Origin: an uncultured Oscillospiraceae bacterium | GTDB lineage: Bacteria; Bacillota; Clostridia; Oscillospirales; Acutalibacteraceae | Assembly: GCA_948471205.1 (NCBI GenBank) | Contig: CAOKRT010000005.1 | Coordinates: 1-64,000, forward strand | Direction: 5' to 3' | Length of the DNA: 64,000 bases | In this document: positions 1-64,000 of the stretch, in pieces | Layout: each line of letters begins with the position of its first letter | How positions within the stretch are numbered: the stretch's first letter is position 1 | Made by a program: the position numbers and the translations under genes | Notes under the pieces: model-generated | Told to the model about the DNA's origin: nothing | Database searches by the model: none | Seen by the model: the letters and a program-made list of their open reading frames with translations, nothing else

Positions 1-121
1 CATCTTCAAGACTTATTTTCTGTTTTTTAACAAGCGGCAGTTTGAACATACCAACACTTTTAAATTGATTTCGCAGAAACATCGGATTGTTCCTGTATTC
101 ATAACTTGTAATTATTATCAT
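1..121 (-). CDS. DUF4417-like protein, N-terminal fragment (runs off window)
   Basis: Reading the minus strand from an ATG at 121 gives an open frame to the window edge, beginning MIIITSYEYRNNPMF and containing FKSVGMFKLPLVKKQ. This resembles from memory the N-terminus of DUF4417 proteins found in phages and Firmicutes; their function is unknown to me. A GGAG lies directly against the ATG, which is too close for an ideal ribosome site, so an upstream TTG (about 9 nt earlier, same frame) could be the true start. Only about 40 codons are visible, so the family call is tentative. Confidence 0.45.
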   Translation of the reverse strand, partial: MIIITSYEYRNNPMFLRNQFKSVGMFKLPLVKKQKISLED

Positions 122-280
122 CTCCAAATCTAATATTATCCCTTTTGGGATAAGCTCACAGATTAGAGATGATTTTGTGTTTTGTCAAGTGTTTTAACAA
201 TCTATTTACAATATATAGTATAGAAAGACTATAATATAGATAAAACCTGAATAATGAGACTCCTATAAAGCAAGCATAAA

Positions 281-312
281 AACACCCCGATTGAATACTC
301 AATCGGGGTGTT
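281..312 (-). terminator. Strong intrinsic terminator
   Basis: Perfect 14-bp inverted repeat (AACACCCCGATTGA / TCAATCGGGGTGTT) around a 4-nt loop, followed on the minus strand by TTTTTAT. It lies just beyond the stop of the decayed frame ending at 316, as expected for a once-functional minus-strand gene. Confidence 0.85.
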
Positions 313-315
313 CGC

Positions 316-562
316 TTACATATTTTTAATTCTTTTCTGCCCATTCAAAATGAACTCATTAATAAATCTGCTATCAACTTAAACAGGAATTTTAGCCATA
401 CATTCAACAATTATTTCTTTTGTTATAACGGGAAAAACCATCGACTTAAATTTTTCTTTTGCCGCACTGTTATTCTCAAGAAATCAAAGAAAATCGGAGA
501 ATACCGTCCTTTTCTCTGCTGACATTTTCTGGATAACCGTTTATCGGCAAAATATAAACAAT
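316..562 (-). pseudogene. Decayed 3' end of an unrecognised minus-strand gene
   Basis: On the minus strand an open stretch reads INGYPENVSREKDGI, then needs a one-base frame change near 483 to continue as NNSAAKEKFKSMVF and VITKEIIVECMAKIPV. It is then interrupted by an in-frame TAA and continues in the same frame as VDSRFINEFILNGQ until a TAA at 316-318 placed just before a strong terminator. Coding-like composition continuing across a frameshift and a stop argues for gene decay, not for two short genes. No family recognised. Confidence 0.5.
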
Positions 563-578
563 AATTATCTGTAAATCA

Positions 579-698
579 TTATTTATTGCCGATAGCTATA
601 TAGTACCCCTGTCCTATTTTGCTTTTTAATTCAATGAATTTATTTTTACTGAAGTTTTTTCTGCAATAGAACCATGAATTTTTATCCGAATAAATAAA
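579..698 (-). pseudogene. Orphan C-terminal coding fragment
   Basis: A minus-strand frame without a start reads FIYSDKNSWFYCRKNF, KNKFIELKSKIGQ and GYYIAIGNK and then stops at 579. It begins immediately after the T-tract of the terminator at 702-719, so nothing upstream can encode its N-terminus. It looks like the tail of a gene whose 5' part was lost when the spoVAD operon end was placed here. It may or may not belong to the same ancestral gene as the fragment at 316-562. Confidence 0.35.
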
Positions 699-701
699 AA
701 A

Positions 702-719
702 GCGTATCATACGATACGC
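702..719 (-). terminator. Intrinsic terminator of the spoVAD operon
   Basis: GCGTATC/GATACGC hairpin followed on the minus strand by TTTTTTATTTATT. It lies 19 bases beyond the stop of the 59-residue membrane protein and ends that transcript. Confidence 0.8.
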
Positions 720-737
720 CGAAAATCTATTATTCTA

Positions 738-917
738 TTATAAATCTATTTTTTCTAAAATGCCTGAAAATGATTTGCCGTTTTCCGTAATAAGAAATAT
801 TGCCTGAAGAACAAGCAGAATGACTGCAAGAACCCGAATGGCGGTTATTACCGCATAAAGTCCGTCTACCGTTTTCTTAAATGCTCCGAATACTTTAATA
901 TTATTTTTTAAATCCAT
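738..917 (-). CDS. Small single-pass membrane protein coupled to spoVAD
   Basis: A 59-residue ORF starting MDLKNNIKVFGAFKK, with one hydrophobic segment (about residues 22-43, AVITAIRVLAVILLVLQ...) and a short polar tail ending KIDL. The start is well supported: GGAGGTG lies inside the last codons of spoVAD and only two bases separate the spoVAD stop from this ATG, so translation is probably coupled. No family recognised. The position is where spoVAE/spoVAEB would be expected in the spoVAC-AD-AE order, but the protein is far too short to be SpoVAE. The coupling suggests a spore-membrane role; this is inference. Its own terminator follows at 702-719. Confidence 0.75.
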   Translation of the reverse strand: MDLKNNIKVFGAFKKTVDGLYAVITAIRVLAVILLVLQAIFLITENGKSFSGILEKIDL

Positions 918-919
918 GG

Positions 920-1921
920 TTACACCTCCAGAAGCACTGCATGTGCAATGGAAGGAATAGAATTTCCCTGCTTGCTTGACGTTGGCGACATTAACGCTCC
1001 TGTTGCAGTGAAAAGTACCTTTTTAAGCTTATTATTCCGCATTTTCTTTAAAATGTGAGAGCATAAAACCGAGCCTGCACAGCCGCAGCCGGAACCACCG
1101 CTGTTTACATCCTGTTCTTCAAGATTATAAATCATTAAGCCGCAGTCGTTGTGCTGATTTCGTATATCGATTCCATGTTCGTTTTCCATGAGCTCATATA
1201 AAAGCTTTGAACCTGTCAAGCCCAAATCCCCTGTTAAAATCAAATCATAATCAGACGGTTTCGTGTTTGTATCTCTTAAAAATTCATATATGGTCTTTTC
1301 TGCAGCCGGTGCCATGGCGGCACCCATATTATTGGCATCTGTAATTCCAAGATCACAGATTGTGCCGATTGACACAGCCTTAACCTTGATTCCGTTACCC
1401 ATTGCATTCAGCACGGCTGAACCGGCACCTGTTACTGTCCACTGCGCGCTTGGCGGACGCTGACCCCCATATTCAAGCGGAAAGCGGAACTGCCTTTCCG
1501 AAGAGCAAAAATGGCTTGAAGTGCCGGCAACAACACAGTTTGCGCCGCCATCAATCAGCATAGAACCAACACAAAGTGAAAGCGCCATAGTTGAACAGGC
1601 CCCGTAAAGCCCTATGGACGGAATTTCCAAATCCTTAATGGCAAAAGCGCTTCCCATGCACTGATCCAGCAAATCACCGCTCAGAATAAAATCCACATCG
1701 GCAGGACTTATCTGTGCATTTGTTACAGCACGGATAATAGCATCGTGCAGCATTGCAGATTCCGCAAGTTCATAAGACTGCTGACCCATTGTTGTATCTT
1801 CAAATATAGCATCAAAATCCTGTGCAAGAGGACCTTCGCCTTCCTTTTTCCCGCATACACCGGCAGAGCCTGTAATCACAGGCGGTTTATCAAAAAAAAT
1901 TGTTTTTCCTTTTATGTTCAT
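920..1921 (-). CDS. spoVAD: Stage V sporulation protein AD
   Basis: SpoVAD is a thiolase-fold protein of the SpoVA channel that loads dipicolinic acid into the forespore and binds DPA. The 333-residue product has the family's usual length and landmarks: GKTIFFDKPPVITGSAGVC at the N-terminus, the SIGLYGACSTMALSL segment around the pseudo-active Cys, and a Gly/Cys-rich SGGSGCGCAGSV loop near residue 280. I chose the ATG at 1921 because GAGGTG lies 6 nt upstream; a GTG three codons earlier would overlap that site. spoVAC is not in the window upstream: the adjacent gene is a divergent PHP phosphatase. A small membrane protein follows in the same transcript. Confidence 0.95.
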   Translation of the reverse strand: MNIKGKTIFFDKPPVITGSAGVCGKKEGEGPLAQDFDAIFEDTTMGQQSYELAESAMLHDAIIRAVTNAQISPADVDFILSGDLLDQCMGSAFAIKDLEIPSIGLYGACSTMALSLCVGSMLIDGGANCVVAGTSSHFCSSERQFRFPLEYGGQRPPSAQWTVTGAGSAVLNAMGNGIKVKAVSIGTICDLGITDANNMGAAMAPAAEKTIYEFLRDTNTKPSDYDLILTGDLGLTGSKLLYELMENEHGIDIRNQHNDCGLMIYNLEEQDVNSGGSGCGCAGSVLCSHILKKMRNNKLKKVLFTATGALMSPTSSKQGNSIPSIAHAVLLEV

Positions 1922-2023
1922 AAAAAACACCTCAATACTATGTTTGCCATAACATTTACAATTATCGTTAACATTTTAGAGCATTTTTGGAAAATAAAAG
2001 CAAATTTTATCAAATAAATATAC

Positions 2024-2052
2024 TTTTCATTGCAAAGAAAATCTGCTATACT
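2024..2052 (+). promoter_or_regulatory. Candidate sigma-A promoter for the PHP phosphatase
   Basis: TTTTCA, 17-nt spacer, TATACT, ending 33 nt before the chosen ATG at 2086. The -35 is weak and the -10 good. Confidence 0.4.
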
Positions 2053-2085
2053 AAATTCACTATACAGAATTGCAGGACATATATT

Positions 2086-2853
2086 ATGCAGAATTTTCAC
2101 ACACATACGTTCAGATGCCATCATGCAAAAGGAACAGACCGTGACTATGTTGAAGCAGCAATAAAAGCAGGATATACGGAGATTGGATTTTCAGACCATG
2201 TGCCTTATCCCTTTCCTACAAATTATTATTCCGATTTTCGTATGAAGCGCAGCGAAACCGAGGAATACATAAAAAGTATTCAACGTCTTCAAAAGGAATA
2301 CAAAGATAAAATTACAATCCGCATTGGATTTGAAGCAGAATACTATCCCGCGCTTTTTAATGATTTACTTAATTTTATAAAACCGTTTCATTACGATTAT
2401 CTGATTTTGGGGCAGCATTTTACAAAAAATGAATACGACAGCGGTTCTTTTTACTGTGGACACAAAACAAACAGCATCGAAATTCTTGATACATATATAA
2501 GCCAAACAACCGAGGCTTTGAAAACCGGTGCGTTTTCTTATTTTGCCCATCCGGATTTAATTTGTTTTACTGGCAGCAGAAAAGTTTACGCAGAAAAAAT
2601 GAAAGCATTTATCCGGGAACTTAAAGAAATCAATATTCCGTTGGAATGTAACTTTTTGGGATTTTGGGACAAAAGAAATTATCCGGACAAAACATTTTGG
2701 AAATTGGTTGCCGAAACGGGAAATCCCGTTATCATCGGACTGGATGCACACCAGCCGGAAGTATATCTTGACAAAAAACGGCTTGCCGAAATGAAAAAAT
2801 TTCTTTATGATTTAGGTATTCACCCGATTGAAAATTTTAATCCATTAAAATAA
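2086..2853 (+). CDS. Histidinol-phosphatase of the PHP family
   Basis: 255-residue PHP-domain phosphoesterase of the HisJ/HisK type, which hydrolyses L-histidinol phosphate in histidine synthesis using a multinuclear metal site. It begins MQNFHTHTFRCHH, giving the HxH metal motif at residues 5-7, and later shows GFSDHVPYP, GFEAEYYP, LILGQHF, YFAHPDL and the C-terminal GLDAH metal motif. The open frame extends 33 codons upstream, but AGGA in front of the ATG at 2086 and the family N-terminus favour this start. No other his genes are nearby, so another phosphomonoester substrate is possible. Confidence 0.85.
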   Translation: MQNFHTHTFRCHHAKGTDRDYVEAAIKAGYTEIGFSDHVPYPFPTNYYSDFRMKRSETEEYIKSIQRLQKEYKDKITIRIGFEAEYYPALFNDLLNFIKPFHYDYLILGQHFTKNEYDSGSFYCGHKTNSIEILDTYISQTTEALKTGAFSYFAHPDLICFTGSRKVYAEKMKAFIRELKEINIPLECNFLGFWDKRNYPDKTFWKLVAETGNPVIIGLDAHQPEVYLDKKRLAEMKKFLYDLGIHPIENFNPLK

Positions 2854-2915
2854 TATTTACACCGTTTATTATCATAAAATCATTTAAAAATACAATTCAG
2901 AAGGAGCAAAATCCT

Positions 2916-3632
2916 ATGGCAATGTGGAATCCGTGGCGGGGATGCAAAAAGTGCAGTGATGGTTGTTTGCATTGCTATATCCATAAAGGCGATGCAAAAC
3001 GAAATATTCATACAAATGAAATTGTAAAAACAAAAGATTTTGAAAAACCGACAGAAAAATTAAAAAACGGAAATTACAAAATGAAATCAGGAATGGTTTA
3101 TTTATGTTTTTCTTCTGATTTTCTAATTGAGGAAGCAGATGCATGGAGAAATGATTGCTGGCAAATGATAAAAATGCGCCGGGATTGCACCTTCCTGTTT
3201 CTAACCAAAAGAATTGAGAGATTTATGCAGTGTATTCCGGAAGACTGGAATACCGGATATGACAACGTTGTTGTATGCTGCACGGTTGAAAATCAAAAAA
3301 ATGCAGATAAAAAATTATCCGTTTTTAAAGAATTGCCGATAAAACATAAATGTATCACGGCACAGCCCCTGTTGGAGAATATTGATATTGAAAAATATCT
3401 TGATAATATCGAATTGGTGGTTGTGGGCGGAGAATCCGACCGCAATGCCAGACCGCTGAATTATGACTGGGTATTAAATATCAGAAATCAATGTATCAGA
3501 AAACACATCTGTTTTGAATTCAGACAATGCGGAACTTTTACGATAAAAGACGGAAAACAATATAAAATACAAACAAAAAACTTATGCAAACAGGCAAAGC
3601 TGGCAAATATTGATTATAAAAACAATGCATGA
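2916..3632 (+). CDS. DUF5131 (phage Gp37/Gp68-like) family protein
   Basis: 238 residues beginning MAMWNPWRGCKKCSDGCLHC, the diagnostic N-terminus of DUF5131/Gp37-Gp68 proteins common in phages and mobile regions. Cysteines at residues 13, 17 and 20 give CX3CX2C followed by Tyr, the pattern that binds a radical-SAM [4Fe-4S] cluster. Further conserved-looking blocks are LTKRIERF, CTVENQ, AQPLLENI and VVGGESDRNARPL. AAGGAG lies 10 nt upstream of the ATG. Substrate unknown. It is followed by DUF3788 and other small accessory genes on the same strand. Confidence 0.85.
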   Translation: MAMWNPWRGCKKCSDGCLHCYIHKGDAKRNIHTNEIVKTKDFEKPTEKLKNGNYKMKSGMVYLCFSSDFLIEEADAWRNDCWQMIKMRRDCTFLFLTKRIERFMQCIPEDWNTGYDNVVVCCTVENQKNADKKLSVFKELPIKHKCITAQPLLENIDIEKYLDNIELVVVGGESDRNARPLNYDWVLNIRNQCIRKHICFEFRQCGTFTIKDGKQYKIQTKNLCKQAKLANIDYKNNA

Positions 3633-3647
3633 ATGGAGGCTTGTTTT

Positions 3648-4055
3648 ATGGAAAATGTAAAAAAAGAAGAACTTGAAAAATTAGTCGGCATGGATAAAGT
3701 AAATATTTTTTATAATATTGTTAACGAACTGACAAGCCTTTATGATATGGAACAAATATGGAATAACGGCGGCAAAAAATGGAATTATGAATATAAATTC
3801 AGAAAAAGCGGGAAAACTTTATGCGCATTTTATTTTAAGGAAAATGTGTTGGGATTTATGATTATCTTCGGTAAAGACGAAAGAGCAAAGGTTGAAGCAA
3901 TAAGAAAGGAGCTTTCGTCTTATACACTGAAAACCTATGATTCGGCAGAAACATTTCACGATGGGAAATGGGTTATGTTTGACTTAATAAATCCTTCAAT
4001 AACCGAAGATTTAAAGAAATTACTGTTTATAAAAAGAAAACCAAACAGAAAGTAA
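3648..4055 (+). CDS. DUF3788 domain protein
   Basis: 135-residue cytoplasmic protein with YDMEQIWNNGGKKWNYEYKF and KTLCAFYFKENVLGFMIIFG, the signature of DUF3788. Function unknown. The ATG at 3648 is chosen because GGAGG at 3635-3639 sits 8 nt upstream; an in-frame ATG at 3633 would overlap that site. It lies 15 bases after the DUF5131 stop, so the two are probably cotranscribed. Confidence 0.85.
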   Translation: MENVKKEELEKLVGMDKVNIFYNIVNELTSLYDMEQIWNNGGKKWNYEYKFRKSGKTLCAFYFKENVLGFMIIFGKDERAKVEAIRKELSSYTLKTYDSAETFHDGKWVMFDLINPSITEDLKKLLFIKRKPNRK

Positions 4056-4093
4056 TGCAAATCACAACTTGTTCAAAAGGCAGAAAATGAAAA

Positions 4094-4417
4094 ATGGAGA
4101 AAATAAAAGAATTATTATTAAAACTGAAAACAAAGTGCATAAATTTTTGTAAATGGGTATGGAAAGAATGTAAAGATTGGCATACTGTTGTTATTTTTAT
4201 GATTGTAATCGTTGTTATGTACTCCCCTGTTTGGGGCGGATATTTGTGCCATGCAGTATTCGGCTGGAAGTGGTGCAGTGTAATGGCAACAGCATATCTT
4301 GCATTCTGGGCAGGTCCGTTCACACCGTTTTTCCCATTGTGTATTGCCATCACTTTGGCAATACGGCGTATTATCAATAAAATCAAAGGCAAAGATACTC
4401 CAAACAATGCGGAATAA
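4094..4417 (+). CDS. Small two-span membrane protein
   Basis: 107 residues. A basic, Cys/Trp-rich N-terminal helix (KTKCINFCKWVWKEC) is followed by a hydrophobic span near residues 31-45 (VVIFMIVIVVMYSPV), a second near 65-90 and a lysine-rich tail. No domain recognised. The ribosome site is weak (AAGG about 13 nt upstream). It lies in a same-strand run of accessory genes between DUF3788 and DUF3781. Confidence 0.6.
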   Translation: MEKIKELLLKLKTKCINFCKWVWKECKDWHTVVIFMIVIVVMYSPVWGGYLCHAVFGWKWCSVMATAYLAFWAGPFTPFFPLCIAITLAIRRIINKIKGKDTPNNAE

Positions 4418-4430
4418 GGAGAACAATATA

Positions 4431-4688
4431 ATGGAAGATAAACAGATATTGCTTAATAACATAGATAACCTGCATACTACGGAAATGGGTATTAACAGAA
4501 TTAGAAAAAATCTTGAATTAGATGCAAATACCAATGCAGTTGCATATTGCAAAAATATTGTTACGGATAAAAACTGCCGTATTTATAAACAAGGTAAAAA
4601 TTGGTATTGTGAAAAGGATAATATAAAAATAACTGTTAATTCATACAGTTATACAATTATTACGGCACATCTGCTTTCCAATTCGTAA
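4431..4688 (+). CDS. DUF3781 domain protein
   Basis: 85 residues containing NTNAVAYCKNIV, YKQGKNWYCEKDNIKI and VNSYSYTIITAH, the recognisable core of DUF3781. Function unknown. The open frame extends far upstream, but AAGGAGA about 8 nt before the ATG at 4431 fixes this start, just after the stop of the membrane protein. Confidence 0.8.
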   Translation: MEDKQILLNNIDNLHTTEMGINRIRKNLELDANTNAVAYCKNIVTDKNCRIYKQGKNWYCEKDNIKITVNSYSYTIITAHLLSNS

Positions 4689-4813
4689 TTTGCAATTTTA
4701 AATGAATATAATTAACAGCATTTTACAACTGTAACCCTGTATGTTAATATGCATTGCTGGCAGCAACGGACTGTTCTTTATATAATAACTTATAAAGAAA
4801 GGAGTTGTTTAAA

Positions 4814-5323
4814 ATGTTAAAGGACAACATTAAATCAATCAGAAAATCCAAAGGATTATCGCAAGAAGAACTTGCCGTCAAACTAAATGTGGTCAGACAA
4901 ACCATTTCCAAATGGGAACAGGGATTGTCTGTTCCCGATTCTGAAATGTTAATCTCCATATCAGAGGTTTTTGAAACGCCGGTAAGCACATTGCTTGGAG
5001 AAAACATTGCTGAATCCGAAGCAGATGCATTGAAAGCAATTTCGGAAAAATTAGAAATAATCAATTTGCAGCTATCGAAAAAACAAAATACAAGAAGAAA
5101 ATTAATTCACTGGATACTCATTTCATTATGCGCAGTCACCATCATTGTTTTCATTTCTTTATTCTTATTAAACAGTCCTTATTTAAACTGGAATTATAAT
5201 GATCCTGAAAATGCAGTTTTGGGAGTTGCTTTTCACGCATTCGAATGGCTGTTTGTCAGAACAGCACCATTTTCTCTTGTTGTATTCATTGTCGGAATTG
5301 TATTAACCCGAAAAAAAGTTTAA
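4814..5323 (+). CDS. XRE-family regulator with C-terminal membrane anchor
   Basis: 169 residues. An N-terminal HTH (about 3-60: IKSIRKSKGLSQEELA, VVRQTISKWEQGLSVP) is followed by a coiled linker and two hydrophobic spans (near 100-120 and 150-165). This is the common Firmicutes architecture of a membrane-tethered XRE repressor. The ATG at 4814 is preceded by AAAGGAG at good spacing; a TTG three codons earlier overlaps that site. It probably regulates itself or neighbours; targets unknown. Confidence 0.85.
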   Translation: MLKDNIKSIRKSKGLSQEELAVKLNVVRQTISKWEQGLSVPDSEMLISISEVFETPVSTLLGENIAESEADALKAISEKLEIINLQLSKKQNTRRKLIHWILISLCAVTIIVFISLFLLNSPYLNWNYNDPENAVLGVAFHAFEWLFVRTAPFSLVVFIVGIVLTRKKV

Positions 5324-5436
5324 AATTGTTTGCAGCAAAAATGAAGATTTTGGATGATAAAATATTGTTATGAAAACAATCAAATATATATTAAATGAAA
5401 TACCGGTTTAAAAAGCATTAGATCAAATACAAAAAG

Positions 5437-5474
5437 AAACCCATCAGGACATTTTTATCTGACCTGATGGGTTT
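5437..5474. terminator. Bidirectional terminator between the XRE gene and gatB
   Basis: AAACCCATCAGG / CCTGATGGGTTT stem around a 14-nt loop, followed by TTTTATTT on the plus strand and TTTCTTTTT on the minus strand. It ends the gatB side from the right and the regulator side from the left. Confidence 0.9.
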
Positions 5475-5497
5475 TATTTATAGAAAATAAAACAGCT

Positions 5498-6931
5498 TTA
5501 TCCCAAAATTTCCTTTAAAATTTTTGTAACCTCTGCTGCAGGCGCCTTTCCTCTTAAAGCACGCATTGACTGACCGATAAGAAAATTAAATGACGCTTCC
5601 TTACCGCCCTTATATTCATCAACAGCTTTCTGATTATTTGAAATTACCTCTTCAATAACAGCTTTGATTGCACCTGTATCGGAAACCATTTCCATATTAT
5701 TTGCCTTAACATAATCGGCAGGAATAACATCTTCCTCAAAAACAGCCTTAAATACTTTTTTAGCTGAGTCACGGCTGATTTTATTTCCATTTAAAAGATT
5801 GATGATTTCACCAAGAGAATCTGCACGAAAATTCATATTTTCCGGAAGAAGCTGGTTTTCATTCATCATTTTCATAAGCTCACCCATTATCCAGTTGGCA
5901 CTGTCCTTGGGGCTGTTGGTAATTTCAACGGTTCTTTCAAACAGCTTAACATATGCAACAGAAGAGAAAATCATTGAAATATCATATTCCGAAAGACCGA
6001 ATTCAGCAATATATCTTGCTTTCTTTGCTTCGGGAAGTTCCGGAAGATTATTCTTAATACTATTTACATATTCATCTGTAAGCTGCACAGGCGGCAAATC
6101 AGGATCCGGAAAATACTTATAATCCTGTGCATCCTCTTTGCTTCTCATAGCATACGACGAGCCCTTTGCATCATCCCAGCGGCGTGTTTCCTGCACAACC
6201 TTTCCGCCGTCCTCAATCAGTTCAATCTGCCTTTGTGCCTCACATTCAATAGCGTTATGAATTGCCTTGAATGAATTTATATTCTTCATTTCGGTTCGTG
6301 TACCGAATTCACTGCTTCCTTTTTCCATAACGGAAACATTAACATCAGCCCGAAGAGAGCCTTCCTGCATTTTACAGTCCGAAACACCGCAGAACTGAAG
6401 AATGGAACGAAGCTTTTCAACATATTCCACAGCCTCATCGGCCGAAGCAATATCCGGCTCTGAAACAATTTCAAGAAGCGGAACACCGCAACGGTTATAG
6501 TTTACAAGCGTACAATCAGACCATTCATCATGAATCAGCTTTCCTGCATCCTCTTCCATATGAATTTCGTGAATTCTTACCTTTTTCTTTCCGCCGTTTA
6601 TACTGTCATTGATTTCAATATATCCGTTACGGCAGATTGGCAGATAAAGCTGGCTTATCTGATAAGCTTTCGGCAAATCCGGATAAAAATAGTTCTTTCT
6701 GTCAAATTTATTATACATTGTAATTTCACAGTTTGTTGCAAGCCCGGTTCTTACGGCAAATTCCAGAACCTTTTCATTCAGAACAGGAAGCGTGCCCGGC
6801 ATGCCCGAACATATTTCACAAACATGTGTATTCGGCTCCCCGCCGAATTCTGTTGTGCAGGAGCAGAAAATTTTAGTTTTTGTTGCAAGCTCTGTATGAA
6901 CTTCCAGTCCGCATACGGTTGAATATTCCAT
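5498..6931 (-). CDS. gatB: Asp-tRNA(Asn)/Glu-tRNA(Gln) amidotransferase subunit B
   Basis: GatB is the kinase/transamidase subunit of GatCAB, which converts misacylated Asp-tRNA(Asn) and/or Glu-tRNA(Gln) to the amide forms using ammonia from GatA. The 477 residues match the family length. Visible are the N-terminal VCGLEVHTELATKTKIF block with CSCTTEFGGEPNTHVCEIC cysteines, the DRKNYFYPDLPKAYQISQ core, and a C-terminal YqeY-like tRNA-binding domain ending GKAPAAEVTKILKEIL. Last gene of the aspS-gatC-gatA-gatB operon, 14 bases after gatA; the terminator at 5437-5474 follows. Confidence 0.97.
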   Translation of the reverse strand: MEYSTVCGLEVHTELATKTKIFCSCTTEFGGEPNTHVCEICSGMPGTLPVLNEKVLEFAVRTGLATNCEITMYNKFDRKNYFYPDLPKAYQISQLYLPICRNGYIEINDSINGGKKKVRIHEIHMEEDAGKLIHDEWSDCTLVNYNRCGVPLLEIVSEPDIASADEAVEYVEKLRSILQFCGVSDCKMQEGSLRADVNVSVMEKGSSEFGTRTEMKNINSFKAIHNAIECEAQRQIELIEDGGKVVQETRRWDDAKGSSYAMRSKEDAQDYKYFPDPDLPPVQLTDEYVNSIKNNLPELPEAKKARYIAEFGLSEYDISMIFSSVAYVKLFERTVEITNSPKDSANWIMGELMKMMNENQLLPENMNFRADSLGEIINLLNGNKISRDSAKKVFKAVFEEDVIPADYVKANNMEMVSDTGAIKAVIEEVISNNQKAVDEYKGGKEASFNFLIGQSMRALRGKAPAAEVTKILKEILG

Positions 6932-6945
6932 ATATTTTCTCCTCC

Positions 6946-8412
6946 TTAAACAAGATTCGGCTTTTGCTTATGCCAGTCCGTTGCAGACTGATAAGCATTA
7001 CCTGCCGCAAGAATTGTTTTTTCATCAAAAGGTTTGCCGATAAGCTGCATGCCTACAGGCATATTCTTACTGTCAAATCCGCACGGAAGCGCAAGTGACG
7101 GCAAGCCGGCAATATTTATCATAACCGTGTAAATATCACCAAGATACATTGCAAGCGGATCGCTTAATCCCTTGCCGATTTTCAGTGCTGTTGTCGGTGC
7201 AACAGGACCAAGAAGAAAATCATATTTTTCGAAAGCCTCATTAAAAGCACGAACAATAAGCCCCTTGGCTTTCAGCGCTTTCATATAATACGCATCAAAA
7301 TAACCGCTTGAAAGCACGAAATTGCCAAGCATAATTCGCTTTTTAACCTCCATACCAAAGCCTTCTGAACGCGATTTAAAATATACGTCGCGAAGCGTTT
7401 CTGCCTCAGGCGATTTATAGCCGTATTTAATACCGTCAAACCTTGAAAGATTTGAACAGGCTTCTGCACAGGCAATAATATAATAGGCGGGAATTGCATA
7501 TTCAACAATGGGCATAGAAAACGTTTCCACATCCGCACCAAGCGATTTAAGTGTTTCTGCCGCATTCATAACACTTTTGGCAACCTCTTCGTTAATTCCT
7601 TCTCCGAAATAATCACTTGGAATACCAATCTTTTTGCCCTTTAAATCTGCTGTATTTGTGATTTCTTCCAGCGTAAAAGGAGTGGTGTTCACAGAAGTAC
7701 CGTCCTTTTCGTCCTTGCCGCTTATAATTGAAAACATTGCCGCAACATCAGCAACATTTTTTCCGATAGGACCAATCTGATCAAGGGAAGATGCATATGC
7801 TATCAGACCATATCGTGAAACCGCACCGTAAGTAGGCTTTAAGCCGGTTACACCGCAGAAAGAGCAGGGCTGTCGGATTGACCCGCCTGTATCCGAACCA
7901 AGAGCAATAACGCTTTCATCTGCTGCAACAGCAGCGGCTGCGCCGCCTGAAGAACCGCCCGGAACCTTTTCAATATCCCATGGATTTTTTGTTGCTCCGT
8001 AAAAGGACGTTTCTGTTGTTGAACCCATTGCAAACTCATCCATATTAACCTTGCCGCACGGTACAGAACCTGCTGCTTCAAGCCTTTGGATAACAGTGGC
8101 ATCATACGGCGGTTTAAAATTATGAAGAATTTTTGACGAACAGGAGGTAATATCGCCTTTTGTGCAGATATTATCCTTTATTGCAACAGGAACACCGGCA
8201 AGCGGTGAATCTGCTTTTCCGTCATCAATACGTTTTTGTGCCTTTTCAGCCTTTTCAAGTGCCAGTTCTTTGTTAAAATGCGTGTAGCAGTTATATACCT
8301 TATCTCTTTGTTCAAAAGACTTGGAAACAGCTTCAACTGCATCCATTGCTGTAATTTCTTTGTTTTTAATTTTTTCTGCTACTTCAAGAGCGCTCATTTC
8401 ATAAATTTCCAT
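6946..8412 (-). CDS. gatA: Asp-tRNA(Asn)/Glu-tRNA(Gln) amidotransferase subunit A
   Basis: Glutaminase subunit of GatCAB; an amidase-signature enzyme that releases ammonia from glutamine or asparagine. 488 residues, normal for GatA. The Ser-cisSer-Lys triad is represented by VAIKDNI (Lys), VPGGSSGGAAAAVAA (cis-Ser) and ALGSDTGGSIRQP (nucleophile Ser). Start ATG at 8412 has GGAGGG upstream and follows gatC by 14 bases. Confidence 0.97.
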   Translation of the reverse strand: MEIYEMSALEVAEKIKNKEITAMDAVEAVSKSFEQRDKVYNCYTHFNKELALEKAEKAQKRIDDGKADSPLAGVPVAIKDNICTKGDITSCSSKILHNFKPPYDATVIQRLEAAGSVPCGKVNMDEFAMGSTTETSFYGATKNPWDIEKVPGGSSGGAAAAVAADESVIALGSDTGGSIRQPCSFCGVTGLKPTYGAVSRYGLIAYASSLDQIGPIGKNVADVAAMFSIISGKDEKDGTSVNTTPFTLEEITNTADLKGKKIGIPSDYFGEGINEEVAKSVMNAAETLKSLGADVETFSMPIVEYAIPAYYIIACAEACSNLSRFDGIKYGYKSPEAETLRDVYFKSRSEGFGMEVKKRIMLGNFVLSSGYFDAYYMKALKAKGLIVRAFNEAFEKYDFLLGPVAPTTALKIGKGLSDPLAMYLGDIYTVMINIAGLPSLALPCGFDSKNMPVGMQLIGKPFDEKTILAAGNAYQSATDWHKQKPNLV

Positions 8413-8426
8413 TTTATCCGCCCTCC

Positions 8427-8714
8427 TTAATCAACTGTTTTCGGAACAACAAATGCCCCGTCCTGACTTTCGGGTGCATTCAGAACGATTTCATCAGGAG
8501 ACATAGACGGCTGAACCGAATCTGCACGAAGCACATTTGTAAGCGCAAAGGCATGGCTCATCGCTTCCACACCTTCTGTATCAAGTTCATTCAGTTTATC
8601 TATATAAGTAAGAATATCCTGCAATTCCCTGCCCACTTTTTTTTCTTCCTCTTCCGAAAGAGAAATTCTGGCAAGTGATTCAAGATATTTAATTAAATCT
8701 GGCGTAATCTGCAT
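8427..8714 (-). CDS. gatC: Asp-tRNA(Asn)/Glu-tRNA(Gln) amidotransferase subunit C
   Basis: 95-residue GatC, the small belt subunit that holds GatA to GatB. It has the typical N-terminus ITPDLIKYLESLARISLSEE, a central DKLNELDTEG segment, and a LRADSVQPSMSPDEIVLNAP tail. AAGGGGG precedes the ATG. It lies between aspS and gatA in the same transcript. Confidence 0.95.
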   Translation of the reverse strand: MQITPDLIKYLESLARISLSEEEEKKVGRELQDILTYIDKLNELDTEGVEAMSHAFALTNVLRADSVQPSMSPDEIVLNAPESQDGAFVVPKTVD

Positions 8715-8767
8715 AATTAATCCCCCTTAATATTTTTTGGGCAGGATAAACCTGCCCATGCTGTTAA

Positions 8768-10522
8768 TTATTTTTCGGGTGCAGGTCTGCGAAGCTTAAT
8801 ATGCGTTTCACGAAGCTGCATTTCAGTTACTGTGTTAGGCGCACCGAGAAGCATATCCTGTGCATTGGAATTCATAGGAAACGCAATTACTTCTCTGATA
8901 TTTTCTTCATCCTGAAGAAGCATAATCATTCTGTCTACACCGGGTGCCATACCTGCATGCGGCGGTGCACCGTAATGGAACGCATTATAAAGAGCGCCGA
9001 ATTTTTCCTTAACGGTTTCTTCGTTGTAACCTGCCATTTCAAATGCCTTTACCATAACATCGGGGCGGTGATTACGAACAGCGCCCGAAGAAAGCTCAAC
9101 ACCGTTACAAACAATATCATACTGATATGCCTTAATGGAAAGCGGATCTTCATGAAGCAAAGCATCCATCTCGCCCTGCGGCATTGAAAACGGATTATGT
9201 GTAAATGCAAGACAGCCGTTTTCATCCTTTTCAAACATTGGGAAATCCGTAATATAACAAAGTTCAAACCTGTTTTTATCAATTAAATCAAGGCGGTTTG
9301 CAAGCTCTGTTCTTATCTGACCCGCAAAATCATTAACATGCTTCGGCGTATCGCAGATAAAGAAAAGTGTGTCATCTGTTTTCAGACTAAGCATTTCTTT
9401 CAGTTCAATTCTCTGTTCAGGCGAAAGGAACTTATCAATCGGTCCTTTAAAGGTGCCGTCCTCAAGCACTTCAATATAGCCAAGGCCCTTCATTCCGATT
9501 TCAAGTGCAAATTTAAGCATTTTTTCAAACCAGCCCTTAGACTGCTTTGCACAGCCGGGAACATTGATTCCGCGCACAGGTCTGCCCTGGAATGCCTTAA
9601 ATTCAACACGTGAGAAAAATTCTGTTAAATCTTCAATAATAAGCGGGTTTCTTAAATCCGGTTTATCGGTACCGTATTTTATCATAGCCTCTTCAAAAGG
9701 AATTCTTACAAACGGTGCAGGGCTTACCTTTTTTCCGCCGCCGAACTTTGAGAAAGTATCATAAAGCACTTCTTCGGCAACTGTGAAAACATCTTCCTGT
9801 GTTGCAAATGCCATTTCAAAATCAAGCTGATAGAATTCACCGGGTGAACGGTCTGCCCTGGCATCCTCATCACGGAAACATGGTGCTATCTGGAAATATT
9901 TATCAAAACCGGAAACCATCAGAAGCTGCTTAAACTGCTGCGGAGCCTGCGGAAGTGCATAAAACTTGCCTTCATGCTTGCGGCTTGGAATAATATAATC
10001 CCTTGCGCCCTCCGGTGAAGAACAGGTAAGAATGGGCGTTGTAATTTCCGTAAATCCCATTTCTGTCATCTTTTGGCGCAGAAAAGAAATAACACGGCTT
10101 CTGAAAATAATATTGTTGTGAACTTCTTTGTTTCTTAAATCAAGAAAACGATAAGTTAAGCGAACATCTTCCCTTGTTTCCTTTGATTCGGAAATTTCGA
10201 ACGGAAGATTTTCTGTGCATGCACCAAGCATGGTTAATTTTTCAACCTTAACTTCAAGCTCACCTGTTGCAATTTTTTTATTAATTGTTTCCTCGTCACG
10301 CTTAACAACAGTGCCTTCAACGGAAATAACGCTTTCCTTTTTCAGATGATTAATCAAATCACCGTCATTTACAACAACCTGTGTTACACCGTATTCATCA
10401 CGCAAATCTATAAATGCTACACCGCCGTGATCTCGTATAGTATCTACCCAGCCGGCAAGTGAAACCTTCTGATTAAGATTATCAAATGTCAATTCATTAC
10501 AATTATGTGTTCTGTATGCCAT
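8768..10522 (-). CDS. aspS: Aspartate--tRNA ligase, probably non-discriminating
   Basis: 584-residue bacterial-type class II AspRS: N-terminal anticodon-binding OB fold (about 1-110), catalytic core with FRDEDARADRSPGEFYQLD (motif 2), a GAD insertion domain, and PHAGMAPGVDRMIMLL (motif 3). Residue 32 in TIRDHGGVAFIDLRD is His. In characterised bacterial enzymes His at this site goes with non-discriminating AspRS that also charges tRNA(Asn), whereas Leu goes with the discriminating form. Together with downstream gatCAB this suggests Asn-tRNA is made by transamidation; the window cannot show whether an AsnRS exists elsewhere. First gene of the operon. Confidence 0.95.
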   Translation of the reverse strand: MAYRTHNCNELTFDNLNQKVSLAGWVDTIRDHGGVAFIDLRDEYGVTQVVVNDGDLINHLKKESVISVEGTVVKRDEETINKKIATGELEVKVEKLTMLGACTENLPFEISESKETREDVRLTYRFLDLRNKEVHNNIIFRSRVISFLRQKMTEMGFTEITTPILTCSSPEGARDYIIPSRKHEGKFYALPQAPQQFKQLLMVSGFDKYFQIAPCFRDEDARADRSPGEFYQLDFEMAFATQEDVFTVAEEVLYDTFSKFGGGKKVSPAPFVRIPFEEAMIKYGTDKPDLRNPLIIEDLTEFFSRVEFKAFQGRPVRGINVPGCAKQSKGWFEKMLKFALEIGMKGLGYIEVLEDGTFKGPIDKFLSPEQRIELKEMLSLKTDDTLFFICDTPKHVNDFAGQIRTELANRLDLIDKNRFELCYITDFPMFEKDENGCLAFTHNPFSMPQGEMDALLHEDPLSIKAYQYDIVCNGVELSSGAVRNHRPDVMVKAFEMAGYNEETVKEKFGALYNAFHYGAPPHAGMAPGVDRMIMLLQDEENIREVIAFPMNSNAQDMLLGAPNTVTEMQLRETHIKLRRPAPEK

Positions 10523-10586
10523 AAAAATTATTTCCTTTCAAAGAAATTTACAAGTGAATATAACACTCCACCATAATTTCCGTAAT

Positions 10587-10615
10587 AGTATAGCATATTC
10601 ATTTTAAATTGTACA
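10587..10615 (-). promoter_or_regulatory. Sigma-A promoter of the aspS-gatCAB operon
   Basis: On the minus strand TGTACA, 17-nt spacer, TATACT, with TG one base before the -10 (extended -10). It lies about 65 bases before aspS. Confidence 0.6.
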
Positions 10616-10658
10616 TATATAATATGCAAAAATTTCTATTTCTTTTCATAAAATCAGC

Positions 10659-10684
10659 AAGGGAACAGCAAAAGCCATTCCCTT
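10659..10684 (-). terminator. Probable terminator of the GH13 gene
   Basis: AAGGGAA/TTCCCTT hairpin just beyond the GH13 stop, followed on the minus strand by GCTGATTTTATG. The U-tract is short, so this is a moderate call. Confidence 0.5.
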
Positions 10685-10695
10685 AAATGAATATA

Positions 10696-12546
10696 TTATT
10701 TTGATAAAAGCGTATAGGCGTACGGACCAAGACGTATATAACCGTCTTTTGAAACAGAATCAAAAAGATTATAGGAATTATCCCATTCTGTTCCGACAGG
10801 TACATCTGCTGTTTCAGCAGAATTATTAACAGCAATCAGCACCTGATTGTTATCGGATACACGCTTATAGGCAATTACGTTCAAAGCACTGTAAACAGGA
10901 ACAAACATACCATCCTTAAATGCAGCGCAGCCATTTCTTATTTCTCCAAGCCTTTTATACCATTTATGAAGTTCTTCGTTGATATCTTCCCACGGAAAGC
11001 AGGCTCTGTTAAAAGGATCCTTCATACCCTGCATGCCTGCTTCATCGCCATAATAAAGGCTTGGCACCCCGGGCAGTGTATACTGAATCAGGCTGGCCAT
11101 TTTCATCATTGAAACGCCTTTTATATAATTATCTTCGGAAAGCAGATTATGCTCATGCTGCCAATCTCTGCTGTAGCCGTCCGGTCTGTCGCCGGCAAGA
11201 CGTGTTATGGCACGTTCCGTATCATGTGTGCCGATATGGTTCATAAGCACATTTAAAACACACGGCGGATAATTTTCAACAACCGACATAACAGAATGAA
11301 AAAATCCTTCTGCGCCGCCGAAACGAACAAAATTAAGCACCGCATCAGCAAACGGATAATTCATAACCGAATCAAGCTGTTTTCCGAGAAGATAACGTCT
11401 TCTTTCTCCGTAAGCAAACTTATTGGTTGCATCCTCCCAGACTTCACCGATGATCACTGCATTTTCATTTTCGGCTTTTACTGCCTTTCGCAGATCGTCC
11501 AGGAAAACATCAGGCAGTTCATCGGCAACATCAAGCCGCCAGCCGCTTATACCGCAGCGCAGCCATTTCCGAAGAACACCGTTTTCGCCGCAGATAAACG
11601 CGCGGTAGCTTTCATTTTCTTCTATAATCTCAGGAAGAAGTTTTATTCCCCACCAGCTATGATATTCAGACGGATAATCAATAAACTTATACCAATTGTA
11701 ATACGGGCTTTCCTTGCTGTTGTAAGCCCCGACACTATCATATTTTCCGTACATATTAAAATACTTTGAATCACAGCCCGTATGACTGAAAACGCCGTCC
11801 AGCACAATACTTATACCTTTTTCTGCGGCGCTTTTGCAAAGCGATTTCAAGTCGGCTTCACTGCCAAGAAGCGGATCAATTTTTTCATAATCTGCAGTAT
11901 CATATCTGTGATTTGAATTGGCTTCAAAAATAGGATTAAGATAAATACACGATATACCCAGTTCGCTGATATAATCAAGTTTTTCTTCTATGCCCTTCAA
12001 ATCCCCGCCGAAATAATCATTATTCCAAAAACCGTTCATCTGGCTTTCATTCCAAAACGGTTCTTCGCCCCACTTTCGCATTACTCTGCTTTCCGGAACA
12101 TTGCGTTTTTTCTTTTGGCTGTTATAAAATCTGTCCGGAAAAATCTGATAAATAATGCCGCCTTTAAGAAATGCAGGCGTTTTAAAATCTTTATCGTAAA
12201 CAGTTTGCTGGAATTCTGCTCCGTCCGGATTCAAATCGCCGCAGCCGTTTCCTACATTTTTTATAAACGATTTTCCCCACGGGGTATCCAGCTCAAAATG
12301 ATAAAAATAAAGACCCGGCGTTGTGGCTGAAAAATGAAGCTCCCAGAATTCATTGCTTTCACCGCACATACCCGCCCAGAACATACCGTAAAAAACGGTT
12401 TCCTCGCCTTCCTTGTACACAGCAAGGCGGGCGGCTGTGCAACCCATGGAGCGCGGCACAATAATTCTCAGCTTTACCTGTTCTTCCGTTGCGATTGCAG
12501 AAACAATAGATTTATATTCAGTTTTTCTTGAATCAAATATTTTCAT
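10696..12546 (-). CDS. Glycoside hydrolase family 13 alpha-glucan hydrolase
   Basis: 616-residue GH13 enzyme of the neopullulanase/maltodextrinase type, cytoplasmic as no signal peptide is visible. An N-terminal beta-sandwich (about 1-130) precedes the TIM barrel starting GGIIYQIFPDRFYNS. The catalytic regions are clear: LDGVFSHTG (region I), GWRLDVADE (nucleophile Asp), VIIGEVWED (acid/base Glu) and NHIGTHDTERA (transition-state Asp). It follows glycogen phosphorylase, consistent with trimming internal or imported alpha-glucans. No clear Shine-Dalgarno precedes the ATG, and a terminator separates it from glgP, so how it is expressed is unclear. Confidence 0.92.
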   Translation of the reverse strand: MKIFDSRKTEYKSIVSAIATEEQVKLRIIVPRSMGCTAARLAVYKEGEETVFYGMFWAGMCGESNEFWELHFSATTPGLYFYHFELDTPWGKSFIKNVGNGCGDLNPDGAEFQQTVYDKDFKTPAFLKGGIIYQIFPDRFYNSQKKKRNVPESRVMRKWGEEPFWNESQMNGFWNNDYFGGDLKGIEEKLDYISELGISCIYLNPIFEANSNHRYDTADYEKIDPLLGSEADLKSLCKSAAEKGISIVLDGVFSHTGCDSKYFNMYGKYDSVGAYNSKESPYYNWYKFIDYPSEYHSWWGIKLLPEIIEENESYRAFICGENGVLRKWLRCGISGWRLDVADELPDVFLDDLRKAVKAENENAVIIGEVWEDATNKFAYGERRRYLLGKQLDSVMNYPFADAVLNFVRFGGAEGFFHSVMSVVENYPPCVLNVLMNHIGTHDTERAITRLAGDRPDGYSRDWQHEHNLLSEDNYIKGVSMMKMASLIQYTLPGVPSLYYGDEAGMQGMKDPFNRACFPWEDINEELHKWYKRLGEIRNGCAAFKDGMFVPVYSALNVIAYKRVSDNNQVLIAVNNSAETADVPVGTEWDNSYNLFDSVSKDGYIRLGPYAYTLLSK

Positions 12547-12560
12547 AGCTTAAATAAAAC

Positions 12561-12587
12561 AGGGCGAATTCATTATAAATCCGCCCT
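12561..12587 (-). terminator. Terminator after glgP
   Basis: AGGGCG/CGCCCT stem with flanking pairing, followed on the minus strand by GTTTTATTT. Lies 12 bases past the glgP stop. Confidence 0.65.
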
Positions 12588-12599
12588 TTAACATTCAAA

Positions 12600-15110
12600 T
12601 TATTTTGATTTTTTAGATGTTTTTGTTTTTTTAGCGGAAGGTTTCTTTTCTGCCTTAGGTGCTGCCGCTTTTGCGGATTTTGCAGCTTTGGCAGTTTTTT
12701 CTGCTTCATACTGAACCGGCTTTGTGTGCCAGATATTATTGGCATATTCCATTATGGAACGGTCTGCACTGAAAATACCTGCGCCGCTGATATTCATAAG
12801 AGACATTCTTGCAAACTTTTCTTTATTCTTATAAACCTCAGATGCATATGACTGCGCTTTCTGATAATCAGCAAAATCTGCCAGCGCCATATATGGGTCT
12901 ACATTCATAAGACTGGATGAAATTTCTGTAAAGGTCTTTCCGTTTACACCCATATTTATGAAATCAACAACCTTTTTAAGTGCAGCATTATTATTGATAT
13001 AGTTCATCGGATAATAACCGTCACGCTGAAGCTGCTGAACTTCGGGTGTTTTAAGACCAAACAGGAAAATATTGTCTTGACCCACTGCCTGTGCAATTTC
13101 AACATTTGCACCGTCAAGCGTTCCGAGTGTAACAGCACCGTTCAACATCAGCTTCATATTGCCTGTGCCTGATGCTTCCGTTCCCGCAAGTGAAATCTGC
13201 TCGGAAATATCAGCGGCCGGCATAAGAAGTTCTGCAAGGCTTACATTGTATTCTTCCATGAATACTACCTTGATTCTGCCTTTAACATCCGGGTCATTAT
13301 TAATAAGCTTGGAAAGCGCATCAATAAGTTCTATTGTTTTCTTAGCCATATAGTAGCCCGGAGCAGCTTTTGAAGCAAAAATATACGTTTTCGGCTCAAA
13401 ATCCATATTCGGATTTGCTTTCAGCATCTGATACTGTGCAATAATATTAAGAATATTAAGACTCTGACGCTTGTATTCATGCAGTCTTTTAACCTGTACG
13501 TCAAATATTGAATCGGGATTCAGTGAAACACCGTTTCTCTTTTTAACGGTTTCTGCAAAGCGAAGCTTATTATTGTACTTGATTTTCTGAAGGGTTTCAA
13601 GCACCTGCTTATCATCTTTATAATCACGAAGCTTAAGCAGTTCATCGCTTTTTGTTATAAATCCGTCACCGATAAGTTCTGTTATAAACTTTGTAAGTTC
13701 AGGATTTGCCTGGCATATCCATCTTCTGAATGCAATGCCGTTTGTAACATTTTTGAATTTATCAGGTGTAATTGTATAAAAATCATTGAAAACAGTATCT
13801 TTCAGAATTTCAGAATGAAGCGCCGAAACACCGTTTACTGAATGTGAACCTGCAACACACAGATTAGCCATACGAACAACACCGCCCGAAACGATTGCCA
13901 TTCTTTCAACCTTCTCTGCATCATGTGTTGCACCCCATACATATGCACGGAAACGGTTATCTATTTCTTTTGTAATCTGATAAATACGAGGAAGAAGTCT
14001 GCTGTAAAGTTCTTCGCTCCAGCATTCAAGCGCTTCCTTCATTACTGTATGATTTGTATAAGCAATTGTTTTTGTAACGATATTCCATGCACTGTCCCAA
14101 TCATAGCCGCATTCATCAAGAAGAATACGCATAAGTTCCGGAATAGCCATTGTAGGATGTGTATCATTAATATGAATGGCAATTTTTTCAGGAAGATTAT
14201 CAACAGTAGAGAATTTTGTTAAATGGCGATGGATTATATCCTGAATAGATGCAGAAACAAGGAAATACTGCTGACGAAGACGAAGTGACTTTCCTTCAGG
14301 TGAGTTATCAGAAGGATAAAGAACCTTTGAAATAGCCTCTGCCATAGCAGACTGCTCCATAGCCTTTACATATGCGCCCTGATTGAACAAGCTCATATCA
14401 AGCTCAGGCTTGCGTGATGCCCAAAGGCGAAGTCTTGCCACGCCGCTGCCTTTTCCTGAAACATACATATCGTAAGGAATGGCTGTAACTGTATTGCAGT
14501 CACGCATTTCAACCCGATGAAAATCACCGTCCCAGCTATCCTCTACCCAGCCTTCGAAATTAACTTCAACTGCTCTTTCTTCTCTCGGAACAAGCCATAC
14601 ATCGCCGCCCGGAAGCCAGAAATCAGGAAGTTCTGTCTGCCAGCCGTCTACCAGTTTCTGTTTGAATATACCTGCTTCATAACGGATGGAATAGCCCATA
14701 GACTGAAAACCGTTTGTTGCAAGACCGTCCAAATAACAAGCGGCAAGTCTTCCCAGTCCGCCGTTTCCAAGTCCCGCATCAGGCTCCTGTGAATAGAGTT
14801 TTTCAAGGCTTACGTCAAATCCTTTTAATGCTTTTTCGAAAACCTCTGTAAGACCAAGATTATAAAGATTGTTTTTTAATGAACGGCCCATAAGGAATTC
14901 CATACAAAGATAATAAATCTTTTTTGTATCCTGCTTTTCCGCAGTGTGGCGAAAATCGCTGTTCATTGCAGCCAGCTCGTCACGAACAATCATAGAAACA
15001 GATTTATAAAACTGTTCAATAGATGCCGTATCGGGTGTAACACCGAAAAAGTGGCTTAATTTGTCATTTATCATTTTCTTTGCCTGAGACGCTGAAATTG
15101 ATGAATTCAT
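12600..15110 (-). CDS. glgP: Glycogen/starch phosphorylase with basic C-terminal tail
   Basis: Releases glucose-1-phosphate from the non-reducing ends of glycogen or maltodextrin, using pyridoxal phosphate. 836 residues from the ATG at 15110 (GGAGG upstream; an in-frame TTG upstream overlaps it). Landmarks: GLGNGGLGRLAACYLDGLA, the VKRLHEYKRQSLN block, and the PLP-lysine segment EASGTGNMKLMLNGAVTLGT. After the normal end near PVQYEAEK the protein carries roughly 30 extra residues almost purely Ala, Lys, Ser, Pro and Thr (KTAKAAKSAKAAAPKAEKK and onward), unlike ordinary phosphorylases. Confidence 0.95.
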   Translation of the reverse strand: MNSSISASQAKKMINDKLSHFFGVTPDTASIEQFYKSVSMIVRDELAAMNSDFRHTAEKQDTKKIYYLCMEFLMGRSLKNNLYNLGLTEVFEKALKGFDVSLEKLYSQEPDAGLGNGGLGRLAACYLDGLATNGFQSMGYSIRYEAGIFKQKLVDGWQTELPDFWLPGGDVWLVPREERAVEVNFEGWVEDSWDGDFHRVEMRDCNTVTAIPYDMYVSGKGSGVARLRLWASRKPELDMSLFNQGAYVKAMEQSAMAEAISKVLYPSDNSPEGKSLRLRQQYFLVSASIQDIIHRHLTKFSTVDNLPEKIAIHINDTHPTMAIPELMRILLDECGYDWDSAWNIVTKTIAYTNHTVMKEALECWSEELYSRLLPRIYQITKEIDNRFRAYVWGATHDAEKVERMAIVSGGVVRMANLCVAGSHSVNGVSALHSEILKDTVFNDFYTITPDKFKNVTNGIAFRRWICQANPELTKFITELIGDGFITKSDELLKLRDYKDDKQVLETLQKIKYNNKLRFAETVKKRNGVSLNPDSIFDVQVKRLHEYKRQSLNILNIIAQYQMLKANPNMDFEPKTYIFASKAAPGYYMAKKTIELIDALSKLINNDPDVKGRIKVVFMEEYNVSLAELLMPAADISEQISLAGTEASGTGNMKLMLNGAVTLGTLDGANVEIAQAVGQDNIFLFGLKTPEVQQLQRDGYYPMNYINNNAALKKVVDFINMGVNGKTFTEISSSLMNVDPYMALADFADYQKAQSYASEVYKNKEKFARMSLMNISGAGIFSADRSIMEYANNIWHTKPVQYEAEKTAKAAKSAKAAAPKAEKKPSAKKTKTSKKSK

Positions 15111-15215
15111 ATACAAAACCTCCAAAATTAAAATAATTTAATGGCGTATTTTTCCATCTATTTGTTAATTATAAACTAAAAAGCAATTTTTTTCAATAGT
15201 AACTATCACAATATA

Positions 15216-16655
15216 TTATGCCTTTTTCCCGGATTTTTTCACAAATTTATCCAAAAGCAGTTTTACTATATCTGCAACAGACCTGAAATTGACCGCTATA
15301 ATCAGCAAAGCCAAACCTGCCGATATTGCAAAACTCTGCCACTGACCTGCTGTTTCAAGCATAATCACTGCAGCAGACGCTGCCAAAAGAATGCAAGACG
15401 GAATAAAGGTTATCCAGTCAATTTTAATATTTACAAATTTTCTTGTATTTATTGCACGAATTATAAAAACAACAACAAAAGATATTGTTGTGGCAATTGC
15501 CGCACCATAAGCACCAATGCTTGGAATTAAAATAAAATTCAAAATAATATTTACAATTGCGCCTGCACCGGCAGTCATCATAGACAGCATGCTTTTCTTT
15601 TTTGCCATATAAACGGAAGCATAAAAGTTAACAAGGCAGGAAAAAGTTGTTGCAATTACAAGAACAGGCACATAATGCCATGATTCATAATATTCACTGC
15701 CAAGATAAACAGCGGTTATAATTCTGGAAAAAGTTATTAAAAGCGCCCCGGCAACAATCAGTGCACCGCTGTAAACTTTAAATATATTGGAAAAGAATTT
15801 TGAATTGCCGCTGCTGTTATATTCGTCAACAGCAGAAATCTGCCATGCATTAATAAAAACAGCGGAAAAGATAATAACAAAATTCGGTATTTTATATGCC
15901 GCCGTATATATACCGCTTAAAGCAACGCCGTTAAAATAAGTTACCATATATTGGTCGGAAACATTTATAATCCACCAAAGTATAACTGTGGGAATAAGCG
16001 GAATACAGTATTTAAGCATCGGAAAAACAGTTGTTTTCTTTAATCCGTGTATGAAATCAAGATATTTCCACAGTTTTGCCGAGAAAAACAGAAACAGCAC
16101 CGAAAGCATATCGCTTGTAAAAATCGCAAGTATAAAACCGTTTATACCCCATTTGAAAGCACCAAGATATATAAACGTTGCCGCCGCAGATGTTGCTGTG
16201 GCAATCACGCCGTCTATTGTATATGTTTTAACATATCCCATTCCCCTGACAAATTGCTGACAAAGCTGGCGCAAAGAGGAACCGAGAAGCATCAGATAAA
16301 GCACAAGGGCATACTGTCCCATATCAAAATCGTTGATTCTGATATTTATAACCAACGGAGCGAAAAGACAGAACACTCCAAAACCTATAATGTCAATTGC
16401 TACACCTGTTGAAAACACGCTTTTTTTATCTGTACTTTTGTCAAGTGCAAATCTTAAAGCGGCGGAATCCACAGCCAGCGTAACAACAGGCACGAGAATA
16501 TTAACTGCATTCTGAATAAGTGTTGCCCCGCCGAAATCACCGTCTGCCATTACACGCGTATAAAATGCGGTTAAAACAACTGTCAGCAGTTTTGACGAAA
16601 ATGTGCCGATTGCAAAAATCAATGTATTTGATGCTAATTTTTTATACTTATCCAT
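15216..16655 (-). CDS. Wzx/MurJ-like polysaccharide flippase
   Basis: 479-residue polytopic membrane protein of the MATE/MOP flippase superfamily that moves lipid-linked oligosaccharides across the membrane. It opens DKYKKLASNTLIFAIGTFSS, with about 12-14 hydrophobic segments, including LRQLCQQFVRGMGYVKTY and the GAGAIVNIILNFILIPSIGA motif near residue 370. No glycosyltransferases are adjacent, so the cargo is unknown. ATG at 16655 follows a weak ribosome site. Confidence 0.85.
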   Translation of the reverse strand: MDKYKKLASNTLIFAIGTFSSKLLTVVLTAFYTRVMADGDFGGATLIQNAVNILVPVVTLAVDSAALRFALDKSTDKKSVFSTGVAIDIIGFGVFCLFAPLVINIRINDFDMGQYALVLYLMLLGSSLRQLCQQFVRGMGYVKTYTIDGVIATATSAAATFIYLGAFKWGINGFILAIFTSDMLSVLFLFFSAKLWKYLDFIHGLKKTTVFPMLKYCIPLIPTVILWWIINVSDQYMVTYFNGVALSGIYTAAYKIPNFVIIFSAVFINAWQISAVDEYNSSGNSKFFSNIFKVYSGALIVAGALLITFSRIITAVYLGSEYYESWHYVPVLVIATTFSCLVNFYASVYMAKKKSMLSMMTAGAGAIVNIILNFILIPSIGAYGAAIATTISFVVVFIIRAINTRKFVNIKIDWITFIPSCILLAASAAVIMLETAGQWQSFAISAGLALLIIAVNFRSVADIVKLLLDKFVKKSGKKA

Positions 16656-16699
16656 TTATTCACCTATATTATGGCTTAATGCACCATAAAAAATTATTT

Positions 16700-17935
16700 T
16701 TATCTGACTTGTCCGCTTCCGAATACAAGATACTTGGCAGAAGTAAGTTCACGCAGTCCCATAGGACCCCGCGCGTGCAGTTTCTGCGTGGATATTCCTA
16801 TTTCTGCGCCAAGACCGAATTCTCCGCCGTCGGTAAAACGGGTTGAAGCATTTACATAAACAGAAGACGAATCTATACGCTGCATGAATTCTTTAGCATG
16901 TTCACTGTTTTCTGTTATGATTGCTTCGCTGTGGCGTGTTGAATGTTTATTAATATGTCTGATTGCCTCATCAAGGGTATCCACTGTTTTAACACTTATA
17001 ATATAATCAAGATATTCCGCGAAATAATCCTCTTCTGCGGCCGGCAGGATACCGCTTGCTGCAGCCACTGCCCTTTCATCGCCTCGTATTTCAACATTTT
17101 TTGTATCAAGAAGTGCTTTTATTTTCGGAAGCGCTTCATTTATTATTGCCGAATTTATAACCAAACTTTCACAGGCATTGCAAACACTTATGCGCTGTGT
17201 TTTAGCATTGAAAATAATATTGGCCGCCATATCAATATCAGCGCAGTCATCAATGTAAATATGACAGTTTCCCGAACCGGTTTCAATAACCGGAACCGTA
17301 GAATTTTCCACAACACTTTTTATAAGGCTTTTACCGCCTCTGGGAATAAGACAGTCAAGATATCCGTTCATGCGCATCATTTCATTTGCAGAATTTCTTG
17401 ATGTATCGGTTACAAGCTGAATGCAGTTTTCATCAAAGCCGCATTGCTTTATTGCATTGCGCATAACAGAGGAAATGGCGATATTTGAATGTATTGCCTC
17501 TTTTCCGCCTCTGAGTATCACGGCATTTGAGCTTTTCAGGCAAAGAACAGCCGCATCCGCAGTTACATTGGGACGTGCCTCATAAATTATGCCTATTACA
17601 CCAATCGGAACCGTAACCTTTTTAATTAACAAACCGTTTGGTCTTTCGATTTCATTAACGGTTATTCCGCAGGGATCGGCAAGTTTAATAACATCTTCAA
17701 CACCTTTTGCAATATCCTCTATTCTTGACGCATCAAGAAGCAATCTGTCAAGCAAACCTTTATTTAATCCTGCCGTTTCTCCGTTTTCAATATCTTTTTT
17801 ATTTTCTGCAATAATATATTTGCTGTTCTCTCGCAGCGCATTTGCAATTGCGCCAAGCGCAGCATTTTTTTGTTGCGTTGTAACAGAAGCCAGGAAATCC
17901 TTGGCTTCAAGCGCCTTTTTTCCTAAAGAAATCAT
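16700..17935 (-). CDS. proA: Glutamate-5-semialdehyde dehydrogenase
   Basis: Second step of proline synthesis: NADPH reduction of glutamyl-5-phosphate. 411 residues, normal for ProA. It shows IGVIGIIYEARPNVTADA, LCLKSSNAVILRGGKEA, the catalytic-Cys region TQRISVCNACESLVI, and a C-terminal GEFGLGAEIGISTQKLHARGP block (ending before the GSGQVR tail). Its start overlaps the proB stop by four bases (ATGA), so the two are translationally coupled. Confidence 0.97.
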   Translation of the reverse strand: MISLGKKALEAKDFLASVTTQQKNAALGAIANALRENSKYIIAENKKDIENGETAGLNKGLLDRLLLDASRIEDIAKGVEDVIKLADPCGITVNEIERPNGLLIKKVTVPIGVIGIIYEARPNVTADAAVLCLKSSNAVILRGGKEAIHSNIAISSVMRNAIKQCGFDENCIQLVTDTSRNSANEMMRMNGYLDCLIPRGGKSLIKSVVENSTVPVIETGSGNCHIYIDDCADIDMAANIIFNAKTQRISVCNACESLVINSAIINEALPKIKALLDTKNVEIRGDERAVAAASGILPAAEEDYFAEYLDYIISVKTVDTLDEAIRHINKHSTRHSEAIITENSEHAKEFMQRIDSSSVYVNASTRFTDGGEFGLGAEIGISTQKLHARGPMGLRELTSAKYLVFGSGQVR

Positions 17936-18720
17936 TTTTCCACCGCCTTAAAAAATGTGCCGATTGCTTTTCCGTCCAGCACCTTATATATATCCGTTGG
18001 TTTGGAGCCGTTCATTATAACAACAGGTATTCCGGCAGAAACCGCTATTTCAGCCGCTTTAACCTTTGTAACAAAACCGCCTGTGCCTTTTTTTCCGGCA
18101 CCGCCCGCAATAGACCGTATATCATCATTGATTTCATCTACCTGCTGTATCAACTGCGCATCCGGATTTTCAGCGGGATTACTGTCATACAAACCGTCTG
18201 TGTCTGTTAAAAGAATCAGCAGATCGGAATTCGTTATTTCCGCTACTCTTGCTGAAAGGCAGTCATTATCACCGTTTAAAAGTTCTTCAACGGAAATTGA
18301 GTCGTTTTCATTTACAATCGGCAGACAATCATACTCCAGAAGCTGATTAAAAGTATCCACAAGATGTTTTTTGCTTTCCTCATTATAAAGCTCATCCGAT
18401 GTAAATAAAAGCTGGCTTACAACAACGCCGTATTCAGAAAATAGTTTGTCATAAAGAAACATCAGTTCGCACTGACCGACCGCTGCCGCTGCCTGAAGAC
18501 CTTTCGTTGTTGACGGCTTGCCGCCAAGCCGCAGCTTTCCTGCGCCTACGCCGATTGCGCCGGAAGAAACAAGAATAATTTCATGACCGGCATTTTTCAA
18601 ATCTGATAAAACAGATGCCAGCTTTGCTATTCTTGCAATATTGGTTTTTCCTGTTTGATGTGTTAAAGTTGAGGTTCCCACTTTAACTACAATCCTTTTT
18701 TTTCCTTTTTCGTAAAACAT
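17932..18720 (-). CDS. proB: Glutamate 5-kinase, short form
   Basis: First step of proline synthesis: ATP-dependent phosphorylation of glutamate. 262 residues with VVKVGTSTLTHQTG, VSSGAIGVGAGKL, NENDSISVEEL and AGGAGKKGTGGFVTKVKAA. It ends shortly after the kinase domain and lacks the C-terminal PUA domain of long ProB. The PUA-less form is known in many Firmicutes, and the clean overlap with proA argues against truncation. AAAGGAA precedes the ATG. Confidence 0.96.
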   Translation of the reverse strand: MFYEKGKKRIVVKVGTSTLTHQTGKTNIARIAKLASVLSDLKNAGHEIILVSSGAIGVGAGKLRLGGKPSTTKGLQAAAAVGQCELMFLYDKLFSEYGVVVSQLLFTSDELYNEESKKHLVDTFNQLLEYDCLPIVNENDSISVEELLNGDNDCLSARVAEITNSDLLILLTDTDGLYDSNPAENPDAQLIQQVDEINDDIRSIAGGAGKKGTGGFVTKVKAAEIAVSAGIPVVIMNGSKPTDIYKVLDGKAIGTFFKAVEK

Positions 18721-18838
18721 CTAAAAGTACCCCGATTATATAATTGTTTTTATTATATCAAAATACTTTTGGCTTTTAAAGGCTTTTTTGTATGTTTTTC
18801 GTATTTTGGGGTAAAAATACAAACGGAGGTTGAAATAT

Positions 18839-20170
18839 ATGTCAAATCGTAATATTATAAGACTTTTTTCATATGCCGTTTGTATTGTTGCTGTTCTTGC
18901 CGCATACGCAGTTATAGGAAACAACCAAAGCGCGGCATACAAAACCAGACTTGAGGCAGTTTATCAGCAAAGCCTTACCGAATTATCGGAATGTCTTGAT
19001 TCCATAGAAACCAATTTAACCAAAAGCGGTTATGCCGCTACCGCTACAATGATGAGCAGTCTTTCCGAGGATTTGTATACCGAATGCAGCACTGCGAAAA
19101 ATGCGCTTTCCAATCTTCCGATTGAACAGATGAATCTTAGCGGCACCTACAAATTTTTAAGCCAAACAGCAGACTATGCAGATTATCTTTCTTCCAAAAC
19201 AAGAACCGGTGCCCAAATCAGTGAAGAGGAATATCAGAATATGCAGAAGCTGCTGGAATATGCAAAAGCATATTCTAAGTGTGTAAACGAAATGGTTTCA
19301 AAATGCACAAACGGCGGAGAAATAACAGACAATGAAATAAAAAGCAAAAATTCAGGCGCAAAAGTGGCTTCGCTTTCACTTGACTTTACACAGGCAGAAG
19401 ATGCTTTTTCCGATTATCCTACCCTGCTTTATGACGGACCTTTTGCTGATGCAGTTCTGAACAGAGAACCTTTCGTAACAAAAAATCTGCCTGAAAAAAG
19501 CAAAGAAGAATGTGCAAAGGAAGCTGCAAAAGCTCTGTATGTTACAGTTGACAAGCTGACTTATGCAGGAGATTCAAACGGAACCATTCCATGTTACAAT
19601 TACACTATGGACGGCTATAACGTAGCAATAACCAAAAACGGAGGATATGTTTCCTATATTCTGGGCTCATCCAGTGTTAAAACGCAAACAATCACACAGG
19701 AAAATGCCGTAAATATTGCAGCAGCTTATCTTAAAAGACTCGGATATAACAACATGACCGAAACATACTATGCTGTTGAGGACAATATCTGCATCATAAA
19801 CTTTGCATACAGCGAAAACAATGTGGTATATTATTCAGATTTAATTAAAGTCGGTATATCTATGTCAGACGGAAAAGTATATTCGCTTGAAGCAGACGGA
19901 TACCTTACAAACCACAGAGACCGTGCCGCCTATTCCACAAAAATTTCCGAAAAAGATATGCAAAGCATTCTTTCCGGATATGTTGATATGATTTCCTCAA
20001 AACAGTGTGTTATACCAAAAGACAACGGCACAGAAGCAAACTGTATTGAATTTCACTGCCGCAATAAAACCACAAATGAGGAAGCATTGGTTTATATAAA
20101 CACCGAAACAGGCGAAGAAGAAAACATTCTTATGCTTTTGTATTCAGACAACGGTACTTTAACAAAATAA
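18839..20170 (+). CDS. ypeB: Germination protein YpeB
   Basis: YpeB sits at the spore inner membrane and stabilises the cortex-lytic enzyme SleB. The 443-residue product has one N-terminal membrane span (about 8-25, LFSYAVCIVAVLAAYAVIG), a helical central region beginning RLEAVYQQSLTELSE, and C-terminal PepSY-like repeats (AAKALYVTVDKLTYAG, AVNIAAAYLKRLG). The ATG at 18839 has GGAGG 9 nt upstream. sleB, usually directly upstream, is absent: the neighbour is divergent proB. Divergent from proB and followed by a lipoprotein gene. Confidence 0.93.
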   Translation: MSNRNIIRLFSYAVCIVAVLAAYAVIGNNQSAAYKTRLEAVYQQSLTELSECLDSIETNLTKSGYAATATMMSSLSEDLYTECSTAKNALSNLPIEQMNLSGTYKFLSQTADYADYLSSKTRTGAQISEEEYQNMQKLLEYAKAYSKCVNEMVSKCTNGGEITDNEIKSKNSGAKVASLSLDFTQAEDAFSDYPTLLYDGPFADAVLNREPFVTKNLPEKSKEECAKEAAKALYVTVDKLTYAGDSNGTIPCYNYTMDGYNVAITKNGGYVSYILGSSSVKTQTITQENAVNIAAAYLKRLGYNNMTETYYAVEDNICIINFAYSENNVVYYSDLIKVGISMSDGKVYSLEADGYLTNHRDRAAYSTKISEKDMQSILSGYVDMISSKQCVIPKDNGTEANCIEFHCRNKTTNEEALVYINTETGEEENILMLLYSDNGTLTK

Positions 20171-20370
20171 TTATGAATAATAAAAATACAAACGATAATA
20201 ATATAACAGAACGGATATAATCGTGTAAAACGCACACGAAGCCGATTGAATATACAGCCCTCACAATTAATTTTGAAACGGCTGAAAAACATCACGCCTT
20301 GTCAGGCTACAACAAGGATACCGTGAAATTTTAATTACTGTTTGTAGCCAGAAAGGCTATGTGACTTATT
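20171..20370. other. Intergenic region between ypeB and the lipoprotein gene
   Basis: 200 bases with no clear terminator or promoter. A short start-less frame on the plus strand (ending NKDTVKF at about 20335) looks weakly coding but has no start and no family. A small TAGCC/GGCTA hairpin lies just before the lipoprotein ATG. Confidence 0.4.
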
Positions 20371-20685
20371 ATGAAAACTAAAATTATAGTTTTTGCACTT
20401 GCTTTTGCAGTTCTTACCGCAATTTTTGTTGGCTGTTCTAAGAATAACAATAGCCCTACAACAACCACACAAAGAAATACAACCTCAACAACCGCAGGCA
20501 CTACAAACAATACAACCAATATGGTTGAAGAGGGCGAATCAAAGGTAAGCGAAGGTGCATCAAAGGTTGGCGAAAACGCAAGCGAAGCAGCTTCCGATGT
20601 CGGCGAAGCTATCGACGATGCCGCTGATGGAGCAGGAAATGCAGCCAAAAAGGTTGGAGACGCAGCAAAGGATGCTTTAGGCTAA
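20371..20685 (+). CDS. Lipoprotein with Thr-rich linker and LEA-like repeats
   Basis: 104 residues. A signal peptide (TKIIVFALAFAVLTAIFVGC) ends in a lipobox, with Cys22 as the lipidation site. A Thr/Asn-rich linker (about 28-52) follows, then an amphipathic Ala/Glu/Lys/Gly repeat region (SKVSEGASKVGENASEAASD, then GEAIDDAADGAGNAAKKVGD) similar in style to LEA/YtxH-type stress proteins. No named family assigned. Position after ypeB hints at envelope or spore use, but the 200-base gap and a weak ribosome site leave this open. Confidence 0.75.
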   Translation: MKTKIIVFALAFAVLTAIFVGCSKNNNSPTTTTQRNTTSTTAGTTNNTTNMVEEGESKVSEGASKVGENASEAASDVGEAIDDAADGAGNAAKKVGDAAKDALG

Positions 20686-20691
20686 AGCAGA

Positions 20692-20719
20692 AAAAGCGAA
20701 CGAATAACCGTTCGCTTTT
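20692..20719 (+). terminator. Terminator of the lipoprotein gene
   Basis: AAAAGCGAACG/CGTTCGCTTTT, perfect 11-bp stem with a 6-nt loop, ending in TTTT, directly after the stop. Confidence 0.85.
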
Positions 20720-20757
20720 ACATAATCATCTGGTTCATATTACAAATTCAAAAAAGA

Positions 20758-20792
20758 AAAAGGTTGTAAAGCTTAGTGCTTTACAACCTTTT
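20758..20792. terminator. Terminator of the CD1247-like gene, probably bidirectional
   Basis: AAAAGGTTGTAAAGC/GCTTTACAACCTTTT, perfect 15-bp stem with a 5-nt loop. Minus-strand continuation is TTTTCTTTTTT. Confidence 0.88.
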
Positions 20793-20809
20793 ATTTTAAT
20801 CAATAAGCC

Positions 20810-21229
20810 TTATTCTTCAGCGTCTTTCTCTTCATCTTCTTCGGTATCCAAATCAAATTCAAGGTATTCGCCGCACTCCGGGCATTCAATTGCGCCTTCT
20901 TCAATTGTTTCCTCATCACAGTAAATGGTTTCACCGCATGCCGGGCATTCAAGCTCATATTCGCAGCAATCGTCATCGCAGTCGCAGTCACAATCACAGC
21001 AGTCGCATTCGTCATCAAGGTAATCTTCTACATCTGCAAGCGCTTCATCAATTTCATCAACCTGCTCTTCAACGGCATCGATTTCCTCATAGATGTCATC
21101 AACATCATCAATAATGTTTTCAAGCACATCTATAATTGCCTTGAAAACTTTTCCTTCTTTTTTGTCCTCAGCAATATCAAGACCGCTGATTAATCCTTTA
21201 AGATATCCAAGACTTTCAACTGTATTCAT
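20810..21229 (-). CDS. CD1247 N-terminal domain protein with Cys/Asp tract and zinc ribbon
   Basis: 139-residue, very acidic protein. N-terminal helices MNTVESLGYLKGLISGLDI are characteristic of the CD1247 N-terminal domain found in Clostridia. They are followed by an Asp/Glu coiled segment, a Cys/Asp tract (DDECDCCDCDCDCDDDCC, about residues 72-89), and a zinc-ribbon with CPAC and CPEC pairs about 95-120. Function is not established; metal binding is likely from the cysteines. It lies 21 bases downstream of efp on the same strand. Confidence 0.88.
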   Translation of the reverse strand: MNTVESLGYLKGLISGLDIAEDKKEGKVFKAIIDVLENIIDDVDDIYEEIDAVEEQVDEIDEALADVEDYLDDECDCCDCDCDCDDDCCEYELECPACGETIYCDEETIEEGAIECPECGEYLEFDLDTEEDEEKDAEE

Positions 21230-21250
21230 ATATTTTACTCCCTTTCTAAA

Positions 21251-21808
21251 TTATGCTCTTTCCATATATTCACATGTTCTTGTGTCTACACGGATAGAAT
21301 CACCTTCGTTAATGAAAAGAGGAACACGGATTTCCGCGCCTGTTTCAAGTGTTGCCGGTTTCAGTGTATTTGTAGCAGTGTTGCCCTTAAAGCCCGGATC
21401 TGTCTTTGTAACTTCAAGTGTAACAAATGTAGGCGGCTCAACACCGAAAACCTTTCCTTTATATGAAAGAATACGGCAAACGTCGTTTTCCTTAACAAAT
21501 CTGAAATTATCGCTTAAATCAGCTTCGCTGACAGGAACCATATCAAATGTTTCCTGGTCCATAAAATAATAAAGCCCGTCATCACTGTAAGAATAAACCA
21601 TTTCTTTTCTTTCAATAAAAGCAGTTGGAAATTTAGCTGACGGATTATAGCTTTTTTCAGTTACCGCACCTGTAATTACATTCTTTGTTTTTGTTCTTAC
21701 AAAAGCCGCACCTTTACCCGGCTTAACGTGCTGAAATTCAATAACCTGAAGCACATTGCCGTCCTCTTCAAAAGTAACACCGTTTCTGAAATCGCCTGCT
21801 GTTACCAT
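21251..21808 (-). CDS. efp: Elongation factor P
   Basis: EF-P binds between the P and E sites and relieves ribosome stalling at polyproline. 185 residues with N-terminal [20 protein letters not shown] and the modification loop [15 protein letters not shown], whose tip Lys is at about residue 32, plus a C-terminal [20 protein letters not shown] block. GGAGGT precedes the ATG. Cotranscribed with the CD1247-like gene downstream. Confidence 0.97.
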
Positions 21809-21854
21809 AATATTATACCTCCGTTAATTGTTAATTATTTTTACGAAATATATT

Positions 21855-22292
21855 TTATAATATTTCCATTAATAAATCAATACCCATTTTGTAACTGTCT
21901 TTTCCGTAACCGCAAATCTGTTTCACACACACATCTGTAATAACAGATATTTTTCTGAATTCTTCCCTTTCGTGAATATTACTCATATGCACTTCAACAA
22001 AAGGTGTAAATTCCGAAACGGCTTCAATGGCATCGCGGATGGCATATGAATAATGGGTGTACGCACCTGCATTTATAACAACGCCGTCAAATTCATCCTT
22101 ACTTTCATGTATTACATCAATTATATCCCCTTCATGATTAGACTGAAAAAAGGAAACCTTTGCGCCGTTTGCCTTTCCGTAAACTTTAAGCTCATCATTA
22201 ATCTGCTTTAACGTTTCACCGCCGTAAACATTCTTTTTCCTTATGCCTGTCATATTAAGATTAGGTCCGTTTAAAACAAGAATTTTTTTCAT
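21855..22292 (-). CDS. aroQ: Type II 3-dehydroquinate dehydratase
   Basis: Third step of the shikimate pathway. 145 residues with KKILVLNGPNLNMTGIRKKN, the catalytic Tyr segment KKNVYGGET, FFQSNHEGDIIDVIHE, and VVINAGAYTHYSYAIRDAI. I start at the ATG at 22292 with GGTGG 5 nt upstream; the ATG five codons earlier (22307) is possible. It stands alone from other aro genes, upstream of efp. Confidence 0.95.
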   Translation of the reverse strand: MKKILVLNGPNLNMTGIRKKNVYGGETLKQINDELKVYGKANGAKVSFFQSNHEGDIIDVIHESKDEFDGVVINAGAYTHYSYAIRDAIEAVSEFTPFVEVHMSNIHEREEFRKISVITDVCVKQICGYGKDSYKMGIDLLMEIL

Positions 22293-22327
22293 ATAACCAC
22301 CATTCATATTATAACCGAAAATAAAAA

Positions 22328-22355
22328 ATTTAAGGGGACGAAATTCGCCCCCTAA
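22328..22355 (-). terminator. Terminator of rpsU
   Basis: Hairpin with GGGG(G)CG/CG(T)CCCC core followed on the minus strand by TTAAATTTTTTATTTTC, directly after the rpsU stop. Confidence 0.75.
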
Positions 22356-22364
22356 ATATGTATA

Positions 22365-22541
22365 TTACTTATACTTTCTTTTACGAGCAGCCTCGCTCTT
22401 TTTCTTACGAGCAACTGATGGCTTTTCATAGTGTTCTCTTTTACGAACTTCCTGAATAATTCCATCACGAGAAGTCTGACGCTTAAAGCGGCGAAGTGCG
22501 CTGTCAAGAGTCTCATTATCTTTAATTTTAACCTGGCTCAC
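22365..22541 (-). CDS. rpsU: 30S ribosomal protein S21
   Basis: 58 residues starting (GTG) [19 protein letters not shown] and containing [20 protein letters not shown] and a basic tail ([13 protein letters not shown]), the full S21 sequence pattern. S21 sits near the 3' end of 16S rRNA and aids initiation. The GTG start at 22541 is supported by GGAGGGAGGG about 6 nt upstream. Too short for usual ORF cutoffs. Confidence 0.96.
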
Positions 22542-22709
22542 TTAATTCCCTCCCTCCGACCTGTCTGTCAGGGGTATTTGAATACTCTTTTTATATTCTG
22601 TGCAAGATTATAAACAAATAAAACTGAAAAGTCAAGCATTTTATCAAATTATGTATAAATGAACTGAAAAAAGCCAATTTAAATATTAAAATTTTTATTC
22701 TTAAATGAA

Positions 22710-23222
22710 CTATTTGCTTGTTGTGGAGCCAAAGCCGCCGTTGCGCACACCGTCGGCATCATCATCAAAAGTAATTCCAAACGGAAGAAAAATGCCCTGT
22801 GCAAATCCGCTGCCGCCGGCAATTTCAACAATATGCCCTTCATCATGTGTATCACACGAAAGCTTTATCATGATATGACCTTCATTGGATGAATTATAAT
22901 AATCCGCATCTATAATTCCAACTGTGTTGTCAAGCTGAATTCTGTGCTTGAAACCAAGACCTGAACGAGGATAAATTTTAAGCACCCAGCCGTCGTTAAT
23001 TTTTGATCGTATGCCTGTGGGAATAAGCACAGACTTTCCTTTTTCTATTTTTAAATCTGCCGGCGCATAAAAATCATATCCTGCCGAACCTGTTGTTGCC
23101 CTTTTCGGCATTTTTATTGAATCATAAACAGCTTTTATATCTGTATTTTCAGGAAAATTCTTTTTCCAGTCCTGCTCAAACTGTTCAAAGCTTACCTTTT
23201 CAAACAATGCAATTTTTTCCAT
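22710..23222 (-). CDS. dut: dUTP diphosphatase
   Basis: Hydrolyses dUTP to dUMP, keeping uracil out of DNA. 170 residues with the five trimeric-dUTPase motifs: GSAGYDFYAPAD, YPRSGLGFK, DNTVGIIDADYYNSSNEG, GSGFAQGIFLPFG and the C-terminal RNGGFGSTTSK that closes over the site. There is an N-terminal extension of about 40 residues (FEQFEQDWKKNFPENTDIK) before motif 1. AGGTAGC precedes the ATG. Monocistronic in appearance. Confidence 0.95.
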   Translation of the reverse strand: MEKIALFEKVSFEQFEQDWKKNFPENTDIKAVYDSIKMPKRATTGSAGYDFYAPADLKIEKGKSVLIPTGIRSKINDGWVLKIYPRSGLGFKHRIQLDNTVGIIDADYYNSSNEGHIMIKLSCDTHDEGHIVEIAGGSGFAQGIFLPFGITFDDDADGVRNGGFGSTTSK

Positions 23223-23299
23223 AATGCTACCTCTTTACAATTTAATATGTTTATTGTAACACATGAAGCATACTGCAAACAAGTATTTTTGAAATAAAA

Positions 23300-23337
23300 A
23301 AGCAGGCAGACTTCCCTTACGGAATGTCTGCCTGCTT
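23300..23337 (-). terminator. Terminator of the ABC exporter operon
   Basis: AAGCAGGCAGAC/GTCTGCCTGCTT stem with a 14-nt loop, followed on the minus strand by TTTTATTTC. Lies 17 bases past the permease stop. Confidence 0.85.
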
Positions 23338-23353
23338 TTGATTGGGGTTTTAA

Positions 23354-25984
23354 TTATGTTATATCCTGTTTCAGTGTTTCAATGATGGAATCCTTTTTGA
23401 TTTTTGATACTGAATACAGCATTGAAAAACCAACAATAAGGAACACCGCCAGAATTACATAAGCATACAAAAGATAATCCATTTCAAAAGGAATGGCGTC
23501 CAATGCAAGCAGTTTGTTAAGACCGAAACTGATTAAGGCACTGATAGGAATTGCAAAAATCAACGCTTTCAGTCCATAAAACAGACTTTCAAGACAAATC
23601 ATTTTATAAAATCCATTCTGCGTTGCACCCACAGATTTCAGCATTGCAAATTCCTTACGTCTTAACGCTATACTTGTTGAAATTGTGTTTATAATATTGG
23701 CAACGGTTATCATTGTAATAAGCGTTATAAAGCCATAAATGAATACCTGAAGCACAAACATAATTGTGTTCATGCTGTCAATTGAACCTGCAAGGTCATA
23801 AACATTTGATTCATTTATTTTATTTTCTTCACAATAATTCTCAAGGCTTTCTGCAGCCTGCTCATGCCTGTCTGTTTCAATGCAAATGGTAGTGTGTATT
23901 GAATAATCATAAACTGCACTGTGTACTTTTTTATATTCGCTGAAGGGAACAAAACCTGCCATGTATCCCTGCGGTACAAATTCAAATTCTTTAATATCTG
24001 ACTTAAAATCAACTAAATCCTGAACCTGATAAAAGCTGGTTATATTGCCTTCTTCATCGCTTCCGAGCGGAATCATTTTTCCGATTGCATTATCATTAAA
24101 TACACCTGCACCAGACTTTTTTCTGTTTATATCATTCAAAAGAATCATTTTAACGGTATCTTTGGAATTTGTGTAATATTTGTTGAAATCAATATTGTAC
24201 GCTTTGCAAAGATTATTAAACATTTCATCTTCAATATAGCAAATTTGAATAATATTGTCAGACTTCCAGATCTTACTGTAAGTTTTTGTAATAACATCCT
24301 TATCTGAAAGGGAATTTTCAATATTATATTCAACATTTTCGCCGATATAGTACGTATTATGGTCCGTAATATAAGCGTCCTTAACATAATCCATTTCCTT
24401 CACTGCATTTAAAACGGATTCTGCATCTTCTTCCTTTAAACTCAGCTCTATCTGATATGGCTTACTCATATCACCGTTTGCCTGTGTAAATAAACTGCAA
24501 AAGCTGTTTACAGAAAGAAACAGAATAACAGAAATCGCAATAGAAGCTGTGATAACCCTTGATTTTCTGCCGTTTCGTTTAAGGTTTTTATGAGCAAGTT
24601 CTCCTTCGTATCCGAATATTTTACGGATATATTTAGGCGACTTTACCTTTTTGGCTTTAATCTTAAATTCCGTGCTTTGTCTTAATGCTTCAACAGGCGT
24701 TATTGCCGAAGCTTTTTTGGCCGGAATAACCGATGAAATGAAGATGGTTATGATACTGAAAAGCACAATGCCTGCAATTACCCACAGCGGGGCTGTTGCC
24801 TTGAAGCTTACATTTGAATTTTCAATATTCGTAAGCATGCCTGTTGAAACAATCTTATCGCCCACAACTTCCAGTGTAACACCGATTCCTATAATGCCGC
24901 TTATAATTCCGAGCGGAATACCCACAGCACCCAGAACCAGTCCTTCAAAATATACAGATTGTTTTTTCTGTTTTTTTGTTGCGCCGACGCTTCCGAGCAT
25001 GCCCAAATATCTTGTTCTTTCGGAAAGTGACATACCGAATGAATTATAAATAAGCACAACGGATGCAATCATAATAATAACCAGAATTACCATTCCCATA
25101 GGAATAATGCTCTGCACCATAAAGCCGTCTTTAGAAAAGGCAAATTTTGATTCAAGATAATCTTTATTTATTCCCATTTCATCCGAAGCATCATAGGTAA
25201 CACCGATATTTTTGCAGATATCTTTGATTACATCAAGTGATTTGTAATTGGCATCTTTTAGTGTAATACAGGCATTTACTTCTGCTTTTTTTTCAGCAGG
25301 GCTCATACCTCTTATAATTTTACCGAAGCTCCAGGTGGGATTATTTGTATGCAGAATACCGGTTATTTTAAACTGTACTTTTTCCTGATACGGTGTAAAC
25401 ATTTCTCCGGTCAGATGAAAACCGCTGCCAACATGCCTGATTTCCGATTCAAAAGAGTCTGTTTCTACAATATAATTATTGTATTCCAATGTTCTTTCGC
25501 CCAATGTTAACGAAATTGTATCTCCTATTTTCCAGTCAAGATGGTTCTTCTCAATCAAATCCTGCTCAATGGCGATTTCATTTTCATTTTTCGGCATAGC
25601 GCCGTCCATTTTTGAAGTAAGATACTGTTGAAGAGCGGCTTCGTCGGCAGCAAATATATTGCCTATACCTGTCTTGTCCGACACACGTTCTTCTATTCTG
25701 AACGCATCGCTTTCAGGGGGCTGAACTGCAGAAATACCCACAGTTTCAATTCTGCTATCAGATTTCAGCTTGGCAAGCTGTTCATCATTTAATGCATAAA
25801 ATTCCGCATGATGTTTGCCGGTTTCAAAAACCGAGGCTTCACCGTAAAAACGCATAAATGAAGCAACACTTACAAACACAGCAGTAATCATTGCCACCGA
25901 AACACAAATTCCAAACACTGTGATAATGGTTCTGCCCTTATTCTCTTTAAGGTGGCGAAGAGTCAGCTTTTTAACAATATTCAC
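23354..25984 (-). CDS. FtsX-type ABC transporter permease
   Basis: 876-residue permease of the MacB/FtsX class. An N-terminal span (KGRTIITVFGICVSVAMITA) is followed by a large extracellular region, a first FtsX bundle (about 285-430), a second spanning segment near 480 (SRVITASIAISVILFLSV), a second extracellular region, and a C-terminal FtsX bundle (about 735-870). Such permeases commonly act in peptide or lipoprotein export or antibiotic sensing, not uptake. The start overlaps the ATPase stop by four bases, and a two-component system lies immediately upstream. Confidence 0.9.
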   Translation of the reverse strand: MNIVKKLTLRHLKENKGRTIITVFGICVSVAMITAVFVSVASFMRFYGEASVFETGKHHAEFYALNDEQLAKLKSDSRIETVGISAVQPPESDAFRIEERVSDKTGIGNIFAADEAALQQYLTSKMDGAMPKNENEIAIEQDLIEKNHLDWKIGDTISLTLGERTLEYNNYIVETDSFESEIRHVGSGFHLTGEMFTPYQEKVQFKITGILHTNNPTWSFGKIIRGMSPAEKKAEVNACITLKDANYKSLDVIKDICKNIGVTYDASDEMGINKDYLESKFAFSKDGFMVQSIIPMGMVILVIIMIASVVLIYNSFGMSLSERTRYLGMLGSVGATKKQKKQSVYFEGLVLGAVGIPLGIISGIIGIGVTLEVVGDKIVSTGMLTNIENSNVSFKATAPLWVIAGIVLFSIITIFISSVIPAKKASAITPVEALRQSTEFKIKAKKVKSPKYIRKIFGYEGELAHKNLKRNGRKSRVITASIAISVILFLSVNSFCSLFTQANGDMSKPYQIELSLKEEDAESVLNAVKEMDYVKDAYITDHNTYYIGENVEYNIENSLSDKDVITKTYSKIWKSDNIIQICYIEDEMFNNLCKAYNIDFNKYYTNSKDTVKMILLNDINRKKSGAGVFNDNAIGKMIPLGSDEEGNITSFYQVQDLVDFKSDIKEFEFVPQGYMAGFVPFSEYKKVHSAVYDYSIHTTICIETDRHEQAAESLENYCEENKINESNVYDLAGSIDSMNTIMFVLQVFIYGFITLITMITVANIINTISTSIALRRKEFAMLKSVGATQNGFYKMICLESLFYGLKALIFAIPISALISFGLNKLLALDAIPFEMDYLLYAYVILAVFLIVGFSMLYSVSKIKKDSIIETLKQDIT

Positions 25985-26664
25985 TGTCTGATCACCTCGT
26001 CCTTAACAATTTTTCCATCCTCAATAGCAATAATTCTGTCTGCACTCAGTGCAATTCTGTCATCATGTGTAATGATAATAACCGTCTGATTGTTTTCTTT
26101 ATTGATTGTTCTGAGCAAATCCACAATCTCCTTGCTGTTTTTGCTGTCAAGGTTTCCGGTTGGTTCATCGGCAAGCACAAGCGCAGGGTTATTCATAAGC
26201 GCCCTTCCGATTGAAACACGCTGCTGCTGACCGCCCGAAAGCTGATTCGGCAGATGCTTTACTCTGTCCTGCAGTCCCAAAGAATCAAGCAGAAGCGCAA
26301 GCTTCTTTTTATTAACACTCTGCCCGTCAAGCAGAAGCGGAAGTGTGATATTTTCTTCCACATTTAAAATCGGAATAAGATTGTAAAACTGATAAATCAG
26401 TCCTATATGTCTTCTGCGGAAAATGGCAAGCTTTGTTTCATCAAGCTTTGAAATATTGGTATCCTCAATAAAAACATCACCGCTTGTTGCCGTATCAACA
26501 CCGCCGAGAATATGAAGAAGTGTAGATTTTCCCGAACCGGACGGACCGATGATTGCAACAAACTGACCCTTCGGCACTGAAAAAGAAACATTATCAAGCG
26601 CCTTTACCATTGTGTCACCCTTACCATAGGTTTTTGTTAAATTCTGAACTTTAAGTATTTCCAT
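25981..26664 (-). CDS. ABC transporter ATP-binding protein
   Basis: 227-residue ATPase of the MacB/LolD/BceA family: Walker A GPSGSGKSTLLHIL, Q-loop, signature LSGGQQQRVSIGRAL, Walker B ALVLADEPTGNLDS, switch THDD. It partners with the FtsX permease, whose gene it overlaps. AAAGGAGC precedes the ATG. Confidence 0.95.
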   Translation of the reverse strand: MEILKVQNLTKTYGKGDTMVKALDNVSFSVPKGQFVAIIGPSGSGKSTLLHILGGVDTATSGDVFIEDTNISKLDETKLAIFRRRHIGLIYQFYNLIPILNVEENITLPLLLDGQSVNKKKLALLLDSLGLQDRVKHLPNQLSGGQQQRVSIGRALMNNPALVLADEPTGNLDSKNSKEIVDLLRTINKENNQTVIIITHDDRIALSADRIIAIEDGKIVKDEVIRQ

Positions 26665-26731
26665 AATGAAGCTCCTTTCGTTTACATACGCATTCTAATT
26701 CACCAAACTTACATTCAGGTGACATATTCAA

Positions 26732-26745
26732 TTACAATTCTGTAA
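26732..26745. promoter_or_regulatory. Inverted repeat upstream of the ABC genes, possible response-regulator site
   Basis: TTACA-ATTC-TGTAA, a perfect 5-bp dyad in the 83-base gap between the kinase stop and the ATPase start. Position fits an operator for the neighbouring response regulator acting on the transporter genes; no strong -35/-10 pair is seen, which fits an activated promoter. Inference only. Confidence 0.3.
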
Positions 26746-26747
26746 TT

Positions 26748-27749
26748 TTACACAATAACCTTATAGATTACAATTTCAAATTCCGTTCCGCAGTTTTCAA
26801 TGCTGCTGACATTTACAATAGAATTCTGATTATTAAAAATTGCTTTGCTTAATGCAAGGCCGATGCCGACACTTGACTCTGAATGATTTTTGCCATGATA
26901 AAAGCGTTCAAAAATATGCGGCAAATCCTCTTTCGATATACCTGTTCCGTTATCACGAATTATAATTCTTGTAAAAAGCGGCGTTTCATTTGCCGAAACC
27001 GTAACATAGCCGCCGTTGGGCGTATGTTCTATACAGTTTTTTACAATATTGGAAACAGCTTCTGTATACCAGTTTTTATCTGCTTCAATAAAAATGCTGC
27101 CGTCACACTCCATTTTTAATTCTATGCCGCTCATTTCTGCTGTTAAGGCAAAAGGCTTTACAGCATTTTCAAGAATATTTTTAAGATTTTCTCTTTTATT
27201 TTTGAATGTAACCGTGCCTGCATCAATTTTAGATATTTTAAGCAAAGTAATAATAAGCCAGTTTACTCTTGAAAGCTGGCTGTCAATCACTTCAATAAAT
27301 TCATGCCTTTTCTCTTCATTTTTCTCATATTTAAGCAAATCCGTCATCATCGTAATGGATGTAATCGGTGTTTTTAACTGATGAGAAATATCCGCAAGTG
27401 AATCGGCAAGATAATTTCTGTCCTTCAAAATCAATTCTTTCTGCGAACGAAGCGTTACAACAATTTTATAAAGGCTGTTTTTTATAATGCTTAATTCGCC
27501 TTCCTTATTGTCGCTTATATCCAAATCATAAATACCGCTGCTTACTGCATCAAGATAATGAAACATATTATGTATGGTTTTTATTCTTCGGTATGTTACA
27601 GCCAAAAACATAATCAGTATAACCGCCGAAATAAAAAGAAAAATGTATGCTGCCGCAGAATGAATATAATACAATAACAGAAAACCTGCTGCAATAAGCA
27701 AAACCGAAACAGCCGCAGCAATATTCAAATCCTTATATTTTTTTATCAT
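26748..27749 (-). CDS. Sensor histidine kinase
   Basis: 333 residues. Two close N-terminal membrane spans (about 10-50) have almost no extracellular loop. A HAMP-like linker, the H-box SLADISHQLKTPITSI (phospho-His about 124), and HATPase N (VSNIVKNCIEHTPNG), G1 (RDNGTGIS) and G2 (GIGLALSKAI) boxes follow. The loop-less sensor resembles intramembrane-sensing kinases that monitor a companion ABC exporter. The start overlaps the regulator stop by four bases. Confidence 0.92.
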   Translation of the reverse strand: MIKKYKDLNIAAAVSVLLIAAGFLLLYYIHSAAAYIFLFISAVILIMFLAVTYRRIKTIHNMFHYLDAVSSGIYDLDISDNKEGELSIIKNSLYKIVVTLRSQKELILKDRNYLADSLADISHQLKTPITSITMMTDLLKYEKNEEKRHEFIEVIDSQLSRVNWLIITLLKISKIDAGTVTFKNKRENLKNILENAVKPFALTAEMSGIELKMECDGSIFIEADKNWYTEAVSNIVKNCIEHTPNGGYVTVSANETPLFTRIIIRDNGTGISKEDLPHIFERFYHGKNHSESSVGIGLALSKAIFNNQNSIVNVSSIENCGTEFEIVIYKVIV

Positions 27750-28420
27750 TCCAATATATACCCCATTTTACGCACTGTTTTAATAATTTTCGGTTCTTCT
27801 GAATTATCTTCAATTTTATCCCTTAATCTTTTGATATAAACCGTAAGCGTATTGTCATTAACAAAAATCCCGTCTATATCCCAGATATTCTCAAGAAGCT
27901 GATTTCTTGAAAGCACCCTTCCCCTGTTATTCAGCAAAATCAGCAGCAAGCGGTATTCCATAGCCGTCAGAACCACTTCGGCACCGTTTTTATATACCTT
28001 TGCTTCATTTGTATTGATTTTCAGTCCGTGCAATTCTATTATCCCGCTTTTTCCGTTTTCGCTGTTATATCTTCGAAGCACACTTTTTATTCTTGCCATC
28101 AATTCATTTACACGAAACGGTTTTGAAATATAATCATCTGCGCCCAGATCAAAACCCATAACAACATTAACCTCATCGTCAAATGCTGTAAGAAATATAA
28201 CGGGAAAATCGCCATTGTTTTTAATTTCCCGGCACACATCATAGCCGCTTCCGTCAGGAAGTGTTAAATCAAGAATATACAGGCTGAAGTTTTCTTTTGA
28301 AATAATATCAAGCGCCTGGCTTACTGTTTTGGCAAGCGTTGTTTCATAGCCTTCCTTTTGCAGGGAATATTCAAGCCCCATAGCAATGGAAGCGTCATCC
28401 TCAAGCAGAAATATTTTCAT
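27746..28420 (-). CDS. OmpR-family response regulator
   Basis: 224 residues from the ATG at 28420 (GAGGTG upstream). Receiver domain 1-115 with acidic pocket LEDD, phospho-acceptor Asp in YILDLTLPDG, and Lys in DYISKPF; winged-helix output 125-224 with AMEYRLLLILLNNRGRVLSR and YIKRLRDKIE. The open frame runs upstream without a ribosome site, so the longer form is not favoured. Together with the kinase it probably controls the downstream exporter. Confidence 0.94.
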   Translation of the reverse strand: MKIFLLEDDASIAMGLEYSLQKEGYETTLAKTVSQALDIISKENFSLYILDLTLPDGSGYDVCREIKNNGDFPVIFLTAFDDEVNVVMGFDLGADDYISKPFRVNELMARIKSVLRRYNSENGKSGIIELHGLKINTNEAKVYKNGAEVVLTAMEYRLLLILLNNRGRVLSRNQLLENIWDIDGIFVNDNTLTVYIKRLRDKIEDNSEEPKIIKTVRKMGYILE

Positions 28421-28493
28421 ATTTTTCACCTCTGTTTTTATTTTAACATATTTTTTTAAGAAATAAATGACTTTTTTGTAATAAAAAATAAAA

Positions 28494-28520
28494 GGAATAA
28501 CTCCCCGCAAGAGTTATTCC
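28494..28520 (-). terminator. Terminator of mazF
   Basis: GGAATAACTC/GAGTTATTCC stem followed on the minus strand by TTTTATTTTTTATT, just past the mazF stop. Confidence 0.85.
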
Positions 28521-28522
28521 CA

Positions 28523-28864
28523 TCAAAGTCCGAAGGAAACCGATAATGCTTCGTTTACTTTTCCCATATCTCCGCCGTCAAGTGCGCCCATTTTTTCACG
28601 CAGGCGGCGTTTATCAATTGTTCTTACCTGTTCAAGCAGCACAATGCTGTCTTTTGCAAGTCCACAGTTTCTTGCATCCACCTCTATATGTGTCGGCAGA
28701 TTTGTTTTATCCCTTTGGCTTGTTATTGCAGCCGCAATAACGGTTGGCGAAAATCGGTTTCCCACGTCGTTCTGTACGATAAGAACAGGTCTTACTCCGC
28801 CCTGTTCCGAACCTACAACAGGGCTTAAATCAGCATAATATATATCTCCGCGTTTAACTGTCAT
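28523..28864 (-). CDS. mazF: MazF/PemK-type endoribonuclease
   Basis: 113-residue MazF/EndoA: RGDIYYADLSPVVGSEQGG, RPVLIVQNDVGNRFSPT, AAITSQRDKTNLPTHIEV and VLLEQVRTIDKRRL. MazF toxins cut mRNA at short motifs and are held by a MazE antitoxin. The ATG at 28864 has AAAGGTGATT upstream. No mazE is visible in the 150 bases on the upstream side, so this is a solitary copy. The antitoxin may be encoded elsewhere. Confidence 0.93.
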   Translation of the reverse strand: MTVKRGDIYYADLSPVVGSEQGGVRPVLIVQNDVGNRFSPTVIAAAITSQRDKTNLPTHIEVDARNCGLAKDSIVLLEQVRTIDKRRLREKMGALDGGDMGKVNEALSVSFGL

Positions 28865-28984
28865 ATTGCAATCACCTTTGATTTTTCTTTCATATTTATT
28901 TTTACCGGTCAAGGTATTTTTTAAACATCATATTCCATTATATGTATAAAAAATTTTTTCTCTTATCGGTTTATTTTCAGAAAT

Positions 28985-29013
28985 GCACATTGTTTTATAA
29001 ATAAGCATAGAAT
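28985..29013 (+). promoter_or_regulatory. Sigma-E-like sporulation promoter of cotJAB
   Basis: GCACATT, 14-nt spacer, CATAGAAT: 6/7 and 7/8 matches to the mother-cell sigma-E consensus (KMATATT - 14 - CATACAMT). It lies just before the cotJA ribosome site. The leader would be very short (about 15 nt). cotJ genes are mother-cell genes in studied spore formers, which supports the call. Confidence 0.55.
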
Positions 29014-29034
29014 AATCAGAAAGGAGAAAAAGAA

Positions 29035-29247
29035 ATGGAAAAATATGTTGATATGTTCAATCCTGCTTTTTTAAATAAAAAAAGCCCGGTTTTGCCTCCG
29101 CTTCCTTCTGATGCTTCGGTTACAATGGCTTATGTGCCGTTTCAGCAGCAGCCGATTATATATGATGACGAAAAAACAGCTTTGTTTGAGGGAACTTTAT
29201 TTCCTGAACTTAACAAGCCTTTCACAGGAAAAGGAGTGCGTTTATGA
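29035..29247 (+). CDS. cotJA: Spore coat-associated protein CotJA
   Basis: 70-residue proline-rich small protein with VTMAYVPFQQ and the C-terminal ALFEGTLFPELNKPFTGK pattern of CotJA, a component or assembly partner of the coat CotJC complex. AAAGGAG lies about 8 nt before the ATG. Its stop overlaps the cotJB start by four bases. Confidence 0.92.
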   Translation: MEKYVDMFNPAFLNKKSPVLPPLPSDASVTMAYVPFQQQPIIYDDEKTALFEGTLFPELNKPFTGKGVRL

Positions 29248-29483
29248 CAAGAGAACAAATGCTTTTAAGAGTATCCGCCGCTCAGTTTGCAATGTGGGAA
29301 ACAAGAGTTTATATGGATACGCACGCTGATAATGCAGAAGCAAGAAAACTTTATGAAAAATATCACCGTCAGTTTGAAGAATTAAAGGCAGAATTTGAAG
29401 CAAAATTCGGACCGATAACCCTTGGCGAAAACAACAGCGATGAATGGCTGAAAGACCCATGGCCGTGGGATGCCGACTGCTGA
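29244..29483 (+). CDS. cotJB: Spore coat protein CotJB
   Basis: 79 residues with QFAMWETRVYMDTHADNAEA and YHRQFEELKAEFEAKFGPIT, ending WLKDPWPWD, the CotJB pattern. AAAGGAG precedes the ATG inside cotJA. cotJC, normally next in the operon, is here about 2.7 kb away beyond a minus-strand sugar gene group and is itself interrupted. Confidence 0.93.
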   Translation: MTREQMLLRVSAAQFAMWETRVYMDTHADNAEARKLYEKYHRQFEELKAEFEAKFGPITLGENNSDEWLKDPWPWDADC

Positions 29484-29507
29484 TATGCTGCTGTTTTCAT
29501 AATATAA

Positions 29508-29535
29508 AAAGCCTTTTCCAAACGGAAAAGGCTTT
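29508..29535. terminator. Bidirectional terminator between cotJB and the GtrA gene
   Basis: AAAGCCTTTTCC/GGAAAAGGCTTT, perfect 12-bp stem with a 4-nt loop. T-rich on both sides (TTTTTATATT minus, CATTTTTATT plus). Confidence 0.88.
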
Positions 29536-29540
29536 CATTT

Positions 29541-30014
29541 TTATTCTTTGCTTTTTTTCTTTTTGGCAAAAATAACAAATTTGCTGAAAAAATAATTCAG
29601 AATGACAACGATTACGGCAAGCACAAGCTTTGCAATGATTTTTCCTGTAAATTCAAACCCGAAAATTTCAAACGAAAATTCATCAAATCCCAATTTTTCA
29701 ACAAACAGCCACAAACCGCCCTCTTCAACAAGCAGGCTGAAAATTCTTGCAGCAAAAAACTCCGGCACTTCCTTAACCAGCACCTTTGGCGCCCAGCTTT
29801 TGGAATCAAACACCCACAGCTTATTTGTAATATACGCAAAAACAACCGAAACAAACCAAGCTATTACGTTATTAACCAGATAATAGCTTTCGCCAAGGGC
29901 TTTATTAAGCACCCAGTAAACAGCGAAATTTACAACCGTTGTTAATCCGCCGAACACAACATACAAAATCAGCTCTTCATATTTTTTTAAAAGTTCTTTA
30001 ATCTTCTTCATCAT
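29541..30014 (-). CDS. GtrA-family membrane protein
   Basis: 157 residues, four membrane spans, with VVFGGLTTVVNFAVYWVLN, the AYITNKLWVF motif and a C-terminal LNYFFSKFVIF, typical of GtrA. These proteins are thought to help move or present undecaprenyl-phosphate-linked sugars. The start lies inside the 3' end of the GT2 gene (17-base overlap), a pairing typical of GtrA/GtrB. Confidence 0.92.
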   Translation of the reverse strand: MMKKIKELLKKYEELILYVVFGGLTTVVNFAVYWVLNKALGESYYLVNNVIAWFVSVVFAYITNKLWVFDSKSWAPKVLVKEVPEFFAARIFSLLVEEGGLWLFVEKLGFDEFSFEIFGFEFTGKIIAKLVLAVIVVILNYFFSKFVIFAKKKKSKE

Positions 30015-30945
30015 CTTTACCTAAATGCTCTTTCAGTATATATACAGGTCTGTTTTTTACCTGAACATAAATTTTTGAAATATATTCTCCGAGTATTCCG
30101 AGACAGAATAGCTGAAGTCCGCCAAGAAGCAGAACAAGCACAACAATGGTTGCATATCCCGGCACGCTGATTCCGAATGCAAGCTTCTGAACCACAACCA
30201 CTATAAGATATATTACAGAAATCAACGCGGAAAAAAAGCCTATATACGCCGAAAGTTTAAGCGGAAATGTAGTAAATGAAACAATTCCTTCCACAGCATA
30301 TTTCAAAAGCTTTCTGAAATTCCACTTTGATTCGCCGCTCTCTCTTTCTTCAACCGTGTAAGGTATATATTCTGTATTGAACCCAACCCAACTGAAAATA
30401 CCCTTTGAAAAACGGTGATATTCTGTCATTTCAAGAATTGCATTAACCATATTTCTTTTCATAAGCCTGAAATCCGAAGCGCCGCTTACGAAATCCACCT
30501 CGGTTATCTTATTAATTATTTTATAAAAAGCATTTTTAAACGAAATCATAATCCGGCTTTCCCGACGCTTGTCCTGATAAGCAGTTACACAATCAAGTTC
30601 TTCATTGCCGTTCATCACATCAAGCATTTCAAGCACAACCTCGGGGCGCTGCTGCAAATCGGCATCTATAAGACAAACCATATCCCCTTTAGCGGCATTC
30701 AGCCCGGCATAAATAGCAGATTCTTTACCAAAATTTCTGCTGAAGGAAAGCACCTGCATTTTGGAATCTTTATTTTCATTATAAAGCTTTCTTAAACGGC
30801 TCTGTGTTTTATCCTTGCTTCCGTCATTGACAAAAACAAATTCATATTCAAAGTCTCTGCCGTTAAAGGCTTTATTGGTTTCGGAAAAAAACTTTTCAAC
30901 ATTGCCCTCTTCATTATAACAAGGCACAACAAGAGAAAGAAACAT
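29998..30945 (-). CDS. GtrB-like family 2 glycosyltransferase
   Basis: 315 residues. The GT2 domain at about 1-230 has LSLVVPCYNEEGNVEKFF, FVNDGSKDKT, VCLIDADLQQRPE and the SKWNFRKLLKYAVEGI motif, followed by two C-terminal membrane spans (about 230-295). It resembles bactoprenol/dolichol-phosphate hexosyltransferases that charge polyprenyl phosphate with a sugar. GAGGTAGC precedes the ATG. Linked to gtrA-like and rfbB genes, pointing to envelope glycan decoration. Confidence 0.92.
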   Translation of the reverse strand: MFLSLVVPCYNEEGNVEKFFSETNKAFNGRDFEYEFVFVNDGSKDKTQSRLRKLYNENKDSKMQVLSFSRNFGKESAIYAGLNAAKGDMVCLIDADLQQRPEVVLEMLDVMNGNEELDCVTAYQDKRRESRIMISFKNAFYKIINKITEVDFVSGASDFRLMKRNMVNAILEMTEYHRFSKGIFSWVGFNTEYIPYTVEERESGESKWNFRKLLKYAVEGIVSFTTFPLKLSAYIGFFSALISVIYLIVVVVQKLAFGISVPGYATIVVLVLLLGGLQLFCLGILGEYISKIYVQVKNRPVYILKEHLGKDDEED

Positions 30946-31072
30946 AAGCTACCTCTTTACAAAAATCAATATCGCAACATTGCATTAATGTTACAATAAT
31001 ATAGTTTACCACTTAATGTAAAATATTTCAACACGATATCATAAATAAAATACATAAGACTCCGCAGGCTTT

Positions 31073-32101
31073 TTAAATAAAATTTTCATCGCCGTAAAGC
31101 TGTTTAAAACAGTTTCTGCATTCGCTGTTTATTACACTTTTGCACCATGCCATATTTTCTGTATACCAGTCAACTGTTTTTTTTATGCCTATACCAAATT
31201 CCGTTTCGGGATGCCAGCCAAGCTTTTTTTCTGCTTTTGAAAAATCAATACAGTATCTTTTGTCATGCCCCAGCCGGTCTTTAACAAAATCAATCAGTTT
31301 TTTGGATTTTCCAAGATTATTCAAAATCATTTCAACCGTTTCCAAATTGCTTTTTTCATTACGGCTTCCGATATTATATATTTCGCCTGCCCTGCCGTTT
31401 TGCAAAGCCAAGGCAACTGCACGGCAATGATCTTCAACATAAATCCAGTCGCGCATATTTTCGCCGGTGCCGTAAACGGGAATTGTTTTATTTTCATAAG
31501 CCCGGCAAATGGCAAGCGGTATCAGCTTTTCCGGAAACTGATACGGTCCGTAATTATTGGAACAGCGCGAAACCGTTGCATTCAGACCGTATGTTTTATA
31601 ATACGACAGCACCATAATATCTGCCGCCGCTTTGGAAGCGGCATAAGGTGATGCTGCATTAAGCGCACTTTCTTCATTAAAGCATACGTTTTGGGATTCC
31701 AACGGCAAATCGCCGTAAACTTCATCCGTTGAAATCTGATGAAAACGTTTCACCGCATGTTTTCTGCAGGCATCAAGAAGCACTTGTGTGCCGATAATAT
31801 TTGTTTTAAAAAACAGAGCGGCATTATTTATGGAACGATCCACATGCGTTTCTGCCGCAAAATTTACAACAGCTTCCGGTTTTTCCGATGAAAAAATTTT
31901 ATCTATTTCCGTTTCATCTGTAATATCCGCTTTACAAAAAGAAAAATTCGGATTTTTCATAACCGGTTCAAGCGTTTTAATGTTTCCGGCATAAGTAAAC
32001 TTATCAACACAAATAATTTTGTGTTCCGGATAATTTTTCAGCATATAAAAAATAAAATTAGAGCCGATAAATCCGGCGCCGCCCGTAACAAGCATTTTCA
32101 T
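31073..32101 (-). CDS. rfbB: dTDP-glucose 4,6-dehydratase
   Basis: 342-residue extended SDR: GGAGFIGSNFIFYML (NAD site), DEVYGDLPLESQ (catalytic Thr-Asp-Glu region, with STDEVYG), the YAASKAAAD Tyr-Lys pair, and RCSNNYGPYQFPEKLIPLA. It makes dTDP-4-keto-6-deoxyglucose for rhamnose-type sugars. rfbA, rfbC and rfbD are not in the window. GGAGG precedes the ATG. It ends near cotJC on the opposite strand. Confidence 0.93.
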   Translation of the reverse strand: MKMLVTGGAGFIGSNFIFYMLKNYPEHKIICVDKFTYAGNIKTLEPVMKNPNFSFCKADITDETEIDKIFSSEKPEAVVNFAAETHVDRSINNAALFFKTNIIGTQVLLDACRKHAVKRFHQISTDEVYGDLPLESQNVCFNEESALNAASPYAASKAAADIMVLSYYKTYGLNATVSRCSNNYGPYQFPEKLIPLAICRAYENKTIPVYGTGENMRDWIYVEDHCRAVALALQNGRAGEIYNIGSRNEKSNLETVEMILNNLGKSKKLIDFVKDRLGHDKRYCIDFSKAEKKLGWHPETEFGIGIKKTVDWYTENMAWCKSVINSECRNCFKQLYGDENFI

Positions 32102-32195
32102 AAAGCATACCTCCGATTTATATATTAAAAATTATATAATCGAAATCTGCCAAAGTCAATCCGATATAATATGAATGGCAATATTATTTTTAATA

Positions 32196-32204
32196 CATAT
32201 TATA
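32196..32204 (+). promoter_or_regulatory. Candidate mother-cell (sigma-K/E-like) -10 upstream of cotJC
   Basis: CATATTATA matches the sigma-K -10 pattern CATANNNTA and 6/8 of the sigma-E -10. No convincing -35 lies at the right distance, so this is weak. It is 29 bases before the cotJC ATG. Confidence 0.3.
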
Positions 32205-32232
32205 TAATGAATAATAAATAAGGAGAAATTAT

Positions 32233-32325
32233 ATGTTTAGTTATGTAAAAAAACTTCAGTATCCTGTTAATATAAAACACTGCGATCCTGCCGCCGCAAA
32301 TATAATAATAAGCCAATATGGCGGA
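32233..32325 (+). pseudogene. cotJC: cotJC 5' exon-like half (codons 1-31), interrupted by element
   Basis: AAGGAG and an ATG at 32233 begin the first 31 residues of CotJC, FSYVKKLQYPVNIKH then AAANIIISQYGG. After GGA at 32323-32325 the sequence leaves the family and the frame ends uselessly at 32427 (TGCKKILLFKFLTRYFI...). The lost continuation, PDGELGASLRYLSQR, is found in frame at 34344. Precise joining at GGA gives 178 codons plus stop, the normal CotJC length. I type this as broken because the gene cannot be expressed as it stands, but it is probably a reversible interruption, not decay. CotJC is a manganese-catalase-like coat protein; this half holds none of the metal ligands. Confidence 0.88.
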
Positions 32326-32344
32326 ACGGGCTGTAAAAAAATAT
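32323..32344 (+). repeat. attL inner arm of the cotJC element
   Basis: GG core at 32323-32324, 7 nt, then the arm TGTAAAAAAATAT at 32332-32344. Its reverse complement matches 11 of 13 bases of the arm ATATCTTTTTTCA at 34321-34333, which lies 7 nt from the other GG core. The arm overlaps the stop of the antisense small ORF. Confidence 0.65.
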
Positions 32345-32514
32345 TACTTTTTAAATTTCTGACCAGGTATTTCATTTATATTCTGTGTGTAATAAGCACT
32401 TACAGAGGCCGACAGCCTGCTGCTTAAAACCGTTTTATCTTCCTGTGAAAAATCATGGAAGTTCTGAACATCACCGTTTCTTTCAACAAATAAGCAAACA
32501 GATAATTTTGCCAT
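32344..32514 (-). CDS. Small antisense ORF in the cotJC element, candidate directionality factor
   Basis: A 56-residue ORF beginning MAKLSVCLFVERNGDVQN and containing FSQEDKTVLSSRLSASVSAY, ending GQKFKK. GAGGTGACC lies about 5 nt upstream of the ATG, a strong ribosome site. It is below usual length cutoffs. The SQEDK...LSSRLS...YY layout resembles, from memory, small proteins encoded beside clostridial large serine recombinases; no domain name is certain. It ends inside the attL arm and runs opposite to the recombinase. Large serine recombinases need a separate small directionality factor to excise, and this is the only other protein gene in the element, so that role is the leading guess. Confidence 0.65.
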   Translation of the reverse strand: MAKLSVCLFVERNGDVQNFHDFSQEDKTVLSSRLSASVSAYYTQNINEIPGQKFKK

Positions 32515-32524
32515 AAGGTCACCT

Positions 32525-32539
32525 CAGTAATACTTACTG
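32525..32539. repeat. Palindrome beside the small-ORF ribosome site
   Basis: CAGTAA-TAC-TTACTG, perfect 6-bp dyad just upstream of GAGGTGA on the minus strand. It could be an operator or a small hairpin next to the ribosome site. Confidence 0.4.
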
Positions 32540-32572
32540 CGGCGGCAGCATGTCTTATGAAAAATACAATAT

Positions 32573-32602
32573 AAATGCAAATTTTTTAGCGTTTTTGCAT
32601 TT
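32573..32602. terminator. Hairpin between the small ORF and the recombinase
   Basis: AAATGCAAA/TTTGCATTT, perfect 9-bp stem with a 12-nt loop. The plus-strand copy is followed by TTTCATT. It could end plus-strand transcription entering the element from cotJC or from across attP, or be an operator. Confidence 0.4.
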
Positions 32603-32711
32603 TTTCATTACAATAACGTATGCCAAAAGAGATTTTACAGAACAATCTTTATAATATTAAAACAAATATATTATGGCAAAATATATAATTTTGAGAAAAG
32701 GAGTATAAGTT

Positions 32712-34151
32712 ATGAACATAAAAATAGGTGCGGCATACATAAGGGTTTCGGATGAACGCCAGGATGAATACTCGCCTGAAAGCCAATTAAAACTTATAAG
32801 GGAATACGCCAAAAGCAATCATTATATTATCCCCGATGAATATATATACTATGACGACGGAATAAGCGCCAAAAGCGTGAAAAACAGAATTGCCTTTAAC
32901 AAAATGATTGCGCTTGCAAAATCCGAAGCTAAGCCGTTTCATGCCATTTTTGTATGGAAATTCAGCCGTTTTGCACGAAATCAGGAAGAAAGCATTGTTT
33001 ATAAATCACTTTTGAAAAAAAACGGTGTAAGTGTAATCAGTGTTTCCGAACCGATTGTAGATGATGTTTTCGGAAATTTAATTGAACGTATTATTGAATG
33101 GATGGATGAATATTATTTAATCCGGTTAAGCGGAGAAGTAAAACGCGGAATGGCGGAAAAAGCATCGCGCGGAGAACCTATGTGCCACCCTGCCTTCGGA
33201 TACGACCTTATTAACAAAAAATATATTCCCAATGAAGAAAGCAAATATGTTGTTCAGATTTTTGAAAACTATTTAAATGGTATGGGAGAACGGGAAATAG
33301 CCCGAATTCTAGCTTTGCAGAATGTAAAAACACACCGCGGCAACCCGCCTGACAAGAGGCTGATTGATTATATACTGCATAATCCGGTTTATATAGGAAA
33401 AATACGGTGGTCAACAGACGGAAAAGCGGCATCGGCAAGAGATTATAATAATCCGAATATAATTATTGCAGACGGTATGCATGAACCGATTATTGATGAA
33501 AACACATGGAACAAAGTGCAGAAAAAACTTGCTGAAGCAAAGCAGAAATACGGTCATTACCAGCGAAAGGAACAAACGGTTAAGTTTATGCTGAAAGGTC
33601 TGGTAAGATGCAGCAACTGCGGTGCAACACTTGTTTTGCAGTCAACAAAATGTCCTTCCATTCAATGTCACAATTATGCAAAAGGTTCCTGCAAAACATC
33701 ACACAGTCTTTCTGTTGCAAAAGCAAATAAAGCAGTTATTGAAGCACTTGAAAAAGCAGTAAAAACCCTTGATTTTAAAATTGAGCCTGAAATAAAAAAG
33801 AATATATACAGCAATATTGATTATCAAAAACTGATTCAAGCCGAAAATACCAAACTGCAGAAAATCAAAGAAGCTTATTTAAGCGGAATTGACACGTTGG
33901 AGGAATACAAGCAGTGTAAAGCAAATATACTTAACACTATCAAAAATCTTGAAGCAGATAAGAAAAAGCAGGAAAAAGCCAACAAAGCTATTGATAAAAA
34001 AGTATTTTCAAGGCAGATTGTAAATGTTATAGATTTTATCAAATCGCCGGATGTTTCGGAAAAGGCAAAAAACGAGGCACTGCGGTCCATAATAAAAGAA
34101 ATCACTTTTGTTAAACCTGAAAACCGTTTGGATATTATTTTTTATGTATAA
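32712..34151 (+). CDS. Large serine recombinase of the cotJC element
   Basis: 479 residues. The N-terminal resolvase domain has AAYIRVSDERQDEYSPESQ (catalytic Ser13), YDDGISAK, and VWKFSRFARN. The 'recombinase' domain (about 155-270) has HPAFGYDLINKKYIPNE and the GEREIARIL helix. The zinc-ribbon domain (about 295-330) has CSNCGATL and CHNYAKGSC. A coiled-coil follows (about 375-445), then the family C-terminus. Such enzymes integrate by attP x attB and excise only with a directionality factor. Start has AAAAGGAG upstream. It is the main gene of the element splitting cotJC. Confidence 0.95.
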   Translation: MNIKIGAAYIRVSDERQDEYSPESQLKLIREYAKSNHYIIPDEYIYYDDGISAKSVKNRIAFNKMIALAKSEAKPFHAIFVWKFSRFARNQEESIVYKSLLKKNGVSVISVSEPIVDDVFGNLIERIIEWMDEYYLIRLSGEVKRGMAEKASRGEPMCHPAFGYDLINKKYIPNEESKYVVQIFENYLNGMGEREIARILALQNVKTHRGNPPDKRLIDYILHNPVYIGKIRWSTDGKAASARDYNNPNIIIADGMHEPIIDENTWNKVQKKLAEAKQKYGHYQRKEQTVKFMLKGLVRCSNCGATLVLQSTKCPSIQCHNYAKGSCKTSHSLSVAKANKAVIEALEKAVKTLDFKIEPEIKKNIYSNIDYQKLIQAENTKLQKIKEAYLSGIDTLEEYKQCKANILNTIKNLEADKKKQEKANKAIDKKVFSRQIVNVIDFIKSPDVSEKAKNEALRSIIKEITFVKPENRLDIIFYV

Positions 34152-34158
34152 AATATAG

Positions 34159-34189
34159 AAACAGGCTTCCTTTCCGGCGAAGCCTGTTT
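34159..34189 (+). terminator. Terminator of the element recombinase
   Basis: AAACAGGCTTC/GAAGCCTGTTT, perfect 11-bp stem with a 9-nt loop, 8 bases past the stop, followed by an AT-rich stretch. It should insulate the recombinase transcript from cotJC. Confidence 0.75.
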
Positions 34190-34244
34190 AAAATATTTAA
34201 ATAAACATCTGTCCCGGGCATTTTCGTTTATTTAATGACAAAAC

Positions 34245-34274
34245 TTGACGATAATTATATATATTTGATATAAT
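34245..34274 (+). promoter_or_regulatory. Outward sigma-A promoter at the right end of the element
   Basis: TTGACG, 18-nt spacer, TATAAT with TG one base before the -10. It starts transcription near 34281, pointing across the right junction into the cotJC 3' half and the following secreted-protein gene. In an excised circle the same promoter would read across attP towards the recombinase. Confidence 0.65.
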
Positions 34275-34320
34275 AAATTCGAAAATTACTTTCGGGTTTA
34301 TTTTTTTTGCATATGAAATC

Positions 34321-34342
34321 ATATCTTTTTTCATTTAAGAGG
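34321..34342 (+). repeat. attR inner arm of the cotJC element
   Basis: Arm ATATCTTTTTTCA at 34321-34333, 7 nt, then core GG at 34341-34342. It pairs with the left arm at 32332-32344 (11 of 13) as a mirror-symmetric half site, as in serine-recombinase attP sites. Confidence 0.65.
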
Positions 34343-34343
34343 A

Positions 34344-34787
34344 CCAGACGGAGAACTTGGAGCGTCGCTGCGGTATCTTTCTCAGCGCTATTCAATGCCG
34401 ATTCCCGAACTGAAAGGTTTGCTTACCGATATAGGAACAGAAGAACTGGGTCATCTTGAAATGGTTGGCACAATTGTTCACCAGTTAACAAGAAATCTTA
34501 CGGAAAAACAGATTGAAGAAAGCGGATTTGCACCATATTTTGTGGATCATACAACAGGTGTTTATCCCACTGCCGCAAGCGGATTTCCATGGAGCGCCGC
34601 TTCCATTCAGGTTACAGGAGATCCCATTGCCGATTTAAATGAAAATCTGGCAGCAGAACAAAAAGCAAGAGTAACCTATGATAATATTTTACGTTTGGTT
34701 GACGATCCTGATGTTCTTGAACCGATAAAATTTTTAAGAGAACGTGAAATTGTGCATTACCAGAGATTCGGTGATTCGCTTCGTTAA
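34344..34787 (+). pseudogene. cotJC: cotJC 3' half (codons 32-178)
   Basis: The frame opens right after GGA at 34341-34343 with PDGELGASLRYLSQRYSMPI, continues through TEELGHLEMVGTIVHQL and ends EIVHYQRFGDSLR. This is the ferritin-like manganese-catalase fold of CotJC. It holds the Glu/His metal ligands (DGELGA, TEELGHLE, and the C-terminal REREIVH). There is no start codon or ribosome site at its 5' end; an internal ATG at 34395 would drop the first ligand region. It is the missing part of the fragment at 32233-32325. Confidence 0.9.
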
Positions 34788-34840
34788 ACTTGTAAACAGT
34801 TTGCATATAGTTTGAAAGATCAGGCAGGAAGGTGAATATA

Positions 34841-35833
34841 ATGAAGAAAATTGCATTGTTTTTATTAACGCTTATATTTACTTCCTATCCGCTTTATGCT
34901 TTTTCGGCAGAACCTGATTTTATAAACAATCCCGAATTGTGGTATGAAACAGATACTATCACTACTGTTGAAATAAAAGACGCAAACAAAATAACGGGAA
35001 TATACAGTTATTACTCAGACACAGCACGCCACAGAATTTTTTTCCGTATCGTTTACGAAGAAATCAGCCTTACAAACGAATACAATGATATAAAGGCAGA
35101 ATTCAATATATCCAATGAAAATCACAGCTACTGCTTTACGGTCAATGAAAACGGTTTAACGGATAAAAATTCAAAAATAAACAGTGCCTTCACCATTACG
35201 CAGAATTTCGGTTTTCCGTCCGAACAGGGCCATGAAATATATCTTGGTATTGAATTCAAAGACAAACAGGATATAAAATGCAATAATATTTTAAGCTTTT
35301 CTTTAAATATTAACGGAAACAATTATAATATTTGCAAAGGAATATTTCTTCCCTATTTCATTGAAGAAACAACAAAAACACCAGCCGCTGACGAAAAAAC
35401 AAGCACATCGGCAGACAATATTACACAACATACAACGAAACAAAATAAACTGCCTGTTTCCGATCAAAAACATTCTGATAAAGAAACGGACAAGACAGCA
35501 GAACCGACAACAAAATTCAAGTATATTCCATCCGAAAGTCAGAAACCCGAAAACAGTTTATGGAATTATGAAAACACAAGTTCTGAGGCAGAGGATTTTT
35601 CTGATGAGGAAAATGAATATTTTGAAAACGCAGACAATACGGCTTTGCCAAACATAATCATTCCATCGCCGGAAATACAGTCATCCTTATCACCATCTGC
35701 AAAAGCATTGATTGCCGGTGCTGTTTTACTGATTGCTGCCGGTTTATCAATTATTATATATTGCTGTTTTAAACCTGCAGCCACAAAACATACGGAATCA
35801 GAACATGCAGAAGAAACAACAGATGAATCATAA
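34841..35833 (+). CDS. Secreted, C-terminally anchored protein downstream of cotJC
   Basis: 330 residues from the ATG at 34841 (AGGAAGGTG upstream; an in-frame GTG overlaps that site). It has a signal peptide (KKIALFLLTLIFTSYPLYAF, then SAEP), a beta-rich N-terminal domain about 25-175, a long Thr/Lys/Ser-rich low-complexity linker about 175-285, and a C-terminal membrane span (ALIAGAVLLIAAGLSIIIY) with a short tail. No family recognised. It lies 53 bases after cotJC with no terminator between, so it probably shares whatever transcript reads the cotJC 3' half. Confidence 0.75.
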   Translation: MKKIALFLLTLIFTSYPLYAFSAEPDFINNPELWYETDTITTVEIKDANKITGIYSYYSDTARHRIFFRIVYEEISLTNEYNDIKAEFNISNENHSYCFTVNENGLTDKNSKINSAFTITQNFGFPSEQGHEIYLGIEFKDKQDIKCNNILSFSLNINGNNYNICKGIFLPYFIEETTKTPAADEKTSTSADNITQHTTKQNKLPVSDQKHSDKETDKTAEPTTKFKYIPSESQKPENSLWNYENTSSEAEDFSDEENEYFENADNTALPNIIIPSPEIQSSLSPSAKALIAGAVLLIAAGLSIIIYCCFKPAATKHTESEHAEETTDES

Positions 35834-35840
35834 ACACTTA

Positions 35841-35867
35841 AAAAGAGCGTGCCGAACACGCTCTTTT
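35841..35867 (+). terminator. Terminator of the cotJC-downstream gene
   Basis: AAAAGAGCGTG/CACGCTCTTTT with a 5-nt loop and TTTT run, 8 bases past the stop. Confidence 0.9.
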
Positions 35868-35995
35868 TTATTGAAACAGACAAAAGAATATATTATAATT
35901 ATTATACCGTTCTTTACTTTGTCTGTCCGGAACAAATGCATTATCATAAAAACAGTATTACAGCAAAACATATGGCTAAAAAGGAAAATACAACT

Positions 35996-36274
35996 ATGAA
36001 AACAGATTTAACAGCTATACCCTACGTAGGTAAAAAAAGCAAACAATCTTTAAACAATATCGGAATTGAATATGTTGAGGACTTGGTTGGGAAAGATCCT
36101 GAAGACCTTTATATTAAGGATTGTCTTGCAAAAGGTTTTCAGGAAGACCGCTGCCAGCTTTATCTTTTCAGAATGGCGGTTTATTTTGCGGAACACAAAC
36201 ATTATGAAGAGGAAAAACTGAAATGGTGGTATTGGAAAGACAAGAAATACCCTATAAAATCAGAGGAAATATGA
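35996..36274 (+). CDS. Cdd1-like helix-hairpin-helix protein
   Basis: 92 residues with TAIPYVGKKSKQSLNNIGI (HhH motif), VEDLVGKDPEDLYI, CLAKGFQEDRCQLYLFRMA and EEEKLKWWYWKDKKY, the 'pathogenicity locus' Cdd1 family. Probably nucleic-acid binding; role unknown. I chose the ATG at 35996 with AAAAAGGA about 9 nt upstream, although an in-frame ATG at 35972 exists. Confidence 0.85.
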   Translation: MKTDLTAIPYVGKKSKQSLNNIGIEYVEDLVGKDPEDLYIKDCLAKGFQEDRCQLYLFRMAVYFAEHKHYEEEKLKWWYWKDKKYPIKSEEI

Positions 36275-36275
36275 A

Positions 36276-36806
36276 ATGATTGAATACAGAAATATAACAG
36301 AAAAAGAGCTGACCATGGATTTATTCAGCAAATTTATACGCCGCCAGGTTGTTACAAAGGTTTGGCGCAGGGAAAACGGACAATGGATTATAAAAGAAGA
36401 GCCTTTTATTGATGACTGGACACCTGAAGATTTTGCCTTTGGAATTTCCTGTATAAAAAACACTGTAAAAACAGGCGGTCTGCTTTACGGTGCGTTTTCA
36501 GACGGCGCACTGAAAGGATTTGTTTCCGTTGAAGCTGAAATATTCGGTGGCATACATAAATATATGGATTTAACAAGTATTCATGTTTCGGCAGATATGC
36601 GTAAAAGCGGAATTGGCAGACAGCTTTTTTATAAGGCAAAAGAATGGGCAAAAGAAAAAGGCGCAAAAAAGCTCTACATTTCTTCGCACAGCGCTGTTGA
36701 AAGCCAGGCATTTTATAAAAGCATGGGATGTTCGGAAGCGGCAGTTTATAACAAAGCACATACTGAAAAAGAACCTTTTGATGTACAGCTTGAATGCTGG
36801 ACATGA
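36276..36806 (+). CDS. GNAT-family N-acetyltransferase
   Basis: 176-residue acetyltransferase. The acetyl-CoA site is in SADMRKSGIGRQLFYKAKEW, then KKLYISSHSAVESQAFYKSM in the final GNAT motif. GAGGAAATATGAA precedes the ATG, which overlaps the end of the Cdd1-like gene region, so the two are cotranscribed. Substrate unknown. Its 3' end abuts a phosphatase pseudogene. Confidence 0.88.
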   Translation: MIEYRNITEKELTMDLFSKFIRRQVVTKVWRRENGQWIIKEEPFIDDWTPEDFAFGISCIKNTVKTGGLLYGAFSDGALKGFVSVEAEIFGGIHKYMDLTSIHVSADMRKSGIGRQLFYKAKEWAKEKGAKKLYISSHSAVESQAFYKSMGCSEAAVYNKAHTEKEPFDVQLECWT

Positions 36807-37061
36807 TACCGGCTTTGGAAACCAGAATGAGGAATATAAAAATGCAGCAGAGATGCTGACCAATGGGGATATAATATTGTGAAAACCATTGAAGCAAGAA
36901 GCACATATAATACAGAAGACTGACTTATCATTATCTCAACAGACCATGGCGGTACGGAATACGGTTACGGCGGTCAGTCTGTATTTGAAAGAATGACATG
37001 GCTTTCCTGCAATAAAACAATTGATATGAGCGAAGAAAACCTTCCTTTTGAAAACAAATAA
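36796..37061 (+). pseudogene. 3' remnant of an alkaline-phosphatase-superfamily enzyme
   Basis: Beginning inside the last codons of the GNAT gene in another frame, AGHDTGFGNQNEEYKNAAEM is followed by a frameshift and then WGYNIVKTIEARSTYNTED, an in-frame TGA where Trp is expected, and LIIISTDHGGTEYGYGG up to a TAA at 37059-37061. The AGHDTG and STDHGG motifs are metal-binding blocks of nucleotide pyrophosphatase/phosphodiesterase-like proteins. The 5' part is missing. Clear pseudogene. Confidence 0.8.
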
Positions 37062-37070
37062 AAAATGGCA

Positions 37071-37109
37071 AAAGCCGCAGATTATGCTTTATACATAGCC
37101 TGCGGCTTT
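37071..37109. terminator. Terminator after the phosphatase remnant
   Basis: AAAGCCGCAG/CTGCGGCTTT stem with a 19-nt loop, followed by CATTTTTTGC. Confidence 0.75.
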
Positions 37110-37177
37110 CATTTTTTGCTTATATCGTTTTTTTGTAATATGAAATAACACTCATCTGAATCAATTTTCTTCTGTAT

Positions 37178-37649
37178 TTAATACAATTCTTTTTTATGGT
37201 TAAAATGTATTCCGATATGCCCAACAGAAAGAAAAACCACCGAAACAATAAGAATAATATTTCTGCCGTAAATACCCAGCAGAAAAAAAGCAATGCACGG
37301 CAGTGTTGCCCCGGCAACCGGAATACCAAACAGACTGCTGTAAAAATCAGTCATCGTTTTTCCGCTTTTAAAATATTTTATCCAGTAAACTTCATAAAGA
37401 ATCATACATATAAAGGAAACTGCCAGCCAAATTGTGTTTACCGACAGATTATGTATATTAAAATCTTTGAATATCAGAACTGTACCTACAACAAACACCT
37501 GACCGGCATTTTCAAAAATTTTCAGTATTCTGTTTTCATTTTTTGCATATTTATCATAATCCTGCGGTTTATTTTTTTGTCCATAATAAATTCGGCACAA
37601 AAAGCATAATCAGATATATCAGTCCGGCATAGGAAAAACCAAAATTCAT
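37178..37649 (-). pseudogene. Multi-span membrane protein with a frameshift in a T7/A7 run
   Basis: From an ATG at 37649 (AAAGG upstream) the frame reads MNFGFSYAGLIYLIMLFVP and stops after LLWTKK because of an A7 run (T7 at 37572-37578 on the plus strand). With six A's it continues as TKNKPQDYDKYAKNENRIL and on through three or four further membrane spans to HKKELY at 37178. The joined protein matches the length and style of a Firmicutes membrane-protein family I cannot name. It could be a pseudogene, a phase-variable homopolymer, ribosomal slippage, or a sequencing error. Confidence 0.75.
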
Positions 37650-37667
37650 AATACCTTTCCTTCCGTT

Positions 37668-38675
37668 TTACAAACTGAAATCCGGCAGTTCATCAAGCGT
37701 TATTACATATTCACTGTTATAGATTTCCTTCAGATGCTGTTCAGAATTTGTATCTGTAAGCCATTCCGTATGCCATGTCATAAAAGAGCACCACGGTATC
37801 TGCTTAAACTGTTCAGCAGAAGGTATCAAACCGCATTCATGAAAAATCAAAGGCTTTCTGCCCTCTGTAATTCTGCTGACTATTTTATACAGCCGTTTTT
37901 CTGCTCCGTTTTCATCAACCTCATAGCTGTCTGCACCCACAATATCGCAGTATGCGTCACCGGGATACCATTCTGCCGGCTTTCCCTTATAATCCGTGCC
38001 GTTATGCGAATAGCCCAAAACCCAGATAAGATTATTTAATTCCAAATCATATGTAAAGTGATTATACATCATAATCCAAAGCTTTTTAAAATATTCGGCG
38101 CCGCCTTTTCCCCACCAGAACCATGCGCCGTCAAATTCATGAAACGGTCTCCAAAGCACCGTTACACCCTTTTCCTGAAGGCGTTTCAAAGCTTGGCCGG
38201 CATTATCCATATTCTTTATAAATTTCCGATTTTCATCTGTTCCGTCTGTAAGTACTGCATCCCAGTCTGCAATTTCATCATTTTTGCAATTGTCATATGC
38301 ACCGGTGAATTCACTGCCGCAGTGCCAGCAGATTGTAACCAAGCCGCCTTTATTCCACCAATTCACAGCTCTTTCCACAACGCCGTCAAAGTCATCATTC
38401 ATAAAATCAAGCCCGCGCATTGCCGGCAGTTTTCCTGTTGCCTTTAAAATATAATCCATTTCATATTCTGTGCTGCCCATCCATGTGGATTCCTGCTGCG
38501 CTGCTATAATGCCGTTTTCAAAAGTATCACAAATGTAAGCATAAACCTTTTTCGTGGTTTCATCCGCATTTTTATTACTGAGCTTCATGGCTGTTTTATC
38601 CGTGATTGGCATACTGCATGAACAAAAAAATGCAAAACAGCAGAATAAAAGAATACCCTTAAATATTTTCTTCAT
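37668..38675 (-). CDS. GH26 beta-mannanase-like lipoprotein
   Basis: 335-residue surface lipoprotein: signal peptide with lipobox FFCSC (Cys20), then a GH26 barrel. The acid/base Glu is in WRPFHEFDGAWFWWG and the nucleophile Glu in KPLIFHECGLIPS; WHCGSEF and GADSYEV are further family blocks. GH26 enzymes cut beta-1,4-mannan and related glycans, so this protein probably processes plant mannan outside the cell. Monocistronic in appearance. Confidence 0.9.
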   Translation of the reverse strand: MKKIFKGILLFCCFAFFCSCSMPITDKTAMKLSNKNADETTKKVYAYICDTFENGIIAAQQESTWMGSTEYEMDYILKATGKLPAMRGLDFMNDDFDGVVERAVNWWNKGGLVTICWHCGSEFTGAYDNCKNDEIADWDAVLTDGTDENRKFIKNMDNAGQALKRLQEKGVTVLWRPFHEFDGAWFWWGKGGAEYFKKLWIMMYNHFTYDLELNNLIWVLGYSHNGTDYKGKPAEWYPGDAYCDIVGADSYEVDENGAEKRLYKIVSRITEGRKPLIFHECGLIPSAEQFKQIPWCSFMTWHTEWLTDTNSEQHLKEIYNSEYVITLDELPDFSL

Positions 38676-38718
38676 TATACATCTCTCCTCTCCGCTTCTG
38701 TTCTAAAATAAAAATATA

Positions 38719-39237
38719 TTACCGCATTTTCAATTCAATATCCACTTCATAATCTTTATCAATCAAAACAGTGTTGCACCCGTATTTTCTGCACATTTCT
38801 AAATTGTAAGTATTTTCTCGAAGCAGTTCTTCTTTTGTTAAATCATCGGAAATACGGCTTTCAATGCAATTTTCATACTTTTTTATATCGTCAAAATGCT
38901 TTTCAATATATTCCGCCGTCATAACAAGGCAATAAAACTTTATATTGTTTAGATAATCCTCTGCAAAATCCTTTTCCCAGTCAAACGGAATATAACAGCC
39001 CTCCACAATTAAATTTTGCCTGTTCTCAATTGCCGTTTTTACCATTTCCTTCACAATATTCCAAAGATAAGGCGTAAGCTTTTCATCATCATAAACGGTT
39101 AAACCCGTGCTGCCGCTTCTGATAAGTCCCATTTTTAAATGATCTATGGAAAAATACGGATATTTATATTTTTCAAGCAGTCTTTGTGCAAGCCTTGTTT
39201 TTCCCGTATGCGTTGCACCTGAAATCAGTATAATCAA
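38719..39237 (-). CDS. P-loop kinase-like ATPase
   Basis: 172 residues. Walker A is ISGATHTGKTRLAQRLL at the N-terminus; YFSIDHLKMGLIRSG and LIVEGCYIPFDW are the substrate- and Walker-B-like parts of small adenylate-kinase-like phosphotransferases. It starts with TTG at 39237 behind GGAGTG. Substrate unknown. The start sits immediately downstream of an acetyltransferase pseudogene. Confidence 0.8.
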   Translation of the reverse strand: MIILISGATHTGKTRLAQRLLEKYKYPYFSIDHLKMGLIRSGSTGLTVYDDEKLTPYLWNIVKEMVKTAIENRQNLIVEGCYIPFDWEKDFAEDYLNNIKFYCLVMTAEYIEKHFDDIKKYENCIESRISDDLTKEELLRENTYNLEMCRKYGCNTVLIDKDYEVDIELKMR

Positions 39238-39252
39238 GCTTTATCACTCCTT

Positions 39253-39574
39253 TATGTTTAAAACATACTGCAGTTCACGCAGCATTTTTCCGCCGATTGT
39301 ATCATCCATATATTCACCGCTGTATCTATTCTGTTATACAGAACTACCAATTATCCAGAAAACGATAGCGAAATGCTTCTATTTCATTTGCACAGCGGCA
39401 TACAGCATTCACCATAGCTAGTGTAAAGGACAAATACTTTACTTTTGTTTTTTTACAAAATCGGTTACATCAACCTCAAATGTAACACAAAAAGCAGGTT
39501 CTATACAGTTTTTAAAAACAGCACAGTGCGTAATCCCAGCCATTCATATCTATCGTTTTATATGTTTTTTCCAT
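39253..39574 (-). pseudogene. CatA-like (chloramphenicol acetyltransferase family) pseudogene
   Basis: ATG at 39574 behind GGTGAAAG opens EKTYKTIDMNGWDYAL, then stops. Frame changes recover AVFKNCIEPAFCVTFEVD, VTDFVKK, KYLSFTLAMVNAVCRCANEI, EAFRYRFLDN and VVLYNRIDTA, the N-terminal half of the CAT/CatA-like O-acetyltransferase family. At least three frameshifts or stops are needed. The C-terminal half with the catalytic His is missing. It fills the 350-base gap between the P-loop ATPase and the DUF6194 gene. Confidence 0.8.
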
Positions 39575-39591
39575 ATCTTTCACCATATACA

Positions 39592-40041
39592 TTATAGTTT
39601 CTTTTTACAATATTTCTCTTTTGCATAATCATAGGCTTCCAAAATAAGCGGCTTTAATTGTTCAAAAGTTTGCATGCCGGGGTTCAGCACACATATCCAG
39701 CTCATCCATGCATATACCGGATGCGGCATAATTTTATCCGGCTGCGTAAAATCAAAATCCATATTCACAATGCCGCCTTTTGAAGGGCGTTTCGGCACGG
39801 TGCCGAACATATTCGTAAAGGTGCGTTTTCGTATTCCTATATTCACACGGTATATGCCTTCTCTGTAAAGGTCTGAACCTTTATCATTTTCGCCGTCTTT
39901 TTCTTTAACAGTAAGAATATATATGCCCCGCTTCAGCTTGTTTTCGGGGTTATAAAAGATTCCGCTTTCGCCCCAGCTATTCACCAAAACCGTGCCATAT
40001 AAATTTTTAAGGCAATAATTCAATATTTCTTCTGATTGCAT
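39592..40041 (-). CDS. DUF6194 family protein
   Basis: 149 residues with VNIGIRKRTFTNMFG, FDFTQPDKIMPHPVYAWMSW and ICVLNPGMQTFEQLKPLI, the DUF6194 pattern. Cytoplasmic; function unknown. Starts four bases downstream of the deaminase stop, so the pair is probably one transcript. Confidence 0.82.
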   Translation of the reverse strand: MQSEEILNYCLKNLYGTVLVNSWGESGIFYNPENKLKRGIYILTVKEKDGENDKGSDLYREGIYRVNIGIRKRTFTNMFGTVPKRPSKGGIVNMDFDFTQPDKIMPHPVYAWMSWICVLNPGMQTFEQLKPLILEAYDYAKEKYCKKKL

Positions 40042-40045
40042 ATCA

Positions 40046-40510
40046 TTAACCTTTTTTATGCTCGGAAAAATAATTTTTCAATATTTTCAAGCTCTTTTCA
40101 CGCAGAATTCCCGCTGTAACCTTTGGCTGGCGAAAAGAATTTTCAAAAACCACAGCACTGCAATCGCAGCCCTTATTTCCCAGCATTTCTTCCAAGTCAT
40201 TATTTCCTGCCGAAAAAACAAGCCTGCCAAGATTCAGCCAAACCATTGCACCGCTACACATAAAACACGGCTCGCAGCTTGAATACAGCGTATAATCCCT
40301 TAAATCCGTAATGCCTGTTTCGGCACAGAACAGCCGAAGCAAGCCCATTTCCGCATGAAATGTAGGATCGTTTTTTGTATAAATCTGATTTTCATTTGTA
40401 TAAACGATCTGATTATCTTTCACAAGCACTGCTCCAAACGGCTCATTTCCGTGTTCCGCTGCCAGTGCAGACAGTTCTATTGCTTTTTCCATAAAATATT
40501 CATCGTTCAT
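40046..40510 (-). CDS. Nucleoside/guanine deaminase
   Basis: 154-residue cytidine-deaminase-fold enzyme with the zinc motif TFHAEMGLLRLF (His, catalytic Glu) and SCEPCFMCSGAM (two Cys ligands). The AEHGNEPFGAVLV block is typical of guanine/tRNA-adenosine-type deaminases. The ATG at 40510 has AAAGGAG upstream; the longer frame lacks a site. Confidence 0.88.
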   Translation of the reverse strand: MNDEYFMEKAIELSALAAEHGNEPFGAVLVKDNQIVYTNENQIYTKNDPTFHAEMGLLRLFCAETGITDLRDYTLYSSCEPCFMCSGAMVWLNLGRLVFSAGNNDLEEMLGNKGCDCSAVVFENSFRQPKVTAGILREKSLKILKNYFSEHKKG

Positions 40511-40722
40511 ATGTAATACTCCTTTTAACAAACAAAATGCTTTATTTAAAATTAAAATATTCAACTAAATTATATAATAAAAACGCTTTTATGTAAACAT
40601 ATTAAAAAACAGCGCATCCCAAATTGAACCCAATGTATTTTCACCTGTGTTTTACTTTTTTATCGCACGGAATAACACACCCTGCTCCTTCAATATACAT
40701 TACTGAAAGGAGCAATGAATAT

Positions 40723-40905
40723 ATGAGAAAACCGTTTATAAATGAAAAACTAATTTACAGTTATGAAACCGTGCTTGGAAAAAACACAATCGTAATTAAC
40801 GAATACGCCCCATTGCTTTCCGCTTATGAAATACAGTTAAATAAAACGGATGTAAAAAATTTTCTTGCAGAAATATTTGATAAAAATGAAGAATCGGCTA
40901 TATGA
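40723..40905 (+). CDS. Small ORF coupled to the second serine recombinase
   Basis: 60 residues from MRKPFINEKLIYSYETVLG to KNEESAI, starting 10 nt after AAAGGAG. Its stop overlaps the recombinase ATG by four bases. No domain recognised. Tight coupling suggests a partner or regulator of the recombinase, possibly a directionality factor. Confidence 0.65.
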   Translation: MRKPFINEKLIYSYETVLGKNTIVINEYAPLLSAYEIQLNKTDVKNFLAEIFDKNEESAI

Positions 40906-42401
40906 TTGCCATCTACGCCCGCCAGTCGGTTGAAAAGGAAGACAGTATTTCTATTGAATCGCAAATTGAAATGTGCACCTACGAAGCAAGAGGAGAGCCG
41001 TTTTTAATATACCAGGACAAAGGTTTCAGCGGAAAAAATACAAACCGCCCCGCATTTCAGCAAATGATGCAGGATATTGTAAGCGGACAAAAAGGAATTA
41101 TAAAGGTTATTGTTTATAAGCTTGACCGAATCAGCCGCAGCATTCTTGATTTTTCCAATATGATGGATACCTTCGGCAGGCTTGGTGTGGAATTTTCATC
41201 AGCAACAGAAAAATTTGATACAGGCACACCTATGGGCAGAGCAATGCTGAATATCTGTATAACCTTTGCCCAGCTTGAGCGTGAAACCACCCAGCAAAGA
41301 GTTCGTGACAATTACATAGCCCGCAGTCAGAAAGGCTTTTATATGGGAGGTCCTGTTCCTATTGGATTCAAAAAGACCAACCTTACTATGGACGGCATTA
41401 AAACATCTATGTATGAACAAATTCCCGAAGAGACCGAATTAATAACCAAGGTGTTTGAAATGTATGCGGATGTAAATTATTCAAATGAAGATATCGCAAA
41501 AACAATTCGTAATATGCCGCCGGAATACAGAAGAAACCGAACGGTTACCAGGGCAAGAATTCAGGATATTATCAAAAACCCTGTTTATGTAAAAGCAGAT
41601 ATAAATGTATATCATTTTTTCAAATCAAAGGGTGTTAAAATAATTAATCCACCCCGGGATTTTATCGGAACAAACGGCTGTTATCTTTACACAGGCAATC
41701 AGGAAACAAGAAAACAGACAGATTTATCAAATACAGTTCTGGTAATTGCCCCGCATAAAGGATTTATTCATTCTGACTTATGGATAAAATGCAGAGAAAG
41801 AGCGCTTGCCCAGCAACAGATTAAGCGTAACCCAAAAGCGAAAAACACCTGGCTTGCGGGGCTCGTAAAGTGCGGAAACTGCGGTTATGCGCTTGTGCGG
41901 AAAAACTATGCCAAGAAAAACAAAAGCTATTTTATGTGTTCTCATAAAACAAATGATAATCTGTGCTGCGGCTGCGGCACAATAAACGCAGATGCATTTG
42001 AAAAACTGATTATGCAGAAAATCAAAGCAAAGCTTGCCGATTTAAAAGAATTTGAAATTGCAGAAGTTTCCACCGGAAATTCTGAGATTGAAAAATTAAA
42101 GACCAAAATTACTGCCATAGAAAATGAAATTAACGAAACCATTCGAAATGTTGCAGGCGCAAGCGATACCGTTATGGCATATATCAACGAAAACATTGAA
42201 AAATTGCACAGTGATAAAATGCAGATTCAGACAGAGATTCAGCAAATCAGCAGATGCAGCTATGCTGCAAATAAAAAAATTATTTGTGATTTTGATAAAT
42301 TTGATGAACTGCCGTTTGAACGTAAACGCACACTTGCAAATGCGGTAATCAAAAAAATTTATGCAACAAGTGATAAAATGGATATCATTTGGAATATATA
42401 A
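40902..42401 (+). CDS. Second large serine recombinase
   Basis: 499 residues. The resolvase domain has IAIYARQSVEKEDSISIES (catalytic Ser8), YQDKGFSGKNTNRP and VYKLDRISRS. The recombinase domain has GGPVPIGFKKTNL; the zinc ribbon has LVKCGNCGYALVRKN and CSHKTN; a coiled coil (about 385-450) and an LPFERKRTLANAVIKKI tail follow. It differs clearly from the recombinase in cotJC. It lies between the deaminase and GH36 genes with no detected att repeats; adjacent remnants suggest a decayed element. Confidence 0.94.
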   Translation: MIAIYARQSVEKEDSISIESQIEMCTYEARGEPFLIYQDKGFSGKNTNRPAFQQMMQDIVSGQKGIIKVIVYKLDRISRSILDFSNMMDTFGRLGVEFSSATEKFDTGTPMGRAMLNICITFAQLERETTQQRVRDNYIARSQKGFYMGGPVPIGFKKTNLTMDGIKTSMYEQIPEETELITKVFEMYADVNYSNEDIAKTIRNMPPEYRRNRTVTRARIQDIIKNPVYVKADINVYHFFKSKGVKIINPPRDFIGTNGCYLYTGNQETRKQTDLSNTVLVIAPHKGFIHSDLWIKCRERALAQQQIKRNPKAKNTWLAGLVKCGNCGYALVRKNYAKKNKSYFMCSHKTNDNLCCGCGTINADAFEKLIMQKIKAKLADLKEFEIAEVSTGNSEIEKLKTKITAIENEINETIRNVAGASDTVMAYINENIEKLHSDKMQIQTEIQQISRCSYAANKKIICDFDKFDELPFERKRTLANAVIKKIYATSDKMDIIWNI

Positions 42402-42402
42402 A

Positions 42403-42429
42403 AACGGTGCAGATTATTTCTGCACCGTT
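42403..42429 (+). terminator. Terminator of the second recombinase
   Basis: AACGGTGCAGA/TCTGCACCGTT, perfect 11-bp stem with a 5-nt loop, right after the stop. The U-tract is poor. Confidence 0.65.
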
Positions 42430-42960
42430 CATTATAATGATTACTTTTTACCATATAATGCTGAAAGCCTTTTTGCATAATATGCAAAGTTTCTCATACT
42501 CACCCTAATTTTCGTTTCCATCAATATATGTGTCCACTATAAAATAACAACTCAAAATTGTATTTCCTTTCTCCAAAAACAAATCTTATATATTGCAAAT
42601 ATCCCTAATATTGAGTCTGAATATAAAAAACAGGCTTTGCCTTATGTAATTTATTCCATTCAGATAATCTGTAATCCGGTATGATAAATGAATTGACATC
42701 TGCACAAAATTTACTGTAATTGAAAGAACCTTCTGACTGTATAGGAACTTATGATTTTATGAGCTATCGGGTATTTTTCTGCAAGATTGCCGATTTGGTG
42801 AAGGATTAAGGCTGTTAACAGATAAATTAAACAGCAAAAACTATTACGCATTCAATCCGGGCTTTGATAAGGGAAGATTGAAAAAATAATTTCGGAAAAA
42901 CTGCGTCAGCCAATTTTGTAATAATACAGTTTTTTATGAAATAATAAAACAAATAATTAA
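42430..42960. other. AT-rich region with degenerate coding remnants
   Basis: About 530 bases without an intact gene. On the plus strand at 42761-42889 an open stretch reads ELSGIFLQDCRFGEG and then TDKLNSKNYYAFNPGFDKG before a stop. One frame over, IISEKLRQPIL ends at 42921. This looks like a decayed gene end of unknown family. The rest (42430-42760) shows nothing I can support. Confidence 0.35.
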
Positions 42961-43018
42961 AAAACAAGCTGTAAAGGCAGACATAAAATAAATTGTCTGT
43001 TTCTTTACAGCTTGTTTT
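42961..43018 (-). terminator. Terminator of the GH36 gene
   Basis: AAAACAAGCTGTAAAG/CTTTACAGCTTGTTTT, perfect 16-bp stem, whose loop contains a second small CAGACA/TGTCTG hairpin. Confidence 0.8.
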
Positions 43019-43045
43019 TATCTTTTAACGAAGATATTAAAACGA

Positions 43046-45133
43046 TTACTGTTTTTCCTTAATCTGAAGAATTTTATTATAATCTGCCCCTCTGATATGG
43101 GCAGGTATGCCGATTTCGTTAAGATATGCGCCGCTTTTTTCATAAAGCATTCCGTTTAATTCAAAGGTATATTTTTTATTTTCATCAAGCCCGGCAAATT
43201 TGAGCAGAATTCTTTTTTTATGAAACCTTGTGCCTTTTGCTGCAATAAATACAACACTTTCTGTTTTATCTTTATTGACATACTGGTTCATAAGCACTTC
43301 ATCTTCATCAAAATCCAAAAGGCGATAAAGATCTCCGAACTGAACAATACTGCGTATCTTTTTGTAAAAAGCTATATTCTTTTTGCATATTTCCAAATCC
43401 GCTTTGCTGTATTTCATAAGATTTCCGCCTATTCCAAGCGAACCCTGCATTGCAATATTAAATCTGAAATCAAGCGAAGCAGGCTTATTATACCATGTTA
43501 TATCCGTAACCCATGCACGCATTGTTTTTATGGGATGAAGCTTTGAAAAACCTTTTTGAATGGTCATTCGGTCTGTTGCATCGGTATTATCACTTGTCCA
43601 TACCTGATCAAAATGGGAAAGTGCGCCCAAATCAGACCTGCCGCCGCCTGAAGCGCAGCTTTCAAATGCAACATCCGGGTGCTTGTGCTTTAAGCTGTCT
43701 ACAATATCATAAACCGCCTTAGTATGAAGATACCAAAGCATTTTCGGATTTTCAAGATTTTCGGCTCCCGTTTCGGAAAACGGTCTGTTCATATCCCATT
43801 TTATATATTTTATATTATGCTTAGACAGCAAATCATCAAGCACATTAAAAATATATTCCTGCACATCATTTCTTGTCATATTCAGCACAAGCTGGTTTCT
43901 GAGCTCATTTGCTTTTCTTGTTTTATAATGATATGTCCAGTCAGGATGGCTTCTGAACAAATCACTGTCTGCATTCACCATTTCGGGCTCAACCCAGATA
44001 CCGAAATCCATGCCCAAACGATTAACGGTTTTGATAAGCTCATTCAGCCCGTTCGGAAACTTATCCTTATTAACAAACCAGTCACCAAGCCCTGCACGGT
44101 CATGATTGCGGTTGCCAAACCAACCGTCATCCATAACAAACAGTTCAACACCTATTTCTGCGGCACGTTCTGCAAGCGCCGTCTGATTTTCACAGTTAAC
44201 ATCAAATTCAACCGCTTCCCATGCGTTATATAAAACCGGCAGCGGCTTTTTATTAAACTGCTTAGGCAGAACATTTTCTATTACAAACCGGCTCATCTGC
44301 CTGCTCATTTCTCCAAGTCCTTGGGTGAAACCGCAAAAAACTTTAGGCGTTTCAAATACCCCGCCGCCATGCAAGCTGTATTCAAAATCAAAATCGTTTA
44401 TGCCAATCAGAACCCTTGTGTTTTTATATAAATCTCTGGAAGCCGACACTTTAAAATTTCCGCTGTAAGCAAGCGATGCAAAATATACATTTCCCGAATT
44501 TTCATCCGCATTCTGAAAGGCAATAAAATACGGAGAATTTGTATGACCTGAAATACCTTTTCTGCTTTCAAAAATTAAATTTCCGCCGTTAAGCACATTG
44601 TTTGTTTCAATAAACTCTCCGCCCCATGCGCCGTTTGTATTTGTAAAGCAATACGGCTTTACAGATGGCAAAGAAAATTCTGCACTGAATACTTTTTCAA
44701 AAACAATGCTTTGCGACCCTTTGTTCTTTATTTCAGCCCACCTTGCAATAATATCGCTGTTTTCAAAAAGCTGATAATGAAGTGTTATTTCAAAAGGATA
44801 ATATTCATCCGAAAAATGCAGCTTTAAATTGTTTTCGTCCGCTTCATAACCGTTGTATTTCAAATTTATTTCACGGCAGCCGTCTGAAAACTGTGCTTTC
44901 ATTGCACAATCACGGTACATTGTTTTTCCGAAAGGCGTATATTCCTGTTTTACTTCATCAAGCATAGTATGATTGGAATTTTCATCCCCGGTTTCAAAAA
45001 AGCAGTAATCATCCGCACAGCATTTTTTGCCCCAATGAATATGCCGGCTGTTTCCGTAACGATCAATGCCGATAACATAATGTGTATTTTCTGTTTCAAG
45101 AACAAAAATATTATTTTTAGTAATGATAACCAT
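43046..45133 (-). CDS. GH36 alpha-galactosidase
   Basis: 695-residue cytoplasmic alpha-galactosidase. N-terminal beta-supersandwich, then a barrel with VLYNAWEAVEFDVN, FVMDDGWFGNRNHDRAGLGD, IKYIKWDMNRPFSE (nucleophile Asp) and FESCASGGGRSDLGALSHFD (acid/base Asp). Releases terminal alpha-galactose from raffinose-type sugars or host glycans. GGAGGC precedes the ATG. Divergent from the fucose operon, sharing a 111-base regulatory gap. Confidence 0.94.
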   Translation of the reverse strand: MVIITKNNIFVLETENTHYVIGIDRYGNSRHIHWGKKCCADDYCFFETGDENSNHTMLDEVKQEYTPFGKTMYRDCAMKAQFSDGCREINLKYNGYEADENNLKLHFSDEYYPFEITLHYQLFENSDIIARWAEIKNKGSQSIVFEKVFSAEFSLPSVKPYCFTNTNGAWGGEFIETNNVLNGGNLIFESRKGISGHTNSPYFIAFQNADENSGNVYFASLAYSGNFKVSASRDLYKNTRVLIGINDFDFEYSLHGGGVFETPKVFCGFTQGLGEMSRQMSRFVIENVLPKQFNKKPLPVLYNAWEAVEFDVNCENQTALAERAAEIGVELFVMDDGWFGNRNHDRAGLGDWFVNKDKFPNGLNELIKTVNRLGMDFGIWVEPEMVNADSDLFRSHPDWTYHYKTRKANELRNQLVLNMTRNDVQEYIFNVLDDLLSKHNIKYIKWDMNRPFSETGAENLENPKMLWYLHTKAVYDIVDSLKHKHPDVAFESCASGGGRSDLGALSHFDQVWTSDNTDATDRMTIQKGFSKLHPIKTMRAWVTDITWYNKPASLDFRFNIAMQGSLGIGGNLMKYSKADLEICKKNIAFYKKIRSIVQFGDLYRLLDFDEDEVLMNQYVNKDKTESVVFIAAKGTRFHKKRILLKFAGLDENKKYTFELNGMLYEKSGAYLNEIGIPAHIRGADYNKILQIKEKQ

Positions 45134-45161
45134 AAAGCCTCCGATATCATAATGAATTATA

Positions 45162-45190
45162 TTGCATTTAATATATAATTACAATATAAT
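45162..45190 (+). promoter_or_regulatory. Sigma-A promoter of the fucose operon
   Basis: TTGCAT, 17-nt spacer, TATAAT. Just downstream, ACTTATACAAACAAGT (45193-45208) has loosely inverted ACTT/AAGT ends and could be a repressor site. No regulator gene is adjacent. Confidence 0.6.
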
Positions 45191-45244
45191 ATACTTATAC
45201 AAACAAGTCAATCATTTAATTCAATAAAAGCATGGAGGTATAAT

Positions 45245-45955
45245 ATGCAGAATATAAATGAAATTAAAGAACAAATCTGCGATGTTTGCCACAAAATGTG
45301 GCAGCTTGGATGGGTTGCCGCAAATGACGGAAACGTAAGTGTAAAACTTGAAGACGGTACAATTCTTGCCACGCCGACAGGCATGAGCAAATCCTTTATC
45401 ACACCGGATAAGCTTGTGCTTCTTGACAGCAAGGGAAATGTGCTTGAAGCTGCCGACGGACTGCGCCCGTCAAGCGAAATCAAAATGCATCTGCGCTGTT
45501 ATGACAAGCGTGACGATGTAATGAGCGTTATTCACGCACATCCGCCCGGAGCAACAGGTTTTGCCGTAGCGCACAAGGCAATGGATATGTACAATATGAT
45601 TGAGGATGTTGCGGTTATCGGTGCTGTACCGCTTACACCTTACGGCACACCATCCACAACAGAGGTGCCTGATTCTATTGAACCGTATCTTGAAGAGCAT
45701 GATGTAATGCTGCTTGAAAACCACGGTGCACTTGCAGTGGGAAGCGATGTAATTACTGCATTCTACAGAATGGAAAGCCTTGAGCTTTGGGCAAAAATCA
45801 CAATCAACGCAGTGATTCTCGGCGGAAGCCATGATATAAGCAGAGATAATATTCAGAAGCTTATAGACCTCAGAGGATATTACCGTGTTACCGGACGTCA
45901 CCCCGGCTATAAACTGTTTAACGCTGAAGACAATATGCTTCACAAGAAAGATTAA
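45245..45955 (+). CDS. fucA: L-fuculose-phosphate aldolase (class II)
   Basis: 236-residue zinc-dependent class II aldolase splitting fuculose-1-phosphate to DHAP and lactaldehyde. AANDGNVSVKL, PTGMSKSFITPDKLVLLD, the metal motif VIHAHPPGATGFAV, and ENHGALAVGSDVITAFYRME are visible. First gene of the fucA-fucU-fucK-fucI operon; GGAGGT precedes the ATG. Rhamnulose-phosphate aldolase is a close alternative, but fucI downstream decides for fucose. Confidence 0.9.
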   Translation: MQNINEIKEQICDVCHKMWQLGWVAANDGNVSVKLEDGTILATPTGMSKSFITPDKLVLLDSKGNVLEAADGLRPSSEIKMHLRCYDKRDDVMSVIHAHPPGATGFAVAHKAMDMYNMIEDVAVIGAVPLTPYGTPSTTEVPDSIEPYLEEHDVMLLENHGALAVGSDVITAFYRMESLELWAKITINAVILGGSHDISRDNIQKLIDLRGYYRVTGRHPGYKLFNAEDNMLHKKD

Positions 45956-45966
45956 GAGGTATATAT

Positions 45967-46404
45967 ATGCTGAAAGGAATTTCACCTATTCTGCCGCCCG
46001 ATTTATTAAAAGCATTGGCAGAAATGGGACATAGCGACAGGCTGGTTATTGCAGACGGAAATTTTCCTGCCGAAAGCATAGGAAAAAATTCTGTGGTTAT
46101 CCGTGCGGACGGGCATGGCGTGCCGGAAGTGCTTGATGCTGTTTTGGCACTCCTTCCGCTTGATTCTTATGTTGAAAATCCTGTTTCATTAATGGCTGTT
46201 ATGAAGGGTGACACCTGCAAAACACCTGTAATTTGGGATACATACAAAGATATAATAAAAAAACATGAGCCTGAAAACAACGGTATTGAACTGGTTGAGC
46301 GTTTTGATTTTTATGAAAAAGCAAAGGAAGCATATCTGATTATTGCAACAGGTGAAACTGCTATATATGCAAATATTATGCTTCAAAAAGGTGTAGTGGT
46401 ATGA
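45967..46404 (+). CDS. fucU: L-fucose mutarotase
   Basis: 145-residue RbsD/FucU family protein interconverting anomers of fucose: LKGISPILPPDLLKALAEMG, HSDRLVIADGNFPAES and the C-terminal IATGETAIYANIMLQKG with the conserved Tyr. AAGAGGT precedes the ATG; the stop overlaps fucK by four bases. Confidence 0.93.
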   Translation: MLKGISPILPPDLLKALAEMGHSDRLVIADGNFPAESIGKNSVVIRADGHGVPEVLDAVLALLPLDSYVENPVSLMAVMKGDTCKTPVIWDTYKDIIKKHEPENNGIELVERFDFYEKAKEAYLIIATGETAIYANIMLQKGVVV

Positions 46405-47819
46405 GCAAAACAGTAGTAGCCTTTGACTTTGGCGCATCAAGCGGCAGAGCAATCAAAGCAGAATATGAGAATGGGCATATCCGGTATCAGGAAATCCACC
46501 GTTTTGATAATATTCCGATTTATGAAAACGGAAAAATGTGCCACAACTTTAAAATGATTTGCGGAGAAATAGACAAAGCGCTGCAAAAGGCAGGAAAAAC
46601 AGACAGTCTTGCCTTTGATACCTGGGGTGTTGACTACGGTCTGCTTGACAAAAACGGAAACTTAATCAAATCCCCTGTCCACTACCGTGACTCCAGAACA
46701 AAACACGCACCTGAAAAGGTGTTTGAAAAAATCACGCCTGCGGAGCTTTATGCCGAAACAGGAAACCAGATAATGCCCATAAACACTCTTTTTCAACTAA
46801 CCTGCGAAGAAGAAAAGAATGCAGAAAAGCTTCTTTTTATGCCGGATTTATTTGCGTATTATCTTTGCAGAAAAGCTGTTTGCGAAAAAACAATTGCATC
46901 CACTTCACAAATGCTGAATTTAAAAACAGGCAAATGGAGCAATACCGTTTGTGAAAAATGCGGCATAGATGCATCTGTATTTGCCCCTATATGCAGCAGT
47001 GCATCCGTTATCGGAGAGAAAGACGGCGTAAAAATTATTGCCGCCGCAGGGCACGACACACAGTGCGCCATTGCTGCAATGCCCTGTGATAAGCATTCAG
47101 AGCCTGCATTTTTATCCTGCGGAACATGGTCTTTAATCGGATGTGAGCTTGACGAGCCTGTGCTTACCGAAAAAAGCAGACTTGACGAGCTTTCCAACGA
47201 GCTTGGCGCAAACGGTAAAATAAATTATTTAAAAAATATAAGCGGCTTATGGCTGATTCAGGAAACACGCAGAGCATTAAAAAGAGCCGGATTTGATTAT
47301 TCCTATAACGACCTTGAAATGCTTGCAAGAAAAGAAACGCCGTTTGCCTGCTTTATTGATCCTGACGACGAAGCATTTGCATCCGAAGGGGATCTGCCTG
47401 AAAGAATCAGGGAATACTGCCGAAAAACAAACCAGCAGATACCTGAAACCACAGGTGCTGTTATTCGCTGTATTTATGAAAGCCTTGCAATGAAATACAG
47501 ATATGCAATGGAACAAATCAGCGAAAACACAGGAAAAACATTTAATGTGCTTCATCTTCTGGGCGGCGGAACAAAGGACAGCTTCCTTTGCAGTATGACT
47601 GCCGACAGCCTTGGATTTGACGTTGTTGCAGGACCGACCGAAGCAACAGCCTTGGGCAATATTATTTTGCAGCTTATTGCGCTTGGAGAAATAGACAGCA
47701 TTAAAACGGCAAGAGAAATAATCAGAAAAACCGAAAAAGTAAAAACCTATAAACCTGTTCATCACACTGAATGGCAGGCAGGATATGAAAAATACATAAA
47801 AACGGTTTTTAATTCTTAA
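46401..47819 (+). CDS. fucK: L-fuculokinase (FGGY family)
   Basis: 472-residue FGGY carbohydrate kinase phosphorylating fuculose. VAFDFGASSGRAIKAEYENG, AFDTWGVDYGLLDKNG, PVHYRDSRT, the AAAGHDTQCAIAAMP block and LGGGTKDSFLCSMTADSLG are visible. The sequence resembles rhamnulokinases, a known ambiguity; the operon context with fucI and fucU favours fuculose. Confidence 0.88.
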   Translation: MSKTVVAFDFGASSGRAIKAEYENGHIRYQEIHRFDNIPIYENGKMCHNFKMICGEIDKALQKAGKTDSLAFDTWGVDYGLLDKNGNLIKSPVHYRDSRTKHAPEKVFEKITPAELYAETGNQIMPINTLFQLTCEEEKNAEKLLFMPDLFAYYLCRKAVCEKTIASTSQMLNLKTGKWSNTVCEKCGIDASVFAPICSSASVIGEKDGVKIIAAAGHDTQCAIAAMPCDKHSEPAFLSCGTWSLIGCELDEPVLTEKSRLDELSNELGANGKINYLKNISGLWLIQETRRALKRAGFDYSYNDLEMLARKETPFACFIDPDDEAFASEGDLPERIREYCRKTNQQIPETTGAVIRCIYESLAMKYRYAMEQISENTGKTFNVLHLLGGGTKDSFLCSMTADSLGFDVVAGPTEATALGNIILQLIALGEIDSIKTAREIIRKTEKVKTYKPVHHTEWQAGYEKYIKTVFNS

Positions 47820-47837
47820 TTAACGGAGGTAAAATTT

Positions 47838-49622
47838 ATGAATTATCCAAAAATAGGCATTCGCCCTGTAATAGACGGAAGATGGGGCGGCGTAAGAGAA
47901 AGTCTGGAAATGCAGACGATGGGAATGGCACAGGCCGCAAAAGAACTGATTGAAAGCAATCTTTTCTATCCGGACGGAACAGCCGTTCAATGCGTGATTT
48001 CAGATACAACCATCGGCGGCGGTGCCGAAGCGGCAAAATGCGCCGAACAGTTTTCAAAAGAAAACATTGTTGCCACACTTTCTGTTACACCCTGCTGGTG
48101 CTACGGTTCTGAAACCTTTGATATGGACCCGAATACCATTAAGGCTGTATGGGGCTTCAACGGAACAGAAAGACCCGGCGCCGTTTACCTTGCAGCCGTT
48201 ATGGCAGCATATGCGCAAAAGGGACTTCCTGCTTTTTCCATTTACGGTCACGATGTTCAGGATATGTCAGACAAATCCGTTCCTGCCGATGTTGCAGAAA
48301 AAATTCTTCGCTTTGCCCGTTCCTCTGTTTCTGTTGGCTGGATGAAAAACAAAGCCTATGTTAATTTGGGCGGCATTGCAATGGGTATTGCAGGAAGCTT
48401 CTGTGATGCCGATATGTTCCAGAAATATTTTGGAATTCGTGCCGAATGGGTGGATATGACGGAAATTGTGCGCAGAATAACACTTGGCATTTATGATGAA
48501 GAGGAATATGAACGTGCATTAAAATGGGTTAAAGAAAACTGCAAAGAAGGCTTTGACTGCAATGCAGGCAAAAATCTGCCGGAGGTTATTACAAAATCAA
48601 AGGTTGTTCCGGCTGATAAGGATTGGGAATTCATCACGAAAATGACTATGATTATGCGTGATATTCTTTACGGAAACAAAAAGCTGGACGAAATGGGATG
48701 GCATGAAGAAGCACTTGGCAAAAACGCCATTGCAGGCGGCTTCCAGGGTCAGAGAAACTGGACGGACTGGCTTCCGAATGCAGACTTTTCAGAAGCAATT
48801 ATGGCGTCAACCTTTGACTGGAACGGAAGAAAAGCGCCAACACCTTTTGCTACCGAAAACGATACATTAAACGGTGTTGCCATGATGCTTGGCACTTTAA
48901 CAACCGGCACTGCGCCCTGCTTCCATGATGTTCGCACATACTGGAGTCCCGAAGCATGCGAACGTGTTACAGGCATGAAGCCGGACGGCATTGCAAAAGA
49001 CGGATTTATTCACCTTATCAATTCAGGCGCAACCGCACTTGACGGCAGCGGCGCTTCAAGAAACAGCAAAAACGAGCCCTGCATGAAACCATTCTGGGAA
49101 ATGACGGATGAAGACATTAAAGCCTGCATAGACGCCACAGACTGGTGCAGAGCCAACTATGAATATTTCCGCGGCGGCGGCTTCTCAAGCCACTTCAGAT
49201 GCCGTGCAGAAATGCCTGTTACCATGCTTCGTGTAAATATTGTGGACGGCATTGGTCCTGTTTTACAGCTTGCAGAGGGCTATACGGCTGATTTGCCGGA
49301 TCAGATTCACAACACCATTGATGTAAGAACGGACAGAACCTGGCCAACAACCTGGTTTGCACCGAGACTTACAGGAAAAGGTGCATTTAAGGATGTTTAC
49401 AGTGTTATGGCAAACTGGGGCGCTAACCACGGTGTAACGGTTTACGGCCATGTAGGTGCTGACCTTATTACACTTGCATCCATGCTTCGTATTCCCGTAA
49501 ACATGCACAATGTGCCTGAAGAAAAAATCTTCCGTCCGCACGCATGGGCAGCTTTCGGCACCGAGGATACACAGTCGGCAGACTACCGTGCATGTGAAAA
49601 CTACGGTCCGCTTTATAAATAA
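47838..49622 (+). CDS. fucI: L-fucose isomerase
   Basis: 594 residues. Manganese-dependent conversion of L-fucose to L-fuculose, first catabolic step. It starts [20 protein letters not shown] and shows [49 protein letters not shown] and the C-terminal [24 protein letters not shown] precedes the ATG. Last gene of the operon, followed by a strong terminator. No transporter is adjacent. Confidence 0.96.
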
Positions 49623-49631
49623 TGACAAGAA

Positions 49632-49665
49632 AACGGTGATTTGCAATACATTGCAAATCACCGTT
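49632..49665 (+). terminator. Terminator of the fucose operon
   Basis: AACGGTGATTTGCAA/TTGCAAATCACCGTT, perfect 15-bp stem, 4-nt loop, then AATTTTTAAT. Confidence 0.9.
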
Positions 49666-49731
49666 AATTTTTAATCTATGGAATATGCTGTTTTTCTTTC
49701 ACATACCCTATATAAGAAAGAGAGCGATATT

Positions 49732-50214
49732 ATGAGAACTGTACCGTACAACAGAAACTTAGCTGTATCCTATGCCGAAAAATGGGCATACGAAAGAAAC
49801 CCTTTTTACTATGATTTTGACGGCATCGGCGGCGACTGCACCAACTTTGCATCACAGTGCCTTTATGCAGGGTGTGAGGTTATGAACTATACTAAAGACA
49901 CCGGCTGGTATTATATCAGCCCCAATGACAGGGCGGCCGGCTGGAGCGGCGCTCAGTATTTCTATAATTTTATAACACGCAACACAGGTATAGGTCCTGC
50001 TGCCGTAAGCGAAAATATAGAAAACCTTGAAATCGGCGATTTTATTCAGCTTCATAACGGAACAGAATTTTACCACACACTGATAATTACAGGCTTTGAA
50101 AACGGTGAACCGCTGATTGCCGCCCATACACGGGATGCCTATATGACACCGCTCAGCGTGTATACATTTGCCAGTCCGCATGGCTTGCATATAACCGGAA
50201 TTCATGTTTACTGA
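49732..50214 (+). CDS. Putative amidase-domain protein (CHAP/NlpC-like)
   Basis: 160 residues from the ATG at 49732 (AGAAAGAGAG upstream). NRNLAVSYAEKWAYERN, the nucleophile region IGGDCTNFASQCLYAGC, GWSGAQYFYNF, and FYHTLIITGFENGEPLIAAH (catalytic His) define the 'putative amidase' domain of clostridial spore and cell-wall proteins. No signal peptide, unlike many relatives, so it may act inside the mother cell or spore. Substrate probably peptidoglycan; inferred. Confidence 0.85.
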   Translation: MRTVPYNRNLAVSYAEKWAYERNPFYYDFDGIGGDCTNFASQCLYAGCEVMNYTKDTGWYYISPNDRAAGWSGAQYFYNFITRNTGIGPAAVSENIENLEIGDFIQLHNGTEFYHTLIITGFENGEPLIAAHTRDAYMTPLSVYTFASPHGLHITGIHVY

Positions 50215-50220
50215 TTCATA

Positions 50221-51432
50221 TCAGTTATTTTCAAAATAACCCTTGTATTGAATTTGATAATCACTCTTTGGAAACAGATATTTATATAAATCAAGAAAAT
50301 AATCATCTGTCATACTTGCTATGTAATCCACCACTATCTGATGTTTATCTTCTTCTCTGTAAGATATTTTGCGCTGATAGAACGCATTTTCAATTTTATT
50401 TATATGATGCGTAAATATTTTTGAAGATTGTTTATTATTTTCAATATCTGAAAGAAGTTTATTATAAAGTTTAAGCATCATCGGCTTTATTGTTTCATTA
50501 TACTGCCTTTCAATTGCTTCGTTTTTATAAATGATTTCAAAATTACGTTTTTTCACCTCGGCAAGCGCATTATAGTGCGCTTCATCAAGCATAATATAAT
50601 TCTTTCCGTAACTGTTTTCAATAATATTAACCACAAGATTATTTATAATTTCGGCATTCATTTTACCTATGGCAGTATCCTCAAAATCATAATCTTCGGG
50701 CAGAATTTTAGCACGCACGGCATCCTGTCTGTCCTTGCCGAGATATGCAATCATATCGCACACACGTACCACACAGCCTTCAAGAGTAGACGGCATAAGA
50801 TGCTTATTGTAAGAGATATCCAAATTGCATTTTTCAATTTCCGAATCAAGCTCGTCAAAGCTGTTCATGGCCTTCGGCACATATTCACTGCATTCAAATT
50901 CGCCGTTATGGCTTATAATTCCGTTTAAAGTCTGTAAAGACAGATTAAGCGGATAAATAGTATCAAGCACACGGGCAGAATGAATGTTATGGGAAAAATA
51001 TCTGCCTGTTTTTTCATTGTAAATCTCATTTAAAAAGCGTTCGCCGGCATGCCCGAAAGGCGTATGTCCTATATCGTGACCAAGAGCAATTGCTTCAATA
51101 AGATTCAGATTTAATCCAAGAACTGCACCTATATTGCGGGCAATCCGTGATACAAGCTGAACATGAATGGCACGGTGGCTTATATCATCATTTTTATAAA
51201 ATGAAAACACCTGTGTTTTATCCTGATAACGGTTATAAAAGGGACTGTTTATAATTTTTTCAATATCCCTAACCGATGCACTGCGCCATAATGACGCTTT
51301 GTCACGGCTGCTGTCACGGCGGATAATGTTTTGTTCATCAAAAGCAAGATTATAATTTACATTATTTTCTCTGTCATATTCAATTTTTTTCTGCAAACTT
51401 TCACTTAATTTTTCATATTTATACTTTTTCAT
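50221..51432 (-). CDS. dGTPase-like HD-domain dNTP triphosphohydrolase
   Basis: 403 residues. RDSSRDKASLWRSASVRD at the N-terminus, then HD metal motifs SHRAIHVQLVSRIARNIG and AIALGHDIGHTPFGHAGERF, and RVCDMIAYLGKDRQDAV. These enzymes strip triphosphate from dNTPs and help balance pools. GGTGTTATT is the weak site before the ATG. Confidence 0.9.
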   Translation of the reverse strand: MKKYKYEKLSESLQKKIEYDRENNVNYNLAFDEQNIIRRDSSRDKASLWRSASVRDIEKIINSPFYNRYQDKTQVFSFYKNDDISHRAIHVQLVSRIARNIGAVLGLNLNLIEAIALGHDIGHTPFGHAGERFLNEIYNEKTGRYFSHNIHSARVLDTIYPLNLSLQTLNGIISHNGEFECSEYVPKAMNSFDELDSEIEKCNLDISYNKHLMPSTLEGCVVRVCDMIAYLGKDRQDAVRAKILPEDYDFEDTAIGKMNAEIINNLVVNIIENSYGKNYIMLDEAHYNALAEVKKRNFEIIYKNEAIERQYNETIKPMMLKLYNKLLSDIENNKQSSKIFTHHINKIENAFYQRKISYREEDKHQIVVDYIASMTDDYFLDLYKYLFPKSDYQIQYKGYFENN

Positions 51433-51558
51433 AATAACACCGCCTTTATTATTTATATAATAACATATTCAAGCAGGTATTTCCATAATACACTTGCTTT
51501 AAAAACAAAAATAATATAGAATAGAATTAAAATATTTATTATTTTAAGGGGTATTTTT

Positions 51559-52812
51559 ATGAAAATTTTAAAAAAAGCGGCAGCGGTTATTATGAGCTGC
51601 ACAATGCTTGCCACCGCGGCAATGCCCGGCACGGCACTTGCAGAAACAACACAGAAAAACACGGAGGAAACAATGGAGCTTAAATTTAATGAAAACGGTG
51701 AATTCAAAATTCTTGCAATTGCAGACACGCAGGATACAGATAAACCGCAGAAAGAAATGCTTGAAATCTTAAACAACGCTCTTGACAGCGTTAAACCAGA
51801 TTTGGTTGTTTTTCTCGGAGATAATACTGCAGGATGGTGGAAAGGTGTTACAAAAGAAAAAACAGCCACAGCCATACGCAAGCTGATTGAACCTGTTGAT
51901 GCAAGAAAAGTGCCGTTTGCAATTGTATTCGGAAATCATGACCACGAAGGATTATCACATAAAGATAACGGAATGACCGAAGAGGAAGCAAAGGAATTTA
52001 TGCTTTCTGTTTATCAGGAATTCCCCACCTGTCTCGCAATTGAAGGCGAGGAGCTTACAGGATGCGGAACATACAATCTTTTAATTAAAGACCATACGGG
52101 CACAAAAGATATTTTTAATCTTTGGATGATGGATTCCAATCCGTATTATGAAAACGGCTACGGCTTTGTTCAGCCCGATCAGAGAGACTGGTACATAAAA
52201 ACCTCAAATGCACTTAAAGAGACAAACGGCGGCGTGCCGATGCCCTCTCTTCTTTTCCAGCATATTGCTGTACCTGAGGTTTATGAACTTGCAGAATCTT
52301 CCGATTCAAAGGCAGACGGATATGTTCACGGCAATACTGCTATGTTTAAAGATAAATACTGGAAGGCATCTTCCGACATTCTTCAGGGCAGTTTCGAAGA
52401 GGGTCCGTGCCCTGCCGATATCCAGCATGACCAGTTTCAGACATGGAAAGACCAGGGTGATATAATCGGCGCATTTTTCGGACATGACCATCCGAATGAT
52501 TATCTTGGCGAACTTGACGGAATTAAGCTTGGTGCGGTTCCCGCTGCAGGCTATTACAGCTACGGCTGGAAGCACGGCGCAAGAACAATAACACTGAAAG
52601 AAAATAATTTATCTGATTTTGAAACAGAGATTCTTGAAGCTGATGATATTCTCGGGTATGAAGTGAAACCAACTTACAAAAACAAGCATGGCTATTACGA
52701 ATATAAAAATAAATTTTTGCCTGCAGTAATAGGCGGTTCTGCCGGAGCAGCAGTTTTAACCGCGGCCATTGCCGGAATTGTTTTACTGATTAAAAAGAAA
52801 AAATCCAAATAA
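51559..52812 (+). CDS. Membrane-anchored extracellular metallophosphoesterase
   Basis: 417 residues. Signal peptide with AAAVIMSCTMLATAAMPGTA, a calcineurin-like domain (FKILAIADTQDTD, DLVVFLGDNTAGWW, AIVFGNHDHEG, FQHIAV, IGAFFGHDHPNDYLG), then a C-terminal membrane span (SAGAAVLTAAIAGIVLL) and KKKKSK tail. AAGGGG precedes the ATG. Probably a surface phosphatase; substrate unknown. Confidence 0.92.
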   Translation: MKILKKAAAVIMSCTMLATAAMPGTALAETTQKNTEETMELKFNENGEFKILAIADTQDTDKPQKEMLEILNNALDSVKPDLVVFLGDNTAGWWKGVTKEKTATAIRKLIEPVDARKVPFAIVFGNHDHEGLSHKDNGMTEEEAKEFMLSVYQEFPTCLAIEGEELTGCGTYNLLIKDHTGTKDIFNLWMMDSNPYYENGYGFVQPDQRDWYIKTSNALKETNGGVPMPSLLFQHIAVPEVYELAESSDSKADGYVHGNTAMFKDKYWKASSDILQGSFEEGPCPADIQHDQFQTWKDQGDIIGAFFGHDHPNDYLGELDGIKLGAVPAAGYYSYGWKHGARTITLKENNLSDFETEILEADDILGYEVKPTYKNKHGYYEYKNKFLPAVIGGSAGAAVLTAAIAGIVLLIKKKKSK

Positions 52813-52820
52813 ATATAAAG

Positions 52821-52850
52821 AAAACAGCGCAGATGAATCTGCGCTGTTTT
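52821..52850 (+). terminator. Terminator of the metallophosphoesterase gene
   Basis: AAAACAGCGCAGAT/ATCTGCGCTGTTTT, perfect 14-bp stem with a 2-nt spacer (a larger effective loop), then TTATG; probably serves both flanking genes. Confidence 0.85.
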
Positions 52851-52867
52851 TTATGAACATAAAATTC

Positions 52868-53479
52868 TCACTGCTTTTCCGCTGTTTTTTTATGCCATGA
52901 ATATTTATGGCAATGCGGACATTTCATATATCTTTTTCGCCCGCTGTGAGGTGCAAACAAAAACGGCATAATATTGGGAACATATTTGTAACAACATTTT
53001 CTGCATTCATAATATCCTGCATCTCTTTCAAGATAAAGTGCAAAAAACAAACATACTGCAAATATGAAACCGCCGGTTAAAACAACCGTAATTTTCATTG
53101 CCGGCTTCATTTCTGCAATAATACTTACAAAAATCACCAGCAGAAGAACGGCTATTCCTATCACACCGAAAACCACTTCAAGCATCAGCTTCTTTTTTGT
53201 TTCTTTTTCTTCAAATTTTCTGAATTCAATCAGATTTTCTTCCGCTTTTTTATTATATTCATCCATATCCAATCTCTCCCCGCTTAACAGTTCATTAACC
53301 GTTATACCCAATACACTGCACAACACCGGCATTATGGAAATATCCGGCATAGATTTTCCCGTTTCCCATTTAGATACTGCCCTGTCGGTAATATGAAACA
53401 ATTCGGCAAGTCCAGCCTGCGTAAGTCCTTTCTCTCTGCGGCATTGTGCAATAAATTTTCCGCTTTTTTCCTGATTCAT
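52868..53479 (-). CDS. XRE regulator with membrane spans and zinc ribbon
   Basis: 203 residues: HTH about 5-60 (CRREKGLTQAGLAELFHIT, DRAVSKWETGKSMPDISIM), a helical linker, two membrane spans (about 98-118, 128-148), and a C-terminal cytoplasmic zinc ribbon with ECRKC and CPHCHKYSWH. GAGG precedes the ATG. Membrane-linked XRE regulators of this kind are common in Clostridia; target unknown. Confidence 0.87.
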   Translation of the reverse strand: MNQEKSGKFIAQCRREKGLTQAGLAELFHITDRAVSKWETGKSMPDISIMPVLCSVLGITVNELLSGERLDMDEYNKKAEENLIEFRKFEEKETKKKLMLEVVFGVIGIAVLLLVIFVSIIAEMKPAMKITVVLTGGFIFAVCLFFALYLERDAGYYECRKCCYKYVPNIMPFLFAPHSGRKRYMKCPHCHKYSWHKKTAEKQ

Positions 53480-53566
53480 GATTCGTCCTCCTTCAATAAT
53501 TATATTACTGTTTTATTACTCCAAAGTACACGAACTGTCGGTTGAGTTGAGAGATTTTTATAAAAG

Positions 53567-53597
53567 AATACCTGCCGTTTTCAAAACAGCAGGTATT
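53567..53597 (-). terminator. Terminator of the GH3 gene
   Basis: AATACCTGC/GCAGGTATT outer stem plus inner TTTT/AAAA pairing, followed on the minus strand by CTTTTATAAAAA. Confidence 0.75.
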
Positions 53598-53609
53598 TTA
53601 GGCAAACAA

Positions 53610-56063
53610 TTATTTTATTCTGTTCATTGCAGTTGAATGCATTGCAAAACGAAGCACGTTTTTAGCACAATACTGCATTTCTCCAAGCGTTATGCCATCC
53701 GCTTTACCATATGTTTTAAGCAGTGTACCGTCACTTTTATGCTTTCCGGTTCTCTTTCCGCCGGGCATAAGAACATCCACACACGCTCTTACGCGGTAAG
53801 CATTATCCTTCATATTCGGGAATTCGGGGGATTTTCTGTATCTCATCCACCAGTCGGTAATAATACATCCGTCAAATCCCCATTCGCCGCGAAGAATGGT
53901 TCTGCAAAGTTCATACTGATAATGGCCGAATACGCCGTTTATTTTATTATACGATGTCATAATGGTTTGAGGCTTTGCCTCTTTTACGCAGATTTCAAAA
54001 CCCTTTAAATAAATTTCTCTTAACGCTCTTTCAGAAAGCCTTGAATCGTTCAGATTTCTGCAAAATTCCTGATTATTGCACGCAAAATGCTTAGGACAGG
54101 CTGCAACGCCTGTTTTCTGAAGCCCCTTTACGGCTGCCGCCGCAATTTTTCCTGTTAAATACGGATCCTCGGAATAATATTCAAAATTTCTGCCGCAAAG
54201 CGGATTTCGGTGAATATTCATACCCGGTGCCAAAAGAACATCGCTCTTTCTGTCTATCATCTCATTTCCGACTTTTTCATAAAGCGCTTCCACAAGTGCT
54301 TCATCATATGTGCACGCAAGTAGTGTACCGATAGGAATTAAAGAACAACTGCTTTTTAAACGTATTCCCGATGGTCCGTCTGTGGTAGTAACAGCAGGAA
54401 TGCCTTTTTCACGAAGCGACGGAAGAACACCGGCAAAAATTCCGGCATTTCCCTCTGCCCCAAGAGGATGACCCATAATATATGCGCCGCGGCTTATTGC
54501 TTCAAGTTCATCCAAATCAAGCTGGGCAGCAAAATCATCCATGCTTATTTTTCCTGCTTTGACATCAGATAATTTATATCCCTTGTCTCCGCTGTAATCA
54601 ACACCTTTTGGCAGATTGGTTAAAATAATATCCTTTAATCTTGTTGTTGCTGTGCTTACAGGTTTTTTGGATATAATTCTTGTTCCGTTCTGCTCAACCG
54701 CAGTAAAAACATCAAAACCTTTCTTTGGTGCGGCAGTTTCCGAAAGCTGTTCAATCACGGCTGTTTCTGCCTGGCTGTATGTATAAACCGATTCTGCTGT
54801 TCTTACATCACTACCGATATAAAAACCGTATTCGCCTTTTTCTATTACATAAGCCGATTTATTGCCTGTTCTGCCGCTGTCGTCATAGGAAGCCAGACTT
54901 TCCATTGAAACAAAAACAGAAAGCTGTTCTTCTTCATTCGGTGCAAGCTCCTTGGTTTTTGCAAAGCCTGCCAAAATACGTGAAGGATTGCCAAGCATTC
55001 CGCAGGGTTTTTCAACATATATCTGCACAACCTCTTTACCGCTGTATTCCGTTCCGGTATTTTTAACGGAAATTTCAAATTCAAAACCTGCATCCGCTCC
55101 TTGTTTTGACATACACTTTATTTCAAAATCTGTATAGGACAAGCCGAAACCAAAAGGATAAAGAACATGTTCCGGATAAAAAGATTCAAACCAGCGGTAG
55201 CCCACATAAATATCTTCTTCATAATTGTTAAATGCTTTTGCGCCAAAGGATTTGGAGGACGGATAATCCTCATAGCTGAAAGCAATTGTATCCGTCAACT
55301 TTCCGCTTGGGGAAACTGCGCCCGAAAGCAAATCTGCGGCAGCATTTCCGCTTTCCATTCCGCCCTGCCATAAAATGAGAACCGCTCCTATTTTTCCGCC
55401 GAAATCATTTACAAAGCTTAAATCAATAATACTGCCTATATTCAGCAGCACCACTGTTTTGCTGAAATGTTTTGTAACAAGCGAAAGTAAATGTTTTTCA
55501 GAATCATTAAGATAAAAACTGCCTTTTTGAAGAGCATTTTCGCGGTCTTCACCGGAGGATCTGCCGATTGTTACTACAGCGCAGTCAGATGCTTCAGATG
55601 CTCTTTTAACAGTTTCCTCATCAATCGGCATATCAGGATAACACCGCGGCCAATGACCCCAGTAGCCATGATCTATCGGATTTTTTTCATTCCATTCCCT
55701 ATATATTTCCAACAATTCAGTGTTAAGTGTTAAACCTTTACACAATTTGATTCCTTCAACCAAATTCACTGCATACGGATTATTTACATCACCGCCGGAA
55801 CCATAGCCCGTATAAAACCATTCAAACTGATTTCTTCCGAAAAGAGACACAGTTGTGCCGCTTTTCAACGGAAGTACCTGTTCATTTTTTAAAAGCACAG
55901 CGCCTTCAGCAGCGGCCTTTCTTAAAATTTCAGGCATACCGGGCGTGATAATTTTCGGCATGGATGCTCTGTCCTGCGCACTGTCCTGTGACAAGCCGGT
56001 TACTTTACTTACAATTTTTGTTACACCGGTTACGAGTTTTGTTTTTAAAGACATAGAATTCAC
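53610..56063 (-). CDS. Domain-permuted GH3 beta-glucosidase
   Basis: 817 residues with the two GH3 domains in reverse order. The N-terminal half carries what is normally C-terminal (GAVLLKNEQVLPLKSGTTVS, the acid/base loop region, and a fibronectin-III-like part, GFGLSYTDFEIKCMS). The C-terminal half is the TIM barrel with TTDGPSGIRLKSSCSLIPIG, NIHRNPLCGRNFEYYSEDP, CPKHFACNNQE and the nucleophile in GFDGCIITDWWMRYR. Reverse order is known in some rumen-type beta-glucosidases. No signal peptide; probably cytoplasmic. Hydrolyses beta-glucosides or cello-oligosaccharides. Confidence 0.9.
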   Translation of the reverse strand: MNSMSLKTKLVTGVTKIVSKVTGLSQDSAQDRASMPKIITPGMPEILRKAAAEGAVLLKNEQVLPLKSGTTVSLFGRNQFEWFYTGYGSGGDVNNPYAVNLVEGIKLCKGLTLNTELLEIYREWNEKNPIDHGYWGHWPRCYPDMPIDEETVKRASEASDCAVVTIGRSSGEDRENALQKGSFYLNDSEKHLLSLVTKHFSKTVVLLNIGSIIDLSFVNDFGGKIGAVLILWQGGMESGNAAADLLSGAVSPSGKLTDTIAFSYEDYPSSKSFGAKAFNNYEEDIYVGYRWFESFYPEHVLYPFGFGLSYTDFEIKCMSKQGADAGFEFEISVKNTGTEYSGKEVVQIYVEKPCGMLGNPSRILAGFAKTKELAPNEEEQLSVFVSMESLASYDDSGRTGNKSAYVIEKGEYGFYIGSDVRTAESVYTYSQAETAVIEQLSETAAPKKGFDVFTAVEQNGTRIISKKPVSTATTRLKDIILTNLPKGVDYSGDKGYKLSDVKAGKISMDDFAAQLDLDELEAISRGAYIMGHPLGAEGNAGIFAGVLPSLREKGIPAVTTTDGPSGIRLKSSCSLIPIGTLLACTYDEALVEALYEKVGNEMIDRKSDVLLAPGMNIHRNPLCGRNFEYYSEDPYLTGKIAAAAVKGLQKTGVAACPKHFACNNQEFCRNLNDSRLSERALREIYLKGFEICVKEAKPQTIMTSYNKINGVFGHYQYELCRTILRGEWGFDGCIITDWWMRYRKSPEFPNMKDNAYRVRACVDVLMPGGKRTGKHKSDGTLLKTYGKADGITLGEMQYCAKNVLRFAMHSTAMNRIK

Positions 56064-56149
56064 CCTTTCGCAATCTGTTTTTATTTTAACATAAACAAAA
56101 TAAATAATAAACTGTTTTTTGTAAAAAAATACACAGAAAATCTAATAAC

Positions 56150-56178
56150 TTGACTTGAAACGCAGCATATTATACAAT
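56150..56178 (+). promoter_or_regulatory. Sigma-A promoter upstream of the broken secreted-protein gene
   Basis: TTGACT, 17-nt spacer, TACAAT. It gives a leader of about 185 bases before the ATG at 56370. No riboswitch fold recognised in it. Confidence 0.55.
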
Positions 56179-56369
56179 AATAATATACTTTAAGTTTTTA
56201 TTGTTAAATAATCATTACACATAAAAAAAGCGGAGATACCAATGGTTTATTCATAAAACATTCCATAAATTTTGGAATCTTTAAAAATGCAAATATTGTA
56301 TATAAGTTTAAGATGATAGTTAATAGTGAAAATATCATTTGCTGAAAACAGCAGGAAACGGAGGCTATT

Positions 56370-56956
56370 ATGAAAAAAAAGTTTTTTGCATTTTTATTTG
56401 CATTGCTTTTTCTGCTTGCTGACCAATGGGCGTATTTGCCGCAGATGCAGTAGAAAAAAACAGCGCCATCAGCAGACAAAGCAGAGCTGTTGAACAGCTT
56501 CAGGCATTCCGCGGCCGGTTTAATGATGAAGAATACGGCGGAGCATATATTGATGAAAACAATCAATTGGTTATTAAATTGGTTTCAGATGATGACGCAC
56601 AGTCTGCATATATAAAAAGAGTAAATTTAACAGATAATCTATTTTCAAAAAATAAAATTAAAATAGAGTATGCCGATTACAGTATGGATTATTTAAAGAA
56701 AATTCTTGACGAACTTATGCCGTTTTTAGAAGAAGCGGACTTGATGGGTGCCGGCATAGATATGGAACATAACTGTATCATTATGGATGCATCTGCCGGT
56801 GTTGATGCAGACAGCATTAGAAAAGTGTTGTCAGACCATATAGCAGAAGTACCTGAAATCAGTCAAAAAATTTATGATGAAGATTTGTTTGTAATTCAAG
56901 AAACAGAACTGTCTTTGCAAAATACCGCAGATGGAATCTGCGGTATTTTATATTAG
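56370..56956 (+). pseudogene. Secreted protein gene with frameshifted signal peptide
   Basis: GGAGGC and an ATG at 56370 open a perfect signal peptide (KKKFFAFLFALLFLLA), but the frame then ends at a TAG. In another frame from 56426, MGVFAADAVEKNSAISRQSR continues the expected cleavage region (VFAADA) and a 176-residue secreted domain with EEYGGAYIDENNQLVIKLV. That segment resembles pro-regions of secreted S1-type proteases, but no protease domain follows: the frame runs straight into the terminator at 56919. So the gene has a 5' frameshift and a probable 3' loss. A sequencing error could explain the frameshift only. Confidence 0.65.
56919..56949 (+). terminator. Terminator overlapping the end of the broken secreted-protein ORF
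   Basis: AAAATACCGCAGAT/ATCTGCGGTATTTT, perfect 14-bp stem and a 3-nt loop; it encodes the last residues of the ORF, which supports a 3' deletion. Confidence 0.8.
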
Positions 56957-56990
56957 TGATAAGATATATTTATGGATTATAATTTCTATT

Positions 56991-57022
56991 AAAAAGAGAG
57001 GGTGAAAGCACCCTCTCTTTTT
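56991..57022. terminator. Terminator of the leuS operon
   Basis: AAAAAGAGAGGGTG/CACCCTCTCTTTTT, perfect 14-bp stem, 4-nt loop, T-tracts on both strands; adjacent to the leuS stop. Confidence 0.92.
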
Positions 57023-57023
57023 A

Positions 57024-59432
57024 TTAAACTGCAACGATATTTACAAGCTTACCGGGAACATAAATTTCCTTTTTAATTGTTTTGCCCTCTATTGCAGCAG
57101 CAATTTTTTCATCTGCTTTTGCAAGCGCTATTACTTCTTCCTTAGGCATATCAACCGGAATAGTAATGCGGGAGCGCACCTTGCCCATAATCTGAAGAAC
57201 GATTTCCACACTGTTTTCCACCGTTTTTTCCTCATCAAATTCAGGCCATTTTGCTTCATTTGCCATTCCACCGAATTGCATAATATCCCACATTTCTTCT
57301 GTAATATGCGGTGCAAACGGATTTAAAAGAATTGTAAGTGTTTTCAGCTCGGCCTTTGTAATGCTTCCCTTTTCATAAATTTTATTTATAAGTGCCATCA
57401 TAGCAGCGATTGCGGTATTGCACTTCAGATTATCAATATCTTCCGTAACCTTTTTAATTGTTTTATGCATCAGCGCTTCAAGTTCACTGCTGTAATGATC
57501 ACCGTCAGCAACCATTTCCTGTAAGTTCCAGAAGCGTTCCAGAAAACGCTTGCATCCCTTAATGGAATCTGAATTCCACGGAGCCGCCTTTTCAAAATCA
57601 CCGATAAACATTTCATACAGACGCATGGTATCTGCGCCGTACTGATTTACAATTTCATCGGGATTTACTACATTACCGCGTGACTTGCTCATTTTTTCGC
57701 CGTTTTCACCAAGAATCATGCCATGTGATGTACGCTTCTGATAAGGTTCTTTTGAAGGAACAACGCCAATATCATAAAGGAATTTATGCCAGAAACGGCT
57801 GTAAAGAAGATGAAGCGTTGTGTGCTCCATACCACCATTGTACCAATCTATCGGAGACCAGTATTCAAGTGCTTCCTTGGAAGCAAGCGCCTGATCATTA
57901 TGCGGATCCATATACCGAAGGAAATACCAGGAAGAGCCTGCCCACTGCGGCATAGTATCTGTTTCTCTTTTTGCCTTGCCGCCGCAGCACGGGCATTCGG
58001 TATTTACCCAATCAGTAATTTTTGCAATCGGTGATTCACCTGTATCTGTCGGTTCATAGGATTCAACATTCGGGAGTTCAAGCGGGAGCTGATCTTCAGG
58101 CACGGGAACATAACCGCATTTTTCACAATGAATAATCGGAATCGGTTCACCCCAGTATCTCTGACGGCTGAACACCCAGTCGCGAAGTTTAAAGTTTACT
58201 TTTTCTTTGCCCTTGCCTTCCTGAGTAAGCCATTCAACCATAGCTTTTTTGGCTTCTTCAACAGAAAGTCCGTTTAGAAAACCGCTGTTGACAAGTGTTC
58301 CTGTAGCACAGTCTGTAAAGGCTTCTGCCTGTACATCACTTCCGCCTGCAACTACCTCAATAATAGGCAAATTAAATTTTTTTGCAAATTCCCAGTCACG
58401 GGTATCATGGGCAGGCACAGCCATAATTGCACCGGTGCCGTATGACGTAAGAACATAATCTGAAATAAATATCGGAATTTCCGTATCATTAACAGGATTG
58501 ATGCCTTTAACACCGCAGAGCATAACACCTGTTTTATCCTTATTCAGTTCTGTTCTTTCAAAATCACTTTTATGCGCCGCCTCATTCTGATAAGCGCGAA
58601 CCTCTTCAAGATTTTCAATCTTATCTGCCCATTTTTCAATAAGCGGATGTTCCGGCGAAATAACCATATATGTAGCACCGAAAAGTGTATCACATCTTGT
58701 GGTATAAACCGTTAATGTATCTCCAAGTGTTGTCTTAAAGTCCACTTCAGCGCCTGTACTTCTGCCAATCCAGTTTCTTTGCTGAACCTTAACACGGTCT
58801 ATAAAATCAACATCATCCAAATCTGCTGCAAGGCGGTCTGCATATTCTGTGATTTTAAGCATCCACTGACTTTGATTTTTTCTGATTACTTCTGAACCGC
58901 AGCGTTCACAAACACCGTTTACAACTTCTTCATTTGCAAGTACGCATTTGCAGGAAGTGCACCAGTTAACTGCCATTTCTTTTTTATATGCAAGCCCTTT
59001 TTTGAAAAGCTGAAGAAAAATCCACTGTGTCCATTTATAATAAGATGGATCTGTTGTGTTGATTTCTCTGGTCCAGTCAAACGAAAAACCAAGAGACTGA
59101 AGCTGTTCTTTAAAATGAGCAACATTTTTCTTTGTTACTTCAGCAGGATGAATATGATTTTTAATAGCGAAGTTTTCGGTTGGCAAACCAAAAGCGTCCC
59201 ATCCCATAGGATAAAGCACATTATATCCCTGCAGTCTTTTCTTTCTTGCAACAATATCAAGTGCTGTGTAAGAACGCGGATGTCCTACATGAAGCCCCTG
59301 ACCACTTGGATAAGGAAATTCCACAAGACAGTAGAATTTAGGAAGCGAATAATCCGATTTCGCCGCAAAAGTATTTTGGCTGTACCATACATTCTGCCAT
59401 TTTTTTTCAATGTCTTTAAAATTATAATCCAT
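57024..59432 (-). CDS. leuS: Leucine--tRNA ligase
   Basis: 802-residue class I synthetase. The HIGH-like motif is in [17 protein letters not shown], the Cys-rich zinc segment is [20 protein letters not shown], the CP1 editing domain has [16 protein letters not shown], and the KMSKS motif is in [17 protein letters not shown]-terminal anticodon domain ends [15 protein letters not shown]. Last gene of the smc-to-leuS run, three bases after rsfS. Confidence 0.97.
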
Positions 59433-59435
59433 ATA

Positions 59436-59789
59436 TTAATCCTCCAAAAGTTTTTCTGTATCCAAAATATCTCCGTCTTCCCAAAGATGCTCCAGCTTGA
59501 AATACTGCCTTTGCTCCTTATAAAAAACGTGAATTACCACTGTTGAAAAATCAAGGCATATCCAGCCGGACTGCCTGCCTTCTATATGATGGGGCTGTTC
59601 GCCGCATTCACCAAGCTTATATTCAATTTCGTCGGCAATTGCCTTAACCTGTGTTGAGGAATCACCTGTAACAAGAACAAAATAATCAGCCAAAACAGAT
59701 ATATCTCTTATACCGATAACCTGAATATCCTGCCCCTTTTTACTGTCTGCCGCTTTAACAGCAATTTTTGCAATATCAAGTGAATTCAT
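59436..59789 (-). CDS. rsfS: Ribosomal silencing factor RsfS
   Basis: 117 residues. Binds L14 on the 50S subunit and blocks 30S joining. SKKGQDIQVIGIRDISVLAD, YFVLVTGDSSTQVKAIADEI, HHIEGRQSGWICLDFSTVVI and HVFYKEQRQYFKLEHLW are the conserved blocks. Between yqeK and leuS, the usual context. Confidence 0.96.
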   Translation of the reverse strand: MNSLDIAKIAVKAADSKKGQDIQVIGIRDISVLADYFVLVTGDSSTQVKAIADEIEYKLGECGEQPHHIEGRQSGWICLDFSTVVIHVFYKEQRQYFKLEHLWEDGDILDTEKLLED

Positions 59790-59793
59790 AAAT

Positions 59794-60375
59794 TTATTCC
59801 TTTTCTTTCATTTTTTCAAGTATGGAATTGTAACATTCCAGCGTATCTGGATGAATAAGCATCGTCTTTTCCGATAAATCCTTTATTGTATATTTTAGAG
59901 AATACAGCATAGCTTCATCCAAACTGTGCTGTGCCTTTTCACGCATTACAGAAACATCGGGATAACATCTGTCTGCCGATATAAAATCCGCAGTATACAA
60001 AACCTTTTGCAAAAGCGTCATATCACGCTTTCCGGTTGTATGATATCTTATTGCACCCAATATATCTTCATCTTCTATTCCGAGTTCTATGCGGCAATAT
60101 GCTGCACCCGACATTTGATGAAGCACCTGTTTATTAAGAGATTCAAGCACGGTTATTTTCTCACCATTATGCAAAATGTATTCACGCTGAATTTCTGCAC
60201 GTTCCTCTTTCATTATATCGTGAAGTAAGCCCGCTGTATAGGCTTTTTCACAATTTGCACCATATTTTTCTGCAAGCTGAAAGGCCGCTTCAGCCACATT
60301 CAAAGAATGAATGAAACGCGGCTCTGATAATCGCTTTCTAATTATATCTGCATATTCATCCTTATTATACAACAT
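59794..60375 (-). CDS. yqeK: YqeK-type HD hydrolase (Ap4A hydrolase)
   Basis: 193 residues from the ATG at 60375 (GGAGC upstream; the 5' extension overlaps nadD and lacks a site). HD motifs RFIHSLNVAEAAFQLAEKY and TAGLLHDIMKEERAEI, then GAIRYHTTGKRDMTLLQKV and YTADFISADR. This family cleaves symmetrical diadenosine tetraphosphate. It overlaps the nadD stop by 11 bases. Confidence 0.93.
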   Translation of the reverse strand: MLYNKDEYADIIRKRLSEPRFIHSLNVAEAAFQLAEKYGANCEKAYTAGLLHDIMKEERAEIQREYILHNGEKITVLESLNKQVLHQMSGAAYCRIELGIEDEDILGAIRYHTTGKRDMTLLQKVLYTADFISADRCYPDVSVMREKAQHSLDEAMLYSLKYTIKDLSEKTMLIHPDTLECYNSILEKMKEKE

Positions 60376-60964
60376 AAAGCTCCTTATTTCTGATATAATG
60401 ATAAACCTTTTCGGGCAAAAGATTAGAAACATCTTTTCCGCATTTTAATTTTGCTCTTATTTCACTGCTTGAAACCACAACCGGTGCAAAATCCGCAAGA
60501 AAATAATTGGATTTTCCCTTCAAAAGAAACTCAGCGAATGCCGATATTTTATCACGCTTGTTTTCTTCTCTTGCTGCAGTACAGAGCACAACCTGCGAAA
60601 GAATTTCCTCATATTTATACCATTTATCAAACGATAAAAATTGATCTTCGCCTATTATAAGAAACAGTTCATCATTCTCATAATTCTTTCTTAATTGCGT
60701 TATTGTATCAAAGGTATAGCTTTTTCCTTTTCTTTGAAATTCAATATCAGAAACCTCAACCTTATCCATATCTTCAAACGCAAGCAGAAGCATATTCATT
60801 CTATCTGCTTCATCTGCCAGTTCTGCGGCTGTTTTATGAGGCGGAACTGCAGTGGGAATAATCAGCAATTTATCCAGGGAAAGGCTTTCAAGATAGCTTT
60901 TCGCAAGATTTATATGCCCTTTATGAACAGGATTAAACGCTCCGCCGAAAATTCCGATTCTCAA
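60365..60964 (-). CDS. nadD: Nicotinate-nucleotide adenylyltransferase
   Basis: 199 residues. Makes deamido-NAD from nicotinate mononucleotide and ATP. IGIFGGAFNPVHKGHINLAK holds the nucleotidyltransferase HxGH motif; IPTAVPPHK, LIIGEDQFLSFDKW and the C-terminal VVVSSSEIRAKLK complete the family pattern. It overlaps yhbY by four bases. Confidence 0.96.
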   Translation of the reverse strand: MRIGIFGGAFNPVHKGHINLAKSYLESLSLDKLLIIPTAVPPHKTAAELADEADRMNMLLLAFEDMDKVEVSDIEFQRKGKSYTFDTITQLRKNYENDELFLIIGEDQFLSFDKWYKYEEILSQVVLCTAAREENKRDKISAFAEFLLKGKSNYFLADFAPVVVSSSEIRAKLKCGKDVSNLLPEKVYHYIRNKELYVV

Positions 60965-61389
60965 CGCCTTGTTCCTCTGTCCGCCTTACTGTATTTTGCC
61001 CACGGATGTGCTTCTTCATACTCACGCTGACGCTGGCGAAGCCCTTTGATTTTTACCTTTTTCTTAGGCACTTTTTTCCCGGAAGCTTTAAGCCGTTCTG
61101 CTTTTTTTGTATTTATTTTTTCCTTATCTGCCTTGCGGTAAATAACAATCACACCGCCTATAACCTGAATAACATCCGCATCAAGCCTTTCAGCCAGCTT
61201 ATCTGCGAATTCTCTTGGGTTTTCAGGTGCCGTTTCAAGATGAACACGAATTTTTAAAAGCTCACGCACATCAAGCGCATCATCAATCTGCGAAACAAGA
61301 TTATCTGAAATTCCCTCTTTTCCAATCTGAAAAATAGGTTCAAGCGGATTCGCTTTTGCGCGAAGCGCAGCTCTTTCTTTTGATGTCAT
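60961..61389 (-). CDS. yhbY: YhbY-type CRM-domain RNA-binding protein, extended
   Basis: 142 residues. The CRM domain, about 1-95 ([61 protein letters not shown]), binds 50S precursors. A basic tail of about 45 residues (KKVPKKKVKIKGLRQRQRE and on) makes it longer than typical YhbY of about 100 residues. Start overlaps the rdgB stop. Confidence 0.92.
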   Translation of the reverse strand: MTSKERAALRAKANPLEPIFQIGKEGISDNLVSQIDDALDVRELLKIRVHLETAPENPREFADKLAERLDADVIQVIGGVIVIYRKADKEKINTKKAERLKASGKKVPKKKVKIKGLRQRQREYEEAHPWAKYSKADRGTRR

Positions 61390-61973
61390 ATTGTTTTCTC
61401 CAATTCTTTCGTTAAAAGCCTAAGCGCATTGCCCCTATGGCTTATTTTATCCTTTTCTTCAGCCGAATATCTGCCGAATGCTTTTCCGTTTATTATAAAC
61501 AGCGGATCATATCCAAAGCCTTCATTTCCGTCTCTTTCAAAACCGATATTGCCATGGCATTCTCCCCTTACGGTAATTTCCCTGCCATCCGGAAAAACAC
61601 AGCAAATAGCACAAACGTAATAAGCTGTTCTTTCTTCCATTGGCACACCGCTCAATTTTTCAAGCAGCAAATCATTGTTTTGTTCATCATTTCCGTGCCC
61701 GCCCGAAAATCTTGCAGAATAAATTCCGGGCGCACCGTCCAGATAATCCACACAAAGTCCGCTGTCGTCTGCAATTGCCGGCATATTCATAACTTCACAG
61801 GCTGAAACAGCCTTAATTCTTGCATTTTCCTCAAAAGTGGTTCCGTTTTCCTCAACATCGGGAATTTCTTTTCCAAGCATTTTTGCCGTTACCACATTTA
61901 TACCGAGCGGTGAAAGTATACGCTGCATTTCCGCCAGTTTTTTCATATTATTTGTTGCCAAAATAAAATCCAT
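61386..61973 (-). CDS. rdgB: XTP/dITP diphosphatase (RdgB/HAM1)
   Basis: 195 residues from the ATG at 61973 (GAGGAA upstream, inside ftsY's end region). [60 protein letters not shown] and [11 protein letters not shown] are the HAM1 blocks. Removes non-canonical purine triphosphates from the pool. Confidence 0.96.
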
Positions 61974-61977
61974 ATTC

Positions 61978-62895
61978 TTATTCCTCATTATCAAAAAGTC
62001 CTGCCGCAAAGGCATCTGCATCAAACGGCTGCAAATCATCAATCTGTTCGCCCACGCCCACAAATTTAACCGGCACATCAAGTTCGTTGTTTATTGCAAG
62101 AACCACGCCGCCCCTTGCTGTTCCGTCCAGCTTGGTTAAAACAATTCCTGTAATACCTGCTGCTTCTTTAAAGTCTTTTGCCTGATTAACGGCATTCTGA
62201 CCTGTTGTGGCATCAAGCACAAGAAGCACTTCTTTAGACGCATCCGGCAATTCTCTTTCAATAACACGGCTGATTTTATTAAGCTCATCCATAAGATTTT
62301 TCTTATTATGAAGTCTGCCCGCTGTATCAATGATAATAACATCCGCATTTCTTGCTTTGCCCGCCTGAATTGTATCAAACACAACCGAAGCAGGATCGGA
62401 ACCCTCAGCAGATTTTATAAGGCTTACATCTGCTCTGTCTGCCCACACCTGAAGCTGTTCAATTGCAGCTGCACGGAAGGTATCTGCCGCGCCGAGAATT
62501 ACACTTCTGCCCTGCTCTTTCAAGCGTAATGCCAATTTACCGATTGTGGTGGTTTTTCCTACACCGTTTACACCGATAACAAGAATAACAGAAGGTTTTG
62601 TGCGAATTTTAAGATAGCTTCCGCCCCATACAATACCTGAAACAATGTCTTTCAGTGTTTCACGTACCTTTTTTACATCCTTAATTTTATCATTTTCTAT
62701 TTTTTCTTTCAGGCTTTTGATTACCTTTTCCGCTGTAGGAAAACCAACATCACCCATAATCAGAATTTCTTCAAGTTCTTCAAAAAGCTCGTCCGTAATT
62801 TCATCATAAGATTCAACTACATCCGCAATCTGTGCAGTAATGCCCTGTTCTCTTGTTTTTCTTAAACCTTTTCTGAATTTATCAAATAATCCCAT
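61978..62895 (-). CDS. ftsY: Signal recognition particle receptor FtsY
   Basis: 305-residue NG-domain GTPase without a long acidic A domain, as in many Gram-positives. G1 is in [17 protein letters not shown], with [15 protein letters not shown], the [18 protein letters not shown] box, [13 protein letters not shown] and [18 protein letters not shown]. Receives SRP-ribosome complexes at the membrane. Follows smc by 29 bases. Confidence 0.97.
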
Positions 62896-62924
62896 AATTG
62901 CTCCTAAAATACATTATGTAATAC

Positions 62925-64000
62925 TTATTCAAGACCCATCTTTTCAGCAAGTTCGGCACTTTGAAGTTCAAGCAGCTTTGAAACGCCTTTTTCCTGCATT
63001 GTAACGCCGTAAAGAACATCTGCCTCTTCCATAGTGCCGCGGCGGTGTGTAATAGAAATAAACTGCGTATCATCCGTCATTTTACGCATATATTTTGCAA
63101 ACCGCTCAACATTAACATCATCAAGCGCCGCTTCAACTTCATCGTAAATACAAAACGGAGACGGGGTAACTTTCAGAACACTGAAAAGCAGTGCCATTGC
63201 GGCAAGTGACTTTTCGCCGCCGGAAAATAAATTGATATTCTGAACAGATTTTCCCGGAGGCTGAATTTTAATTTCAATAGGGCTTTCAAGACAGTTTTCA
63301 GGTTGCTCAAGTATGATTTCTCCGTTTCCGCCTCCAAAAAAATCAGAGAAGGAAATTTTGAATTCACTGTTGATTTTATTGAACTGTGTCATAAACTTAT
63401 CACTCATTGAAACCGTTAAATCATCAATGATTTTTCCAAGCTCGGACTTAGATTTTTCAATATCGTCAATCTGTTCTTTAAGGAATTCATATCTTTCAGA
63501 AACTTCCTTATACTCTTCTATAGCACCCACATTGATTGAACCAAGCTTTTTAATTGCAAGTTTAATTTCATTAAGACGCCTTTTGGCAGCCGCCATATCT
63601 TCAATAACAATATTAAGATTTTCTGCTTCGCGCCTTGTAAGCTCATACTGCTCAAAAAGCATATCATTCAGTTCGTCATATTCCTTGCGCATTGCAATTT
63701 TGCGTTCATCAAGACGAACAAGTTCACTTGAAATATCGCTGCGTTCCTGAATTTTGTTTTTTTCAAGCATACGCAGTTCGTTAGAACGTTTTTCAAGTTC
63801 ATTTCTGCTTTCAATCTGCCGCAAAACATCTTCGTTAGAGGTGCATGCTTTTTTTCTGTATTCTTCTGCCTGTAATTTAATTTCATTAACGGTTTCAGCA
63901 AGCGTTTCATTTCTGCTCTGAATATCCGCAATTTCCTCTTCAATTGATTTAACCCTGTCGCTTTGTGTGGATTTACGAAGAAGCAATTCTTCAACCGCAC
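62925..64000 (-). CDS. smc: Chromosome segregation protein SMC, C-terminal part (runs off window)
   Basis: About 358 visible residues. They include part of the C-terminal coiled coil (RVKSIEEEIADIQSRNETLA and onward), then the head half-domain with the C-motif NLFSGGEKSLAAMALLFSVL, Walker B SPFCIYDEVEAALDDVNVER and D-loop, and QFISITHRRGTMEEADVLYG. The 5' part with Walker A lies outside the window. SMC organises and segregates the chromosome with ScpAB. Confidence 0.96.
   Translation of the reverse strand, partial: AVEELLLRKSTQSDRVKSIEEEIADIQSRNETLAETVNEIKLQAEEYRKKACTSNEDVLRQIESRNELEKRSNELRMLEKNKIQERSDISSELVRLDERKIAMRKEYDELNDMLFEQYELTRREAENLNIVIEDMAAAKRRLNEIKLAIKKLGSINVGAIEEYKEVSERYEFLKEQIDDIEKSKSELGKIIDDLTVSMSDKFMTQFNKINSEFKISFSDFFGGGNGEIILEQPENCLESPIEIKIQPPGKSVQNINLFSGGEKSLAAMALLFSVLKVTPSPFCIYDEVEAALDDVNVERFAKYMRKMTDDTQFISITHRRGTMEEADVLYGVTMQEKGVSKLLELQSAELAEKMGLE

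Follow-up and report, generated by a model that had tools for sequence, protein, structure and literature searches.

In the 64,000-nt stretch of DNA analysed here (the window, in whose numbering all positions are given), the coat gene cotJC is present as three exons separated by two unrelated large serine recombinase (LSR) elements, A and B. The split is in frame and at site-specific cores, GG at site 1 and GA at site 4, and the three pieces joined in frame give 203 codons without a stop and so a 203-aa CotJC. Comparison of sequences suggests that both elements are most likely excised during sporulation, and we consider it probable, with room for doubt, that cotJC is a split gene whose two intervening elements are removed in the mother cell at that time with a composite CotJC as the product.

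The split gene and its two elements

The host genome assembly, a draft, comprises 28 contigs and is 98.9% complete, and the sporulation genes found in it are Spo0A, SpoIVA and one SASP gene. The host is a gut bacterium. The cotJ genes in the window are as follows.

29035–29483, + strand: cotJA and cotJB (Pfam CotJA, CotJB), 2.7 kb from cotJC
32233–32325, + strand: cotJC exon 1, codons 1–31 (Pfam Mn_catalase positions 1–31, E 1.1e-7)
34344–34774, + strand: cotJC exon 2, from codon 32 through the second base of codon 175 (Pfam Mn_catalase positions 33–190)
42802–42889, + strand: cotJC exon 3, the remainder of codon 175 through the stop codon (tblastn match to the tail in relatives, E 2e-16; three-piece join)

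Codons 1–31 end at GGA 32323–32325 and codon 32 comes after GGA 34341–34343, which was in the original prediction and is read directly. The distance given there, 2018 bp from GG to GG with removal in frame, agrees with direct reading. In all 14 of the site-1 exon pairs compared, the window's included, GG is common to the two sides at the same codon and the CotJC frame continues. In G035 and other relatives, exon 1 runs uninterrupted into exon 2. That a site-specific LSR element is removable in frame from cotJC is well supported. The continuous frame of 178 codons that had been proposed does join correctly after removal of A, but it is not the whole gene, which has 203 codons and ends in the complete conserved tail at 42802–42889. 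The stop at 34785–34787, taken earlier as the end of cotJC, is within the left arm of the second, 8,027-bp element B, which had been overlooked; the CotJC tail RFGEGLRLLTDKLNSKNYYAFNPGFDKGRLKK is encoded at 42791–42886, beyond the second LSR (40902–42401). Exon 2 has a pN of 0.04 and a pS of 0.62–0.66 against G004 and G015. An intact second cotJC, raised with the original prediction as a possibility, was not found when the 98.9%-complete genome was searched for the family: the only parts matching Mn_catalase are the two listed. In G019 and G022 also, cotJA and cotJB are upstream of, and apart from, cotJC. A loose scan for sigma-E and sigma-K patterns, with no control set, gave few and weak matches and does not establish a sporulation promoter.

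The features of element A are these.

32325–34342: element A at site 1 (codon 31), 2018 bp from one core to the other, probably a prophage that has been stripped down
32323–32324, + strand: core GG, left copy (attL of A), common to both sides in 14/14 site-1 pairs
34341–34342, + strand: core GG, right copy (attR of A), from comparison of site-1 pairs and dyads
32344–32514, − strand: 56-aa protein with homologues in site-1 elements; candidate recombination directionality factor for A
32712–34151, + strand: large serine recombinase A, 479 aa (Pfam PF00239, PF07508, PF13408; PHROG 95 integrase)
34160–34188, + strand: terminator-like hairpin 3′ of recombinase A, spotted by eye

The large serine recombinase predicted for the insert is indeed there, with Resolvase, Recombinase and Zn-ribbon domains; it matches the phage serine integrase family PHROG 95 (E 3e-104) and has a pN of 0.136 and a pS of 0.736 against G015. 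It is the sole long ORF in 32325–34342 and phage structural genes are absent. The content of the element is the LSR, the 56-aa protein and two attachment arms around the GG core, in support of the near-minimal two-gene form that had been described. At the same cotJC codon G108 has a 30.6-kb prophage that encodes terminase, portal and head genes, an integrase 71% identical to recombinase A, and a homologue of the 56-aa protein lying divergently beside a CI-like repressor. For these reasons element A looks like a prophage of which the integrase, a single small protein and the two att arms are left. The best dyad of the inferred attP is centred on GG in 12/12 site-1 elements tested (p<0.05 in 10 of the 12), the window's own dyad being weak (11/22 pairs, p 0.86). 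The exact attP junction of element A had no match in the viral contigs scanned.

Homologues of the 56-aa protein are present in the site-1 elements of G108, G103, G048, G023 and G027, and a profile built from these also finds weaker homologues in G025 and G051 and none in the G015 stretches. The protein has no match in Pfam or NCBIfam and only a weak PHROG match, to a function-unassigned family (E 0.028); one homologue matches phrog_26314, a family likewise without assigned function (E 0.0007). The G048 homologue gave no tblastn match in phage records, and the predicted fold of the 56-aa protein (pLDDT 82, pTM 0.48) has no significant match in the PDB. With neither family nor fold informative, its position and co-occurrence make the protein a candidate, and probable, directionality factor of recombinase A.

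Element B comprises the following.

34775–42801: element B at site 4 (codon 175), 8027 bp core to core, a cargo island
34773–34774, + strand: core GA, left copy (attL of B), GA being common to left and right in 10/10 site-4 pairs
42800–42801, + strand: core GA, right copy (attR of B), from comparison of site-4 pairs
40723–40905, + strand: protein of ~60 aa, candidate directionality factor, overlapping the start of recombinase B
40902–42401, + strand: large serine recombinase B, 499 aa (Pfam, PHROGs)

Element B has no match to phage structural families, and the best dyad centre of the window's site 4 misses the core GA. Recombinase B matches PHROG 95 (E 2e-85) and is 81–84% identical in 10 other genomes of the genus, with partial copies at contig ends in 2 more. 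The ORF upstream of it, listed as 93 aa and shortened to ~60 aa by a later start read from the alignment, is matched in 9/9 other site-4 loci that reach that far, and its product is probably the directionality factor of recombinase B. In all 21 species pairs excluding G000, recombinase B shows lower divergence than cotJC (pS 0.27–0.59 versus 0.65–0.87), which points to movement of the elements between species and means that part of the insertions may be of recent date. We discarded vertical inheritance as an account of element B in the genus, as its orientation differs and its pS is mostly lower than that of cotJC.

Recurrence of the insertions and the state of the exons

By hand tally cotJC is split in 31 of 80 genomes of the genus, at four main sites and with up to three elements per gene. 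It is contiguous in 17. No cotJC match was obtained in 29/80 genomes, or in 12 of the 51 that are at least 90% complete, and so cotJC may be dispensable. Site 4 is where the gene is cut in G004, G021, G024 and G028, and in G058 its frame passes into that of a recombinase at codon 172. A full-length LSR is at the break in 31 of 49 interruptions in the genus and a broken one in 0, the other 18 being undecided. For G105, G056 and G106 no LSR was found in the 1.9–3.5 kb beside one break, with the other end cut or unread. A search set of one genome from each of 84,980 species gave 248 relatives of the LSR, and among the best 80 of these the locus of 60 has a piece of cotJC, in 58 of the 60 within 113 bp of the LSR. 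Taken with the register of the 14 site-1 pairs, this shows that the splitting of cotJC is not chance. The insertions recur across Clostridia, including a complete Ruminococcus chromosome in which an LSR abuts cotJC. Part of cotJC also adjoins an LSR in isolates that have names: Roseburia sp. 1XD42-69, Mobilitalea sibirica DSM 26468, Ruminococcus sp. FMBCY1 and Anaeromassilibacillus senegalensis An867.

Halves accumulating mutations in related strains had been suggested as a sign against the proposal. No decayed exon was seen: in 153 distinct cotJC HSPs (164 on rerun, all loci) there is no in-exon stop before codon 199, keeping in mind that pieces decayed below 55% identity are invisible to this survey. 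In the Roseburia loci L270 and L276 the site-1 and site-2 elements are collinear and have diverged about as much as the host genes, and the insertions appear to be shared by descent. Between the two, exons 1 and 2 carry 17 synonymous but only 2 nonsynonymous differences (p about 3e-11), which argues that these cotJC exons are under selection while split.

Proposed excision in the mother cell and other readings

Each element would have entered when its serine integrase recombined its own attP with a conserved cotJC site, GG at codon 31 for site 1 and GA at codon 175 for site 4. During growth both would remain in place. At sporulation, in the mother cell that is later discarded, the small proteins would switch the recombinases to excision; the composite 203-aa CotJC would be made there for the coat, and the forespore chromosome would retain the elements. 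We infer that the small proteins set directionality, that the elements are excised, and when and in which compartment this takes place; for excision the basis is the full-length LSRs at 31/49 breaks, the lack of decayed exons and the selection on exons in the Roseburia pair.

Spore genes could instead be targets merely as growth-silent and partly dispensable places to insert, with cotJC inactivated and its exons intact because the insertions are young. The lower pS of recombinase B than of cotJC, the genomes without a cotJC match and the fact that a SASP gene has also been struck are in keeping with this, but no decayed exon was seen within the reach of the survey, the exon constraint is strong in a Roseburia pair that seemingly shares both insertions by descent, and even reduced elements retain a full-length LSR, so that we regard it as unlikely. 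Less likely again is switching at the level of the population (active lysogeny), with excision and reintegration in any cell independently of sporulation and some cells always intact. Integration is the default direction for serine integrases, which fits such switching, as does a split forespore gene. For yin of C. botulinum, populations are reported to be mixed at every time point (PMC10747680). Against it, the genomes, sampled one per species, showed neither polymorphism nor an excised state of the elements, and the scan of viral contigs was without the attP junction. An assembly artefact or chimera might be entertained for a draft of 28 contigs, yet the same codon and att arms are found in many separate assemblies, the 30.6-kb insert is on a single contig of a 3-contig genome, and the Ruminococcus case is in a complete chromosome, so this is very improbable.

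Mother-cell excision does not explain the split SASP gene. This forespore gene, the sole one of its kind found, is single-copy and is split by a comparable element. A more far-reaching possibility, which we hold only tentatively, is that the genus routinely stores spore genes as DNA exons, cotJC in up to four and SASP too, with DNA-level splicing by several independent recombinases acting together. For SASP in the forespore that would entail excision and then, at outgrowth, reintegration, so that each spore generation would pass through a heritable cycle of cutting and return.

Relation to known intervening elements

No described case of cotJC as a target of intervening elements was found in the literature, keeping in mind that an LSR survey (PMC10083194) may list cotJC; what is new relative to the known cases is the target gene and the presence of more than one insert per gene. 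If the mechanism proposed is true, a coat gene that is common in Clostridia joins the known targets, and what sets directionality can be studied in many sets in which LSR, small factor and att sites are matched. If excision is on schedule, one gene needs two, and elsewhere three, independent recombinases acting in the same terminal cell, and the 2-kb element, with its LSR, two att sites and candidate directionality factor, is a natural minimal excision module.

Like cotJC, sigK of B. subtilis and C. difficile is a mother-cell sporulation gene split by a recombinase element, skin, and skinCd of C. difficile has an LSR plus the directionality factor CD1234 (PMC5025042). In contrast, cotJC is a structural coat gene and does not encode sigma K, A is only 2.0 kb, there are two elements in one gene, and excision is a prediction. 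The spore-envelope gene spsM is interrupted by the SP-beta prophage, which is precisely excised in sporulation (PMC4191935), whereas element A retains no phage structural gene. Closest to element B is gin in gerE of B. cereus ATCC10987, a non-phage cargo island in a sporulation gene with an LSR and the additional factor GirX (PMC5595907), though gin is 28.6 kb with three recombinases whereas B is 8.0 kb with one, and the gene that holds B also holds A. The phi027 prophage of C. difficile R20291 adjoins a CotJC homologue (PMC11222575), but that gene is a neighbour deleted along with the prophage and is not split in frame. Finally, yin in yabG of C. botulinum V73 is, like the elements here, a recombinase element in a spore gene, and its excised circle has been observed; it is reported as unique to one strain (PMC10747680), whereas the cotJC insertions recur across Clostridia.

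The three pieces of cotJC and the elements between them

The Clostridia genome to which the window belongs amounts to 1.85 Mb over 28 contigs, at a completeness of 98.9%, the window being contig 5, and cotJC, which is expressed in the mother cell, is laid out there as follows, the limits at codons 31 and 32 coming from reading of the sequence:

32233, start of cotJC
codons 1-31, ending at GGA 32323-32325
codon 32 onward, after GGA 34341-34343
exon 2, to 34774
exon 3, 42802 to the stop ending at 42889

The original prediction of a split after codon 31 by a 2018-bp insert, GG to GG, carrying a large serine recombinase (LSR) is borne out by the sequence and by Pfam, which assigns Mn_catalase to both flanking parts. 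Its placing of the gene end at 34785-34787 is not, as that stop sits in the left arm of a second element, and the 178-codon frame taken for the whole gene is about 25 C-terminal codons short of intact relatives. The tail was located at 42791-42886, beyond a second LSR (40902-42401), and the join of the three pieces is a stop-free 203 amino acids. Family search of this genome found no further cotJC, and so no intact second copy such as the prediction had considered. Between cotJA/cotJB and cotJC (29035-32233) are opposite-strand genes that by eye resemble sugar-nucleotide and glycosyltransferase genes; cotJA and cotJB are also apart from cotJC in G019 and G022 of the same genus, and contiguous with it in Roseburia.

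Element A, at codon 31 (site 1), encodes a 479-aa LSR with Resolvase, Recombinase and Zn-ribbon domains (Pfam) and a 56-aa ORF on the opposite strand. Serine integrases have a two-base core, and at site 1 GG is common to both sides at the same codon, with the CotJC frame carried on, in all 14 pairs. When the right and left arms of element A and of 11 relatives at this codon were joined as attP and their dyads scored against shuffles, the best dyad centred on GG in 12/12 and exceeded the shuffles at p<0.05 in ten, the exceptions being the window (p 0.86) and G027 (0.064); none of the 12 rejoined gene halves (attB) scored likewise reached p<0.05. At the same codon genus genome G108 (record JARHZA010000002.1) has a 30.6-kb insert with an integrase 71% identical to recombinase A, PHROGs matches to terminase, portal, major head protein and CI-like repressor and, adjoining the repressor and divergent, a homologue of the 56-aa protein (38% identical). 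Other homologues are in site-1 elements of G103, G048, G023 and G027, and their profile has weaker matches in G025 and G051 and none in the fetched stretches of G015. Because this prophage shares the codon, a related integrase and the small protein, element A would most simply be a prophage of which only the integrase, the small protein and the ends are left, and its description as near-minimal holds. Another near-minimal form is a 2.5-kb site-2 element of a Lachnospiraceae genome (L298, 6832-9329), in which an LSR is accompanied by a 166-aa ORF lacking a Pfam match.

Element B, at codon 175 (site 4), measures 8027 bp from one GA core to the other. Both sides share GA in 10/10 site-4 pairs, and it is the dyad centre in nine, the window's being the exception, with p<0.05 in four of the ten. 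Its ORFs match GH26, GNAT, Cdd1, DUF6194 and deaminase families and, weakly, a zeta-toxin-like kinase; family searches of them found no phage structural family. The ORF directly 5′ of recombinase B is matched in all nine other site-4 loci reaching that far, in both module orientations. Recombinase B diverged less than cotJC in 21/21 species pairs (those with the window's genome left out), which points to elements travelling between species and tells against the excision reading. Among closely related elements at sites 1 and 4, the recombinase gene can be at either end and in either orientation to cotJC.

Spread and maintenance of the split gene

In a hand tally from several searches of 80 genus genomes, CotJC was matched in 51 and is contiguous, tail included, in 17 of these. 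The gene is split in 31 of the 51, with four sites used singly or in combination (codons 31, about 64, about 136 and 175; in G058 the cut is at about 172), the site evidence in G114, G117, G040 and G038 being a piece that stops there 40-300 bases from a contig end. Of the other three, G009 and G050 were placed in neither class and G013 matches merely as a distant paralogue. Among the 29 genomes without a CotJC match, three match in the tail alone and 12 have a completeness of 90% or more. Two or more interruptions are present in at least ten genomes (the window's own, G015, G027, G103, G025, G048, G116, G098, G008 and G011), and three in G025, G048 and G008. A search of genome_contigs beyond the genus gave 248 LSR relatives; of the best 80, a few of which are genus genomes themselves, 60 have cotJC matched in the locus, 58 of them within 113 bp of the LSR; for IMG/VR relatives it is 8/75. 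In G058 (contig C27, L373) codons 1-172 continue stop-free into a 750-aa recombinase frame extending to the contig end, which may be another insertion site or a fused form. A counterpart of G025 contig C4, equal to it in length, bears the title Bacteroides sp. (L242), probably a mislabelling since it carries cotJC and Clostridia elements.

Among 153 distinct cotJC HSPs (at least 55% identity; non-independent, split and contiguous genes pooled, and strongly decayed pieces would escape) stops occur solely beyond exon limits or at codons 199-200, a pattern repeated for 164 HSPs in a rerun over all loci. For all except 8 of the 153, both ends lie in terminal or site bins; these span 96 of 203 codons, but the ends cluster at codons 31-36, 64-66, 136 and 177. 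A full-length LSR is at the break in 31 of 49 genus interruptions (site 1, 9/11; site 2, 11/20; site 3, 1/3; site 4, 10/14, with recombinase B of G008 whole; G058, 0/1) and a visibly broken one in none; the remaining 18 fall in neither class, the LSR being cut by the contig end in G015, G024 and G106, the G058 fused frame reaching one, and the rest having no LSR, mostly in about 1 kb or less of sequence read, with one tail side (G038) outside the stretches read. G105 and G056 have no LSR in 1.9-3.5 kb at one end of the break, and in G106 the other end of the break has none within 2.6 kb. Low pN/pS values hold for cotJC exon 2 and both recombinases, but they include time before insertion.

Two Roseburia loci, from isolate 1XD42-69 (L270) and a metagenome genome (L276), have in common a site-1 element, 4.6 kb long and collinear between the two, as well as a recombinase at site 2. 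Their pS is 0.39 for cotJA and 0.45 for cotJB (both Pfam-named), 0.38 and 0.57 for two further upstream genes, 0.56 and 0.65 for the two recombinases and 0.22 for a kinase cargo gene. Since the recombinases are no less diverged than most host genes, the insertions are most simply read as being of common descent, though the kinase gene may have undergone partial recombination. The cargo of these site-1 elements (2956-5513) is an 850-aa hybrid histidine kinase with response-regulator domains.

A split SASP gene and the proposed excision

The only SASP gene found in the window's genome is also split:

L376 (contig C1) 8836-9075, minus strand, SASP
L376 6581-8263, minus strand, SASP-element recombinase

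A third LSR element, of 2.3 kb, cuts it near the 3′ end, and its recombinase frame runs on into the SASP tail; removal joins GGQMV to KKMIKAYEESMK in frame, restoring the C-terminus. With the window's own genome counted, 16 of 80 genus genomes have this recombinase (identity at least 77%), and the tail pattern is at its 3′ end in 13 of 15 loci examined; among these loci, the other SASP part shares the stretch only in the window's genome. SASP seems to have a second insertion site at profile positions about 21-28, since in several genomes a piece ending near 28 and a piece beginning near 21 lie apart (e.g. G025, G007, G106 and G034).

SASP is a forespore gene and excision from it in the forespore would reach the germ line, so either the terminal cell is not relied on, or there is later reintegration, or spore genes are just safe harbours for elements. 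The last gains from the forespore gene being cut by an LSR element of its own, but a safe harbour in which cotJC is left broken sits poorly with Roseburia exons 1 and 2, where, over 62 codons, 17 changes are synonymous and 2 nonsynonymous (Fisher test on rounded site numbers, p about 3e-11). A gene broken since before the two loci diverged would not show such a pattern, and this pair is the strongest test of maintenance. Excision at sporulation is the reading preferred, though none of the methods applied here detected an excised form.

A literature search on cotJC and gene-intervening elements, with most subscription journals and all supplements outside its scope, yielded no recognised description of a split cotJC, in keeping with the original prediction. 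From the portions of the sources seen, gene-intervening elements of sporulation are already a known class, with skin, SP-beta in spsM, gin and yin; what is new is cotJC as target, the minimal prophage-derived form, multiple elements per gene and the frequency across Clostridia.
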